From the NCBI GenBank assembly GCA_947561715.1, contig OX387199.1, positions 501,001-565,000 of the forward strand: 64,000 nt of DNA, in the 5' to 3' direction. Shown here in pieces: positions 1 to 64,000 of this stretch. Position numbers and translations under genes: made by a program. Below the pieces are notes generated by a model. It did not search any database, was not told the DNA's origin, and saw only the letters and a list, made by a program, of their open reading frames with translations. The DNA comes from Ascidia mentula. Taxonomy: Eukaryota > Chordata > Ascidiacea > Phlebobranchia > Ascidiidae. Within the stretch, counting starts at the first letter, position 1. Each line of letters starts with the position of its first letter.

Positions 1-2
1 AC

Positions 3-1156
3 GACGTTGATCCAGCACCCGATGCCCCTTTTCCACTGGACAGAAGCTCAATTAATCCTGTTGCTACCTCGACACCCAAAAAGAAGAGACGTCCTGACTC
101 CATCAGTCTACTGGAGGTTTCAGACTCTTTCATAATAGATGAATTTTCCATGAATGAGACTTTGTCAGTTTCGCATGACTATACAACAGATATTGCTATT
201 GAACATGGTGATATTGTTTCACCGTATCCCTGGGAGGAATATACTGAAACTGATTTCGTTTCAGTAAAAACCGGTCGAATTGCTGTCATTTCCGAATGTC
301 TTCGTGGCTCCAATTGGCTTAATGACGAAGTGATTGAAACGGCCATCAAATCCTTTGTCAGTTGTGACGAGAGTTTTCTTCTGTGGGATTCCTGTTTTGT
401 TCAGTTGGCGGCCAAACACATGCACGAGGCCATAAGCGGTTATGCTTGTCACAATGAAGCTCTTAACCACGATAATTATGTATTTCTTGTCAACCCTGGA
501 GCACACTGGTTTATTGTTGTAGCCAACCTAAAAGAAAAACAAGTGATCTGCATCGACTCATTGATGTCTTTGACGTCGGAACCAAAACTAGAGTCCATAT
601 TGTTAGATATATTTCAAATAATTAATGCAACTTTTGCCGTTGGTTCTGCATCAACAATGCTGCATCAACAACGGAATGGAACTTCTACAGGTGCCCAGAC
701 GTTCCACAGCAAAAAAATTCATACGACTGCGGCGTACATGCAGTAGCAAATGCCTACTGCATTATCAACAAGCTCCAACTGCCTATCGAATTGCCATCAT
801 CAAAGACCAGAAATTGGATTGCTAATGTCATCGCCAGTTCAGATAAATCACCAACAAAGACCAAGTCAAGAATCAAAATTGCTGAAGCAAGCGAAGCTGC
901 AGAAAGAAATTGGTTGCCATCACACACCAAAATCACTGTCGGGGAAATAGAAGTGAAAAAAATGTTCCAAACCGAAGAAACAACAAGAGAAAACTGGAAG
1001 ATATGCGATGCACTTAAATGCCCGGGAAACAAGGAAACTGTTTTGCAGTTATTTTGCGTTTCGTGCAGAAAGTGGTTCCACAAAACTTGCCTCCCTGGTA
1101 AAGTTGCCGCCAAAGCAGGAACGTACTTTTCGTGCACAAAGGAATTAACAAGTTAG
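3..1156 (+). pseudogene. Ulp1-type (C48) protease plus PHD-like zinc finger, 3' part of a MULE-like transposon gene
   Basis: The reading frame is open to the window edge, so the gene starts upstream. An early basic run (PKKKRR) could be a nuclear signal. The Ulp1/SENP fold is recognisable: WLNDEVIE near the start, the catalytic His in GAHWFIVV, the Asp in CIDSL, then Gln and Cys in QQKNSYDCGVHAV. A Cys/His-rich PHD-like end follows (CDALKCPG, FCVSCRKWFHKTCL). The protease frame is interrupted by a 14-bp tandem duplication at 646-672 (CTGCATCAACAA-TG repeated), so the second half continues in another frame. This is likely a disabling mutation or assembly error. An AATAAA lies at 1301. The same protease-then-PHD order ends the MULE protein at 8,862-13,895, and a minisatellite follows in both cases. 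I infer the 3' part of a related plain DNA transposon; a captured host gene is less likely. Confidence 0.65.
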
Positions 1157-1300
1157 ACAAAACAACTTTAGTAAAACACATGTTAAGCACACGTTAAAAT
1201 ACAGTAGGCCCAACCAATATGTTTGTATCATTTTGCGCTGTCCCAGTTAATAATTTTGTAAGGTGCATCTTTTTCAATTCGTTTTTTTTTCATTGTATTT

Positions 1301-1306
1301 AATAAA
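1301..1306 (+). terminator. Polyadenylation signal AATAAA
   Basis: A canonical AATAAA lies 145 bp after the stop of the Ulp1/PHD frame and just before the minisatellite. The transcript would therefore end before the array. Confidence 0.5.
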
Positions 1307-1369
1307 ATTTGCAATGAACGTTCAATCGGTGTAAATGAATTTCAATACTTACAGATAACTTATGTACAA

Positions 1370-3410
1370 GCTCAATATTTGTCGGTTCCGTAAGCTCAAT
1401 ATATTTTCCTCAGACGCCTTTCGCCAATTCCGTGAGCTCTATCTACTTTCCTTAGACGCCCTTGGTCAGTTCCGTAAGCTCTGTCTACTTTCCTTAGACG
1501 CCCTTGACCAGTTCCGTAAGCTCAATATATTTTCCTTAGACGCCTTTCGCCAATTCCGTGAGCTCTATCTACTTTCCTTAGACGCCCTTGACCAGTTCCG
1601 TAAGCTCAATATATTTTCCTTAGACGCCTTTCGCCAATTCCGTAAGCTCTATCTACTTTCCTTAGACGCCCTTGACCAGTTCCGTAAGCTCAATATATTT
1701 TATTTAGACGCCTTTCGCCAATTCCGTGAGCTCTATCTACTTTCCTTATACGCCCTTGGTCAGTTCCGTAAGCTCTATCTACTTTCCTTAGACGCCCTTG
1801 ACCAGTTCCGTAAGCTCAATATATTTTCCTTAGACGCCTTTCGCCAATTCCGTAAGCTCTATCTACTTTCCTTAGACGCCCTTGACCAGTTCCGTATGCT
1901 CAATATATTTTCCTTAGACGCCTTTCGCCAATTCCGTGAGCTCTATCTACTTTCCTTAGACGCCCTTGACCAGTTCCGTAAGATCGATATATTTTCCTTA
2001 GACGCCCTTTGCCAGTTCCGTAAGCACTATCTACTTTCCTTAGACGCCCTTGGTCAGATCCGTAAGCTCTATCTACTTTCCTTAGACGCCTTTGCCAGTT
2101 CCGTAAGCTCTATCTACTTTCCTTAGACGCCCTTGGTCAGTTCCGTAAGCTCTATCTACTTTCCTTAGACGCCCTTGGTCAGTTCCGTAAGCTCTATCTA
2201 CTTTCCTTAGACGCCTTTCGCCAATTCCGTGAGCTCTAACTAGTTTCCTTAGACGCCCTTGGTCAGTTCCGTAAGCTCGATATATTTTCCTTAGACGCCC
2301 TTTGCCAGTTCCGTAAGCTCTATCTACTTTCCTTAGACGCCCTTGGTCGGTTCCGTAAGCTCAATATATTTTCCTTAGACGCCTTTCGCCAATTCCGTGA
2401 GCTCTATCTACTTTCCTTAGACGCCCTTGGTCAGTTCCGTAAGCTCTTTCTACTTTCCTTAGACGCCCTTGACCAGTTCCGTAAGCTCAATATATTTTCC
2501 TTATACGCCTTTCGCCAATTCCGTGAGCTCTATCTACTTTCCTTAGACGCCCTTGACCAGTTCTGTAAGCTCAATATATTTTCCTTAGACGCCTTTCGCC
2601 AATTCCGTAAGCTCTATCTACTTTCCTTAGACGCCCTTGACCAGTTCCGTAAGCTCAATATATTTTCCTTAGACGCCTTTCGCCAATTCCGTAAGCTCTA
2701 TCTACTTTCCTTAGACGCCCTTGACCAGTTCCGTAAGCTCAATATATTTTCCTTAGACGCCTTTCGCCAATTCCGTGAGCTCTATCTTCTTTCCTTAGAC
2801 GCCCTTGACCAGTTCCGTAAGCTCAATATATTTTCCTTAGACGCCTTTCGCCAATTCCGTAAGCTCTATCTACTTTCCTTAGACGCCCTTGGTCAGTTCC
2901 GTAAGCTCAATATATTTTCCTTAGACGCTCTTGGTCAGTTCCTTAAGCTCAATATATTTTCCTTAGACGCCCTTGGTCAGTTCCGTAAGCTCAATATATT
3001 TTCCTTAGACGCCTTTGGCCAGTTCCGTAACCTTTATCTGCTCTCCTTAGACGCCTTTTGCCAATTCCGTGAGCTCTATCTACTTTCCTTAGACGCCCTT
3101 GGTCAGTTCCGTAAGCTCTATATATTTTCCTTAGACGGCCTTTGCCAGTTCCGTAAGCTATATCTACTTTCCTTAGACGCCCTTTGCCAGTTCCTTGAGC
3201 TCTATCTACATTCCTTAGACGCCTTTGGCCAGTTTCGTAAGCTCTATATATTTTCCTTAGACGCCATATGTCAGTTCCGTAAGCACAATCTAGTTTCCTT
3301 ACACGCCCTTGGCCAGTTCCGTAAGCAGTATGTATTTTCCTTAGACGCCCTTGGCCAGTTCCGTAAGCAGCGTGTATTTTCCTTAGACTATTTCCGTTCC
3401 TTAGCTCCGT
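1370..3410. repeat. 42-bp minisatellite (84-bp dimer), likely terminal array of the left transposon
   Basis: About 49 tandem copies of a 42-bp unit. Two subtypes often alternate. One reads TTCCGTAAGCTCAATATATT then TTCCTTAGACGCCTTTCGCC; the other reads TTCCGTGAGCTCTATCTACT then TTCCTTAGACGCCCTTGACC. The pair gives an 84-bp dimer period. Because 42 is a multiple of three, a 254-aa open frame runs through it, but nothing suggests it is a real protein. The array decays toward 3,300-3,410. It begins about 200 bp after a Ulp1/PHD gene end, which matches the layout of the 57-bp array beside the MULE. I infer that it is the right terminal arm of an element whose other arm lies upstream of the window. 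Confidence 0.85.
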
Positions 3411-3519
3411 AAATTAGTGTCTGTGAATTTCCTTAGGTTCCTTAGTTCCTTAGCTCCGTAAATTAGTGTGAGTTTCCTTAGATTCCTTAGGTTCCTTATT
3501 CCGTAAATTAGTGTTACCC
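3411..3519. repeat. Degenerate array edge and junction between two minisatellites
   Basis: Three loose repeats built on TTCCTTAGCTCCGTAAATTA plus GTGT, clearly derived from the 42-bp family but rearranged. They end at GTGTTACCCC, directly against the first 57-bp unit at 3,520. No target-site duplication is visible at the junction. Confidence 0.6.
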
Positions 3520-6500
3520 CATTTATGGTGTAGCGTGGAAGCATTAAATACTCTAATGTGGTTGGGCCTAGATTTCAATTATGGTGTAGCGTGGAAGCAT
3601 TAAATACTCTAATGTGGGTTGGGCCTGGATTTCAGTTATGGTGTAGCGTGGAAGCATTAAATACTCTAATGTGGGTTGGGCCTAGATTTCAGTTATGGTG
3701 TAGTATGGAAGCATTAAATACTCTAATGTGGGTTGGGCCCAGATTTCAGTTATGGTGTAGCCTGGAAGCATTAAATACTCTAATGTGGGTTGGGCCTAGA
3801 TTTCAGTTATGGTGTAGTATGGAAGCATTAAATACTCTAATGTGGGTTGGGCCTGGATTTCAGTTATGGTGTAGCGTGGAAGCATTAAATACTCTAATGT
3901 GGGTTGGGCCTAGATTTCAGTTATGGTGTAGTATGGAAGCATTAAATACTCTAATGTGGGTTGGGCCCAGATTTCAGTTATGGTGTAGCGTGGAAGCATT
4001 AAATACTCTAATGTGGGTTGGGCCTGGATTTCAGTTATGGTGTAGCGTGGAAGCATTAAATACTCTAATGTGGGTTGGGCCTAGATTTCAGTTATGGTGT
4101 AGTATGGAAGCATGAAATACTCTGATGTGGGTTGGGCCTAGATTTCAGTTATGGTGTAGTCTGGAAGCATTAAATACTCTAATGTGGGTTGGGTCCAGAT
4201 TTCAGTGATGGTGTAGCGTGGAAGCATTAAATAATCTAATGTGGGTTGGGCCCAGATTTCATTTATGGTGTAGCGTGGAAGCATTAAATACTCTAATGTG
4301 GTTGGGCCTAGATTTCAATTATGGTGTAGCGTGGAAGCATTAAATACTCTAATGTGGGTTGGGCCTAGATTTCATTTATGGTGTAGCGTGGAAGCATTAA
4401 ATAATCTAATGTGGGTTGGGCCCAGATTTCATTTATGGTGTAGCGTGGAAGCATTAAATACTCTAATGTGGTTGGGCCTAGATTTCAATTATGGTGTAGC
4501 GTGGAAGCATTAAATACTCTAATGTGGGTTGGGCCTAGATTTCAGTTATGGTGTAGCGTGGAAGCATTAAATACTCTAATGTGGGTTGGGCCTAGATTTC
4601 AGTTATGGTGTAGTCTGGAAGCATTAAATACTCTAATGTGGGTTGGGCCTAGATTTCAGTTATGGTGTAGTCTGGAAGCATTAAATACTCTAATGTGGGT
4701 TGGGCCTAGATTTCAGTTATGGTGTAGCGTGGAAGCATTAAATACTCTAATGTGGGTTGGGCCTAGATTTCAGTTATGGTGTAGTCTGGAAGCATTAAAT
4801 ACTCTAATGTGGGTTGGGCCTAGATTTCAGTTATGGTGTAGTCTGGAAGCATTAAATACTCTAATGTGGGTTGGGCCTAGATTTCAGTTATGGTGTAGTC
4901 TGGAAGCATTAAATACTCTAATGTGGGTTGGGCCTAGATTTCAGTTATGGTGTAGTCTGGAAGCATTAAATACTCTAATGTGGGTTGGGCCTAGATTTCA
5001 GTTATGGTGTAGTCTGGAAGCATTAAATACTCTAATGTGGGTTGGGCCTAGATTTCAGTTATGGTGTAGCGTGGAAGCATTAAATACTCTAATGTGGGTT
5101 GGGCCTGGATTTCAGTTATGGTGTAGCGTGGAAGCATTAAATACTCTAATGTGGGTTGGGCCTAGATTTCAGTTATGGTGTAGCGTGGAAGTATTAAATA
5201 CTCTAATGTGGGTTGGGCCTAGATTTCAGTTATGGTGTAGCGTGGAAGTATTAAATACTCTAATGTGGGTTGGGCCTAGATTTCAGTTATGGTGTAGCGT
5301 GGAAGCATTAAATACTCTAATGTGGGTTGGGCCTGGATTTCAGTTATGGTGTAGTCTGGAAGCATTAAATACTCTAATGTGGGTTGGGCCTAGATTTCAG
5401 TTATGGTGTAGCGTGGAAGCATTAAATACTCTAATGTGGGTTGGGCCTAGATTTCAGTTATGGTGTAGTCTGGAAGCATTAAATACTCTAATGTGGGTTG
5501 GGCCTAGATTTCAGTTATGGTGTAGTCTGGAAGCATTAAATACTCTAATGTGGGTTGGGCCTAGATTTCAGTTATGGTGTAGTCTGGAAGCATTAAATAC
5601 TCTAATGTGGGTTGGGCCTAGATTTCAGTTATGGTGTAGCGTGGAAGCATTAAATACTCTAATGTGGGTTGGGCCTAGATTTCAGTTATGGTGTAGCGTG
5701 GAAGCATTAAATACTCTAATGTGGGTTGGGCCTAGATTTCAGTTATGGTGTAGCGTGGAAGCATTAAATACTCTAATGTGGGTTGGGCCTAGATTTCAGT
5801 TATGGTGTAGTCTGGAAGCATTAAATACTCTAATGTGGGTTGGACCTAGATTTCAGTTATGGTGTAGTCTGGAAGCATTAAATACTCTAATGTGGGTTGG
5901 GCCTAGATTTCAGTTATGGTGTAGTCTGGAAGCATTAAATACTCTAATGTGGGTTGGGCCTAGATTTCAGTTATGGTGTAGCGTGGAAGCATTAAATACT
6001 CTAATGTTGGTTGGGCCTAGATTTCAGTTATGGTGTAGCGTGGAAGCATTAAATACTCTAATGTGGTTGGGCCTAGATTTCAATTATGGTGTAGCGTGGA
6101 AGCATTAAATACTCTAATGTGGGTTGGGCCTAGATTTCAGTTATGGTGTAGTCTGGAAGCATTAAATACTCTAATGTGGGTTGGGCCTAGATTTCAGTTA
6201 TGGTGTAGTCCGGAAGCATTAAATACTCTAATGTGGGTTGGGCCTAGATTTCAGTTATGGTGTAGTCTGGAAGCATTAAATACTCTAATGTGGGTTGGGC
6301 CTAGATTTCAGTTATGGTGTAGCGTGGAAGCATTAAATACTCTAATGTGGTTGGGCCTAGATTTCAATTATGGTGTAGCGTGGAAGCATTAAATACTCTA
6401 ATGTGGGTTGGGCCTAGATTTCAGTTATGGTGTAGTCTGGAAGCATTAAATACTCTAATGTGGGTTGGGCCTAGATTTCAGTTATGGTGTAGTCCGGAAG

Positions 6501-7345
6501 CATTAAATACTCTAATGTGGGTTGGGCCTAGATTTCAGTTATGGTGTAGTCTGGAAGCATTAAATACTCTAATGTGGGTTGGGCCTAGATTTCAGTTATG
6601 GTGTAGCGTGGAAGCATTAAATACTCTAATGTGGTTGGGCCTAGATTTCAATTATGGTGTAGCGTGGAAGCATTAAATACTCTAATGTGGGTTGGGCCTA
6701 GATTTCAGTTATGGTGTAGTCTGGAAGCATTAAATACTCTAATGTGGGTTGGGCCTAGATTTCAGTTATGGTGTAGTCCGGAAGCATTAAATACTCTAAT
6801 GTGGGTTGGGCCTAGATTTCAGTTATGGTGTAGCGTGGAAGCATTAAATACTCTAATGTGGGTTGGGCCTGGATTTCAGTTATGGTGTAGCGTGGAAGCA
6901 TTAAATACTCTAATGTGGGTTGGGCCTAGATTTCAGTTATGGTGTAGTCTGGAAGCATTAAATACTCTAATGTGGGTTGGGCCTAGATTTCAGTTATGGT
7001 GTAGTCCGGAAGCATTAAATACTCTAATGTGGGTTGGGCCTAGATTTCAGTTATGGTGTAGCGTGGAAGCATTAAATACTCTAATGTGGGTTGGGCCCAG
7101 ATTTCAGTTATGGTGTAGCGTGGAAGTATTAAATACTCTAATGTGGGTTGGGCCTAGATTTCAGTTATGGTGTAGCGTGGAAGCATTAAATACTCTAATG
7201 TGGGTTGGGCCTAGATTTCAGTTATGGTGTAGCGTGGAAGTATTAAATACTCTAATGTGGGTTGGGCCTAGATTTCAGTTATGGTGTAGCGTGGAAGCAT
7301 TAAATGCTCTAATGTGGGTTGGGCCCAGATTTCAGTTATAGTGTA
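3520..7345. repeat. 57-bp minisatellite, left inverted arm of the MULE
   Basis: About 67 copies of a 57-bp unit containing GTGGGTTGGGCCTAGATTTC, AGTTATGGTGTAGCGTGGAA and GCATTAAATACTCTAAT. The main variants are GCGTGG, GTCTGG and GTATGG after the TGTA, and GGGCCC versus GGGCCT. A 56-bp variant (one G missing in ATGTGGTTGGG, always with CAATTATGG) recurs at about 3,557, 4,297, 4,467, 6,062, 6,346 and 6,630. The last three are exactly 284 bp apart, giving a five-unit higher-order repeat. The length of 57 (19 codons) keeps long frames open, up to 546 codons; I treat these as by-products. Confidence 0.95.
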
Positions 7346-8861
7346 GCTTAAAAACTTTATACTCTGTGGGTTGGTGTATGACTGGAACTATTATATTTTG
7401 GTTTTGCTTCGCTTACTTTGCACAAGCTCAGACCATCAGAATGAAGCATGTTGCCAATGTGTTTAGATCCATTAACATAATTTAGGTCATTCTATTTTGA
7501 CTATGTTGGTTTCAACAAAAGACAAATGACATTTGAAGCGACAAGTCAAACAGAAGACACAAATCAAAAGGTTTGTTATGATTTTATTAAAAAAAAACAA
7601 TTTTAAATGCTACTTGAATTTCAGCTGAACATCTGCAATGCTTCTGTTGGAATATTACATCTGTGGAAATAAAGTATAATTTGAATAAGGTAAGAATTAC
7701 TGTTAAGTCTTTAAAGTTCATTTTGTGTGGTCCTTTTTACTCCTTCCCAAAAATGAAATTATTTTATATCATACTATGGATATGATAGTGTCTGTCGTCA
7801 TACTACAAAATATTTTCACTTCGTATATTGTTTACATTGGATTTAAAAAAATGGATATTCCTGTATGATTCTTGATTGATAAAACAAAATTGTTACAAAG
7901 CTTTAACACTGCAGATTCTGCAAAGATAGAAGCCACCCTAAATAAGCTGCAAGAAACCAGATACAAATTTCCAAACATATTTTTTACAAAGTTGAAATCT
8001 TTATAAAACACACTATCTCATGTTAAACAGCATTTGTGTTATATATATTGTTTTGTGTATGCTAATTGTGATGCAATAAACTGTTTCTGCTACTGCCAGA
8101 CAATGCAAAGTTAAATGAACTTCCTTTGGGCACAAACATTGCACTCTTTGTCACATGTCGCTACAAAAATGGTGCTATTTGTTTTGTAATCGAATTCTCT
8201 TTTTTTTGGCGAACTAAGTGCTTTTCAGGCTTTCCAAATAAATAATGTTTGCTTATATGTTGATGGACTGCATTTTTATGTTGTGTTTGAAAAATTCCTA
8301 CCACGCCCAGGAGGCTTTTCCATGTGGTCGTTGGCATTTTTGATAACCCAGATGCCTCGCCAGTAGCCATATGAAACTGGGTTGAACAACATAATACGAG
8401 TTGAAGAAAACACAATACTTAAATAGTATGGTCTTAAAATCACTCTGCAAAAGTGTTACACCTCTCAGGTTGAAGCCTGATTGGTCAGTTTTACCATCGC
8501 AAGGTATGGTATGAAATTCACTCTGCGAAAGTGTTACACCTCTCAGGTAGAGTCCCGATTGGTCAGGTTTACCATCACTCTACGAGTGTTACACCATTAG
8601 GGTCAAAACCCAAAGGTATGGTAGGAAATTCACTTCGCAGGAGTGTTACACCTCTCAGGTAGAGTCCCGATTGGTCAGGTTTACCGTCACTCCAAGAGTG
8701 TTACACCCTTTGGGCCAAAACCCAAAAGGTACGGTATTACATTCACTTTGCAGAAGTGATAAAACTAAAAAAATTGGGACATTGTGGTTGTTATGGTATA
8801 GTGAATAAATTTCATTTGGCTTGTGTTCTTATTTGTTTAACAGATTGTAATGTTGTTTGAT
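7346..8861. other. Non-coding left internal region of the MULE
   Basis: About 1.5 kb between the left arm and the transposase stop codon. It is AT-rich with no convincing coding frame. Its only structure is the subterminal repeat block at 8,440-8,765. Confidence 0.6.
8440..8765. repeat. Imperfect ~115-bp subterminal tandem repeats
   Basis: Three to four imperfect copies of a block containing AGTGTTACACCTCTCAGGTA, GATTGGTCAGGTTTACC and AAAACCCAAAGGTATGGTA. Each holds an inverted CCAAT box (ATTGG) and the near-palindrome GTGTTACAC. They lie between the left minisatellite arm and the 3' end of the MULE gene. Position and periodicity would suit transposase-binding or promoter sites; that is inference. 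Confidence 0.7.
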
Positions 8862-11800
8862 TTACAATGTGCACACAAAATATTTATCTTTTTTTGCTTG
8901 CTTCTCTGAAAAACCAACACACATGATGTGAAACCACTGTCCACATCGAGTGCACTCAATCCAAACTTTTTTCAGGGGATTGGCGCCTTCATCTCCACAT
9001 ACTTTACATGTCTCTATTTCATTTGTGCCTTGAAGACACTTGCCAGCAATTTCCCTTAACATTTCAAGTCTATAGCTGTAGGTACAAACATTTTGCACAA
9101 GTTTTTCTCCAGTTGCCAGCCATTTTGCATACATACATATCATCACTCCACAGCTTGATCCATCTGGCTGTTTTGTTCTGTGTGGTATTTCCACAGTATT
9201 AATTTTCCAAACAAACTTTGTTGCCATTAGACAATTCACCATAGCTTTTGCAGTTTGAACATTGCTGTCTGTTTTTACACAAGGCATTGCTACTGGGTCT
9301 ATGTACAGCATTTTTCGACCAGGGATGTCAACTACAAGCAAAACCCAGTGGAAGCCTGAAGAGTTCCAAGGTATAAACAGTGTTTGTTTCCCTTGCAAAT
9401 TCATCCCTTCCCAAACTTTTTTAATTGAAGCTTTTCTTTGTAATATTTGAGCCACTGTCGAACAAACATAAAGTGCGTGTTGGTGCACACCAGTTAATCG
9501 CCACAAGTAGCTGTTAATGACTTCATCATAAAGCCAACCAACATTAAATCTGCTGTCATGCTTTTTAAGCTCGCAAACTTCAGCTGGTGGCAATGAGTCA
9601 TCCAGAGATTTTAACTCCAACAAAGAAATTGAATGAGGGCCGTTTTTCAAAATTGTACCAGAAGCTTTGTAACCGGTAACATGGGCTGTGATGTTTTTTT
9701 GCATCATTGAGTGTTTGTTCCGAACAATATCCATACAAGCCTCACCAGAAGATTCATGTTGGTCACAGGCTTTTGCTGCATGTGGGGTTGTTAATTTTAC
9801 ACTTTTCTTTGATCGAGGAAACAAAGTTGTTACTTGGTGCAGCGGCTGCATAAGGTTGGCAAATTGTCCAACCCATGATGAAAATGGATTGAGCTTTGGT
9901 CGCTTGCGGGGCAACTCATCATGGACAGTATTTTCAGAAGGTGTTGTTTTTCGCTTCCTTTTCAATGACTTAAGTTCTGGAGGTTGAGTAATTCTAAACC
10001 CAGAATCGTATGAACATGCTTTAGAAAACTTAGCCACCATGGCATTGCCATCAGAAATGCCTTCATCCAAAACCTGCTTGGAACTGACATCATATGAAAG
10101 GTCTATCAAATGCTTCATTAAATCAATAAACTTTTGATGGCTTTGTTTGCGATCTGAGGTTTTGTTGTCAGTACCGCAGGTTTTGTCGTCAGTTACAATG
10201 TTTTCAGGTTGAGAAATTGATTGGTTTGTGGAGGAATTCTTGATGTCTTGTGTTTTGACCACAGTATCACAAACAGTTTCAGCTGACAATTTTTTCACAA
10301 CAACCGGATCCAAAACCATGTAAACAGAATTGGAGTACCAATCTGGCAGACTATGCCATCCAACATCTGCATACTTGTTAAAAATTGCAAACATGTGTTT
10401 GCATGGTAAAAAATTGTGTAAAAAATCATGACATGTACACTTTGGAAAATCTCTTTCGGTGCCAAATTTAATGGTGTATATTTCAGAAGAGGAACTGCTT
10501 AATACAGTGAACAAGTCCCCTTTTCTACATATAGAACTTGCCTGAATGTTTGTAGTTTCTCCGATACGTTTTATACAATGTTTTACCAATTTTCTTGGTC
10601 GGTTTCGAAGAAAGCTGGGAACCTCAGCGTTGTAACTTCTGTAATTGCCAGAAGATCTCATGTTTTGTTGTTTGTATCTGCTCAAAGTAAAATTTATTGA
10701 TTAATTTTGATTGCATGTTCTTGCATATAACCATAAATGTTTTATTCGAGGTACACTCACTTCTCATATGCATTTGGCAAAAATTCGTGGTGCAAAATTG
10801 TAATTAAGCCAGAAAGCGACTTATCAGTCCGAAATCGCACATGGCATTCTTTTAAAACTCGGTTTTGTCTCTCAACACCATTGTTGGTGCGGATCAAAAC
10901 CTTTAACTGGTCTGCTCGATAGAGCCACATCCAACGCTACAAAACGTGCATGAACAGAAGTCACATTTAACATATATGTTTTGTAAATACTCAAACCTCT
11001 TTATCCTTAAGCCAAATATTTGTGAAGTATTTTTGTAGTTTTGGGTTGTTTTCCCAAACTGAACTTGACTCAAATATCTGCAGTGCATTGTTGCAGCTTT
11101 TTTCACATTCAGCGTTAGCAATTCCTCTCATAAATGTCAAAACTTTGTCCTTGTCTGGACCTACTTGGTTTTCAGATTTTTTAACCCATCTTTCCCATGC
11201 CTGTTCACGATGAAAATCGCAAATGAGGACACGGACATCTAGAAAATAGTTATTTTTACATATGTGGTACATGTATATTTGATGCAGAACTTTAACCTGT
11301 AAAAATGCTTTCAATGGCATGGATCTCAGCATCACATTTATCTACCATAAAAAATGATGGTTGCCATGCAGGAGTCCATTCTTTCAATATTTTCAGTGCC
11401 TCTTCAATGTCCAATTGTCTTTCATTCTGTGTAATGAAACTGGCAACAACTTGATAGCCAACATTTGTCTTCACACAGAGAAAAAACAATGGGAGAGCAT
11501 ATTTGGATGTCTTGTAGGTAGCATCCATTAGACAAATGTCTTGGCCGTAGCGCAGAAGCAATCTACGCTGCCATGCAAACTGATGGATAAACAGCATGAT
11601 TTGTTCAGATTGAATGACTGGTGCTGTTTCTCCATCAACTACTTCAGGTTCCATGTTAGCAATGAATGGCCGGAAATATATTTTGTCATTGGCATCTCCT
11701 GCCTTCACCCATTCATCCACCAAGCACTGGACATTAGTTTGATCAATTTTTGCAAATCTGTGTTTACAAAATACTCGGTAATAATGACTTTGAATGTCCT

Positions 11801-13895
11801 TTTTTGTTGGATAAAATCTCCTGTTTGAAGTAGATGGTGGGGTATCATTTTGAAAAAGTTCATGGGCAACATAATGTTTTAGGCTTCTAAGAATTTCCTC
11901 AATACTGCATACACCTTCTGTAACCAATTGATCTATTTTGGCAATTATTCTTTGATCAACAGGTTGAAGGAAACCAGCAGCCTTAAAATATGTAATATGG
12001 TGAATAAACAGTTCAAAAGTAAACATTTAATTTAAATAACATCCTTACTTCCCCTAAAACATGACCGGTGTGGTCATCCTGAGATGGAAAGCAAACACTG
12101 TAAGTTTGTTGCTTTAGCAAGTGCTTATCGTTGTTTTGCAGCAAATCTTTTACAACAACACTTGTCTTGTCCATTTTAGATTTACATTTCGTGGTTATCT
12201 AATCATATTACAGAATAAATTATTGATATCCAACTAAATAAAATTAGATTCAAACAAGTTGAAGAAGTACCTGAAACTGTGGAAACTTCATAATTTCCTG
12301 AATTACAATTTTTGCCTTGCAGTTAGTTTTTTTGGTCCCTTGAATGCACAAATGTTTTTTGCAAGGATTTGGATGATCTTGCAACTGATCAAAGGGGTTT
12401 CAATATTTTATCATAGAAAACATAAAGTCACTTACATGTGTAGGTGGTGCAACATGACGCCTTTCATTTTTAATCTTGATGCGATCTTTAGAATGTTGGC
12501 ATTCCAAGACCTTTGTTTGTACTATGATGTAGGGAGTGGATGTACTGTCCCAATGCAAGCGACCTATTAAAATATCTAAAAAAAATCACAAATGTAATCA
12601 GTTTGTATTGTCATACAATTATGGCTTGATGAACTTTCTTTTAATAAGTAAAACTAAGCTAAAAAGCATGCCTTTTTTTATCATACCAAATGAATTCTTC
12701 GAGAAATGAATGAACTTTGTCAATGTGGAGATTTCAAATTTCTCAACTAAATCATTTGCCTGAGTCATTGAACAAGCCCACTGCAACAATTGTTGGATTT
12801 ACTCTAAACTTAAATTTATAAACTGCACCAATTACCAGTCTTATATTACCTGCAAATTTTGTTTGCTATTCTCCTTTGCTGCTTCTGATATATTTTGCTA
12901 AAATAAACAACCACACATATGCACAAAGCATTGTGTTAAGCTATACAATTTACTAACCATTTTACTTAAACAAGTGAATTCATTCTTCACAAACTTCACA
13001 AAATATCTCTCTTCCTGTTGTAAACCTGCACCTTGGCTATTAAGGCTTTCTCTTATTGTTTTGCTTGCCTTTTCAAGATTGTATTTTGATAGCTTGTTCT
13101 GTGCCCAAGATATTAATGCAATGATAGTTAATAACATTTAAATGTATACTTACTAAGCCTTCAAACTTTGCAAACACCAAAACATCAAAGATGGTTATTA
13201 CATATTGATATAGTTTGTTTGGTTCAGATTGGCGGTCAAAATGCCAAAGTGATTCAAAGCACTCTGAACGTGTAATTATGTATGGTATGGCAGCATCATT
13301 CCAATGCACTGAGCTTTTACATGCATCTTCAAACGTAAAAAGAGGTTTCGAAAAAAAAACAGTACCATCGTGAAAACAAGCACCCACAAACAACAAAACT
13401 CACCATGTGATTTAATTAACGGGGACTTTAAAGTTAGTGCACATGACTTTTTGAATTGATGCAGCATATTTGTTGCTTCATGTTTGGATCCATACCACTA
13501 ATAAATAAAAGCACAAATGAAATACTTCCATAATACAACAAAAACGTGTTCATGTGCCTGAATATAGAACTTTTATTACTACTTCACAGATTCTTAGACC
13601 AATTTGTGACAATGCAAGTTTCATTCTTTAATATTCACAGCATAATAACTAACCTTCTCTAGAGTATTTGAGAATGTAAATTCCTTCTCACCGAATGCCA
13701 CTTCATTTAGGATGCTAAAGCAAGTATTAAAATAGTTTTTAGGATTTAGAAACGTTTTACATCTTACCAATGTTGAACAATATCTTCAGAGATTATTAAA
13801 TTTTTTGGCATTGGCACACAATTTCGAAATTGCCGAGACTCATGAGAGTCAACAACATCTTCCAAAAGACTGAAACTTCTTTTACAAAAAAACAT
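8862..13895 (-). CDS. MULE transposase fused to SWIM, Ulp1 protease and PHD finger (14 exons, ~1,342 aa)
   Basis: Exons (high to low): 13768-13895, 13654-13714, 13404-13497, 13154-13326, 12958-13098, 12850-12897, 12687-12759, 12436-12563, 12271-12384, 12049-12198, 11297-11981, 10997-11238, 10761-10936, 8862-10677. They sum to 4,029 nt, in frame throughout. Domains in order: a Cys/His FLYWCH/GCM-like DNA-binding region (about residues 245-350; CKKHLCIQGTKKTNCKAKI ... DDHTGH); a MULE DDE transposase (about 520-720) with DATYKTSKYALPLFF, MVDKCDAEIHAI, LICDFHREQAWERW and NNGVERQNRVLK; a SWIM zinc finger CTCHDFLHNFLPCKH (about 818-832); and a Ulp1/C48 protease with His (GFHWVLLVVD), Asp (LYIDPV), Gln and Cys (KQPDGSSCGVMIC). 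A C-terminal PHD finger follows (CKVCGDEG ... CTRCGQWFHIMC). All catalytic residues are present. It would cut and insert the element in the nucleus; the protease role (SUMO-like substrate) is unknown. Start chosen at the first in-frame ATG. Confidence 0.85.
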
Positions 13896-14009
13896 CTGTT
13901 CGCACAAAATCAATTCGATTTTTAGCAGAACAGAACCTAAATAAACAATAAATACAAATGGTCACTACAAATAAACCAAACTAAAGTAATTTCTATTTTA
14001 CACATAAAG

Positions 14010-14964
14010 CTTCCACGCTACACCATAACTGAAATCTAGGCCCAACCCACATTAGAGTATTTAATGCTTCCACGCTACACCATAAATGAAATCTAGGCCC
14101 AACCCACATTAGATTATTTAATGCTTCCACGCTACACCATAACTGAAATCTGGGCCCAACCCACATTAGAGTATTTAATGCTTCCACGCTACACCATAAA
14201 TGAAATCTAGGCCCAACCCACATTAGAGTATTTAATACTTCCACGCTACACCATAAATGAAATCTAGGCCCAACCCACATTAGAGTATTTAATGCTTCCA
14301 CGCTACACCATCACTGAAATCTAGGCCCAACCCACATTAGAGTATTTAATGCTTCCACGCTACACCATAACTGAAATCTGGGCCCAACCCACATTAGAGT
14401 ATTTAATGCTTCCACGCTACACCATAACTGAAATCTAGGCCCAACCACATTAGAGTATTTAATGCTTCCACGCTACACCATAAATGAAATCTAGGCCCAA
14501 CCCACATTAGAGTATTTAATGCTTCCACGCTACACCATAACTGAAATCTAGGCCCAACCCACATTAGAGTATTTAATGCTTCTACGCTACACCATAAATG
14601 AAATCTAGGCCCAACCCACATTAGAGTATTTAATACTTCCACGCTACACCATAAATGAAATCTAGGCCCAACCACATTAGAGTATTTAATGCTTCCACGC
14701 TACACCATAAATGAAATCTGGGCCCAACCCACATTAGAGTATTTAATGCTTCCACGCTACACCATAACTGAAATCTAGGCCAAACCCACATTAGAGTATT
14801 TAATGCTTCCAGACTACACCATAAATGAAATCTAGGCCAAACCCACATTAGAGTATTTAATGCTTCCAGACTACACCATAAATGAAATCTAGGCCCAACC
14901 CACATTAGAGTATTTAATGCTTCCAGGCTACACCATAACTGAAATCTGGGCCCAACCCACATTA
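14010..14964. repeat. 57-bp minisatellite, right inverted arm of the MULE
   Basis: About 17 copies of the same 57-bp unit as the left arm, in reverse orientation (ACACCATAACTGAAATCTAG, GCCCAACCCACATTAGAGTA, TTTAATGCTTCCACGCT). It shares variants with the left arm: the GTCTGG form (seen as CCAGAC), the GGGCCC form and the one-base-short form (near 14,440 and 14,670). More units carry TAAATGAA here than on the left. The arm is roughly four times shorter than the left arm. Confidence 0.95.
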
Positions 14965-15473
14965 TATTCTTCAAAACATTCACGGTTCAGTTGACACGTT
15001 TCAGACTACAGCGCACTTCACGCACATTTGACGCACGCACAACCTTGTCCATTGTTAAAAGCGATTGTGACGTCATAATCTGGTTTGCGTCGATGCCCCC
15101 GTTATGTGGTCAATGTATCTACCTAACATTCCTTCTTCTGTTGAAAAACTCTTGTTAACTTCGTCAAATAGGGGGGTTTCCCCTATTTATTGATAATAAA
15201 GTAAACAAACATTTATTTCATCACAATTCCCTTCTGGAATAATATTTTATTCAAAAGGAGAAAAGAACGTGTACCAAGTAAAAACTGTTAATAAAAAACA
15301 AATACCCCAATGTAATGTCTAAACATGTTTATAAGGAAGAAAAAAATTGCAACATTTAAATAACCATAATTAACTGGGGGTAGGTATATGTACGGTTACA
15401 TATGAAAGATGGAACGTTAGTTAGGTTTTGATGTCAACATATGCAAATTGCTTCGGCAAGTGTGATGACGTAA
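14965..15473. other. Intergenic flank between MULE and kelch gene
   Basis: Unique sequence beyond the right arm. It should hold the 3' UTR of the minus-strand kelch gene. No open frame or repeat of note was seen. Confidence 0.5.
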
Positions 15474-18400
15474 TCATACCCAAGCTACCAAAGGCGCGTA
15501 TAATAATTGTTCGTTTGTTTCGAAATCCACCACCCACTGGTCGGTTGTGACGTCATAGACCTCAATTGTGCTGTGCTTCGTATCGGTGTCGGCGCTGTGC
15601 AAAAATATTAATGTAGACGTGTTTCAAACGTAACATCACAAGCAAATTTATCCTGGTGGTCAGTGACATGTCGAGCTTCGCTTTCCGGCAGAATTTAACT
15701 TTTTGGGCGAAATATATTTGATACGCCCGGTGTGGCTCACAAGTAAGCAAACAGGGAAAAATCACTCCATTAATATTTGAGTTTTTATCGCCGTCCAAAA
15801 CGTGATTGCAATTATGTCATAGAAAAAAAAATTAGGCCAAATTCCGCACATCAATGAGCTTCAATCAACAAGAGTTTCAAAAATAACTTTGCCAATTAAT
15901 TAGTGTTGAATATCTTACCCCCCTGCCACATAAATCTTGTTCCCCACTGCGCATGCGCGGCATCCCCTTCGTTTTGAGTTCATTGAGGAGACTGCCATCC
16001 AGCGGTCAGCTCTCTGGTCGTACTTTTCAACAGTATCCAGGGGTTGACGTTTGCTGCCATCCGCATCGCCACCTAACGGCAGCATTGATTCATGGAAATT
16101 ATTTGTTAGTTTTAAAATCAAAATCTGCAAGCAAGCGTTTTTTAAATCACTTTCAACACTTTTAACCGAACTACCAACCGATGGCGTAGATATGTTCTCC
16201 CACAACAGCCGCGCTCATCCACCGCCTGCATGACGTCATGGGAGCTACAGATCGCCACCTGGTGTCTCTTGGGTCGTATGATTCCACTATATTCAGAGGC
16301 CGCATGCGATTGTGGCCACCAAGCGAAAAGATGCATCCTGGCAAACAATGGAGGTTTGACGTCATTTCATGTCGGGTGGTGTTCGGAGAAAACGATACAA
16401 ACAAGACTTAGTTTCTGGAATGACATTTGGTCCTAAATTGATGTTTGGCAGTTTGAAACGATTTGCTGCTGTTGCCAGAAGCAACTTACATACAGGGGTC
16501 ATCGAAAAGCCTTAAGAACAGACTTGGAAAAGTGTTGGTTTGCCCCTTGCGGTCATGACAAGCAGTTGACATTTTGGAACCTATATTTTACGACTGCACG
16601 TCGGTTTCAATGTCGAAACGTTATAAAAAAAAAAAAATTTAAAGTTTATAGTTTAAAAAATTAATAATTTTGAATCCTAAATCTTTTTCCAAACTTATAA
16701 TTCAACACAATCTCATTCGGAAGTTCGTGGATAAAATTTTTGGGAAATATTTTCTACCATTGCACGTGACCAAGGCATGAGCTGTCCTCTTCTCCTTCAT
16801 GGGGGGTTTCTTCATCCATTGATCAACATTCACACATAACTCCTCGCATGATGGGAGGAATTGAGAATCCTGATCAGCTCCTCCAGCAACGAACACGTTT
16901 CCTGAAGGTCAACGGAAAGGTCACACTAATTAACTATTTAATTGTTAAAGTTGACGCCTTACTACAAAACTATGTCCATGACCCCAGAATCCCGATGGAA
17001 AAATATTAACTTCAAGTGGGATTCGAACCGGCAACCTGTGGATGTGGTATTCAGTATATTTTCAATAAAATTTAACATTTTTACCAACAAATGGTTCATG
17101 GCAGTATTTGGGGAAGTGACAAACGAACCATAAGATTACACTCAAACCACTTTTGGTTTACGCCTTAAAAAAACGTAAGAATGCCCACCATCTATTGACG
17201 TCATCCCGAAACAGAATCTTCTCTGGTGCATCGGCCTCAGGTTCAACCATCTGACCTCGTCATCACGTAAGTTGCAACATTCGATCGAGCTCGTCACGTT
17301 AACACCCATACGAACCTGACCTCCGGCCAGGAACACTTTGTGATCAACGACGGTTGCGGCCGAGTCGTACCTCGGTGTAATGTTGCCCTGAAATACACAA
17401 ACCCTTGGTCAAAATCTCCATGCGCGTGCACCAGCTATGTCAGGGTGCGATTTGTCAGCAGTATTTCATAATATATATGTCGTAGGAACTTTAAACAGAC
17501 AGACAGACGACTTAGGATTATTCATCATATTTCGTACTAATCCGTTATTGAGTCTCTGTCAGCCATAGAGATCATATAGGCGATTCTAAGAAATCAAAAT
17601 CTCTTTTCTCAGTATTTCATCGAATAAAATATGTCGCTGTTGGAAATGCAATACAAAATGTAAACTTTGGAGATATTCGAGCCATGAAACGCAAAACATA
17701 GAAAATGTTAATTGCAATTATAAGAAAATCTATGATTTTACACCGGATGAAGCGAATAGGGTCTCGCGAAAGCTCATGTGTTTTAAAGATAAAAGTCGTT
17801 AGTGTCACAAGACCGTTACGACTTTTTAAATAACTCAACTGTGAAGGTTTTCAACTGTCGACTCGCGATTTCTATCTGATGAACTGAGTTGCTGATTTTG
17901 TCGGAGCCGATCAACAGAAGTTTTCCCTGAGGTTCTGTGGATTTAAAACATTTGATAAAAACTAACAAGAGTTTAAGTCAAGACTTAAATTTATTGATTT
18001 GTTTCTGTTCTGACCTTCGTATCCGGACGAATTCCTGCTCAAGGTCATTGCGGCCATGCGCTTGTGCAAGATTTCGACGAACTTCTGCCACATGTCGGTT
18101 GATTCACGCAATAAAGGCTATTAACAAATAATTCTGGAATTGATGACGTGATTTTCTAATCCACAGGTTTAAGGCAAGATAAAAAACGTTTCGTAATTTA
18201 CCTCATGATAAACAACATTGTTTAGGAACATAGACGACAACTCATCCATGTTGATTAATTTCATCAGTTCCGGAAGTTTATCCTTGCGCGTATCCACATC
18301 ATGTCGGATCCATCCAATGAGCTTATTGTACATTTCCTCTTCGGGGATTTTCTTCATAATTGTTTTTAAAATAGTTTGGTTGTTTGGAATTTTTTAGAAA

Positions 18401-19704
18401 ATGTTTTCCGTAAGAATAAGCTTTCACTCATACCATTTTGTCCCTGTTTTTGATAATCGCGTGCAGCTCATCCGATGCCATCCTTTTAAATCCATCCCCT
18501 CGTATGACGTCAACAGAACATCTCTTTATGACGTCATTGGCGGCTTTTATGAGGTGAGTGGAGTTATATTGATGACCGATTAAGCGAATTGTTTGATAGT
18601 TGGAAGTTGTAAGGGCGTGAGTCAGGAATTCAGTGCAGCGAACTTTGGCGTCTGAGCAACAAAGTGACGAATTAAATGAAGCGGTGAAGCAGTAACTCAT
18701 ACTGTGAAACGACGAATTGCAAGTAAAGTGTTTTTACCACTTGTAAATACAACAATAGGACTGATTTTCACCAGTTTTTACCTTAATCACAAAACATGTT
18801 TGTGATCAAGGTTTTGCACCAAAGAACTTGAACGCGCTTGAACACCTAATATGCAAAATGAAAAGGGCATGGGCACCGGTAAACTGTGATCTATTAACTG
18901 TCACTAATATCATCACCATTTTTGGGGGGGTTTTATACTAGTCTTAAGTTTTCAAACAAGTCAGCGTGAGTTTAGTTAGAAAGGTCGTGGCATTGTGGTT
19001 TGTCCGCAACTCCGCGCACCACAAACATCATATCCCACCTTCCACAAACATCATATCCCACCTTCCACAAACATCATATCCCACCTTCCACAAACATCAT
19101 ATCCCACCTTCAATTTCGAGTATTTCGCTGGCTTCCATGATATCCAGTACATTGTCACGTGATATCGTCATCTCACCCATGTAAATAAACTCTATCAATT
19201 CACTAACTATATCGGCTTTTACGTCATCGATGGTGATGACGTCAGCCTTCCGATCATGGTTCTGTGACGTAAAGTATTGCAAACTTTTAACTTTTGGATG
19301 CATGCAAGTTGAAAGTTAGTGATAACATTCATTAAAGCCGAAGATATAAAAGATTGAAACCGTAATTCTATTTTAACAACGTCAGTTTTTGAATTATTTT
19401 AGACGTTTTTAAAGAAAACATGCTATGTTATATATTTTACACATAAATTTCCTAACGACAATGGATTAATTTGTGTAAAAGTGTCATATTTTAGGTACAT
19501 CCGGTAATGTGATTTTGTTTAAATACACTTGTATTTGAAACAATTACACAGCATAAAAACCCAACAACAATTGCATTCAAAACCTCTGTAGTGAATTTCT
19601 TGTGGAAAAATCCCGAGTAACTCCCAAGCACCATCCTGTTAGCCTCAAAATCTCTTTCCCCAACTCGTATTATGACGTCATTGTAGTGATTGTCTCTTCT
19701 GTGT
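15474..19704 (-). CDS. BTB-BACK-Kelch protein (KLHL-like), first exon(s) not identified
   Basis: Likely a Cullin-3 ubiquitin-ligase substrate adaptor (family knowledge). Exons: 19584-19704, 19108-19261, 18434-18651, 18202-18351, 18015-18084, 17840-17934, 17189-17387, 16758-16901, 16179-16337, 15919-16072, 15474-15594. These give 527 residues in one frame. BTB: NDVIIRVGERDFEANRMVL ... FFHKKFTTE, then VITIDDVKADIVSELIEFIY. BACK: DAKVRCTEFLTHAL ... IPEEEMYNKLIGWIRHD. Kelch blades: [66 protein letters not shown] ... TVEKYDQRADRW and VAGGGADTDTKHSTIEVYD. The last exon ends in a short tail. The exon at 18015-18084 is the least certain. The BTB starts almost at the first mapped exon, so only a short N-terminus is missing, probably in a small exon upstream of 19,705. 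Confidence 0.82.
19019..19110. repeat. Four exact 23-bp repeats across a splice donor
   Basis: CCACAAACATCATATCCCAC-CTT is repeated four times head to tail. On the kelch coding strand each copy contains AAG/GTGGGAT, so the donor that ends exon 19108-19261 lies in the repeat nearest the exon. Three identical donors follow at 23-bp steps inside the intron. Confidence 0.9.
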
Positions 19705-20176
19705 CTGGGTAAAAAAGTAGGCAGGTGTATTTACACGCATGACTGAAGCCGAGGAATGCGGTTTTCCCCGTGAGTTCAACCCCAGTGCTGTTGGCGAAAC
19801 CATGGCTTGACTTCCTGCTTACAATTATCTGTATAGTGTCTAGTTTCGTAGCGAAACTGAAACTAATTTAACTGAACCACCAAATGTTATGGCAATTTAC
19901 TTAGTGTAATATATCAAATTTAATGTAGAAGCGAAACTGATGTTCCAAAAACCAAAAAACATGTCACTTCATAAGGCACTAAATTTTGGTTTTAAAGATA
20001 AGGTTTTGTGAACATAAGATTACGATCAGGCTTATTATTATGTGCAAATGAGCTTACATGCAATCATATTTACCCAACCTTGACCGATAAAAGTTTATTT
20101 TTTAAATCAATTTTTTCCAAAACCGTGAGGAATAAGATTTAAAAGCGAGTGGATGTTAGGTGACGTGCTTTTACGA

Positions 20177-20373
20177 TTATCTATACTTTAACAATCCTGT
20201 CATGAACGCGGGTGCAAACTTGGGGTTTGAAATCCTCTCATACTTTCTCGCAATATCATGCAAACATCTGTAGTGTCCTAGGGTGGCTTTGCTCGGTTCG
20301 ATTTCAATTTCACGTGAAAGTTTTTTCTTGTCAACAAATTGCATTGCCACGTACATGAGTAATTTAAAGGAGC
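20177..20373 (-). CDS. Unrecognised terminal exon, orphan
   Basis: A minus-strand frame opens after a good acceptor (TTTTGTAG at 20,374-20,381) and ends in a stop. An AATAAA lies about 80 bp downstream (minus strand, near 20,093-20,098). The peptide begins SFKLLMYVAMQFVDKKKL and ends KFAPAFMTGLLKYR. I do not recognise the family. The acceptor, stop and polyA signal together look like a real last exon, but I could not connect upstream exons in 20.4-22.2 kb. It lies upstream of the kelch gene on the same strand and has its own polyA signal, so it is probably a separate gene. Confidence 0.35.
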
Positions 20374-22280
20374 CTACAAAAGAGATTACATCTGACACAA
20401 AAACATTTCCTTGAAGTTACAATCTATAGTCCAAGTCACACGAACTGTTCTCCAAAACTTCTACTTAACAACAATCCGTTCCTTGTTTGACAAACTCAAA
20501 TACACTTTAATATTGTTGACTAATTCAATTCTACAAGAAATCTTTTGTCGCCCTGACAACGGCAACATTGTCTTATCCGAACAACTTTATCAGGCTAGAA
20601 GTAAGCTTGCTGACAGCTGTGAAACCTACGTCATCAAATCAAAATCTGCATGTTACCAGGGAGAAATCCAATACGGTTCAATGAACACGTGTAATTAATT
20701 CCACAACATCGCCATCTAATCGTTAAAGGAAAACCGATCTTAATTTTTTAGTGTGAAACCTACCAAAGAGTTACACAAATAACGCCATAACGTAATGATG
20801 CTACACTTTGCATCAGTAAGCGGGCTTAGTTAAAGCTAATAAGTGGGCTTAGTTGAAGCTGAGCGCTACAATCGCGCATAAAAATGAGGAGTAGAGATAG
20901 TTTGAGCATCCGACCGCTGCAACTCTATGAGGATTCTCCTTTACGTTTTTGGGGAAATCACGTGGAAACGAAACCCAGAGTTTGACATTTGATCTCGTGA
21001 GCAAGAAAGGCGAGGGTTTCTGATCTAAGGATTGCAAACAAATTATTGGAAGCAGAGTCGTATGGATTGAGCGCTCATAATCTTCAGTAGATAATTTGTT
21101 TTAAAATAACATCTCTAATTTTGTTGTGTATAAGCAATATATGATAACACAGATTGCACGGCGAAAATCACATTTGGACGTTAAGCATTCTGCACTATAT
21201 CTCGCCCCTGTATACGATAAAATATCACTCAATAAACTTGCTAGAACAACCTCCCGTACCTGTAATTCACGCGTTATAACAAATACTTAGCTGTGTTGCG
21301 TACAAAACAATCCAACGAGGCCTCATTATTTGAAGCTCCTTTCCACTGAAACCAGGCAAACATTACTAACATAGATTGCGTATTTTGTTATTTCTGACCT
21401 ATTTTCAATTTCCACAACGTTCATCTTGTCTATCTAAGTTTACCAGAAACTAAACTACAGCGGAACATTTACCTTCATACTCACACACTCCATTTGGACG
21501 TCCCGCACGCAACCATTGTATCGTGTCATGCTCCGCTGCACACACAAGCCCGAAACTTCCCAACCTCCCCCGTACTTTGCACATCAAACGATCCTCACAT
21601 TCCTCGCAACGCATCACTTGCAACCGAAACGCTAGCGACCACTAGCGGCAAAAATTGTAAAATATGTTTACCACATGAAGTATAAAGAGTTCTGACACCC
21701 AGGGTCCAGAAATTTAAGGAAGAAAACCAGATCGGGATTCGTAGCAATTAGTATATGATTTAGTTTGCGAGCCAGACATTGAGGGTTCGAATCCAACAAC
21801 ATCCAATAAACTACTTGGGATACAGGCGTAAGTTTTATCGTGCATCTGGCAATCGTTTTCAAATATACTTAATGCGATACAGACAAGTTCAGTAACTTCC
21901 ATTTTAAACAACTGATGAACAAACATCACGTGGTATCTATAATATAAACACACTGTAAATATGTGATGTGACGTTGAACGGTTAGTTTGCAAAACTCAGT
22001 TGTAATATTGTTTGGGAACATTTAGACAAGTCACGCTGATTTGCACACGAAGTTTCCGGCAGGAAGCAGTCGTTAAAATATCTAGAACAAACGCGAATGA
22101 CGCGCTTCGCGATTATTACGAAACAATCGCTTCCTATACGCACCCAAACATGTTGTTATTGGTTTTAATTTTCTACGTTAAATTTTAGAATAAGCAACAA
22201 GAAATAAACGGAACGTACCACGTGATTCACTTCACACAGGATGTTTGTTATGTCATGCTAGAACAAAAATAAGTCATTGT
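20374..22280. other. Largely unassigned intergenic region
   Basis: No confident gene. Seen here: a near-duplicate pair AGTAAGCGGGCTTAGTTAAA / ATAAGTGGGCTTAGTTGAA at about 20,815-20,860; a short minus-strand Cys-containing frame at about 21,440-21,615 (MRCEECEDRLMCK ... RAGRPNGVCEYEG) of unknown meaning; and a tRNA B-box-like GGTTCGAATCC at about 21,785-21,795 that may mark a decayed tRNA-derived SINE. A possible reverse-strand B-box also lies near 17,013. Confidence 0.3.
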
Positions 22281-22285
22281 GACGT

Positions 22286-22292
22286 TATAAAG
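22286..22292 (+). promoter_or_regulatory. TATA box of small secreted-peptide gene
   Basis: TATAAAG lies 70 bp upstream of the ATG at 22,362, leaving a short leader. A TGACGT half-site sits just before it. Spacing is typical of a focused promoter. Confidence 0.6.
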
Positions 22293-22361
22293 GCGCGAGA
22301 CAATAGCTGAGAGCATACAACGAACAACTGGTTGACGGAAAACAGCGAAGAGTCTCTTGGA

Positions 22362-22999
22362 ATGGCAAAGTTTGTGGTTATTCTTACCCTGTGTGTTCTG
22401 CTTGCTTGTGTGACATCAGCCACGGAGATGTTCTCGGACAGACATAAATCCGGGTGAGTGTAAAATTCTTGCGCACTTTAAAGTACAACAACCAATTATT
22501 TTACAAAAACAAACAAGATGTGACAAAAATTTATGAATTTTCGCGAATTAAAATTTTTTTTTTTTTAAATGATCAGTTTCATGCATGAAGAGATGTTAGG
22601 ATATTGAAGTAGTTACTTTAAAGTATTGGCAGCATTTTGTTCAAAATTTATTGACAAGAAATATTTTTAAGTTTTAATTTTTTTGTTTTTTAAAACCTTT
22701 AGTAAGAAAAAATTCTGGGATTCCAAAGATTTTTGGGATTCCCGCCATAGAAATCGCCAACAATTGGTTCAGGATGTAAAAGACGCGTTGGAGGATTATT
22801 TCGAAGGACTGGAAGGTAAAATTAAGTCGACATTTACTTTTTAACCGGTTTAACAAAAAGTTTTAAAACAAAATTTCAAACTTTAACAGAAATATTTTCC
22901 ACCCACAAGTTGCGTTATTCATAGTTTCGGGGTTAAAAAGGTGAAAAACATTCAACAAATCCTCCATTAACCAGATTTCTTTTTGCAGATTTGGACTAA
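22362..22999 (+). CDS. Small secreted peptide precursor, 71 aa, three exons
   Basis: Exons 22362-22453, 22703-22815 and 22989-22999 join in phase (216 nt with stop) with donors GTGAGT and GTAAAA and acceptors TTTAG and TTTTTGCAG. The precursor has a strong signal peptide (MAKFVVILTLCVLLACVTS, cleavage near residue 20). Next comes a basic, aromatic middle with a small internal repeat (KKKFWDSKDFWDSRHRNRQQ). The tail is strongly acidic (DVKDALEDYFEGLEDLD). There are no cysteines in the mature part. An AATAAA at 23,069 ends the transcript. Signal peptide, basic core and anionic C-terminal extension is the layout of tunicate antimicrobial-peptide precursors, but dibasic sites would also fit a neuropeptide. 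The layout is seen directly; the role is inferred and no family was recognised. Confidence 0.75.
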
Positions 23000-23068
23000 A
23001 AACGTTGCAACGAAGATTCGGAGACAGCTTCTACCTCACACCGATTCAATTCATCGTACTTAAAAACT

Positions 23069-23074
23069 AATAAA
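23069..23074 (+). terminator. Polyadenylation signal AATAAA
   Basis: AATAAA lies 70 bp after the stop codon of the 71-aa secreted-peptide gene. Confidence 0.6.
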
Positions 23075-23099
23075 AACAATGCATCAAACGGAGTGAAGT

Positions 23100-24200
23100 C
23101 TGTTTTAATACATTTGAAGAAATTTCAATGGTGCGGGAAGAGTTGCAACAAAACCTCGTTAAAAATATTTCCAGAAGACCAACAGTTGGGTATTTCAATG
23201 AAACACAAGAGTAGGGATCACAAAGAATCAGTTCCCACAATGACGTCAGCTATGTGTTGGAAATGTTTCCAAGGTACAACACCTAGGTGTTTCCTCAACT
23301 TAAGGTACAACATACACGTGTTTCATGGAGTCAACTCCACCCATTACGCCGCCTGAGAACTTGACGATGTCATTAGGGCATAAAAGACATCAATATCTGT
23401 GTTTCTTGACGCCGATATTCAAACTTACATACAGCAGCTTATATAGAAAACCGTTGGGTAATTAGTGTGCGATGTGGGAGGGATATTTGCATGTATTTCC
23501 TGAAACGTAAATCTTGAAAGTAAATAAGGCTTCCTGTCAGCATCAACCTCCCTTCCCACATAGAACGAGCTCTCACTATGAAGGCAGATGTGATGGGACA
23601 ACAGGGGGTGTTAGTTACAGTCAGTTGGAGTTGAAGATTTCAGATGTTTTTCCTTTAACAGACCGTTGGACGTGTAGTTTGGTTGTTGTTTAAATTGCGC
23701 CAAAATTAACGAATAAACAGTAGAAAAAATCGCGAAGTCTTTGTTTGACAAAATACGCGTTTTGTCAAAACTTCCATTGAAACTTCGTGAAAAAAACTTC
23801 AAGGTCCTGAATAGTTTCCGCGAAACTTGATCAATGTTTGCCAGGAACCGAGACTTGACTGAATGACACCGAAATGTCGGTTAGACTTTTAACAAAGGCA
23901 CCAGCATATGCCTCGCTGCAACGTAGTGACGCATACTATGGTGAGCATTAGGTGCTGGGTGTTAGAAGGCCGAAGATAGAAAAACGTTCAGCAATTCATC
24001 GTGGTTTCAATGATGAAAACCTTGCAGCCGTAGCAAAACCAACCAGCACAAAACTAAGACTTGTGAAATACCGCCATGTAAACAACGAAGGTAGTCATTA
24101 AGTTATCACCAGGAACACAAAAAGATGACGGAAAAACGTGCAACGGTTGGAAAAACTGATTAAAAATTTATATTTTGTTTTATGCGCAAAAGACCCATAA
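23100..24200. other. Intergenic, nothing supported
   Basis: Short frames only. No domain, repeat or RNA gene was recognised between the small secreted-peptide gene and the repeat upstream of the tetraspanin gene. Confidence 0.4.
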
Positions 24201-24204
24201 TAAT

Positions 24205-24310
24205 CAATGAGAGCTGCAGACAGGGTGTATACACGCACTGTTTCGACCTGTAAGGTCTCATCAGTGCAGCTGTTGATGTGGCACTGTGCTAGCTGGTGGA
24301 CTAGCAGGCA
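24205..24310. repeat. Dispersed repeat, copy 1
   Basis: Contains GCTGCAGACA, then CACTGTTTCGACCTGTAAGG and TCTCATCAGTGCAGC. Close relatives occur at about 34,425-34,605, 41,880-42,100 and 48,650-48,870. It lies immediately upstream of tetraspanin exon 1. Confidence 0.65.
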
Positions 24311-24399
24311 CACAGATTTCCACTTTGTGGTACCTATATTTGTTTGTTGTTCAGAAAAAAGTTAATTCGTTGATAATTTGTGAAAAATACTCCGTCAAA

Positions 24400-25903
24400 A
24401 TGCAAACCAAAGGAATGGAATGTTGCAAGATTTTGCATTTTATCGTCAACTTTCTAATATTTGTAAGTATTGAACACTCTGACGTCAGCATCTTCCGTGT
24501 TGCGTCACTATGCAAATTAAGGTTACGCAACAATGGTTTGACTCGATATTTTGATGTAGAATTAAATACAATGCAAAATTAATTTGCATCACGGCAGGTT
24601 TGTTCAAATTGCAAATCAATTTCCGCGCAAAAATTAAATTCAACCTTTAGTAAACAAAATAAACCACTGGGGGGCGGCAAAGACTTGTTCATTTCTCCAA
24701 ATCATCCGTTTGTTTTTTATTTGAGACGATTCAAAATATCTGATCATGTTTTTATGAAGATTGCCGGTGGGATTCTGCTTGGTTTGGGAATTTGGGTGAA
24801 AACGAGTGCGGATGCGTTCAAAACCCTCCAGAGCAATCCGAACTCCTCCCAAGTTGTGATTGTGATGATTGTCCTCGGGGCTGTCATCACTGTGTGCGGA
24901 TTCTTCGGCTGCTTAGGGGCTGCCCTTGAGAACAAATGCCTGCTTGGTTTTGTGAGTTATATTTTTTCTTCACAGTTGATTATTTTTTTTTTTCTTCACT
25001 CCTGAAGGTATTTAGTGTGACGTCAATTGACCGTGGATAGCTCATATGACGTCAATAACTCTGAAGTAATATTATCGTTATTCCATGTTTTCCACACCGA
25101 TCATGACGTCATTATGACGTATTTATGGTTATGTTTCCAGTTCTTCGCCCTGGTGTTGCTCCTCCTCCTGGGAGAGATTGCGGTGATAATAATGATCGCT
25201 GTTTCGATACCGAAGTTGGGGGCAATCACACCAGCAACAATCAGCAACACTGTTGAGATGACAAGATGGGATGTTCTGCAAACATCTGTACGTTGATCAT
25301 GAATACAACATTACATACCAAATCCATATCAGTGCTTGTCCCAAAATACCACAAATCAGCAATTTTATAAATAAAGTCTTTTATGTTGCAAAGCACCACA
25401 AACGCCATAAATTCACCGAATCTCTTGGTCATTGAACATTAATTGTTTTTAAAACTTGTCCTTATGTAACCCCTGTTTGACCTGTAGTAACCGTCAACAT
25501 TTTCACAGCTTGCATGTTGCGGTGTGAATGGACCTGGGGATTGGGGAGGTAACATACCAGCCTCTTGTTGTGCGAACGGGAAAACCTGCACATTGCTCTC
25601 ATCCGATTTACACAAAGGGGGATGCCAAAAAAATCAGAGCCAGATGTTTTGGATCATCATCGGGTTCGCGATCGGCAGCCTTTTCTTCGAGGTAAATATT
25701 TCGTCGCGGGTTCGACTCCCAGCGTTGGCGTTTTTCAACTTTCGTTTTTACACATTTTAGTGTATTCAGTTTAAACTTGGATGCTTAAGTAAGTTTAAAT
25801 TGCACTCATTCCTGTTTAGATTGCAGCCTTGGTTTCCGCCTGTTGTCTTTGCAAGAACATTGGAGGTTACAATAGTGAAACCAGTCAACTGCACAAACCC
25901 TAA
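24400..25903 (+). CDS. Tetraspanin, 222 aa, five exons
   Basis: Four-transmembrane organiser of membrane microdomains (family knowledge). Exons 24400-24462, 24760-24951, 25141-25287, 25509-25691 and 25820-25903 are all phase 0 and give 222 codons. TM1 spans exons 1-2 (CCKILHFIVNFLIF then IAGGILLGLGIW). TM2 is VVIVMIVLGAVITVCGFFGC followed by LGAALENKCLLG. TM3 is FFALVLLLLLGEIAVIIMI. The large extracellular loop carries the hallmark CCG (LACCGVNGPGDW) and PASCC plus two further cysteines (KTC, GGC), i.e. a six-cysteine loop that is rather short. TM4 is MFWIIIGFAIGSLFFE continuing into IAALVSACCLC, with juxtamembrane cysteines for palmitoylation. The tail ends ETSQLHKP. AATAAA at 26,012. I cannot assign a specific vertebrate TSPAN. 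Confidence 0.92.
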
Positions 25904-26011
25904 GCACTATATATCCCTAGAATGCTGACATGTAATTAAATTATTTTTCTGTAATCTATTCCACTGTAAGTTCAATATCATGTGAACAACTTACATTACG
26001 CGTGTATTTGG

Positions 26012-26017
26012 AATAAA
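26012..26017 (+). terminator. Polyadenylation signal AATAAA
   Basis: AATAAA lies about 110 bp after the tetraspanin stop codon. Confidence 0.55.
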
Positions 26018-26019
26018 AG

Positions 26020-27165
26020 GGAATTTAGGTTATGAGTTCCAACCTTTTTCTGATAAAGTGACAAAGTTTTGGTGTTAATCAGGAAGCAATCTAGTGGGGA
26101 TGTACTCTAATTATCATGTCTGAAACAGTTATATAAAACTTTATTATTCCACGACAACCCAAGAATGTTTTCCTGAAAATTCAAAGGTCAAAGCATTACC
26201 TGCCAGGCAAGACCAAATTCCTTTGAGATGCAAATCGAATCGTTTTCCGCGAAAAGTAGCACCCCAATTGTGACGTCACATAATGTGCACAATGGAGGAC
26301 TGTTGTACGACAAGCGATTATGAATGAGCCATTGATTAACAGAATGCGAAGCAGTCAAGTTCGGGGCTTCGTTTGTTTTGTCCTAAATAAACGCAAGATT
26401 AATCGTCGCGTTCGATTGGCGCATTCTGACGCTAACAAATAGCATTGTTACGTCCAAACGGCTGCGCATTATTACGTAGCCACTAAATATGGCGCTGCCT
26501 CCGGCTTAATTAATCAAATAATCCTATTAAGGAAAATTTTTTGATGCAATTGTCAATAATTTCAACTCGTAAACTTGTTTTGAGAGTTTTGAATTTTTTT
26601 CGGTGTGCGTGCACCACAGAAAACACGAATTCAAACCATTTTACAATTTAAGTTTGACAGAACAAGGTTGTCAAGTCTCAAACCGATAGCGAATACGTAA
26701 TTAGCAAGAATAGTTAAAAGCAAATATACTTGTTGACACGCTGCGGCCATTACAATTTTTTTATATTTATTTGTCGTTTTATGTGAAAATATGTTTATGG
26801 AAACATTTAACATTTAACACCGTTCCCCCCAGGTAAAGGTATTATCGTACGCATGTTTTAGTTGTGGAATGTCGAATATTCAGGCAGCATTGCTTAAAAG
26901 CATCGGTTTGTTGGAAAATTACAACGGCAATTTTTTTAATTTTTTTTACAAAATTTTTTAATAAAAAATCGGGTAATTTTCTTCACGTTTTTGTTTCAAC
27001 AAAATTTATTTCAAAATCTCGCGCAAAACAACAATGGCGTCAATAAATATATTCGGGAATAAATAAATCAAAAAAATACACAAAGTGTTTCCAAAACAAA
27101 TAAACAGTGCCACATTTTACACAAGAAGAATAGAAGAAGAACAAAAAAGTGTCCACGATTTCAAT
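26020..27165. other. Intergenic, nothing supported
   Basis: AT-rich sequence with only short frames. It separates the plus-strand tetraspanin from the 3' end of the minus-strand PSP94-like gene (convergent pair). Confidence 0.4.
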
Positions 27166-28319
27166 TCAGAAAGAATATTCGTGCATGAAATTGGCGATTT
27201 TGTTTCTTCTTCCACTTTTTACCGCTTGCCTTTTGGCGTTTCCTCTTTTGAAAGCGCGAGCTGAAGTAGAAGGATTTTTCGGGTCGGGAAACCATATTCT
27301 CCTCTCAAACCTCCTCTTAAACCTCCGATCCTGGCAAGGTCGCCGATGATTGTTCCGCTGAACCAATGGAACCAGGCATTGTGATATTGGGAGAATGAAG
27401 CTGTTTCTACTGTCGGCCGGATCCCTTTGACAAGTTGACGGAATTCGTCTTGGCAGAAGAGTTCTGACAAAATATATTTAATGAGAGTGTTGCGCAATTA
27501 AACGTCTGAATGTCGGTTATTTTAATGCAGACAACGGTCGCTTCAAATTTTGTTGCTTGTTTTGTTCCAAAAGGAAATGTCCAGAAACCATGTCAGGTAA
27601 CTGTTTCCGTAAAACAATAACTTTATTCTAAATTATTCTAAAATAAAACGACTGACAATGTACAAATTTACCCCACAAATGCTGAGTTTAATTATGGGAT
27701 ATTAGAAAAATCCATGCAGTCTTGACAATTATCGGGTCTCAATCGTTCCCAGTTCTCACGCCACAATACGATGTCACATAACCACAGACTCCAACTTACA
27801 TTTGTGTGCATTGGATGATCAGAGGGGCGAGACATTTGCAGTGTCGGCATCGTTCGTTGTCGATCCAGTGTTTGTCACGAAGATAACGATTTTCTTGGTG
27901 CTGACAAACATGGCGGTTATTCACCACCCTGAAAAGTCCCTCTGCAATAAATCAATGGAAAGTGTGATTGCGTTGAAATTAAAGAAAAACTTTAGAAAAA
28001 CCAAGTTTAGAAAGGGAGTAAAATGGCATCCAATAAAACATTCGCTAAATCTCATTAAAAAAACAGATCCAAATTTCCAGCAAGCTGTTATTTCTGGTCC
28101 CAAGCAGAGTTTAATAATTTTTACACATCTTTACCAACCTCCACGCTTCACATAATCATTCCCTTTTATTATATCCGCAATAAGGTGGTCATTCTTACGT
28201 ATCCGTGACGGTGGAGTGGTTACTGCTCGTTCAAAATCTTCACTGACATTGTAAATTTTCTGCCCTTGGACAGAGGAGGTGAAGACAAAGATGACTGAAA
28301 TTTTGAAAATCATCTCCAT
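27166..28319 (-). CDS. Secreted microseminoprotein/PSP94-like protein with polybasic C-terminus, 203 aa
   Basis: Exons 28135-28319, 27800-27928 and 27166-27463 join in phase (612 nt with stop; donors GTAAAG and GTAAGT). The signal peptide is MEMIFKISVIFVFTSSVQG. The cysteine core reads C-x16-W-IDNERC-RHC-KC-x7-C, then single cysteines in PSTCQRD, ISQCLV and RRPCQD. That spacing, including W-x4-C-x2-C-x1-C, matches the beta-microseminoprotein (PSP94) pattern better than a plain von Willebrand type C domain. After the core comes an unusual basic tail of about 50 residues (DRRFKRRFERRIWFPDPKNP ... KSGRRNKIANF). A TATA-like element on the coding strand (TATTTAA) lies 76 bp upstream of the ATG. 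The ATG at 28,319 was preferred because the in-frame codons upstream are not ATG. Function unknown; family assignment rests on cysteine spacing. Confidence 0.65.
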
Positions 28320-28394
28320 GGTCGTCAGTGATTTCAGCACTGTTGATGTCTCCTGTGCTTGCTTTGTCTGCGGCCATTTTGATGCGAGTCTCGT

Positions 28395-28401
28395 TTAAAT
28401 A
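28395..28401 (-). promoter_or_regulatory. TATA-like element of the PSP94-like gene
   Basis: TATTTAA on the minus strand, 76 bp before the chosen ATG. An ATG in a different frame at about 28,377 lies near the expected transcription start and is probably skipped. Confidence 0.4.
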
Positions 28402-28837
28402 GGAGAGAAAAATATCGACGTAAAAGGAAAAAAAATCGCCAAGTGTAGACAATGAGCCTCTGTTTGTGACCGAACAAAACACATGACATCATTGTTGAGA
28501 TTGAAACGTGTTGCTTCTGACGTTGTTACGTCACAGAGCCAGGTTGTCTCTGCACAATACAGCATTATGCAGATCGCGCGAGTTGCCGAGGAAGATTCGA
28601 GAACGCCGAGAAACAAGATTTTAGGCGATTTTGTTGATACTGATTAGGCGTAACATGAGTAACGACCGCACACGTCATAACAATCGACCAATCAGAGTCG
28701 AGATCTGACATCAAAATCAACCAATCATGAGTAAGCAAGGTAAAGCCGTTCATTACTCAAAATAATCAAGGTTTTTTGTCCTCGTCATTTCCGCAAGTAG
28801 TTTTTACACAAGAATATACGTGCGTATTACCATAAAC

Positions 28838-29026
28838 CAGTGTTTCCCAACCGGTGGTACGCGTATTCGACCGCATTCCAGGTGGTACGCGAGCACCTTT
28901 CCGTAATTAGCGGATATAGTTCGAATTGAAAAAATCGCAAGTGATCCCGAACTCAACTAGGTGGTACGCGTCGAAATTGTTTTACCTCCAAGTTGTACGC
29001 AACAACAAAAAGTTAGGGAATCACTG
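28838..29026. mobile_element. hAT-like MITE, 189 bp
   Basis: Begins CAGTGTTTCCCAACC and ends with the inverted form GGGAATCACTG, so the terminal inverted repeat is CAGTG[TA]TTCCC. GGTGGTACGCG appears three times inside, with a fourth degenerate copy. The ends are typical of non-autonomous hAT elements. The flanking octamers do not clearly match, so the target-site duplication has decayed. Confidence 0.7.
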
Positions 29027-29152
29027 GTCTAGACCTTGTGGTGGCCGCAGTAAAGAACAGAAGAACAATTTAAACGTTTTTTGTAGCTAAAAACTTGCAA
29101 AAACATTGAGGCAACCAATGAGTTTTTTATGTTTATACAAAATAATACATAT

Positions 29153-29608
29153 TTAGAAAATGGAAATCAATTTTGACCACTTTCCAAGCTGATTGCAGCC
29201 ATGAAGCCGTTCCATTACAACCCCCTGTTGTGATGCAACAAACAAAAGCTTGGTGTTGAACTGGCAACGGCGAATTCGGAAAATCAAATTTCTCGGAAAG
29301 ATTTTGCGCGAAATTAGCGATTCGTTCCACATCTCATTGTCTGCGGGGCTGTGCATTGTGACGTAAGAACAAAAAGCGATGACGCAGCAAGAAAGTTGAG
29401 CTGATTGAAAAAGATAATTAACGTTTAACAATTTCTTTCCTTTAGGGAATAAAATATTTTGAAGCCATCTGCTGTCATGGTATTTATTACCTTGATGTAA
29501 ACAACACAACATTAGAATTAGAAGACCAATCGTCACGAAGTCAATGTAGGTTGTGACCGAAACACATCCGACGGCTAACCACGTGGGTGACCTTGAAAGT
29601 GCATTCAT
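29153..29608 (-). CDS. Hypothetical protein with one transmembrane segment, uncertain
   Basis: An uninterrupted 151-codon frame starting at an ATG. Residues about 17-38 form a hydrophobic segment (VTTYIDFVTIGLLILMLCCL). A donor-like site directly after it (CATCAAG/GTAATA) and an acceptor (TTTTTCAATCAG) further on would splice the first part to the rest in the same frame. No family recognised; the second half has no clear domain. It could be a real small gene or chance. Confidence 0.25.
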   Translation of the reverse strand: MNALSRSPTWLAVGCVSVTTYIDFVTIGLLILMLCCLHQGNKYHDSRWLQNILFPKGKKLLNVNYLFQSAQLSCCVIAFCSYVTMHSPADNEMWNESLISRKIFPRNLIFRIRRCQFNTKLLFVASQQGVVMERLHGCNQLGKWSKLISIF

Positions 29609-30526
29609 GACCCCTGATTAAGGATGAATCGAATGAGCGCACGATGAAAATCCGGAAAAAGTCAAAGTCGTCGGTTTTGTAACGAGTTTGTCGGATGACA
29701 GGAGGATACGAGCCATGATTTAAACCGATTAAATCTACGTCTGACGTAAACAGTGCGGTTCTGATTACCCGTGTACTCATGTCGGTCGGTTTGAACCACA
29801 CAGGTTGATGAACGAAGCAAGGTTTAGTGGTTTATGGAAGGGTGTGGCCAGACGTCAGCTTCTCACTGGATACAATTCACTTTCACGGGTTCTCGTACAG
29901 GTTTCGGGCAACACGAAGGAATACCGAATACACAAAGAACAGGAGTTAGTTCTCTTTAAAAACATTAAGATCTTAAACTGGCTGTGATCGTCTTTTACTC
30001 CTTTTGGAGCTGTAGGATTTAATATTAATTCGTAAAGACAGATCCGTCGGTCACCGACTTGCACAGAATGATTCCTGTGGTCATTTTTCACATTCTCTCA
30101 GGCAAAGAACAAGTGGAAAGCTTTATGGGAAAAGGAGCAGCGATTCTTGTCAAACCAAATTCTCGAATATTTTCAATCAGCCAAATTAAATCCAAGACAG
30201 CGCTCTTTCAAAAACACAACTTACCATAAATATTCCATGTTAAACTGGGAAAATTAATGAAATCAGCCTGGGGGAGTTACATAACATATCAAATTTATTT
30301 CGTCACAAAATTGAATGCAATATGCAACAGGCAGCTAAACCAGGGGAAAAAAACGTGATGAGGAAAATGAATGAAGTGATGACTCACAAACATATCTGTG
30401 ACGTAATAATAAATATCGAACTCTTTTTTTAGTGATGAATGTGAGAGAATGGAAATGTGTGAAATTACTCTAGAAATAGAAGATGCGAAAATAATTTGAT
30501 TAAAAGTCAATGAAAAGTGACCAAAT

Positions 30527-30921
30527 ATGGAGGAAAGTTTTGATTCCAATGAAATCGTCGATAAGTTGTGGAAACAAAGTCATTATGAGGAATATTCTGG
30601 AGTTTCAATAAAAAAATCACGGACAATAAATCAGAAAAACCGCATTAAGTTTGTTACAAAAGCGTGGACGACTTAATCACTTGATACAAACCTTATATGA
30701 ATGTTCATGAGTTTCTATGTGAATGCGACGGAATCACGACGATGAATAATCACGAATATATGAATAAGTTTCACAAAGAAGGTGGTGTTAGTTTGTACAA
30801 GAGCATGGAGTATACGAGAAATGCACCTAAGAATATGAGAAGGCACCTACAAGGCTGGAAACAGGCGGATAAAAGATGTTTTGAAAAAATAAAAACCAAT
30901 ACTTGGTTGAAAGCAAAATGA
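30527..30921 (+). other. Two short plus-strand frames before a polyA signal
   Basis: A 49-codon ATG frame (MEESFDSNEIVDKLW ...) starts at about 30,527, and a 74-codon ATG frame (MNVHEFLCECDGITTM ...) occupies 30,697-30,921. An AATAAA follows within ten bases. Composition is lysine/asparagine rich and protein-like, but I recognise no family and found no convincing splice joining them. The rest of 28.4-31.2 kb shows nothing else. Confidence 0.2.
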
Positions 30922-31223
30922 AACAATAAAATTGTTCTTTTTAAACTTAAATGACAATGACAGCGTATGACGTCACAAAACGAATCAAACACTCCCATCG
31001 TTCCCCGTAATAGGTAATCAACAAATATTTTAATTGTTACGAAACAAAACAAAAACACCTTTAGAGATAATTTCTGTGTTTTGCGTCATTAAAAGTGACG
31101 TCATTCTCTATTTTTTTAAAGAAATACGTGAAACTTGTTGAGAAAATAGAAAGGCACTTGATTGAAGTGAAGTGCAATAAGTTGAATGGCTTGTATTAAA
31201 CTGCATTATCACCATAGCAACGA

Positions 31224-34200
31224 TCACGTGTATATGGTCTTGTAGAGGTTTTTCATGTTTCTGACTCTGACATGTTCGTCCTCGATCTCCTCACAATTAA
31301 TAGCCGGAAACCATCCGACTTCACCGTCCCTTAACCTCTCTCCCTCCAACCAACCTACGTCATACATCACGTCATCACACACTATAACACATAAAAATGA
31401 CGTCACCCACCGTCTGAAGTTTTCTTGAGCACTTGCATGACGTCATTGACATCGATAGACAGTTCGTCGGGCTGTTGGGCGGTGTAGGGTTCCACGCACG
31501 TGTATTGAGGACAATCTGTACGCCATTCACACGTCATAATGAAAGTTGTAACGTCATAAAGCACAGCGAGAATAAAAACTCACCCCATGATTCGTAAATA
31601 CTTTCCCCTGTGCTTCCTTGGTTCGGAGGATTTAAAGCATCAGTCCAACGTGACAGTTCGTTTCTGTGACGTAACAATTTGCATTGTTACAGCATAGTAG
31701 TGGTGTGGTGGACTGAATATCACATCTACCACGTCATTAAGTTTATGATGGGCAAGTTTAATAAAATTTAGTTGTAACTATGGTGATTTGAACAGTTTTA
31801 CCGAAACCTCACGACGTTAAAATGTCCATAGTTGAACCTGGTTAAGTTCTACTCACTGTGAATTAGGCGACAACGTAGCCTCCACCCTTCTACCACTTTG
31901 ATCTTCCAATATTATCAGGAATATTGTGTTCTCGCTCACTGCCCGTTCATTCACATACAGGAGGTTGCGTTTCGACCAGTTGATTACCTCGTATCTCGTC
32001 GAACCTCCAGACTCCATAAAGCTAAAGAGGATTAGCTAATATTAGAATCTTTAACTGATGCTCGGATTAGGTTCAGTAATCACAGATACAACCAATATAT
32101 CACAGGTTATCAAACCTACATAACTGACATAACGCACAAAATGTATTTCAGCCTTTGAACATATTCGGTGGATAACTGCTTGTACTGTCATGTTTTTGAC
32201 AAACCTAAACCGAAAAATCCATTAAAGACAGCGTTTTTGTCGCATTTATGTTGCGGATTACTCTTGTATTATAAACGGAAAAACATAATTTTGTGCTCAA
32301 CAAGAACGCTTTAAAATCTCCACCTCTTCTTTCTTGCGATGAACAAGACATCTGAGAAGAGAAACAACCACATCTTCCCACGATTATCCTTCTTCTTGGC
32401 GGACTCGGTTGTCAAGGTAACCATCATCTCTCCTTTCTTGACCAGATTTCTATGTGTGGGGGTAAATGGCGCAAGTTGATTACGTCATCACACAAGAATT
32501 TTTACTCAAAAAAATTAACAAACGACTTTGTTCCAAACATCCACGAACCTTGTTAGAGATATGAGTGCAAAAGTTTTGACGGAAGGCGCGTAATCGAGTT
32601 GTGACGCAATTTCCGCTAGTTGTTCGGTTTGCTGCATCTTCCGAGCACCTTCGTTGCACTTTTTAACAAGCTGTGTCACAATAGAAGGATGTAAACAACT
32701 TTTTCCACAATGAAGAAACAACTTTGTTAAGCCACAGACATTAATTTATATTTTGGGGTGGAAACCACTTAAACAAAGTAATTTAAACCCAAAACCGATG
32801 TGGAAATGGGCAAAATGATATTATGGACACAACTTCACGAACACTGGATTCTGTGGAAGGTTTAGATATGCGGTAATATTTTCCTCTTGTTTTTTTTTCA
32901 CAAGTTTACGTGTGTTTAGGTACAAAAAGAGAGTTACTCGCGAAAGCTAATGTACTTTACATTACAACAGTCAGTCTTCTTAAAGAGTTCCAAACCAAGA
33001 GAGTTCAGTTCGTAGAAGACTACTACTACAGCACATTTAATAATTTTACAAAAGTCCCCGCAATACCTGGTTGACGACGCCCAGTGCATGTCGAGCTCGT
33101 TTGACGAATTTTAAATCTCCGGCAGCGTCCGCTGCGTTCACGATCGCTGATACGAGAAGAGGAAGACGAGTCACTCTCTGCATTGGGAGCAGGAGGAAGG
33201 AGAGAAGAGGAAGCTTATTGCAAGCTGGGGAGGTTTCCAACCTGGACAATTCCTCCTGGAAACGATCGTGTGATCGCCTGGAGGGTAAAATATTCCGGTT
33301 ATTCTGGTTTTTCCACGTCAAGCAATCACACATCCACAAAATGACTCAATATAATTTTGTTTGTAGTTTGCGTGTATATGAGTAAACTAGTTGATGAATC
33401 AGAATCACCGATTGAATTTGCAGTGAACCAGATGATCATACACATACACATCTGTTTGTGAACAAAGTTACACGGTTTCATGATGAAAAAATTTAGACTG
33501 TTTTAACGCAAAGCTTTAATATAATGCCAAGAATATTCACATTAAACTTACTGTAGTCTGGTCAGAGTTCGGTCTTGGAAGGTTTGGTTCTGTATATATC
33601 TCACATAAACATCGAAGTCGTGTTTCGCGAACTGAGCGACCAAATCACAAACTTTACTCAGTCGATATTCCTTCCAAAAGTGTTTCTCGAGATCTTGGAG
33701 GAATCTTTGACAACAAAAGCTTGAATTTTACCGAACATAAGCAGATGTACCACATGTTGCTGCGCTTAAAAATGTCCAAACAACAAACAAATTTGTATTT
33801 TACTATCAAGTCCACCATACCAACCAAGCAGTATTATCAATTGCGTGCTTCTTGTGTTCATTATGTCCACAAGAAATTAATCATTTCAACGTTTTAACAC
33901 CAAGCAATGAAGTGATTTGGTGACAGAATATAATCAAGTAATCACAATACAGTCTTGTGTAAAGCGGAATCATGTCTGCATGCATTTATGTGAATTCGCA
34001 CTCACTTTTGCTCCACACTTCTCACTGTCTTTATATTGGAGAAGAGCACGTGACGATCCTGGGTCGGAAGAACATCCGAACTTTCCATCGCCCAATCGTC
34101 CATGAAGTGACTCACCAGGATATTTAAACTTCGAAGATAGGAGGCTTGTGACGTAATCACCTCGAATTGGGCCTGCGAGCATTTACATGGATGTCAGTTT

Positions 34201-37200
34201 CCAGATACAAACACTATTCGACTTTGGGACTTCCCCTTTACTTTCGCAAATTGTTTCTTCTTTTATTTAGCTTTTAAACTATGCACCCTTGTAAAATAAC
34301 ACGTAATCTGTCCTCAACACACTGCAACTTTTAACTGTTGATCATGCAGGATATTCTGAGAAAAGGACAATGTTTTCCTGAAATCAACACACCACCAATA
34401 TAATAGCGTTTGTAACAACATAAGACCAGCAAGCTGCAGACATGGCCACTGTTACAGTCTGTCTGGTCTCATCAGTCTTCCCGGCTAACTAACCAGGCTG
34501 ATATTATTCACCTTATGTTGTATGTCGATCCGGTACCAAACTAGATACGAATTATAGATAGTGTGGAACAAACTACGGCCAGACAACTGTTTGGGAACAA
34601 ATTGTCGGCTATGTGTCACGAAAATTATTTGTCTGCGGCTTGCTTATCTTTATTGGCTCATTGCTTGAACACGACCCCCCCCCCCCTCTTGTATGATTGC
34701 TTCTTCACCTGTTGTAGTTTTAATTCCTCCGGGGTCATTCCCTTAGCAACGCCCTTGGCAACCACCTCCGGAAGACTCCTCCACAAAGTTGTCGTTCCGA
34801 GATCCTCCGACATAAAATCACTCTTCCACTCCCCAGTTTGCTCGGAGGAGGTCGAACGATCCCGGACACTCTTCTGCGACCTCCGTCTTGTTGAAGCATG
34901 CGACATTGTTCGGTTTCGGTAAACCTGAAAGATGGGGGAAATGTTACTGGAATGTTGAAGGTTTTGGGAAAAATAACTGACGTTTTTCACCAAACATTGC
35001 ATGAAATCCACAAACATTTGTATTTATTTAATTTTCTTCCCCCGTAAACTTTATGGGGGGAAGGTTCAAATTTAAGTTAAAACTGACAGTTATTTACCAG
35101 TGGTTTCTTAAGTAGAAGAAAATTACAAACAGTGGTTTGTAATTATTTATGCTGTACGACAACACAAATATATTAATGCAGTTCAGACAAAGTATGTGGT
35201 CTTGGGTAGGATGCATGACGACAGTCATTTTAATGTCAGATAACTACTGGATGCATGAGGGTGGAACATGGGAAATCACCTGATAAAGTGGCTCAGAATC
35301 AAGAAACTTTGAGGTTGCTTTCAACGGAAATGGTGACGGGGGGACAAGATTTGATGCTGGGATAAAAATAAATGAAATTATCAGAGAAAATTCACGCAAA
35401 TATTTGCTTAAAACCCAAACACACCTTCTGGAATGAACTCGTATCCCTCGTCATCGTCGCGATCTGGTATCGGTGGAGGGGCATCCCCACCATCAGCATC
35501 TTCACCGTATTTTTCTCGGACAGCATCAGATTTTGGGGGTCTACGTGGTATGGGGCTTGTGGGGTTTGCGGGGGTCACATAGGGTAGGGTTGGTTGGGAA
35601 ATCCCCTGACTGTGGGGTGGGTACACAACAGGGGTGATTTGCTGCAGAGATGACTGTCTGGGGTAGGGTTTCGGGGGTGATTTTGAGCCCCCGTTTTGGG
35701 CTTGGTTTGTCCCATGGAGAAAGCTGATGACTTTGGGAGTTTCTGTAACAAACATTTACATGAACTATGTTAACTTTCCTTAAATTGGTAGAAAAACATT
35801 CATAATAAACTTTGTATGTACTTCTATAGGTCACACACAGAGCCTAATTGTTGCTGTTAGTGTTTCTTGATACTCCACAATTTATGAGAAGAATTTCACA
35901 TTATAAGGCTCTAGTTTTGACCTTGAACCGGGGGGTAAATTATGTCGTCCCCGGTGCTGTACAATCCCTCGGATGAAATCATTGCTGGGTTACTGGGGGT
36001 TTTCTTATAGCCCCGTGGGGCCATAGATGGAGCAGGAGGGACCTCATTACTCCAACGTCTATGGTCGTTAACTGGGGTTGGAAGAACCTTCTACAACAAA
36101 ATAACCCAATAATTTCACACCTTATTTAAATGAAAAACATTATGTTATGCAAGGAATGCATAGGATTAAATGTGTTGCAATTTTCCACTACCATGAGAGT
36201 CTTGTTCCAAAAGTGATTAATTAATTTCATTAAAACTGTGACAAAAAACAAAAAATTACCAAATAACATTTTGATAACTAGTTGATTATGGTAATGGTTC
36301 ACACAGTAATGTATGGTACAAATTTGGCCACTGTGGCTTTACAAATTTTTCAGATATCCTCACCCATTTAACAGGTCTGTCTTCACTGGGTAGCGCGGTC
36401 GCAACGACTTCACCGTCTCCCGAGCTTTGGGTACTTCCCCCTCCGCTTGTGGTCACCACAGAAGTGCTTCTGCAATACAAGTTGTGTTGCCATGTGGAAG
36501 TGTGGTATGAATACATGTTAACAAGGTTTAATTTGAAAACAATTCAACTACTTATGTGTGAGTCTGCAATAAATGCATGTTTTGCATAACTTAGCCAAAT
36601 ACCAGAAGGTTAGCTTTTCTGAGAATTTAAATACTTCATTACTTTTTTACACAAAACTAAAAATTGTGAGACCAAAAAAACCTTCTTAACAATTCTTTTA
36701 AACAGTTTGAGAGGATTTTTTAAATTTTTGTTAGATGTACCTTGAAGTATGAACAGATGTGGGCGGCGAGAAGTTTTCGTGGTCGTACGTCCCGGAATCA
36801 GACTCAGCATTTTTGATGTCACTTGCACGTTTCTCCTTCTTGTTCTGAAATTTATTTAAGTTCCAATAACTTTTAATTAGGGAGGAATGAATACGGAGTA
36901 AACTTTATTAATCTCTTGCAGAAACTTGGGAAGTATTTAAAATCGGTCGTACACTGACAGTTGTGGCTCAGAATAGATTTTTTTTGTCTCATGTGAATAT
37001 AAAGTGTCCTGAAACCACACAGGGTTTCAATTTCCCTAGACACCACTTATCTACAAAGCACACAGTTCTCTGCTTTTCATCTTTCTAGTTTCGTTCTGTT
37101 ATGTGGTCAGCCACATTACTCTAAGGACAACCACAGAAATTAATTGGTTCTGTGTTCGATCCCAAATATATTCACTTTTTCAACCTCTGTTTTCTTCTTG

Positions 37201-40200
37201 TTCCTCAGAAATCTTCCACTGATTCTTTTCTTCTTGTTTCTTTCCTTCTCAAAGTCTGTTGTCAGTTCCTGTTCAAACATTGATAAATTCACATGTAATC
37301 TTTTCAAGGTATGAGAAGTGTCCGAAAACAAATTTGTCCCACACAATTTCAGAAAGGGAAAAAATTTCATTATTTTTTCGATTGCAAATTTCACCTTTTC
37401 TGTTTCCTTCTCTGGTGAATTACGAAGATCTTCCCGTGATGAAAATAATTTCCCAAACTTCTTCTTCACTTTGCTTTTATTTTTTGAAACATTGCTCAAT
37501 CCTTCCTCACTCGTCCTTTATAAATTACAAGGTCATTGTTCATGCTTCAGTGAATCAGGTTAATGTAATGCACAAAGTACTTCACACCAGAATCACAAAA
37601 TTATTAGGAATATATATTTTAGCCTATACAATTCAACAGATTTACCATTTACACTTTAAACTGTTGATAGACTGCAGTTCTGTGATGCAATCAATAGTTA
37701 AAGGAAGTTAATAAAATCGTATTTTACCAAAACCCAACAATTTATAGAAGCAACAACTCACCCCGATCCACTTCTGTCCCTCGTGCCTCTGTCAATCTCA
37801 GATAGCAAGACCACGTCGCTGTAGTTGGTCTTTGGTTGGGGAGTAAACGTGTTTTCAACGTAGACTGACGTCTCCACCTCTGCATAATTCAACTTCTTTG
37901 TCCCTGGCAAATAAATCTGAAGGTTAAAACCATGTGGAGAATGTCAATGAAAAACTGCAAACTTATGCTGGAGATTACAAGGCTTTACAGCAGACAAGGA
38001 CAAACTTTAGACCGTGGTCCAAATTCAAACTGTTGGATCTTTCAATTTGGCCCACCAAAACGTTGACATAAATTAGTGGTGCTTAAGAACCCTTTTCCCA
38101 ACTTTTAAATGTTGGTTTTTGCAAATAAGTTAATTCACAAATTCTGCATAAAAACTCTTGGCCCGCCTGCCAAGTTTCTGATAATTTCTGGACCATGAGT
38201 TACGGTTTGTCCACAAATGCTATAGACTGTGATAATAAACATAGTAGTGGTGGCTGCTCAGTTCAACTTTAACATGTATATACACAGATAATTACCTGCA
38301 TTCACTCTTTCATTTAAGTCCTTTACCACCAACAGTTTCTTCTCCTTACTCAACATCATGCTCCTTCGACCAATCACGTTATCCGGGGGTAGAGGAGGGG
38401 GTTCAGGTGGAAGACTCTCATCCAAAGATTTGCTGGATTTTATTCCAGGGGGTAATTTGGGGGGGTCGCGTTCAGGAGGGGGTGGCACTGTTGTAAAAAA
38501 AGTTAAACTTGATTGAAATTGGGATTAAAACACACATATTTACATAGTTAGTTACAAAAAATATCTGATCATGCAAAATAAAATAATATTAAAAAAATTA
38601 AATAATAAAAAAATTATGTGAGATGGTGAAGGGAGAGCATGAAGTGAATTACTGAGTTTCATTTCCTCATCTCAATGTTTACAAATTATAATCTGGTGAA
38701 ACTCCTGTGAAAAGGAGAAAAGCCACTTCACAAAATTGCAACATTTTGGTTTTGATTGTGACGCAATTTTAAAAAATTGAAAACCATTCAAAAATTAAGC
38801 GTTGATAGATTGAGTTCATGCATAATATTTACACGTTGTGATGGTGGGTATTTCTGCAAAAAAAATCAAATCTTAGCAATTCAATACATAAATAACTACA
38901 ACAAAAAGGTTAGACTATAAGCAGTAATTTGTTCACTAAATTTCGAAGCTTGTTGCTTAATGGATCACATGTTTTTTTCAAGAACTTTACAATATCAAGA
39001 CCGTGCACTTAATCGGTTATTTGATTAGCCAGAGGGCAAACAAGCCATGGGACATATTTAAATAGAAGATTTTCTGTGAGTTTTTTGCCCCACAAACAAG
39101 TATGTGTATATATCTGGTGATTCAAGTCAAGGTTTAGAATGTTGGAAAATCACAAATAAATAAACTTTTAATGTCATAAAATAATTCTCAAAATACATGA
39201 TCTCCAAAACTCCCAATAAAGTCTGGAATCTGTTTTGTGACCTGACAATGTTTAAACAAGCTCTATTTAATGTGATGACATTGGGAATTCCATTTTACTT
39301 TACTGTGTCTTCGACATAGAAATAATTCCATCTTGTCTGGTTTATTAAATGCAAGATCTGCAGCTTTTCACAAGTGTGACAACTGTTTTTGCAATGTGAG
39401 TTTCTTCTGACTTTTAAAACATTAAATAAAACATTGAAAGATAACACTTACACACTAGGATGTTCCAACTCATGATAATTTCATTGCAACATACATAAAA
39501 CTATCAAACAATATCGTTCAATACACTTTATCTTACAGGATGTCCAACACAACTAAGCTTCATGTTGCAACTTTCATCTAATTATACAGATAATGATTAT
39601 TCCCGACTAACCAAGCATCCAGTTTCCAGGAAACTTGACAAACTCACCAGGTTCTTTTCACAAACAACTTTTAACACCACCTCCACTTTCGGGTCGTTTA
39701 CCACAAAATCTATTTTTAAATAGTAAGTTATAGAAATCAAATCTACCATTTCATTTCCTTTTCATGGGCAAAGGTTTGTTCTATTTACTCAGCAGGAAAT
39801 CACCAGAATCATGTTTTTGGATTTACATTCTAGTCTTACATCGGCTTGGTGACAGAAATTTATCATGACACACTGCATGCCACAGTCAAAATTGGGGCCA
39901 GGTCAGTCTTTTACCTCAAAGAGTCACATACATTGGTACACATCTGTACGCTATAAGTTATAAGCTTGCCTGAGGTCTGCGTAAACAAACTTCATATTCC
40001 TAATTGTTAATTGAATTTATTTCAATGTTAAACATTTACCATTGGGATCAATTTCATGATATTCACGTTTCGGTTTTCCAGTAATCACAGGAGGTGGTAC
40101 CACCATGTTCATGTTGTCAATATCGGGTATCTACACAAAATAAATATTAAGATATAAAATACAGATCAGAACTACAACCACTTTCATATTCTGGCATCAT

Positions 40201-42694
40201 CGAATGATTATCTGCAATTGTTTGCAAACAAACATTCCACAATAGTTGCAACAGAAATCTAGTTTCACTTTAATTCTAAACATGCAGTTCAGTTTCAAGT
40301 GTTTGTTGGATACATCAGCAAGACAATGTTTGGTAACACCCCTGTACAGTGCATTTTACTCATAGAGGTACGGGTATTTTGAAAATAAGTTTAAAACTAA
40401 TTAAACAGAAACACAAATTATTTATATACATCACATTTCAAGTACTTTTTTTTCAAATTTTACACTTTTTGAATGACTATGCTTGGCTTGGAGTAGTGGG
40501 AAACCACACAAATGACCAAGAAACTTGCTGGTTTGGGGAATGGCTGAGTATTGTGTGATTGCGTGGAGGTTTACGACATCAGGTTGAGATGAGGAGAGAA
40601 AGAGAGCCTTGAGGCAAAACACACCATCTGCCCTCCCACCTAACTGTTAGTGCAGGAACTCACACTTTTACCACTTATAAACAGTGCCACACTTTCACAA
40701 TGTCGTGGGTATGAAGTGGGCGTATTTTAAACAAAAGAATTTTTTGTTGCAGGCACAACATCACAGATTAAAGGACAGTTAAAAATTCATTAAAGTTTAC
40801 AATAATTCTCCCCAGCATGTTGGAATCACTGACCAACTCCACAGACATTTAAAAACAATTCTATTAAGACAAACAAACTACAGGTACTTACATGGGTATC
40901 GGTGGACATTGCCTCATAACGAATCTCAACCATAGAATCAGGAGCATTTCCAGTCATCGGCAAATAACCTTGCATTGTATTTTCTCGATTTGTTGGAGAA
41001 CTTGGGACATCTTCAGCCACAGAATACATTGCATTCTGCACATCTTCATCATTCTCATCAAACTCTTGGTACGTTGCCACATTCATGCCTGGGACATCTT
41101 CGAGAGAATCGCTGTCACTTGGTTCATTGTATATCCCTGTGTCTGCATGTGCAAGAATTTCTTCGCTTGTCAGTTTTGTCTCTGGAACTATTTAAAAAAA
41201 TGTTTTTACTAAAGCTTGAAGCTTAGTTCTTCTTACATTCCATACAAAACTGGCATTTTTTAACGCCCGGTGCTTAGTTAAACATGTCTTGTATAATTAG
41301 GACATGACATTAACAATCATTGTGCCTCACCTTTAACTGAGGAATTAAGTTGGGCGTCAACCTCCACACCAGAGTATTGGTTCACAGCTGATTCATCAAA
41401 CGCAAAAGCTTGCTGGTCATTTTGTTGCTGCGTAATTACTGGGTCCATGGTTTCAGGAACTTTGAAATTTTTTGTTGATGATCGACTAACATATGGTTTG
41501 GGGGATTGAAAATTAATTGAAGCTGACCGATTTCTGTAGGAATTGCGAGTGCTTAAATCATTTGATGAATTATTGTCTTTTGATTGTATTGCGGGTGATA
41601 CTGATTTCCATGTGTCACCTTCAGGCACTGTTTTCTGTTTTATTGACGACCTTTCGGCAGCTATTGGAACATCTTTTGCTTTGAAATCCCACATTTTCAC
41701 AAGACTTCCAAATCCAGGGCTCTTGTCCCCTCTTCTGAATGAAGGCCTGAAACATAACAAAACAACAGACTTATTTGTTGTATCAGTTAACATTTCCAAT
41801 ATTTATTTAAAGAGTGGTATTAATATAAGCATGCAATGCAACTTTCACTCGATATAAAAGATACAAATTTCACTGGAAATGAACACACTGTTTTGACCTA
41901 TAAGGTCTCACCAGTGCAGCTCAATTAATCTTATAGCTCTTTTGCTTCTATTTGGTTATTATTTATGCATGCAATCAGCCAGTGATTCCAGTGAGCTACA
42001 GGTGGAGTCACTGTTTTGACATATAAGATCTTATCAGCGAGGCTGGTAACTGATGACAGTCTTGCCGGGTTAACCTAGTTTGGTACCGGATGGATCAGCA
42101 TTAACTACATTGGCCATTATCCCCTTGCAATATTTTTGTGTACCTGTATGGAATTGGAGTTCTAGGGCCAGAAAGGGTCGGGCGCAATCTTTGATGGCTT
42201 GGTTCTTTCTCAACTGGAGTAATGTCTCCACTGCTATAAGATTTTTCTGTGTTGATGTCAACAGACAATTGTTTTGGTCGCTCGGAAATGCTGTCAGGTG
42301 TGGACACAACAGTACCCAGTCTTGGAGGAGTTCTGCTGCCTTGTCCAGAACTTTTTGTGTGGATCTGAGGAGCAGGTCGCCACTTGGTGGCACCAAATGG
42401 GCTCGGAGGAACATTTTTCCTTGTGTCAGTTTGAGGTTTTTTCTTCTCAGGTTCGGTGAATGATGGAGTTTTAATCCAAAGTTTGGGTGTCACATGGTTA
42501 AGGGAAGGTTGTTTAACAAGAACTGGTGGAGCCTTGGTTGGTTCTTGACGGCACAATTTGTCACTTTCCAGGTCTTGCTGATTGACTGATGGTTGTTTTT
42601 TTAGGTAAGCTGGTTTTGTGGCTATTACCGGTTTGGTTGCAATCTTTGGTTTCGGCGACACAACTGGGTTATCGACATGATATCTTTGTGCCAT
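31224..42694 (-). CDS. Ephexin-type Rho guanine nucleotide exchange factor, 23 exons, 1,376 aa
   Basis: Activates Rho-family GTPases through a DH-PH-SH3 module (family knowledge). Exons: 42144-42694, 41331-41746, 40892-41187, 40040-40130, 38296-38487, 37762-37903, 37395-37494, 37176-37268, 36741-36844, 36364-36469, 35922-36090, 35425-35742, 35280-35356, 34709-34924, 34006-34172, 33552-33704, 33067-33277, 32549-32670, 32324-32449, 31857-32021, 31584-31663, 31411-31515, 31224-31354; 4,131 nt, in frame. Residues 1 to about 900 are low-complexity, proline/serine rich and probably disordered. TTTLWRSLPEVVAKGV is the pre-DH segment typical of ephexins. DH (about 958-1190): FEVITSQASYLRSLNILVSH, LPLLSFLLLPMQRVTRLPLL. 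PH: MWLFLFSDVLFIARKK. SH3 at the end: CVEPYTAQQPDELSIDVNDV, WLEGERLRDGEVGWFP. It belongs to the NGEF/ARHGEF5/15/16/19/26 group; a single orthologue cannot be chosen. Confidence 0.92.
34425..34605. repeat. Dispersed repeat, copy 2 (intron of the RhoGEF gene)
   Basis: Contains AGCTGCAGACATGGCCACTG, GTCTGGTCTCATCAGTCTTC, GGTACCAAACTAGATACGAA and GTGTGGAACAAACTACGG. The last block matches GTGGAACAAACTGTGGACAA in the copy near 48,830, so this copy holds both ends of the family. Confidence 0.6.
41880..42100. repeat. Dispersed repeat, copies 3 (intron of the RhoGEF gene)
   Basis: CACTGTTTTGACCTATAAGG then TCTCACCAGTGCAGC at about 41,887, and a second diverged CACTGTTTTGACATATAAGA at about 42,008. 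The sequence continues to GTCTTGCCGGGTTAACCTAG and TTTGGTACCGGATGG. Two partial copies lie in tandem. Confidence 0.6.
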
Positions 42695-42699
42695 GGCAA

Positions 42700-44296
42700 T
42701 GTATTTTCACATAATGGGTTGCAACAGCTACATTTCACAATTTTCACACAAAAAGGCACCAAACACAAATTTACAATACAAAAACACCTAACGAACTGTC
42801 AAATACACAATAGTATTGTCAGAAGAAGAGGCCTGGACTGCAATAACTCAACTGAACCATGCTGCATATTTTTTCATTTGAAACGTTCATCCACTGACCA
42901 CATCACACTTAACGAATTAATACATTTGTGCGAAACAATTTACACACACCGCCTGGCACAACTAGTCATCTACCATAATAATAAACCGTTCCACACAAAC
43001 CACAACAGGTACAGGTTTACTATCTCTGCACCTGCCCATGTCTGTCACGACCACCACGGACACACAAAAATAGGCACAAGATACAACTAAATTAACAACG
43101 TTGTTTTAGAATAAAGTTAAAATAATTTAATATCACAAGATGAAAACAAAAATATTCAAATAATTTGTAGTAAATCTTGCGCATCGTTGTTGGCTGTAAA
43201 ATTATTATTTAACTTATCAAATTATCAAAAACATTTTAGTAAAGATTAGTTCCTTGTTGCTGTACCTTATAAATATGGTTAAGTTTTAAATCGTTAAGAT
43301 TGTCAAGACCATTTCTCCTCACCACAGAGACAGAGTTTTCCGACACAGAAATTTTTAATTTCGCGTCAGATGTTCTATTTTTCATGACAGAAAACCATGC
43401 AAACGTTATGAATGTTTTGGGAATAAAACTCTTTATAGACCTCACACAACGGGTTTTAATTATACAAGACACATATTTAGTATTTCCATCTTTATTGTAT
43501 CGTATCAACAAAAAAGAACTTTTTGGGAATTATTTAAAAAAACCTGGTTTAAATAGAAATATACAAACATAAAACCACGAACAACTCTCGAACTCCCTAC
43601 CCCAATTTTAAATTGCATCAAAACACAGCACAAATTCCACTAATCAATAAATATTGTCAGCACTAAACAAGAAGTTCCAGCAATTTTTCAACAAATTTAA
43701 TTGCAACAAGAAATTGATATTTTGAAAGTAAAAAATTTACATGACGCTGCAAGATTGGCAAAATTAACTTCTTCAGTGTAATTTTGGTATTTTGCACAAA
43801 GGAAACTTACACAAACATGCAACAACATCCATATAAAACGCCAAATAAAACAAAGGTGACAATTATACTTTTTAAGGCATCATGTACATTGGTAATGGGA
43901 TCAACCTTAAGCAATTTGCCAGCATGTACGAGGTTTTTTAATATTATACATAGTTTTTAATCTAAGGCATGGTTTACGTATATATTAGCACAGATAGGCA
44001 TACCACTGATGTCGCATCGAGTATCACCAACAAAAATTGCACCAACAGAAAAAAAATGCAATAACAACAAAACTACTTTCAAGATTTTGCTAATGACCTA
44101 AAAATTGTATTTTTAATTAACACGGTTCGTTTGTTCATTCGTTTGGATTGATTTTTGCCACAAATTTGGCATGAATATACAGTGTAGTTTGGACGTCAAT
44201 AAACAAACAAACCAACAACAACAACTATGTGATCCTACTGCTGTGCTACTTATTTACATGTCATGGTTAATTTTTTTGGCTGAAAAACTAATCACG
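42700..44296. other. Intergenic: RhoGEF 5' region and FAR 3' region
   Basis: AT-rich. It should contain the RhoGEF promoter (immediately above 42,694) and the 3' UTR of the fatty acyl-CoA reductase. Short frames on both strands were not supported by any domain. Confidence 0.4.
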
Positions 44297-47200
44297 CTAT
44301 TTCCACATTGGCAATCTCAGCAAACTTTTTTTATGTAGGGAGCTTGACACTTGGAAATATTGAAAAAACTTAAATCCAAGCGACATCACCAGATGCCACA
44401 AGTTTCGAGCAATTTTGGTCCTTGACACTAGAAGGCGCCATACAACCATAAACAGGATTCCCTGTCCAATGTAACCAAGCAGCTGTATCCTAGAAGGAAT
44501 AAAAAACAGTTAATTTAAGTGTTCCAAGCCTTCACGTAATTAAAATGATATTTTTCCGATAACATGATATAAGATAATTTTAATCATCATGCAAGTGGGC
44601 AGAAGTTGTAACATGCATTAAAACATGTGGTAGCAGATTAAAAATCAATGACGTATTGATTTTGTCGCAAACAACTGCAATGATACCTTTTTAGTCTTCT
44701 TCTTGTTGCTGGATAACCATCAAGGTCTTCTTTAAGTAAGTAACGTTTTATTCCAATCGCATATCTGTCTATGTAGACTTTCCAGTCAATCAGTCGAGGA
44801 TCAAAGTTGAACATCTGGTGAACAAGTACAACAAAGTGTCATAGATATATGCCACTGCACACAAAATATGGTAAAAAAGTGTTTTTGTCTCATAAAAGGC
44901 AAGAAAAACTATGTGGTAACACTAAGCTTGAAAAAGTTTTAACCATGAATGCATTCTTCTGTAACATATAGCAACTCATTACACCTGTAGCTTTGATTTT
45001 ATGGTGTTCAATGGCTAAACATAGAGATTTAAATACAAACCTTCATGTCAGAATGTTTCAGACTCATCAGCAACTCTGTGGTGTTCTTGTACCCCCATAA
45101 CCACTGGTTTGAGATAAAAAACTGCAAAACCTGAACATTCGTCGCAATTCTTTGATTCACTCTCATAACTCTGCACCAAAATATACATGCTTGGTTACTT
45201 AGACTGACTTGTTAACAAAGGCGCAACAGCTACTAATAAAAATGTAATGAGACTTTCACATCTTCTTGCATAATGCCAACGAAAATTTTTTCAGCATATT
45301 TTTGGATAACTTACTTTCGCTTTCGACCCATCATTGCTAAACCCAGATCAAAAACATAGGCTGGAAGGTATTCGGAAATAAAGACAAGCAAGTGGTACAT
45401 GTACCTGAAAGTAAACTTGTGTAAAATGTGTGGATGAGAATATGTCAATGTTTGGTTCTTACTTGTTGGAAGTTAGTTGTAAGACAGGAAAACGGATTCC
45501 ATTATCCAACGGATAATCAACAAAAGATTTATGGATCATAGTGTCTGGTGAAAACAAAGTGGAAATTCGTTAGTGACAAAATAAACAATCCTAAATACAA
45601 ACCACGTTGCATTTTCAGTTGTCAAAAAAATACATGCTTAAGAATAAGGTTCAGGAATCCTTCCCTGGCCAACACTAATCTTTGCAATGTATTAGTGGGA
45701 CAGACTATTTTTTTCACTAACAATGTTGTTCTTTGCACTTTTAGTTATTTCTTGCGAATGAGGAACATTTTAAAATATAAATATCATCGTATTCTCTGCA
45801 ATAAACTGCGTTTGACATTAGGATATTTTAATTTTGATGTAGAAGTTTCCACCTGTGTCAGGCACAACAAGTGGCGTTGGAAACGTTGATTTCGAAAAGA
45901 AAATATTTAAGGAACATTTTATTCAGATAGTTATTAAATTTTTGGATATGGCCCATGGGTCGTTTACTAGCAATTTCTTATTTCATTCCAACTAAATTCA
46001 ATCAATTCCCTACTGGGTTGGAATAAAGTTGTCTCAATAGAAATCATATAAACAAGGTACTCACGTAAACTGGTGATCTTTAGGGGATTAGATTGGCCGA
46101 CCACCAGATTGTAAACTGGAATCAACTTTCTACGCTCAGTTATTTCATCTTCACTTAATAATATTGAAGTTGCGTTTGGTGAAGTTTTGCCTACAAATGA
46201 TGACAAAGTGATAATGTAGAAAAATTGTTTAGTTGGCACCAAACTTTTTACATTGTGAACTAATTTTTAACCAAGTAACATTTCTATGCTGACAATAAAT
46301 AGATAGGAATCCAGACCTGAATTTTCGACCAATGCAGTTTTCCATGCAGCAGCAATAATTCCATTTACGACAAAATCAGATGGGATTATATCAAGGTTGG
46401 TTTTCCCGTTGCTCCAAATCATCCTCAAGAAACCTTTTCCAAATGCAGCTAATAATCCAGTTGGTCCGTTAGCATTGTTGCAATATCCCTGGAATGCAAT
46501 TAAATATTAGAGATGTAATGTTTTTATTGTTGTTATTGGTCGTAAGTTGACAAAAGGACAAAGCAACCACATGCAAAAGCCATTTTTCAATAATTTATTG
46601 TTCAACCTTACATAAACAATTACTTTTCCAAACAAGTTCTAAATAAAAAAAGGATAAATTGTTTTGGAACAATTGGAAAAGATTTTGTCTTGTTTCATCA
46701 ACAAATGATTCAATTTGGTTAAAATATATTTGAATGAACAGGCTAAAAGTTTTGTATGAAACTACATCCACACAAGGGACTGCAAGGTTTATATTCCTTT
46801 GGGTACATCTGAAGCACTTGTGGTTTGAAAAACATTAGGCACGACAACATCTCATGTTACTCATCGTCTCAATGCTAGCGTTACATATGTTGAAAACCTT
46901 GTATTAAAGATAAGGCGCAGTTAGAGTAGGATGGACAAGTACTGTTAGATTTACTGTGTTAAAATTTAATTCTAGTGCATCAATATGGCTTATTATTTTA
47001 TCACAAAAACAATTTTTTATGAATGTAAACCTGTAACGGTTCTTGGTAAGCAGCACCCACAATGCTGGGTCTAACAATACAGACAGGAAGACCTGCTCCT
47101 TCCTTTACCACCATCTCTTCACCAAATGCTTTTGTTAGAGTGTAAGTGTTGGGTCTAAAACAGACAAAACAGCACTCCTTTATCATTACAAATGTCAATG

Positions 47201-49318
47201 AATCTAATAAATTTTATTTAAAAAATGCATTGTTATGAGAAATATTGTCACAATGTAAACCAACCTATCCTTCAGAATGTCTGGTGTAAGTTTGGTGATC
47301 ATCTCATCACTCATCCACTCCAATGATTCGTGCAGTTTGTTGTAATCTTGGCCAGTCTCGTGAACCATTTCACCAATATGATCTTGGTTGCAATAAGCAT
47401 ATGCTGAAAAAGAGGGTAAAATTTTGACGATTTATGGCAAACAAAAAATATTAGAAAAATTTACAATGCCGGGCCTACACCAGTGGCAAAAAACAAACAG
47501 TAATTCAGTCATAGATAAATTGTTTAAACTTCAAACAAATACCAGTGGAAATATGGACAAGAGCTTCAAGATTTTTCATCCCTCTGCAAAGTTTGACTAC
47601 CCATCGTACGGCGAGAGTGTTCACTTTGAAAGCAAGTCTAAAAATGCATAAAAAAATTAGTGTGTTAACAACAGACAGTGAATGGCAACTGTCATTCAAT
47701 GTATATAACGGCTTTGGTTTTGCATGAAGTTTCATGATCAGTTTTAGAAAAGTACATGATTTGGGGAAGAACATTTCCACTGACCAGATAATTAAGAGCA
47801 CACATAATCTGACTGGATTGGCTCAGTGTTTAATCATAGAAGCAATAAAAAGGAAATTGTAAGAGTTGGACTGTGACTTTTGACCTCATGCAATTGGTTG
47901 AACTGAGACAAGCAAACACAGAATCTGCTGTTGCGGCAGACCCATGGCTCCAATAGTGTTTACCTTGTTGTTGAAATCCCAACATGAAATTTGCTATTGC
48001 ATAATTCTTATGATATTAGAAGGATTTCAATTCAATTACAAAACACTGTGTACTTTCAAAATGTTCTATTGTGCTGAAAATTCAAAAAAACTAAAATTTT
48101 TCATAATAGAAACAAATATTTTTGACCAGACCACATCAAAAAACGTAAATCTAAAATAAACATAAAAGATTACTTAAATCTAATAAAATTGAAGCAAAAA
48201 ACTTTAGTAAAGAAACTAACTTGGTTTTATTTAAACTTTTATCAAAAGTTCTGCATTAATTCCAAAAAAATCAGATCTTTGTTTTTCACAAATGTTGCCC
48301 ACCTGAGATGTTCATTAAACCTCAGAGTCGCAGCTGAGTGGAAAAAGATTTGGACTTCATCCTGGATGAGTTTCATGTTTTTCTCATCAAGACCAAGATT
48401 TATTTCCTCTAGGTTGCTAGGAATTGACACCAACTTGCTGAGAATGTTTGGACTGAAACTCTGGAAAATCTACAAAATACTTTGTTTTTGAAAACTGTTG
48501 CTTTGTTATCGTCAAAAAATAATTGATACCCAGTCCTATGAAACATGTGATGTTCTTTTACCTTAAAACATGCAGCTTTACTCAATGGAGTTTGAAGTTC
48601 ATAGATGTGTTAATTTTGTTAGTTTAGTTATTAATAAATTTGTAAACTACATGTAAGCAGCAGACAGCGCCACTGTTTTGATCTATTCAACAATCAACAC
48701 AAAGAAGAAGTCTTTGCTTGGCTATGTAGCTGACAAAATCATCAGCAGCCACCAAGCGGCACAGACAAGACTTAATGGGTCATGACAGTTGCCATGTCTG
48801 CAGCTCACTTCAGTGCAAACCAGATATGATCACTGTGGAACAAACTGTGGACAAGCAGCTGCTTGAAAAAACGAGCAAAAAAAGTTTTGTTTTGCTGTAC
48901 TTGAAAGCTTGCTTTTTGTGGCATGCAAGGTTCTTTTATTAAAGGTTGTATTTGTTTTTATAATAAAACATTGCCCAGCGCTGATCGTCAACACTCTGCG
49001 TGAGTTATTTTGGTTTATAAAAACAAGGTTTAAATTTTGCAACTTACTGGAAGTTTAATATACTTCTGAAGCCGTTTCTCTGCATTTTCTGACTTTTTGT
49101 TTCTAATGAACAGGAAGATCTTCTGAATTTTCGGGCATGACCGGAGTAGTTTTGCGACAAGACACTGCCCAATAAAGCCTGTCCCACCAGTAATTGCAAC
49201 AACTTTGTCATCAAAAAATTCTGGAATCGTCTGAGAAGGACAATCAAGTTAAAACAAAACCTTTAGTTATAAGTTATGAAATCATTATAAAATAACTTAC
49301 CAAATGTAATGTGCCCAT
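44297..49318 (-). CDS. Fatty acyl-CoA reductase (FAR1/2-like), 13 exons, 548 aa
   Basis: Reduces fatty acyl-CoA to fatty alcohol with NADPH for wax ester and ether-lipid synthesis, usually peroxisomal (family knowledge). Exons: 49301-49318, 49048-49230, 48303-48469, 47543-47637, 47265-47403, 47031-47154, 46317-46488, 46065-46190, 45463-45544, 45315-45404, 45041-45170, 44687-44814, 44297-44489; 1,647 nt, in frame. Near the N-terminus is the Rossmann motif [23 protein letters not shown] and HISTAYAYC are family signatures. The catalytic Tyr-Lys pair is in [12 protein letters not shown], followed by IVRPSIVGA. The FAR C-terminal domain follows ([21 protein letters not shown]) with a hydrophobic anchor-like segment ([17 protein letters not shown]). 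Exon 1 encodes only six residues. The Merlin transposon begins 165 bp upstream of the ATG. Confidence 0.93.
48650..48870. repeat. Dispersed repeat, copy 4 (intron of FAR gene)
   Basis: Contains AGCAGCAGACAGCGCCACTG then TTTTGATCTATTC, later GCCATGTCTGCAGCTCACTT and GTGGAACAAACTGTGGACAA. It is related to the copies near 24.2, 34.5 and 42.0 kb, with an inserted middle section. Confidence 0.55.
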
Positions 49319-49474
49319 ATTCACAGAGGCAGATTTAAAAATTTACTTCTTAAAACCTCAATCAATTTACATTCCTGAAAGATTATTGGGATGTTTATTA
49401 TATCAAGTTATAGTAACCCATTGTTTTTTTTAACGTTTTTTTATTACACAGTGATATGGCTCAAAAACATTATA

Positions 49475-49483
49475 CATCTATTC
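49475..49483. repeat. Merlin target-site duplication, left
   Basis: CATCTATTC, directly before the element's first base and identical to 56,249-56,257. Confidence 0.85.
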
Positions 49484-51180
49484 GGGTCTAGTGCGGAATC
49501 GTACGTACCTATGTTCCAGAAACCGGGGAAACCCCAAATTACGTCACAATGAAGGTGGGGTCAAGTTATGACGTCACACCAAAAATTACGTCACTGTGAC
49601 GTCACTGGCTGAAGATACGCACCGACGAAGATTCTCGCCTACACGTACATACGCAGTTCTCCTATAGGCATCGGAAAGGCGACGAAAGGCACAACAGCAA
49701 CGAAGAAAATACGTGTTTACGCTTCATTGATTATTCAATAAAATAAACATTTTACAAGCTTGAAATTGCCTACGATCAACCACAAGGGTATCCAAAAGCA
49801 ATATAAGAAAAAAATGAAGCTAAGCATAGCGCGTATTAGCGCCGTTGGCGGTAAATATGTCACAAAGTGAACAATTGTACGTCGCCCTGAAGGAGATGTC
49901 GCACAGACTTAATTTTTTGCACAGACAGCCACAAGTGTCACCAAACCACCATACTTAAAAATCTAGGCGATAACGAAATATTAACCCTATTTAAATCGAC
50001 GACAAACTTTTGTTTGTGACGTAACACCTACATTTTACGTCAGTTTCAATTGGTTGTCACATGTTATGAAGAAGAGTACCAATTTTATAATCGAGCTCAT
50101 TCACAATCAAATCCGACAAGTATTTCTCTTGAAAATAAACAAAACGTTAACCCATGCTAATGCGCTTCAGCGCCGCGGTCGGTAAACAACTATCAACATG
50201 TGCAATAGTTCGTAACCATGAAGGAGACGTCGCAGAGACTTGAAATTTAGAACGAATGACAAGAAGAGACATATAACAAACATACTAAAAACACAAGTTG
50301 CTACCTTTTTATTAACCCTCTTTTAAACATCGATAAACTTTTGTTTGTGACGTAACAACGTTGATGATAGATGGATTAGATCAAAATTGTAGTCATCTTA
50401 TAACACCGTCCCTCCTGCACAATCGTACCAAAATTTACAATAATCGGAGAAGTACTTTACCTTTCACACCTCAAAACATACACACACCTCTTCGCACTCT
50501 GGCGCCGTTGGCGGCAAGAGAGGGTACCAAGTGCGGAATCGTACGTAACCATGAAGGAGACGTCGCAGAGACTTGAAATTTGGTACAAATTATAAGAAGA
50601 GACATATAACAAACATACTAAAAACACAAGTCGCTACCTTTTTACTAACCCTCTTTTAAACATCGATAAACTTTTGTTTGTGACGTAACAACGTTGATAA
50701 TAGATGGATTAGATCAAAATTGTAGTCATCTTATAACACTGTCTCTTCTGTACAATCGTACCCATTTATACATTAATCGGACCAGTACTTTAGCTTGTAC
50801 ACCTCGAAACATACACATATCTCTACGCACTCTGGCGGCGTTGGCGGCAAGAGGGGGTACCAAGTGCGGAATTGTACGTAACCATGAAGAAGACGTCGCA
50901 GAAACTTGAAATTTGGTACAAATTATAAGAACGGACATATAACAAACATACTAAAAATTCAAGTCGCTATCGCTTTATTAACCTTCCTTAAATCAACGAT
51001 AAACTTTGTTACGTAACAATATATAATAGATAGATTAGATCAAAATTGTAGTCATCTGATAACACCGTCCCTTTTGCACAATCGTACCACTATTCACAAT
51101 AATCGGAGAAGTACTTTACATTGTACACCTCGAAACACACACACACCTTTACAATGAAGGACGTGACACATTAAAAATTG
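49484..51180. repeat. Merlin left terminal inverted arm with tandem units
   Basis: The outer unique part (to about 50,020) pairs with the far right end. Then come about three repeats of about 333 bp, each containing TTTGTTTGTGACGTAACA, GATTAGATCAAAATTGTAGT, an AATCGTAC core and CATGAAGGAGACGTCGCAGA, and GGCGCCGTTGGCGGCAAGAG-like segments. The innermost unit is truncated. Confidence 0.85.
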
Positions 51181-51547
51181 AATTCGCTGCCAGATTATTT
51201 ATCGGGTTCGGATTAGCATTGCCAGAACGATATCACAAATACACACACAAACTGCATTAACTCGGATGTTAATATAAACTTATTTTATTGCTTTGAGAAT
51301 TTTCCAACTGCACTCGTGAGGTAATCTCAACGCAGTCGTTAGGTTTTTTTTTGCAGGACCTTTTGCCGGTAGCCGTATTGTACCTGCCTATTTACAATTT
51401 AGGTTTTTTTCAGAGCAGGTCCTCTCACGAAGTTTGGAATACTTGACCTGCGTTTCTCGGGCAGCATTGTCACCTGCACAAGTTTAAAAGCGTTAACTTG
51501 TCACCTAAATTGGTGTTTGTAGTCTATTTTTAACAATACTTGCCCAT

Positions 51548-52708
51548 TTAAACCAAATACTTTGGATTGTTTTTTATGGCCAAGATCAAATCATTGAAAT
51601 AATGGGATTTTGGCCTCCATTGTCTCCACAAAAACTCATCCAAGTAAGATGGAATGAAATCCCTGGACACCCCGTTTTTTTTTCTCATCATTCTTTTGGC
51701 TGAAGCCCATAAACTCTCAATGCTGTTGGTATGGACACCACCAGCTGTCACATATTGCTGCGAATGATTCACAGTCCTATGTGTGTATCCGATGTCTGCA
51801 AAGGTAATGTTGTAGTCGTCTACGATATACAAAAAAATATCACAATAATCTTACTTCCAAGATTTCTGTAAGCTCTCCACTCATCTGACCAGATTTCTGT
51901 GCCCGGGAGAATGTGGCGACGGATAACCGCTTCCAAGGTCTGCTGGTCACGGGCGGGAACCAGTTGCATGAAGCACTCACTTAAATACAAAACATATTAC
52001 GTGCTTTGTTGATGGTATTGTTAAAAAAATTACTTGGTCTGCATATCTATGCCGCCAAAAACCCATTTTTGTGGAATTGCGCGGGCCTGGGCATTGGAGC
52101 ACGGTTTTCTTCGCGCCACCAGCGATTCATCATTAGCCACTACGTGGCCAGGACCTCCAATCAAAATAGGACTGGTCATCAGATCTTCTGTACAAATCTA
52201 AACGTGCCAAGACAAATTAGTTACACACGAAATGTCATATGACAAGTTTGATACTAGTTACCTCGCGAAGAAAACCGCACCAATCGACGCACGCTCCGTT
52301 GGCAATCTCTGCCTCTTTGCAGATTGCATCTTGTGTACTTTCCTCTGCCCAATGATAGAGGATGGTTAGGAGCTGCACCATGGAGAGGTTGCTCCTCTCA
52401 AAGAATGAGCATGCACGTATCGACATGCGTTTCTTGCATTCCTGGCATTGTTCGATGCAAACACAAATGATTAACCTTAGCATATACACTTTAAAATCAA
52501 TAAAGCCACCGTTATTGATAAAAACCTACTTTGTCAGGGCACCTCCAAACTCGTCCGTCCTTGGACGCTTGCAGACGTTGTTCGGTCATGTCTGACCCGC
52601 AGACACATATTTTTGTTAAACACAGCAACCCATGTTGCCGAGCCCAATTAATGGCATCGTTGTTGTGGAGGAAAGCACCACACAGAGAAAGTTGACGTGA
52701 GTTTACAC
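51548..52708 (-). CDS. Merlin transposase (DDE, IS1595/ISXO2-like), five exons, 305+ aa
   Basis: Exons 52530-52708, 52262-52441, 52034-52197, 51855-51979 and 51548-51819 join in one frame to the stop. An N-terminal zinc ribbon is split over exons 1-2 (ICVCGSDM ... WRCPDKECKKRMSIRACSFF). The catalytic Asp residues lie in VANDESLVARRK and PGTEIWSDEWRAY, and the Glu in VHTNSIESLWASAKRMMRK. GPGHVVANDES and WVFGGIDM are typical of the ISXO2-like fold. The frame at the 5' end needs one base from a preceding exon, which I could not locate; the few N-terminal residues and the start codon are therefore unresolved. No internal stop was seen in these exons. It would act in the nucleus on the arms at both ends of the element. 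Confidence 0.88.
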
Positions 52709-52733
52709 CTTAAAGCGAGTTCATGTTGATAGC

Positions 52734-52815
52734 ACAATTAATATTATTACATAATATTAATTGTGCTTTTTAATTAATAATATTATTGCTTTTTAATTAA
52801 TATTATTACATAAAA
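52734..52815. repeat. AT-rich perfect palindrome and flanking AT repeats
   Basis: GCACAATTAATATTA and its exact inverse TAATATTAATTGTGC are separated by five bases. Further TTAATTAATAATATTATT copies follow. It can form a hairpin and lies just upstream of the first mapped transposase exon. Confidence 0.8.
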
Positions 52816-53302
52816 GGATCACATGATACTAGAAATAATACGTGCATCATCTATTGCGTCGATTTCGAGTCAGGTTTTTATTTTATGCACGGTAATATGG
52901 CTATTTATGAAGGTTTTGTCAAATTTTATCGGTATAAATAACCATTGACCAGCAAAAATAGGCAAATATTGCTGTTACAACTTGGGCAACATCAACACGG
53001 ACCTAAATAAGGCGTTGTTTAGCTTTAAATACTAAAAAACAAAGTTTTCTGCCCATATGAACCTGCGAAACACGAAAATCAGACGTAATAGGGGTCTAAA
53101 AATCAGTTGTTTGACCAAACATAATAAAATATTACATCGATTTCATTTAGGTTGTTACTTGTACTGCTAAAGAAATGCATAGCTACACTAGTTTCAACAA
53201 AATTAGAAAGTTAAATTTTTTCATTGGTCATCCGCCAGAGCCCAATGGGTCACAGTTGATGTAATACTCATGGGGGTCAGAAATAAGGGGTCAGAAAGGG
53301 AG

Positions 53303-53551
53303 ATACTTTTACACCGGGTCACAAAGTTTTTTCCAAACTTGATCCACATATAAGCCCAAATCACATATAAATCTGTGCGAATATAAACGCTCCGATTTCG
53401 GGTGGTATTTCAACTCAAAGTTATAAACAAAAACAACAGGCGGTGCGCACTGTTCACGCCTAATCATTCAAATTGGCACAGATTTCTTTTTTACACATAC
53501 TTATATGTGGATCAAGTTTAGAAAAAACTTTGTGACCCGGTGTAATAGTAT
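53303..53551. mobile_element. Possible nested MITE/hairpin inside Merlin, 249 bp
   Basis: Near-perfect 52-bp inverted repeats at 53,303-53,354 and 53,500-53,551. They include ACACCGGGTCACAAAGTTTT and TTGATCCACATATAAG and surround a 145-bp spacer. No clear target-site duplication was found, so a simple hairpin is possible. Confidence 0.6.
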
Positions 53552-54034
53552 TTTCCGTCAGAAAGGGGAATGCGCAGATATCACCATAACACTTGGACAC
53601 GCCCTGAAGGATATCCCGACTCTATACCTTATCGGTACATTAACCAAACAAAATACCAAGTGTATGAGCTCCAGCAGCAGGCAGCAGGGTAGATAATATA
53701 TAGGAAAATGCTTTAAATAATGTTTATTTATTGCGTGCAGGGAGGAATATGTTCCACCTCATAAGTGCGTTAGGATATAGCCCAAAAATAGTGAATTGTT
53801 TAATGGTTGTGGCAATTCAATTTTGATCTGAAATACATCTAAGCGTTTGCAACATTCCAATCTGTTTACATATCTTTCATATGAGAAAAGCTGGGAAATT
53901 CACATACTTTGAAATGAGCTAATATTACTCACCAATTCATTGCCCTAATTAATTTACGCAAATAACCCCAAAGTTTCGGTTGAGTATTTGAAAAAAATGC
54001 ACCTAACCGTTTTGTTTTACAACACTAACCCTAA

Positions 54035-56248
54035 CCTTACTTTATTACGTCACAAACAAAAGTGTATCATTACTTAAAAGAAGGTTAATAAAGCGGTAGC
54101 GACTTGTGTTTTTAGTATGTTTGTTATATGTCTCTTCTTGTCATTCGTTCTAAATTTCAAGTCTCTGCGACGTCTTCTTCATGGTTACGTACGATTCCGC
54201 ACTTGGTACCCTCTCTTGACGCCAACGGCGCCAGAGTGCGTAGAGATATGTGTATGTTTCGAGGTGTACAAGCTAAAGTACTGGTCCGATTAATGTATAA
54301 ATGGGTACGATTGTACAGAAGAGACAGTGTTATAAGATGACTACAATTTTGATCTAATCCATCTATTATCAAAGTTGTTACGTCACAAACAAAAGTTTAT
54401 CGATGTTTAAAAGAGGGTTAATAAAAAGGTAGCAACTTGTGTTTTTAGTATGTTTGTTATATGTCTCTTCTTGTCATTCGTTCTAAATTTCAAGTCTCTG
54501 CGACGTCTTCTTCATGGTTACGTACGATTCCGCACTTGGTACCCTCTCTTGCCGCCAACGGCGCCAGAGTGCGAAGAGGTGTGTGTATGTTTTGAGGTGT
54601 GAAAGGTAAAGTACTTCTCCGATTATTGTAAATTTTGGTACGATTGTGCAGGAGGGACGGTGTTATAAGATGACTACAATTTTGATCTAATCCATCTATC
54701 ATCAACGTTGTTACGTCACAAACAAAAGTTTATCGATGTTTAAAAGAGGGTTAATAAAAAGGTAGCAACTTGTGTTTTTAGTATGTTTGTTATATGTCTC
54801 TTCTTGTCATTCGTTCTAAATTTCAAGTCTCTGCGACGTCTTCTTCATGGTTACGTACGATTCCGCACTTGGTACCCTCTCTTGCCGCCAACGGCGCCAG
54901 AGTGCGAAGAGGTGTGTGTATGTTTTGAGGTGTGAAAGGTAAAGTACTTCTCCGATTATTGTAAATTTTGGTACGATTGTGCAGGAGGGACGGTGTTATA
55001 AGATGACTACAATTTTGATCTAATCCATCTATCATCAACGTTGTTACGTCACAAACAAAAGTTTATCGATGTTTAAAAGAGGGTTAATAAAAAGGTAGCA
55101 ACTTGTGTTTTTAGTATGTTTGTTATATGTCTCTTCTTGTCATTCGTTCTAAATTTCAAGTCTCTGCGACGTCTTCTTCAGGGTTACGTACGATTCCGCA
55201 CTTGGTACCCTCTCTTGCCGCCAACGGCGCCAGAGTGCGAAGAGGTGTGTGTATGTTTTGAGGTGTGAAAGGTAAAGTACTTCTCCGATTATTGTAAATT
55301 TTGGTACGATTGTGCAGGAGGGACGGTGTTATAAGATGACTACAATTTTGATCTAATCCATCTATCATCAACGTTGTTACGTCACAAACAAAAGTTTATC
55401 GATGTTTAAAAGAGGGTTAATAAAAAGGTAGCAACTTGTGTTTTTAGTATGTTTGTTATATGTCTCTTCTTGTCATTCGTTCTAAATTTCAAGTCTCTGC
55501 GACGTCTCCTTCATGGTTACGAACTATTGCACATGTTGATAGTTGTTTACCGACCGCGGCGCTGAAGCGCATTAGCATGGGTTAACGTTTTGTTTATTTT
55601 CAAGAGAAATACTTGTCGGATTTGATTGTGAATGAGCTCGATTATAAAATTGGTACTCTTCTTCATAACATGTGACAACCAATTGAAACTGACGTAAAAT
55701 GTAGGTGTTACGTCACAAACAAAAGTTTGTCGTCGATTTAAATAGGGTTAATATTTCGTTATCGCCTAGATTTTTAAGTATGGTGGTTTGGTGACACTTG
55801 TGGTTGTCTGTGCAAAAAATTAAGTCTGTGCGACATCTCCTTCAGGGCGACGTACAATTGTTCACTTTGTGACATATTTACCGCCAACGGCGCTAATACG
55901 CGCTATGCTTAGCTTCATTTTTTTCTTATATTGCTTTTGGATACCCTTGTGGTTGATCGTAGGCAATTTCAAGCTTGTAAAATGTTTATTTTATTGAATA
56001 ATCAATGAAGCGTAAACACGTATTTTCTTCGTTGCTGTTGTGCCTTTCGTCGCCTTTCCGATGCCTATAGGAGAACTGCGTATGTACGTGTAGGCGAGAA
56101 TCTTCGTCGGTGCGTATCTTCAGCCAGTGACGTCACAGTGACGTAATTTTTGGTGTGACGTCATAACTTGACCCCACCTTCATTGTGACGTAATTTGGGG
56201 TTTCCCCGGTTTCTGGAACATAGGTACGTACGATTCCGCACTAGACCC
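54035..56248. repeat. Merlin right terminal inverted arm with tandem units
   Basis: Units at about 54,040-54,370, 54,375-54,705, 54,710-55,038 and 55,043-55,371 repeat at 333 bp. They are followed by a diverged unit and the outer unique part. The middle three are almost base-identical. Each carries a 71-codon open frame (MMIDGLDQNCSHLIT ...), also seen in the left arm; I regard it as a by-product of repetition. Confidence 0.88.
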
Positions 56249-56257
56249 CATCTATTC
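56249..56257. repeat. Merlin target-site duplication, right
   Basis: CATCTATTC immediately after the terminal TAGACCC, identical to 49,475-49,483. Confidence 0.85.
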
Positions 56258-57159
56258 TTATTGTACAATTTCAAAATTTCATCATGCACGCAGAAAAATA
56301 ATATTTCGAGATACAAAAAATCGTTGACTGGTCCGCGCAACTTTACAATCTGGTGTATTGCACATACATACATACATACATACTGAAATTAAATACACAC
56401 AAATTAACTTTCCAGATTAAAAGACCAGAGCATGAACGAAATACTTCCGCAGTTCCGGCATTCGAGGGAAAAAGTTTTTAGTGGAATATAAAATAAAGTA
56501 CAACATCAAAACATGTTAAGGCCTATGAAAATCAATTGCAAACAAACAACAAAATGCTGTTTTGTAAAAAACAATCAAGACGTAACATTTAGGTTCCTAA
56601 AACAGTAATGCTACTTTCATTATATTTGATGAAGGTTTAAAGAAAAATCCATTAAAATATATTTTTGTTGTACCTTATGTAAATGGTGCATTTCCACTGA
56701 TAAACAGTGTACATTTTACACAGTTGCAAATTGCGTGCATCCCCCTATGTAAGAACGAGATGGCGTATTTTTTAAGAAATAACAGTTTAAAGTTAAATAA
56801 TTAATGTTTATGCTTTTGCAAACAAAAAAATTGTATGAACAAAAACGTAAAAGCATTTTATTATTTTTTATCTCCAAAACAATTATTTTTAGAAAAAACT
56901 TCGCCATGGCATACTTATTAGTATAGCATGCTTTAACAGTATATTTTTGCAAGTTATATAAAAGTGTTATAAAAATCGTGAAAAATTTGGCTTTCCAAAA
57001 AAATATAAAAATAAATGTCAAATCACAAATATCTGCATCGTCACAATGCCTTTGGATTTTGCTGTTTCACAAGTCCGTGTTTGTGAAATTAACGTTACGT
57101 TGTGTTATTGATGTATTTGGATACTTTGAACAATAAGTTTGAACATAACATCTGTCGCA
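56258..57159. other. NFU1 upstream region
   Basis: AT-rich non-coding sequence with a short CATA microsatellite at about 56,362-56,383. It should hold the NFU1 promoter. Short open frames here have no support. Confidence 0.45.
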
Positions 57160-58005
57160 ATGAATACGGCAGTGCAAGTGCTTCGACGAGCCTCAAATTT
57201 TGTCTGTGCAAGCATGCAAATAAAAATATCTCCATCTATCTCAGGCATCAATCAAATAACTCCACATAGCACACCCAAGCGCAACAAAGGGTCATGCCTA
57301 AATCGCACAATTCAGAGACCTTTGCTATCAAAGTCCACTCCACAACTTCAGCTACTGAGAAATATGTTTATTCAGACTTTTGATACTCCCAACCCAAATT
57401 GTCTTAAATTCGTCCCTGGTGTTGAAGTGATGGGCACAGGAACTGCAGATTTTCCAGATTGGAGCCATTCTCACAAATCACCACTTGCAAAACGTCTGTT
57501 TGGGATTCAAGGGGTCAAAGCTGTTTTTCTTGGACCCAACTTCCTAACTGTCACAAGACAGGATGAAGAAACACAATGGAAAATACTTAAACCTGAGATA
57601 TATGAGGTCGTAATGGACTTCTTCACTGTTGGAAATATGCCGATTTTGACCGATGAGGCTCCTGCAGCAGACACGTTGATTGAAGATGATGATGATGAAG
57701 TTGTTGCCATGATAAAGGAGTTGATTGACACAAGAATTAGACCGACAGTAATGGAAGATGGGGGTGACATTATCTTCAAAGGTTTTATCGAGGAAGGTGG
57801 AATTGTCCAACTGAAATTACAGGGGTCATGTAGCAACTGCCCAAGCTCATCGGTTACACTAAAAAGTGGAATAGAAAACATGTTGAAGTTTTATATCCCA
57901 GAAGTTCAGACTGTGGAGGAAGTTAAAGATGAAATGGATGCGGCTTCAGATGAACAATTTCAAAAGCTTGAGGACATGATTAAAACAAAAAATCAAAAAG
58001 AGTAA
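57160..58005 (+). CDS. NFU1: NFU1 iron-sulfur cluster scaffold, mitochondrial, 281 aa, single exon
   Basis: Carries and delivers [4Fe-4S] clusters to mitochondrial enzymes such as lipoyl synthase (family knowledge). The ATG at 57,160 opens a basic, Ser/Arg-rich presequence ([15 protein letters not shown]), as expected for mitochondrial import. The Nfu N-terminal domain begins [19 protein letters not shown] and includes [19 protein letters not shown]. An acidic linker (EDDDDEVV) leads to the NifU C-terminal domain: [19 protein letters not shown], then the cluster-binding CxxC in [10 protein letters not shown]. Both cysteines are present. The gene has no introns, unlike most neighbours. It has its own AATAAA at 58,116. 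It is divergent from FAR, with Merlin in between. Confidence 0.95.
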
Positions 58006-58115
58006 AATATCATTCTTGGCTTTTTACATTATATATTGCAACATTTTGGAATGATATTTATTGTTCTTATGTACATGTATTGTTGACATAACCTGGTACA
58101 TTTATAAGTGTTGCA

Positions 58116-58121
58116 AATAAA
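58116..58121 (+). terminator. Polyadenylation signal AATAAA (NFU1)
   Basis: AATAAA lies about 110 bp after the NFU1 stop and 190 bp before the next ATG, which argues for separate transcripts rather than one operon message. Confidence 0.55.
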
Positions 58122-58310
58122 TTACCATAACTTTTGGTAGTTTGTTTGTATTTCACAAAGTGTAATGAGTGATTATGTTGTTCCTGCATAAAAAATTTTG
58201 TTTTTGTTTGAAGGTGTCAAGTTCAATACTTCATTATCTAATATAGGGACCACTGTAACTTGAACCTGTGGAACACATCGTTTATAATATAAAGGTTGTT
58301 AAGTAAAAAC

Positions 58311-59087
58311 ATGGAGAATACTGAAGTAGCTGAAATTCAAGTTGATCAAACTAAGAATGATTTAGACCAGCAACAATCATGTGAACTCCATGTGGAGCAA
58401 AGCACTCACATTGCAACTGATATTGTTAACGAGGATGAGTTACTTGCAGACGACTTGTCCCATTCAGCAAATACAGAAGGAACAACAGAATTACTTTCAA
58501 CGGAAGCAGAAGAAAAAGCAGATGCCAGTAATAAACAAGATTTAATCCAAAAAGCTGCCAGTGTAACACCTGTGAAGGCTGATAACCTTCCTGACTCATC
58601 CATTGAGCAAAGTGAAGGCAAGACACTCAATTTAAATGATGAACCTTCGCCTTCTTCACCACAATCGCAAAGTGAGGCGTTTAAATCGTTTCTGGAAAAG
58701 ACAGTTGTTCAAAGAGATTTATCCCCTGTTAAAGAAAAAGGCAAGGGGGAGCTGGAAGATAATCATCTTCAAAAACTCTGTAGCTCAATGTTTCACAAGA
58801 TGACATTGTACATGCATGGGGAGGTTGAGAGTACAGTTGAGGATTATGCATTGCTGGAACGCATGAATAAAGTGACCGCTGAGAAGTACAAGGGGATGCT
58901 TCAAACTTCAAAAAATGTGGGTGACTCTCTCAGACAAATCAACCAGAAGTTTGTTGATTTGCGACCATACCTGGAGCAGATTGAGCAAATTGAACAAACT
59001 GTTCTTTCTCTTGAACAGGCTGCTTACAAACTTGATAGTTACACAAAAAAATTAGAGGAAAAGTTCAGAAAACTGGAAAAGAAATAA
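58311..59087 (+). CDS. BLOC1S2: BLOC-1 subunit 2 with long acidic N-terminal extension, 258 aa, single exon
   Basis: Subunit of BLOC-1/BORC, coiled-coil complexes that act in endosome-lysosome biogenesis and positioning (family knowledge). The last ~110 residues match the family: LCSSMFHKMTLYMHGEVEST, EDYALLERMNKVTAEKYKGM, LRPYLEQIEQIEQTVLSLEQ, AAYKLDSYTKKLEEKFRKLE. These are heptad-rich and coiled-coil. The first ~150 residues are Glu/Gln/Ser/Asp rich and look disordered. The human protein is about 142 aa, so the extension is unusual. The ATG at 58,311 is the first in frame; an internal Met would give a protein nearer the usual size. The gene lies 305 bp downstream of NFU1 in the same orientation and is also intronless. 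Confidence 0.92.
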   Translation: MENTEVAEIQVDQTKNDLDQQQSCELHVEQSTHIATDIVNEDELLADDLSHSANTEGTTELLSTEAEEKADASNKQDLIQKAASVTPVKADNLPDSSIEQSEGKTLNLNDEPSPSSPQSQSEAFKSFLEKTVVQRDLSPVKEKGKGELEDNHLQKLCSSMFHKMTLYMHGEVESTVEDYALLERMNKVTAEKYKGMLQTSKNVGDSLRQINQKFVDLRPYLEQIEQIEQTVLSLEQAAYKLDSYTKKLEEKFRKLEKK

Positions 59088-59554
59088 TTGAGAATTTATC
59101 ATTGTGATATTTTTAACACTGTTTTTCGCTGTTGCCATGTGTGTTTTTTTTCATTGATGTGCAATTTCAAATCTATTTTCCTTTGGAAAATATTGATTTT
59201 TCATGTAGTAAACGTTTTTACCACAACAAAAAATATTGAAAATACGTAGTCCATTAGCAGTACCTGGTTTAAATCACCAACACTGTTAAAATACAAAGGA
59301 AGGTCAACGTTACTTATTAGCAAATTTGCATTATTTCTATGACCGTCGATGACGTAACAGATGGTGGGCGTTGTCTCATCATCAAGTGGGTGGGGGAAGT
59401 TAGAAGTTTGCTTCCGTGCGGCATGTATTGCGGTTTGGTGACGCGAGTTAGAATGTTTGGTTGCAAGCAGTAAAAGAAGTTAGTCGTTTGCACTTTTCTA
59501 AACCGCACGTCATTTTGGCGATAGATTAAGTTAATATCAACGGGTGCTAGCGTG
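59088..59554. other. Intergenic between BLOC1S2 and ethanolamine kinase
   Basis: Holds the BLOC1S2 3' UTR and the ETNK promoter/5' UTR. No further feature seen. Confidence 0.4.
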
Positions 59555-61798
59555 ATGGCAAGTGATGGAGTGCTTCGCGTGAATCTAGTTGTTAAACCTG
59601 ATGACGCTTTGAACGAAGCTTACAAGGTTTTGGAGTTGGTTAGGAAAAACTGGGTGCGGAATAACATTCAACATAAGGTACCTTTTTTTCCAATTAGTAA
59701 CTCCATGTTTGCAGTAGATGTTAACGTTTGTTACAAAAGGTGTTTGAGAATGGGATTACCAACAAGTTGTTTGGTTTCAACAAGATCGGCGATAAAAAGG
59801 ACGTTGTTCTTGTCAGGGTTAATGGCAATGGAACCGAAATATATCTTGACAGAAAGGCAGAGGTATTACATTGGTACTTCAAGTAAATACTAAACAGGAA
59901 TCTGTTTTCACTTCAATGTGCTTTTAAAGTTTCCTAATTGTTTGTTTAAAGAAATATTATACTTACTTTATCACTGGATCATTTTGTGCAAGGGTCTGAT
60001 GCAGACGATAGAGAAGTTTAGAAACCGTTGGTGCCATGTTAAATAACTGATTCAAAATAATGTAATTAATTTTTCCTGGAAGTTTTTTATAATTTAACTT
60101 CAACATAAAGAATTTCATTAAACCTGTTATGTGTTTTAGGTGAAGAGCTTTGAACTGCTTCACAAACATGGTTGTGCACCAAATCTGTATTGCATATTCA
60201 GTAATGGACTCTCATATGAATATGTACATGGAAATCCTGTTACTAGGGAGTCTGTCCGAGAGCCAGAAGTTTACATGTAATGATTTGCACCCAAAATATA
60301 GTGCTTAGTTTATGTATTCGTTCATTGTGTAGGTCAATATGCAGAGAGATGGCAAAAATGCATGCAATCCCTTTTACTGGCGATGGATCTCCTAAACCTG
60401 CAGCCTTCACTATGATGAGGAAACTGCTGGGAATCGCCTTCGACAAACAGTTGAGTATTTTTTTTTCAAGGAATTCTAAAATGTAGTTAATGTTTATTTA
60501 TCTGAAAATATAATTGCAAACGTAGCTAATGCAGAAAGTGGCTGATCCAGCATGACTGCGATGCCAGTAAACCTAATAAAAATTAATCTAATATTTTGTT
60601 GTCTGTTTGAAAGACAATTCTCCACAATAACTACACAAAATATGTGCAGGTTTGTTCAAAATCTCAATTATTTTTTTCTAAAATTGTCCATCTAACTTTT
60701 ACGCAGAAGTCTCACCACCTCTAGTGATCCAAAGGAAATAAAGTTGAAAAATGAAATTAATGAAATGGAGAGTCATCTGCAGGATATCGATTCACCGACT
60801 GTATTTTGCCACAATGACCTTCTTGTCCACAACATTATTTTCAACAATGACACTGGTAAAAGTCAAACAATCTTGTTTTGTTGTTGCTTTAACAAACCTA
60901 TAAAAATAATAAAACAAAAGCAACTTTCTATCGAGCAGTTATGCAAAAACAATATGTATATGTGACTTTTTTACTGTTACTGCTTTTTTCCTTAAGCACC
61001 TTTATTCCAATTAAATTTTATTTCATATCCTGGTCTTAATTATGTGTATTTCCACAGGAAAAATTACATTCATTGATTATGAATACGCAGCTTTTAACTA
61101 TGAGGCATATGATATAGGAAACCACTTCTGCGAATTTGCAGGTAAACTATCAACACACGTATTTATCCTCATTCACATCCATCTTGTATTTTTGTTACTT
61201 TATGCAGAGATTTTTCATGAATTTTCTAGGTGTGGAAGAAGTTGATTTTTCGTTTTATCCCGATAAGAAATTTCAACTCAATTGGTTGCGACATTATGTT
61301 GAGGCTAAACATGAACTCGGTGGCTTTAAGGAACCCATGTCTGAAGAAGAAATACAGAAACAAGTTGAGCGACTTTACAAGCACGCCAACAAGTTTGCTT
61401 TGGTGAGTCTACACTTTCCATCACATCAGAAAATCATTGTTTGGAATTTTCACTGAACTTGACAAGAATTTGGGGTTACTTGGGTTCATGTTTGATAACT
61501 TCACTATATTGTTATGAACTCCAAGTCAATTTTATTCTTAGTGTTATTATCATTCCAATTAAACTACTTGAACATAAATATTGTGATATTTTTAGGTTTC
61601 TCATCTCAGCTGGGGAATTTGGGCTTTGGTGCAGGCAAAGTATTCAAAAATTGATTTTAACTTTTCCGAGTAAGTTCCATTTATTTAATATTATCACAGA
61701 ATGCAAAACATAAAATCACAACCATGTTATCGTGCAGATATTCCAAATTGCGGTTGGATGAATATTACAAGCGGAAATCTGAATACCTCGACTTGTAA
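59555..61798 (+). CDS. ETNK: Ethanolamine kinase, nine exons, 346 aa
   Basis: Phosphorylates ethanolamine with ATP, the first step of the CDP-ethanolamine (Kennedy) route to phosphatidylethanolamine, in the cytosol (family knowledge). Exons: 59555-59677, 59740-59862, 60140-60276, 60333-60449, 60707-60855, 61058-61141, 61230-61402, 61596-61669, 61738-61798; 1,041 nt, in frame. Family marks: [13 protein letters not shown] near the N-terminus, [36 protein letters not shown], the Brenner/catalytic motif [12 protein letters not shown] (H-x-D-x4-N), the choline/ethanolamine-kinase motif [20 protein letters not shown], and a C-terminus ending [13 protein letters not shown]. It resembles ETNK1/2 more than choline kinases ([14 protein letters not shown]). 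Start at the ATG at 59,555; the codon just upstream is GTG. Confidence 0.93.
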
Positions 61799-62814
61799 AG
61801 ATTGGAATATTTTAAATCACAACTCTTGTTTTTATGTGGTTTTACCTGTGGTGTTATATTGTGGTATTGAAGTTTTTATATATCCATGGATTTACCTGGT
61901 GCAATTTAAACTTTGCGAAACTATGCAAAGCATAATTACTGTTTAATTTGGATTTTTTTATTTTGGCAATCGTGGATTTATGACAAATATTTTTGATATT
62001 TTACAAACGTTAGTGCCCAGCTATGTGATATTTGTAGAGTTTGTGACCATATTTGTGTGTGTGCTGTTTAGCAAACATTCCAGTATTTCTTTTGACCTGT
62101 GCAAATTTCAAACTTCTGCCGCTTGAATGATTTATTGTAAACACGCACAAAGTTTAACCGCGCCAATTTGTGTGAGGAAATGTCAGAACCAAATAATTGA
62201 TCACTCATTGTTTAATCACAACTTTATGACAAATTGATGGCCGATGTACAATCAGTCATGGTTGACCGGTGTTACTTTGTATCACAGTCACGTAATGTTG
62301 GTTTGGTCAGGGGTGCACAAACTGCGGTCGCATAGTTTCATGTGGCTGTGGATGCTGATTCATGCGGATGTTATATGTATGTTTTATGCTGTACATTTGT
62401 ATTGTCGGCCGGGCATTGTCAAAAACTTAACAAGTTTTGCCTGGATGGTTGACTTGTAAATAACTCCCAAATGTCTCAGAGACATGTCACAGAGCCTCGA
62501 TGGCTTGAGCGCGAATTGAGCCTCTTCGATTGTAAAACCTGCTTCTGCCCCGTTCTATCAAGCAATCAGATTTCGGATAACTTCCCGAATAATTATTGTA
62601 TTCAAAACTGTTACCGGCTACATCCAATCGGTGCATTACAACTTTTCAATAAAATCCAAGCGAATAGAATAGATTAGACTGCATTTACACATAAACACTG
62701 TGGGCTTTTTAAAGCTCTCCATTATGAGAGCTGATTGGTCAAATAATGTCACGTGGTATAACGAAACGCTCAAAGTAATCTAATACAAGAACATAAAACA
62801 CAGTACACATCGTG
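61799..62814. other. Region downstream of ethanolamine kinase
   Basis: AT-rich, with short unsupported frames only. Nothing else recognised. Confidence 0.4.
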
Positions 62815-62822
62815 GTTATGTG
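62815..62822. repeat. hAT MITE target-site duplication, left
   Basis: GTTATGTG, identical to 63,254-63,261. Confidence 0.8.
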
Positions 62823-63253
62823 TAGTAATGCACCGAAACAGCTATTTTTATATTCGGCCGAAACCGAATATTCGGCAAAAGTTGCCGAATTATTTCGGCC
62901 GAATAAACCGAAACTAATTTTGGTATCAATCTCTTTAAACGCAATGAATTTAAACAAAACATGTACTGGATTGGATCTAATCTTATCATACAGCCTTTTT
63001 TGGTCTTCTGTGCCAAATGCTTAAAGTTGATTTTCATCATTTCTGTGAAAATAAACAAATAAAACGAACACAATCATGCAGTTTAAACAATGATTCTAAT
63101 CTATACTAAACTTTGCGTATCATCGTTGTATGCAGTAAAAACGTTTCGGTTTCGGCCAAATTTTGCAGAAACATTCGGCCGAAACCGAATAACTGCGAAA
63201 ATCTTAGTTTCGGCCGAATAAATTCGGCAAACCGAACTTTCGGTGCATCCCTA
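62823..63253. mobile_element. hAT-superfamily MITE, 431 bp
   Basis: Ends are TAGTAATGCACCGAAA and, inverted, TAGGGATGCACCGAAA. An 8-bp duplication (GTTATGTG) flanks it, as hAT elements make. The interior is dense in TTCGGCCGAA palindromes in both orientations (e.g. ATTCGGCCGAAACCGAAT). There is no coding capacity. Confidence 0.9.
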
Positions 63254-63261
63254 GTTATGTG
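63254..63261. repeat. hAT MITE target-site duplication, right
   Basis: GTTATGTG after the terminal GCATCCCTA. Confidence 0.8.
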
Positions 63262-64000
63262 TGTGAATCGGATATAGATGATTCACGCTTGGTGGGGAGT
63301 CACTGGTTCACACGTTCTGGTGCACTAACGGAAGGTGGTCCTTCGCGTGTAATCTGGGACGCATTGAAATGGTTAGTTTAATGCAAGACTATGTATCCTG
63401 TGAGAATATTTTAAATGGTAAACAGGATATTTAATGAATCACTTTACTCGAGAACATTCGATAGGTTAACCATTTGAGTCGGAATATTTAATACATCTGG
63501 TAACAGGCTTGCAAATTCTTGTGCAATGCTGCATACAAAACATTACGTAATACAAGCACTGGTTTCTGTGACGTATACAAAACAGAACAAGATCATGTAT
63601 TTTTAGCTAAGAAAAATTATTAAATATAACATTTCATTACACTTTTAGTCATAATTAAATGCGAAATTATCAGTTTGGACCCACTGGCGGTCGTTAGTGA
63701 AATAAAGTCTGTGATGCGGCCGGCATTAACAAAAAGGTTGTGCGTCTCTGCATTTAGCTGGAAATCAAATCAAATCTGTACTTCTAACCAGTAGCAAATT
63801 GACTGCATCCGTTTTTGCTGTCATGGGTTTGCCTTTTTGCAAAGTTTGACCTTTAAACATATTTCATTTGTGTATTTAGAACGAAACGAGTGGTTTTAAA
63901 TGCGTTTGTTTAGCTTTGCCATGGCAACGACGTTGTCAATATCGGCAAGAGGTTCATGTCTGGATGAGCGCAGTTGGAAAACCCACGCTAAGCCACCACA
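63262..64000. other. Right window edge, nothing supported
   Basis: No gene or repeat recognised. Any gene that continues beyond the window edge cannot be judged. Confidence 0.4.

Follow-up and report, generated by a model that had tools for sequence, protein, structure and literature searches.

A Mutator-like element of Ascidia mentula with an Ulp1-type protease and a PHD finger at the end of its predicted transposase

An initial annotation of the 64,000-bp stretch of Ascidia mentula DNA analysed here (the window) placed in it one intact-looking MULE transposase gene with a SWIM finger, an Ulp1-type protease, and a PHD finger. This architecture was found again, with all three parts in the last exon, and the locus raises the question of what kind of gene joins these parts and what the protease and the PHD finger would do for it. 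With a probability of roughly 0.85, we consider the gene to encode a transposase with an in-frame tail composed of an Ulp1-type protease and a seven-ligand PHD finger, belonging to a Mutator-like element that is autonomous and was mobile recently.

Gene model and transposase domains

The transposase gene (8862..13895, minus strand) is predicted to comprise 14 exons located at 13895-13768, 13714-13654, 13497-13404, 13326-13202, 13098-12958, 12897-12850, and 12780-12687 (exons 1 to 7) and at 12575-12436, 12384-12271, 12198-12049, 11981-11297, 11238-10997, 10936-10761, and 10677-8862 (exons 8 to 14). They form an uninterrupted frame, and 13 of 13 introns have GT-AG borders. Counted from the start codon proposed in the initial annotation, the coding sequence has 4,014 nt including the stop codon and specifies 1,337 aa; the single long frame described there was retained, whereas its length of ~1,342 codons had to be corrected.

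Splice sites of introns 3 to 13 were compared between the window gene and eight diverged copies. For introns 8 to 13, both splice dinucleotides were retained in 43 of the 48 cases, the losses affecting intron 8 in L047, intron 12 in L054, intron 9 in L064, and introns 8 and 10 in L066. The dinucleotides of introns 3 to 7 were retained in the nearer copies and partly lost in L052, L054, L055, L058, L064, and L066. In the nearer copies, similarity was higher in exons than in introns; in the distant copies L064 and L066, the similarity of exons 4 to 6 was not above that of the introns. The GT-AG introns and, for introns 3 to 13, the comparison across diverged copies bear out the predicted 14-exon frame. 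A candidate second gene on the plus strand (7341-8860) remained unconfirmed: a search with three of its peptides in 1.5 kb of sequence flanking each diverged copy gave nothing at E<0.5, and in the conserved stretch at 8295-8382 frames are broken by indels.

Pfam analysis of the whole protein identified an ALS2CR8-like N-terminal domain at aa 236-432 (E 2.2e-35) and a DDE/RNaseH core at aa 491-603, both encoded at 11297..12575 (minus strand) with the final core codons in exon 12. The core was matched by ZSWIM1-3_RNaseH-like (aa 491-598, E 4.4e-13, 49.7 bits with a cut-off of 27.2) and by MULE PF10551 (aa 515-603, E 3.3e-11, 43.9 bits with a cut-off of 27.6). The FLYWCH-like finger postulated previously has to be abandoned, because the N-terminal domain is ALS2CR8-like and no FLYWCH family appeared at E<=1 in this search. 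The Asp residues in DICLMDATY and FMVDKCDAE were invariant in seven aligned copies, and the Glu in NNGVERQN, read directly from the translation of exon 13 (10761..10936, minus strand), is presumably the third catalytic residue. When the DDE alignment was used to scan viral contigs, it yielded 65 pattern matches, none of which was confirmed as a relative. Two Glyco_hydro_6 matches (E 9.2e-6 and 1.1e-4), to a domain that tunicates have joined to cellulose synthase, are indirectly in keeping with a tunicate genome.

The single open exon 14 holds the SWIM finger, the protease, and the PHD finger. The SWIM finger CxC..CxH (10371..10445, minus strand; aa 811-835) scored slightly below the Pfam cut-off of 19.6 in the whole protein (18.8 bits, E 0.0012) and above it when the last exon was searched alone (PF04434, 21.3 bits), and its motif was found in 15 of 15 aligned copies. 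All families that the initial annotation had proposed for a Pfam check (MULE, SWIM, Peptidase_C48, and PHD) were matched.

Ends, copies, and a nested element

The transposase gene sits inside a complete Mutator-like element with terminal inverted repeats (TIRs), minisatellite arms, and a 9-bp target site duplication. The element is ~12 kb in size, or 26.5 kb when a nested insertion is counted. The right TIR is located at 14969..15123 (minus strand) and its partner at C52:489639, beyond the window; the two ends of the window copy were identical at 201 of 201 compared bases. The TIR is 155 bp long and perfect in the C70 copy, and the pattern control gave 0. The target site duplication TAACATTCC was found at 15124..15132 (plus strand) and, as the left copy of 9 bp abutting the left TIR, at C52:489630-489638. 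TRF revealed a right subterminal minisatellite with 16.9 copies of a 57-bp unit (14005..14964, minus strand) and a left one with 67.2 copies of the same unit in inverted orientation (3523..7347, plus strand), and the two arrays are inverted repeats at 94-97%. In the C70 copy the arrays have 26 and 38 units. As the inverted arms thus differ in unit number between the two copies compared (67 and 17 against 26 and 38), the element has composite TIRs of the foldback type, and its MULE-type DDE transposase, long TIRs, and usual 9-bp target duplication are those of a MULE. The TIRs, the target duplication, the minisatellite arms as parts of the element, the sister copies, and the nested element had been absent from the initial annotation.

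A second MULE has inserted into the left array and thereby displaced the left end of the element to 11.4 kb beyond the window. This nested MULE (C52:490228-504519), whose 3' part occupies 1..3519 of the window (plus strand), has paired TIRs, the right one at about 3494-3519, and a duplication of 8 or 9 bp, CATTTATG(G); the 57-bp array sequence is also present on its left flank (L091). Its MULE domain lies upstream, in L092, and the part at 626..1156 (plus strand) encodes the catalytic part of a C48 domain (Pfam, 30.9 bits, above the cut-off of 20.7) and a PHD-like end (19.6 bits, below the cut-off of 24). A 42-bp subterminal minisatellite with 47.3 copies was detected by TRF at 1385..3368 (plus strand).

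Exact 9-bp duplications were present at 9 of the 11 inspected end pairs, including the C70:19.54 pair; the exceptions were C71:4.02, which had no duplication, and C71:12.76, which had one of 10 bp. The copies C70:19.54 and C70:20.31 differ in their target site duplications, have an equal length of 10,521 bp, and were identical at 4,836 of 4,836 bases. Identical copies with different duplications indicate that the element moved recently. In the window copy and in four others with 98-99% identity, no stop codon interrupts the last-exon frame of 612 codons. The best Pfam matches of the protein are named after host genes (ALS2CR8, ZSWIM1-3), which would favour a domesticated host gene, like ZSWIM or CARF, that came to lie between repeats by chance. 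Such an origin is next to impossible to reconcile with a gene that is enclosed by identical TIRs and a 9-bp duplication, with many copies elsewhere, and with identical sister copies.

The protease and the PHD finger

The Ulp1/C48 protease domain (9087..9548, minus strand; aa 1153-1263) was recognized by Pfam (E 5.3e-9 in the whole protein, 5.9e-10 in the search of the last exon), and its best match among solved structures was SENP2 (E 2.5e-7). The His, Asp, Gln, and Cys residues attributed to it earlier (9350-9348, 9299-9297, 9170-9168, and 9152-9150, minus strand) all aligned to SENP2. Among 15 aligned copies, His, Gln, and Cys were retained in every one, whereas Asp was replaced by Asn in L026 and L031 and by a gap in L029; from these changes, protease activity may be absent in some lineages. 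A single-sequence structure prediction of the C48-PHD tail had a mean pLDDT of 36.1.

Dub1, a bacterial deubiquitinase/deneddylase, was also among the protease matches (E about 2e-4), and the substrate might be ubiquitin or NEDD8 instead of SUMO. We regard this as quite unlikely in view of the stronger SENP2 match, which also covers a longer span (385-533 for SENP2, 436-528 for Dub1). In SENPs, two Trp residues flank the Gly-Gly tunnel, and both have a counterpart in the protease, in WLYDEVIN and in HW, which again argues for a SENP-type enzyme.

The PHD finger (8868..9008, minus strand; aa 1290-1336) exceeded the Pfam cut-off of 24 with 27.9 bits in the whole protein (E 2.4e-6; 2.9e-7 in the search of the last exon). 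It possesses seven of the eight zinc ligands and departs from the C4HC3 pattern in that a stop codon replaces the eighth; the PHD finger of the initial annotation is thus upheld by its profile but not by a full ligand set. The stop codon was located at C7+3 in all 17 loci matching the PHD motif (29 loci searched) and was also read directly in L015-L018, L021, and L037. Inspection by eye of the 220 bases past the stop in 13 copies, chiefly the focal one, disclosed no downstream exon supplying the eighth ligand. A sequence search of solved structures returned PHD matches that include KDM5, BPTF, and CXXC1, and several of the matched structures we take to be of the H3K4 type by their binding habits. 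GT-containing donor-like strings span the PHD stop codon in many of the 13 copies, L037 being without one.

Of 23 collected sequences of the last exon, 9 were used to measure selection, in nine pairs that overlap in sequences and include some saturated synonymous distances (dS above 1). For the protease, dN/dS was 0.16-0.35 in nine of nine pairs, and by this measure purifying selection acts on its codons between lineages. For the PHD finger, dN/dS was 0.09-0.79 in the eight measurable pairs; selection was not evident on 53 codons for L009/L015 (0.79) and L009/L017 (0.52), and judged from these ratios the PHD codons are under purifying selection in most comparisons.

MULEs are prone to picking up host gene fragments, according to a passage of PMC6446971, and the C48 and PHD domains could be functionless host fragments captured passively, as in gene-piece-collecting plant MULEs. 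This is very unlikely for a tail that is in frame and in the same exon as the SWIM finger, is retained across lineages with 48-100% identity, has dN/dS values mostly well below 1, and has a comparable counterpart in a second MULE subfamily, that of the nested element. Passive capture and a domesticated host gene were set aside because of the TIRs, the target site duplication, and the selection data. The presence of similar tails in the window element and in the element nested in it suggests, at the level of sequence, that the tail may have been inherited across MULE subfamilies.

Possible roles of the tail and related elements

We propose that the transposase would bind its own TIRs, and perhaps also the arrays, and would move the element by cut and paste, every molecule bringing the protease and PHD tail along. 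The protease would strip SUMO from proteins at the element or the target, or from the transposase itself, and the PHD finger would tether this complex to H3K4me-type H3-tail chromatin. Both the histone and the SUMO specificity of the tail are proposed from resemblance. We give about even odds to SUMO removal as the real job of the tail, whereas relief from silencing as its main benefit is possible but doubtful. Rather unlikely is the full proposal that the transposase acts as its own anti-silencing factor, in which a seven-ligand PHD finger, closed by the C terminus in place of the last Cys, would bring the complex to H3K4-type chromatin, where the SENP-like domain would de-SUMOylate silencing factors, with the tail inherited across MULE subfamilies. 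If true, each enzyme molecule would carry its own relief from SUMO-dependent repression.

We know of no answer to the question of what Ulp1-type proteases do in transposases, which has been under discussion since at least 2010 (passage in PMC2836005). In the same element, the protease might aid the transposition reaction by deSUMOylating the transposase or repair factors, and not serve escape from silencing. A role of this kind, which we consider a real possibility at somewhat less than even odds, was proposed for Ulp1/OTU domains of transposases (passage in PMC2836005) and is favoured by the fusion of the protease to the transposase as opposed to separate encoding; the present evidence does not separate it from an anti-silencing role. 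The element family described here is an animal case in which the gene appears intact, the ends are perfect, and sister copies are identical, and the question can now be asked of a recently moved element. In yeast, plants, and animals, silent chromatin is promoted by SUMO (PMC8131101), and the insertion sites of maize Mu co-localize with open-chromatin marks (PMC2774946); against this background, the two roles proposed for the tail become concrete.

A protease-plus-PHD tail has already been described in animal transposons, and the protein is much less unusual for an animal than the initial annotation had held. In the passages of PMC2836005 concerned, Ulp1 domains were reported in 2010 for Mutator elements of hydra and lancelet, and both Ulp1 and PHD are listed for Ginger1-9_HM of Hydra; one figure, by its legend, aligns these two domains from transposases of Ginger1 and Mutator, the PHD-bearing Mutator sequences being left unspecified there. 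These elements share a C-terminal Ulp1 domain with the window element, accompanied by PHD in Ginger1-9_HM, but Ginger has a Gypsy-type integrase core, and minisatellite arms, compared by description, go unmentioned for the hydra, lancelet, and Ginger elements in those passages. Plant MULEs of Arabidopsis, maize, rice, and melon are likewise Mutator elements with an Ulp1 domain and differ in their hosts, the passage on them being silent on PHD (PMC2836005). A literature search retrieved no paper joining MULE, Ulp1, PHD finger, transposase, and SWIM, Repbase Reports lying outside the search.

Among other animal MULEs, Phantom (hosts including tunicates) resembles the window element in its 8-10 bp duplication, FLYWCH or SWIM occurs in some members, and aphid members have a minisatellite after the ORF; unlike the window element, its table row in PMC6446971 has neither Ulp1 nor PHD. 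Tm1 Mutator/Foldback elements of root-knot nematodes share composite TIRs, variable tandem-repeat numbers, a 9-bp duplication, and a MULE-type transposase, but have repeat units of 13-15 bp and a Phantom-like transposase (passages in PMC3169594), and the text of that paper contains neither "ulp" nor "protease". Rehavkus, reported from arthropods and annelids and without Ulp1 in its table row, is described in the same table source as Phantom (PMC6446971) with a 9-bp duplication, TIRs of 26-400 bp, a PHD finger, and a minisatellite ahead of the 3' TIR. The window element differs from it in having arrays at both ends and, matched by description, shares its 9-bp duplication, PHD finger, and TIR-adjoining minisatellite.

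Composition, ends, and mobility of the element

Pfam searches with the transposase reported ALS2CR8, ZSWIM/MULE RNaseH core, SWIM, Peptidase_C48, and PHD matches, the SWIM score being slightly under the cut-off for the whole protein and over it for the exon alone. The MULE, SWIM, Peptidase_C48, and PHD domains named in the initial annotation were thus recovered; in place of its N-terminal FLYWCH-like finger, the profile search gave ALS2CR8. The closest solved structure to the protease by sequence was SENP2 (E = 2.5e-7), with which the proposed His, Asp, Gln, and Cys residues all line up; bacterial Dub1 was among the weaker matches. The PHD matched the solved structures of KDM5B, ALFIN-like 3, KDM5A, CXXC1, EBS, and BPTF (E = 2e-4 to 6e-3), several of whose PHD fingers bind methylated H3K4.

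The gene is flanked on both sides by inverted arrays of the same 57-bp unit, outside which lie 155-bp inverted repeats starting with GGTAGATACATTGACC. A 37-base end pattern had 37 genome matches at up to three mismatches, and the reversed control had none. Eleven end pairs were inspected: one in loci L069/L070, and 10 of the larger number of pairs that the 37 matches allow. An exact 9-bp duplication was present in nine of the 11; the pair at C71:12.76 (contig C71) had a 10-bp duplication, and none was found for the pair at C71:4.02. The window copy is bordered by TAACATTCC as its duplication, and its left and right ends are identical at 201 of 201 bases compared. Its left end lies outside the window at C52:489639, which gives an element length of 26.5 kb. 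The terminal inverted repeats and 9-bp duplications establish mobility, as the domain matches do the protein composition.

The last-exon frame is full-length and without stops in the window copy and in four others at 98-99% identity; stops are present in L014 (near-identical) and L021 (76% identical). Two copies on contig C70, 0.77 Mb apart, differ in duplication, measure 10,521 bp each from end to end, and are identical over the 4,836 bases compared. Identical copies with different duplications are the product of recent transposition, although they do not prove present activity.

Gene model and conservation of the transposase tail

The transposase gene (13895-8862, minus strand) comprises 14 predicted exons encoding 1,337 residues, with GT-AG borders in all 13 introns and the start codon chosen in the initial annotation. 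Its proposal of one continuous protein was borne out, splicing being supported by comparison with eight diverged copies, which stop short of exons 1-2 and thus cover the later exons. Both splice dinucleotides of introns 8-13 were retained in 43 of 48 cases, and the signals of introns 3-7 partly failed in six of the eight copies. In nearer copies introns were less similar than exons (L047: 46-62% for introns 9-13 versus 80-90% for exons 9-14). As a single open frame of 612 codons holds SWIM, protease, and PHD, their fusion is independent of splice prediction.

Nei-Gojobori dN/dS was calculated for nine non-independent pairs between lineages from nine sequences, some with dS >1. Values were 0.16-0.35 for C48 (nine pairs), 0.12-0.32 for the SWIM region (eight measurable pairs), and 0.24-0.41 for the linker. 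The protease is maintained by selection. The PHD (53 codons) gave 0.09-0.79 in eight measurable pairs, the highest values being those of the window copy versus L015 (0.79) and L017 (0.52); it appears to be maintained in most comparisons, single values being weak on so few codons. The catalytic Asp is replaced by Asn in L026 and L031 and falls in a gap in L029, which argues against full catalysis in every copy.

Among 29 loci searched, 17 matched the PHD-end motif, and all 17 have a stop codon exactly at the place of the eighth zinc ligand. Of the 12 others, L015-L018, L021, and L037 have the same stop by reading; L023, L028, L032, L033, L034, and L038 are outside both counts. We infer that the PHD is conserved with seven ligands and that the terminal carboxylate may complete it.

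Judged from the families, the DDE core would move the element by cut-and-paste, the zinc domains would bind DNA, the C48 domain would act as an isopeptidase, and the PHD would bind the H3 tail. A putative countering of SUMO-based silencing by the protease and a putative steering of integration by the PHD fit this scheme.

On the 3' side of the transposase gene in related MULE copies (L015, L016, L019, L026, L029, L030, L032, L034, L037), arrays whose units of 82-105 bp fall into four families contain, on the opposite strand, a candidate micro-exon of 18-24 nt, a multiple of 3, with a pyrimidine-rich AG upstream and GTRAG downstream. The transposase-strand search of these arrays gave no match except one in L037; L036 and L023 show a micro-exon-like pattern on the same strand. 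Lengths of 16, 23, 40, and 41 nt also match in some arrays, and when single units were shuffled, 2-21% of the shuffles also scored in this test, designed after the arrays had been seen. A convergent gene made of tandem micro-exons is possible. The stretch 8295-8382 is 84-95% identical between copies whose last-exon proteins share only 55-73%; it could be an RNA element, a repeat in its own right, or the terminal exon of another gene.

A second MULE nested in the left array

The 26.5-kb length results from insertion of a second MULE (C52:490228-504519, both ends located) into the left 57-bp array. The length of its duplication, CATTTATG(G), depends on the counting: from GGTAAC at the left end and GGGTAAC at the right it is 9 bp, and from GGGTAAC at both ends it is 8 bp. 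When the two flanks are joined, the 32-base string across the join is found at one other place in the left array, at three places in the right array, and at one in L070; L069 lacks it. This second MULE has ends of its own, a 42-bp minisatellite, a MULE core, and a C48 domain split between two frames that presumably correspond to two exons. Its PHD scored 19.6 bits (cut-off, 24) and is without Cys at the eighth-ligand place; visual inspection showed a SWIM-like stretch, CxC..CxH, for which Pfam gave no match at E≤0.1. Four closely paired ends of its repeat type, 242-306 bp end to end, form a cluster of short non-autonomous (MITE-like) derivatives at C70:13821003-13841105.

Known relatives and other features of the genome

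PMC2836005 describes hydra and lancelet Mutators that, like the window element, carry Ulp1, and Ginger1-9_HM with Ulp1 and PHD, as in the tail here; one of its figure legends refers to aligned Ulp1 and PHD domains from Ginger1 and Mutator transposases. In PMC6446971, Rehavkus is described with a PHD, a minisatellite, a 9-bp duplication, and long terminal inverted repeats, all shared by the window element, which possibly belongs to Rehavkus itself. A MULE whose terminal repeats are composites of tandem repeats, comparable to our arrays, already appears in PMC3169594. Given these precedents, the element is new and well preserved, but of a known kind.

Elsewhere, two-part C48 matches (to about 6-101 and 156-206 of the profile) cluster on contig C1 at 26842845-27066601 and 23075385-23088748, where the profile listings give no MULE or ALS2CR8 match; they may represent tandem expansion of an Ulp-type gene family. 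By eye, Kelch-repeat-like frames lie just past the right end of the element (15421-16214, minus strand), and two arrays of a 333-bp unit, about 3 kb apart (50204-51152 and 54045-55528), have consensus units that look reverse-complementary to each other. Tunicate cellulose synthase carries a Glyco_hydro_6-type domain, and the two Glyco_hydro_6 matches in the 195.8-Mb genome (32.0 and 27.8 bits; cut-off, 27; none in 14 control genomes, prokaryotes as far as named) agree with a tunicate host.
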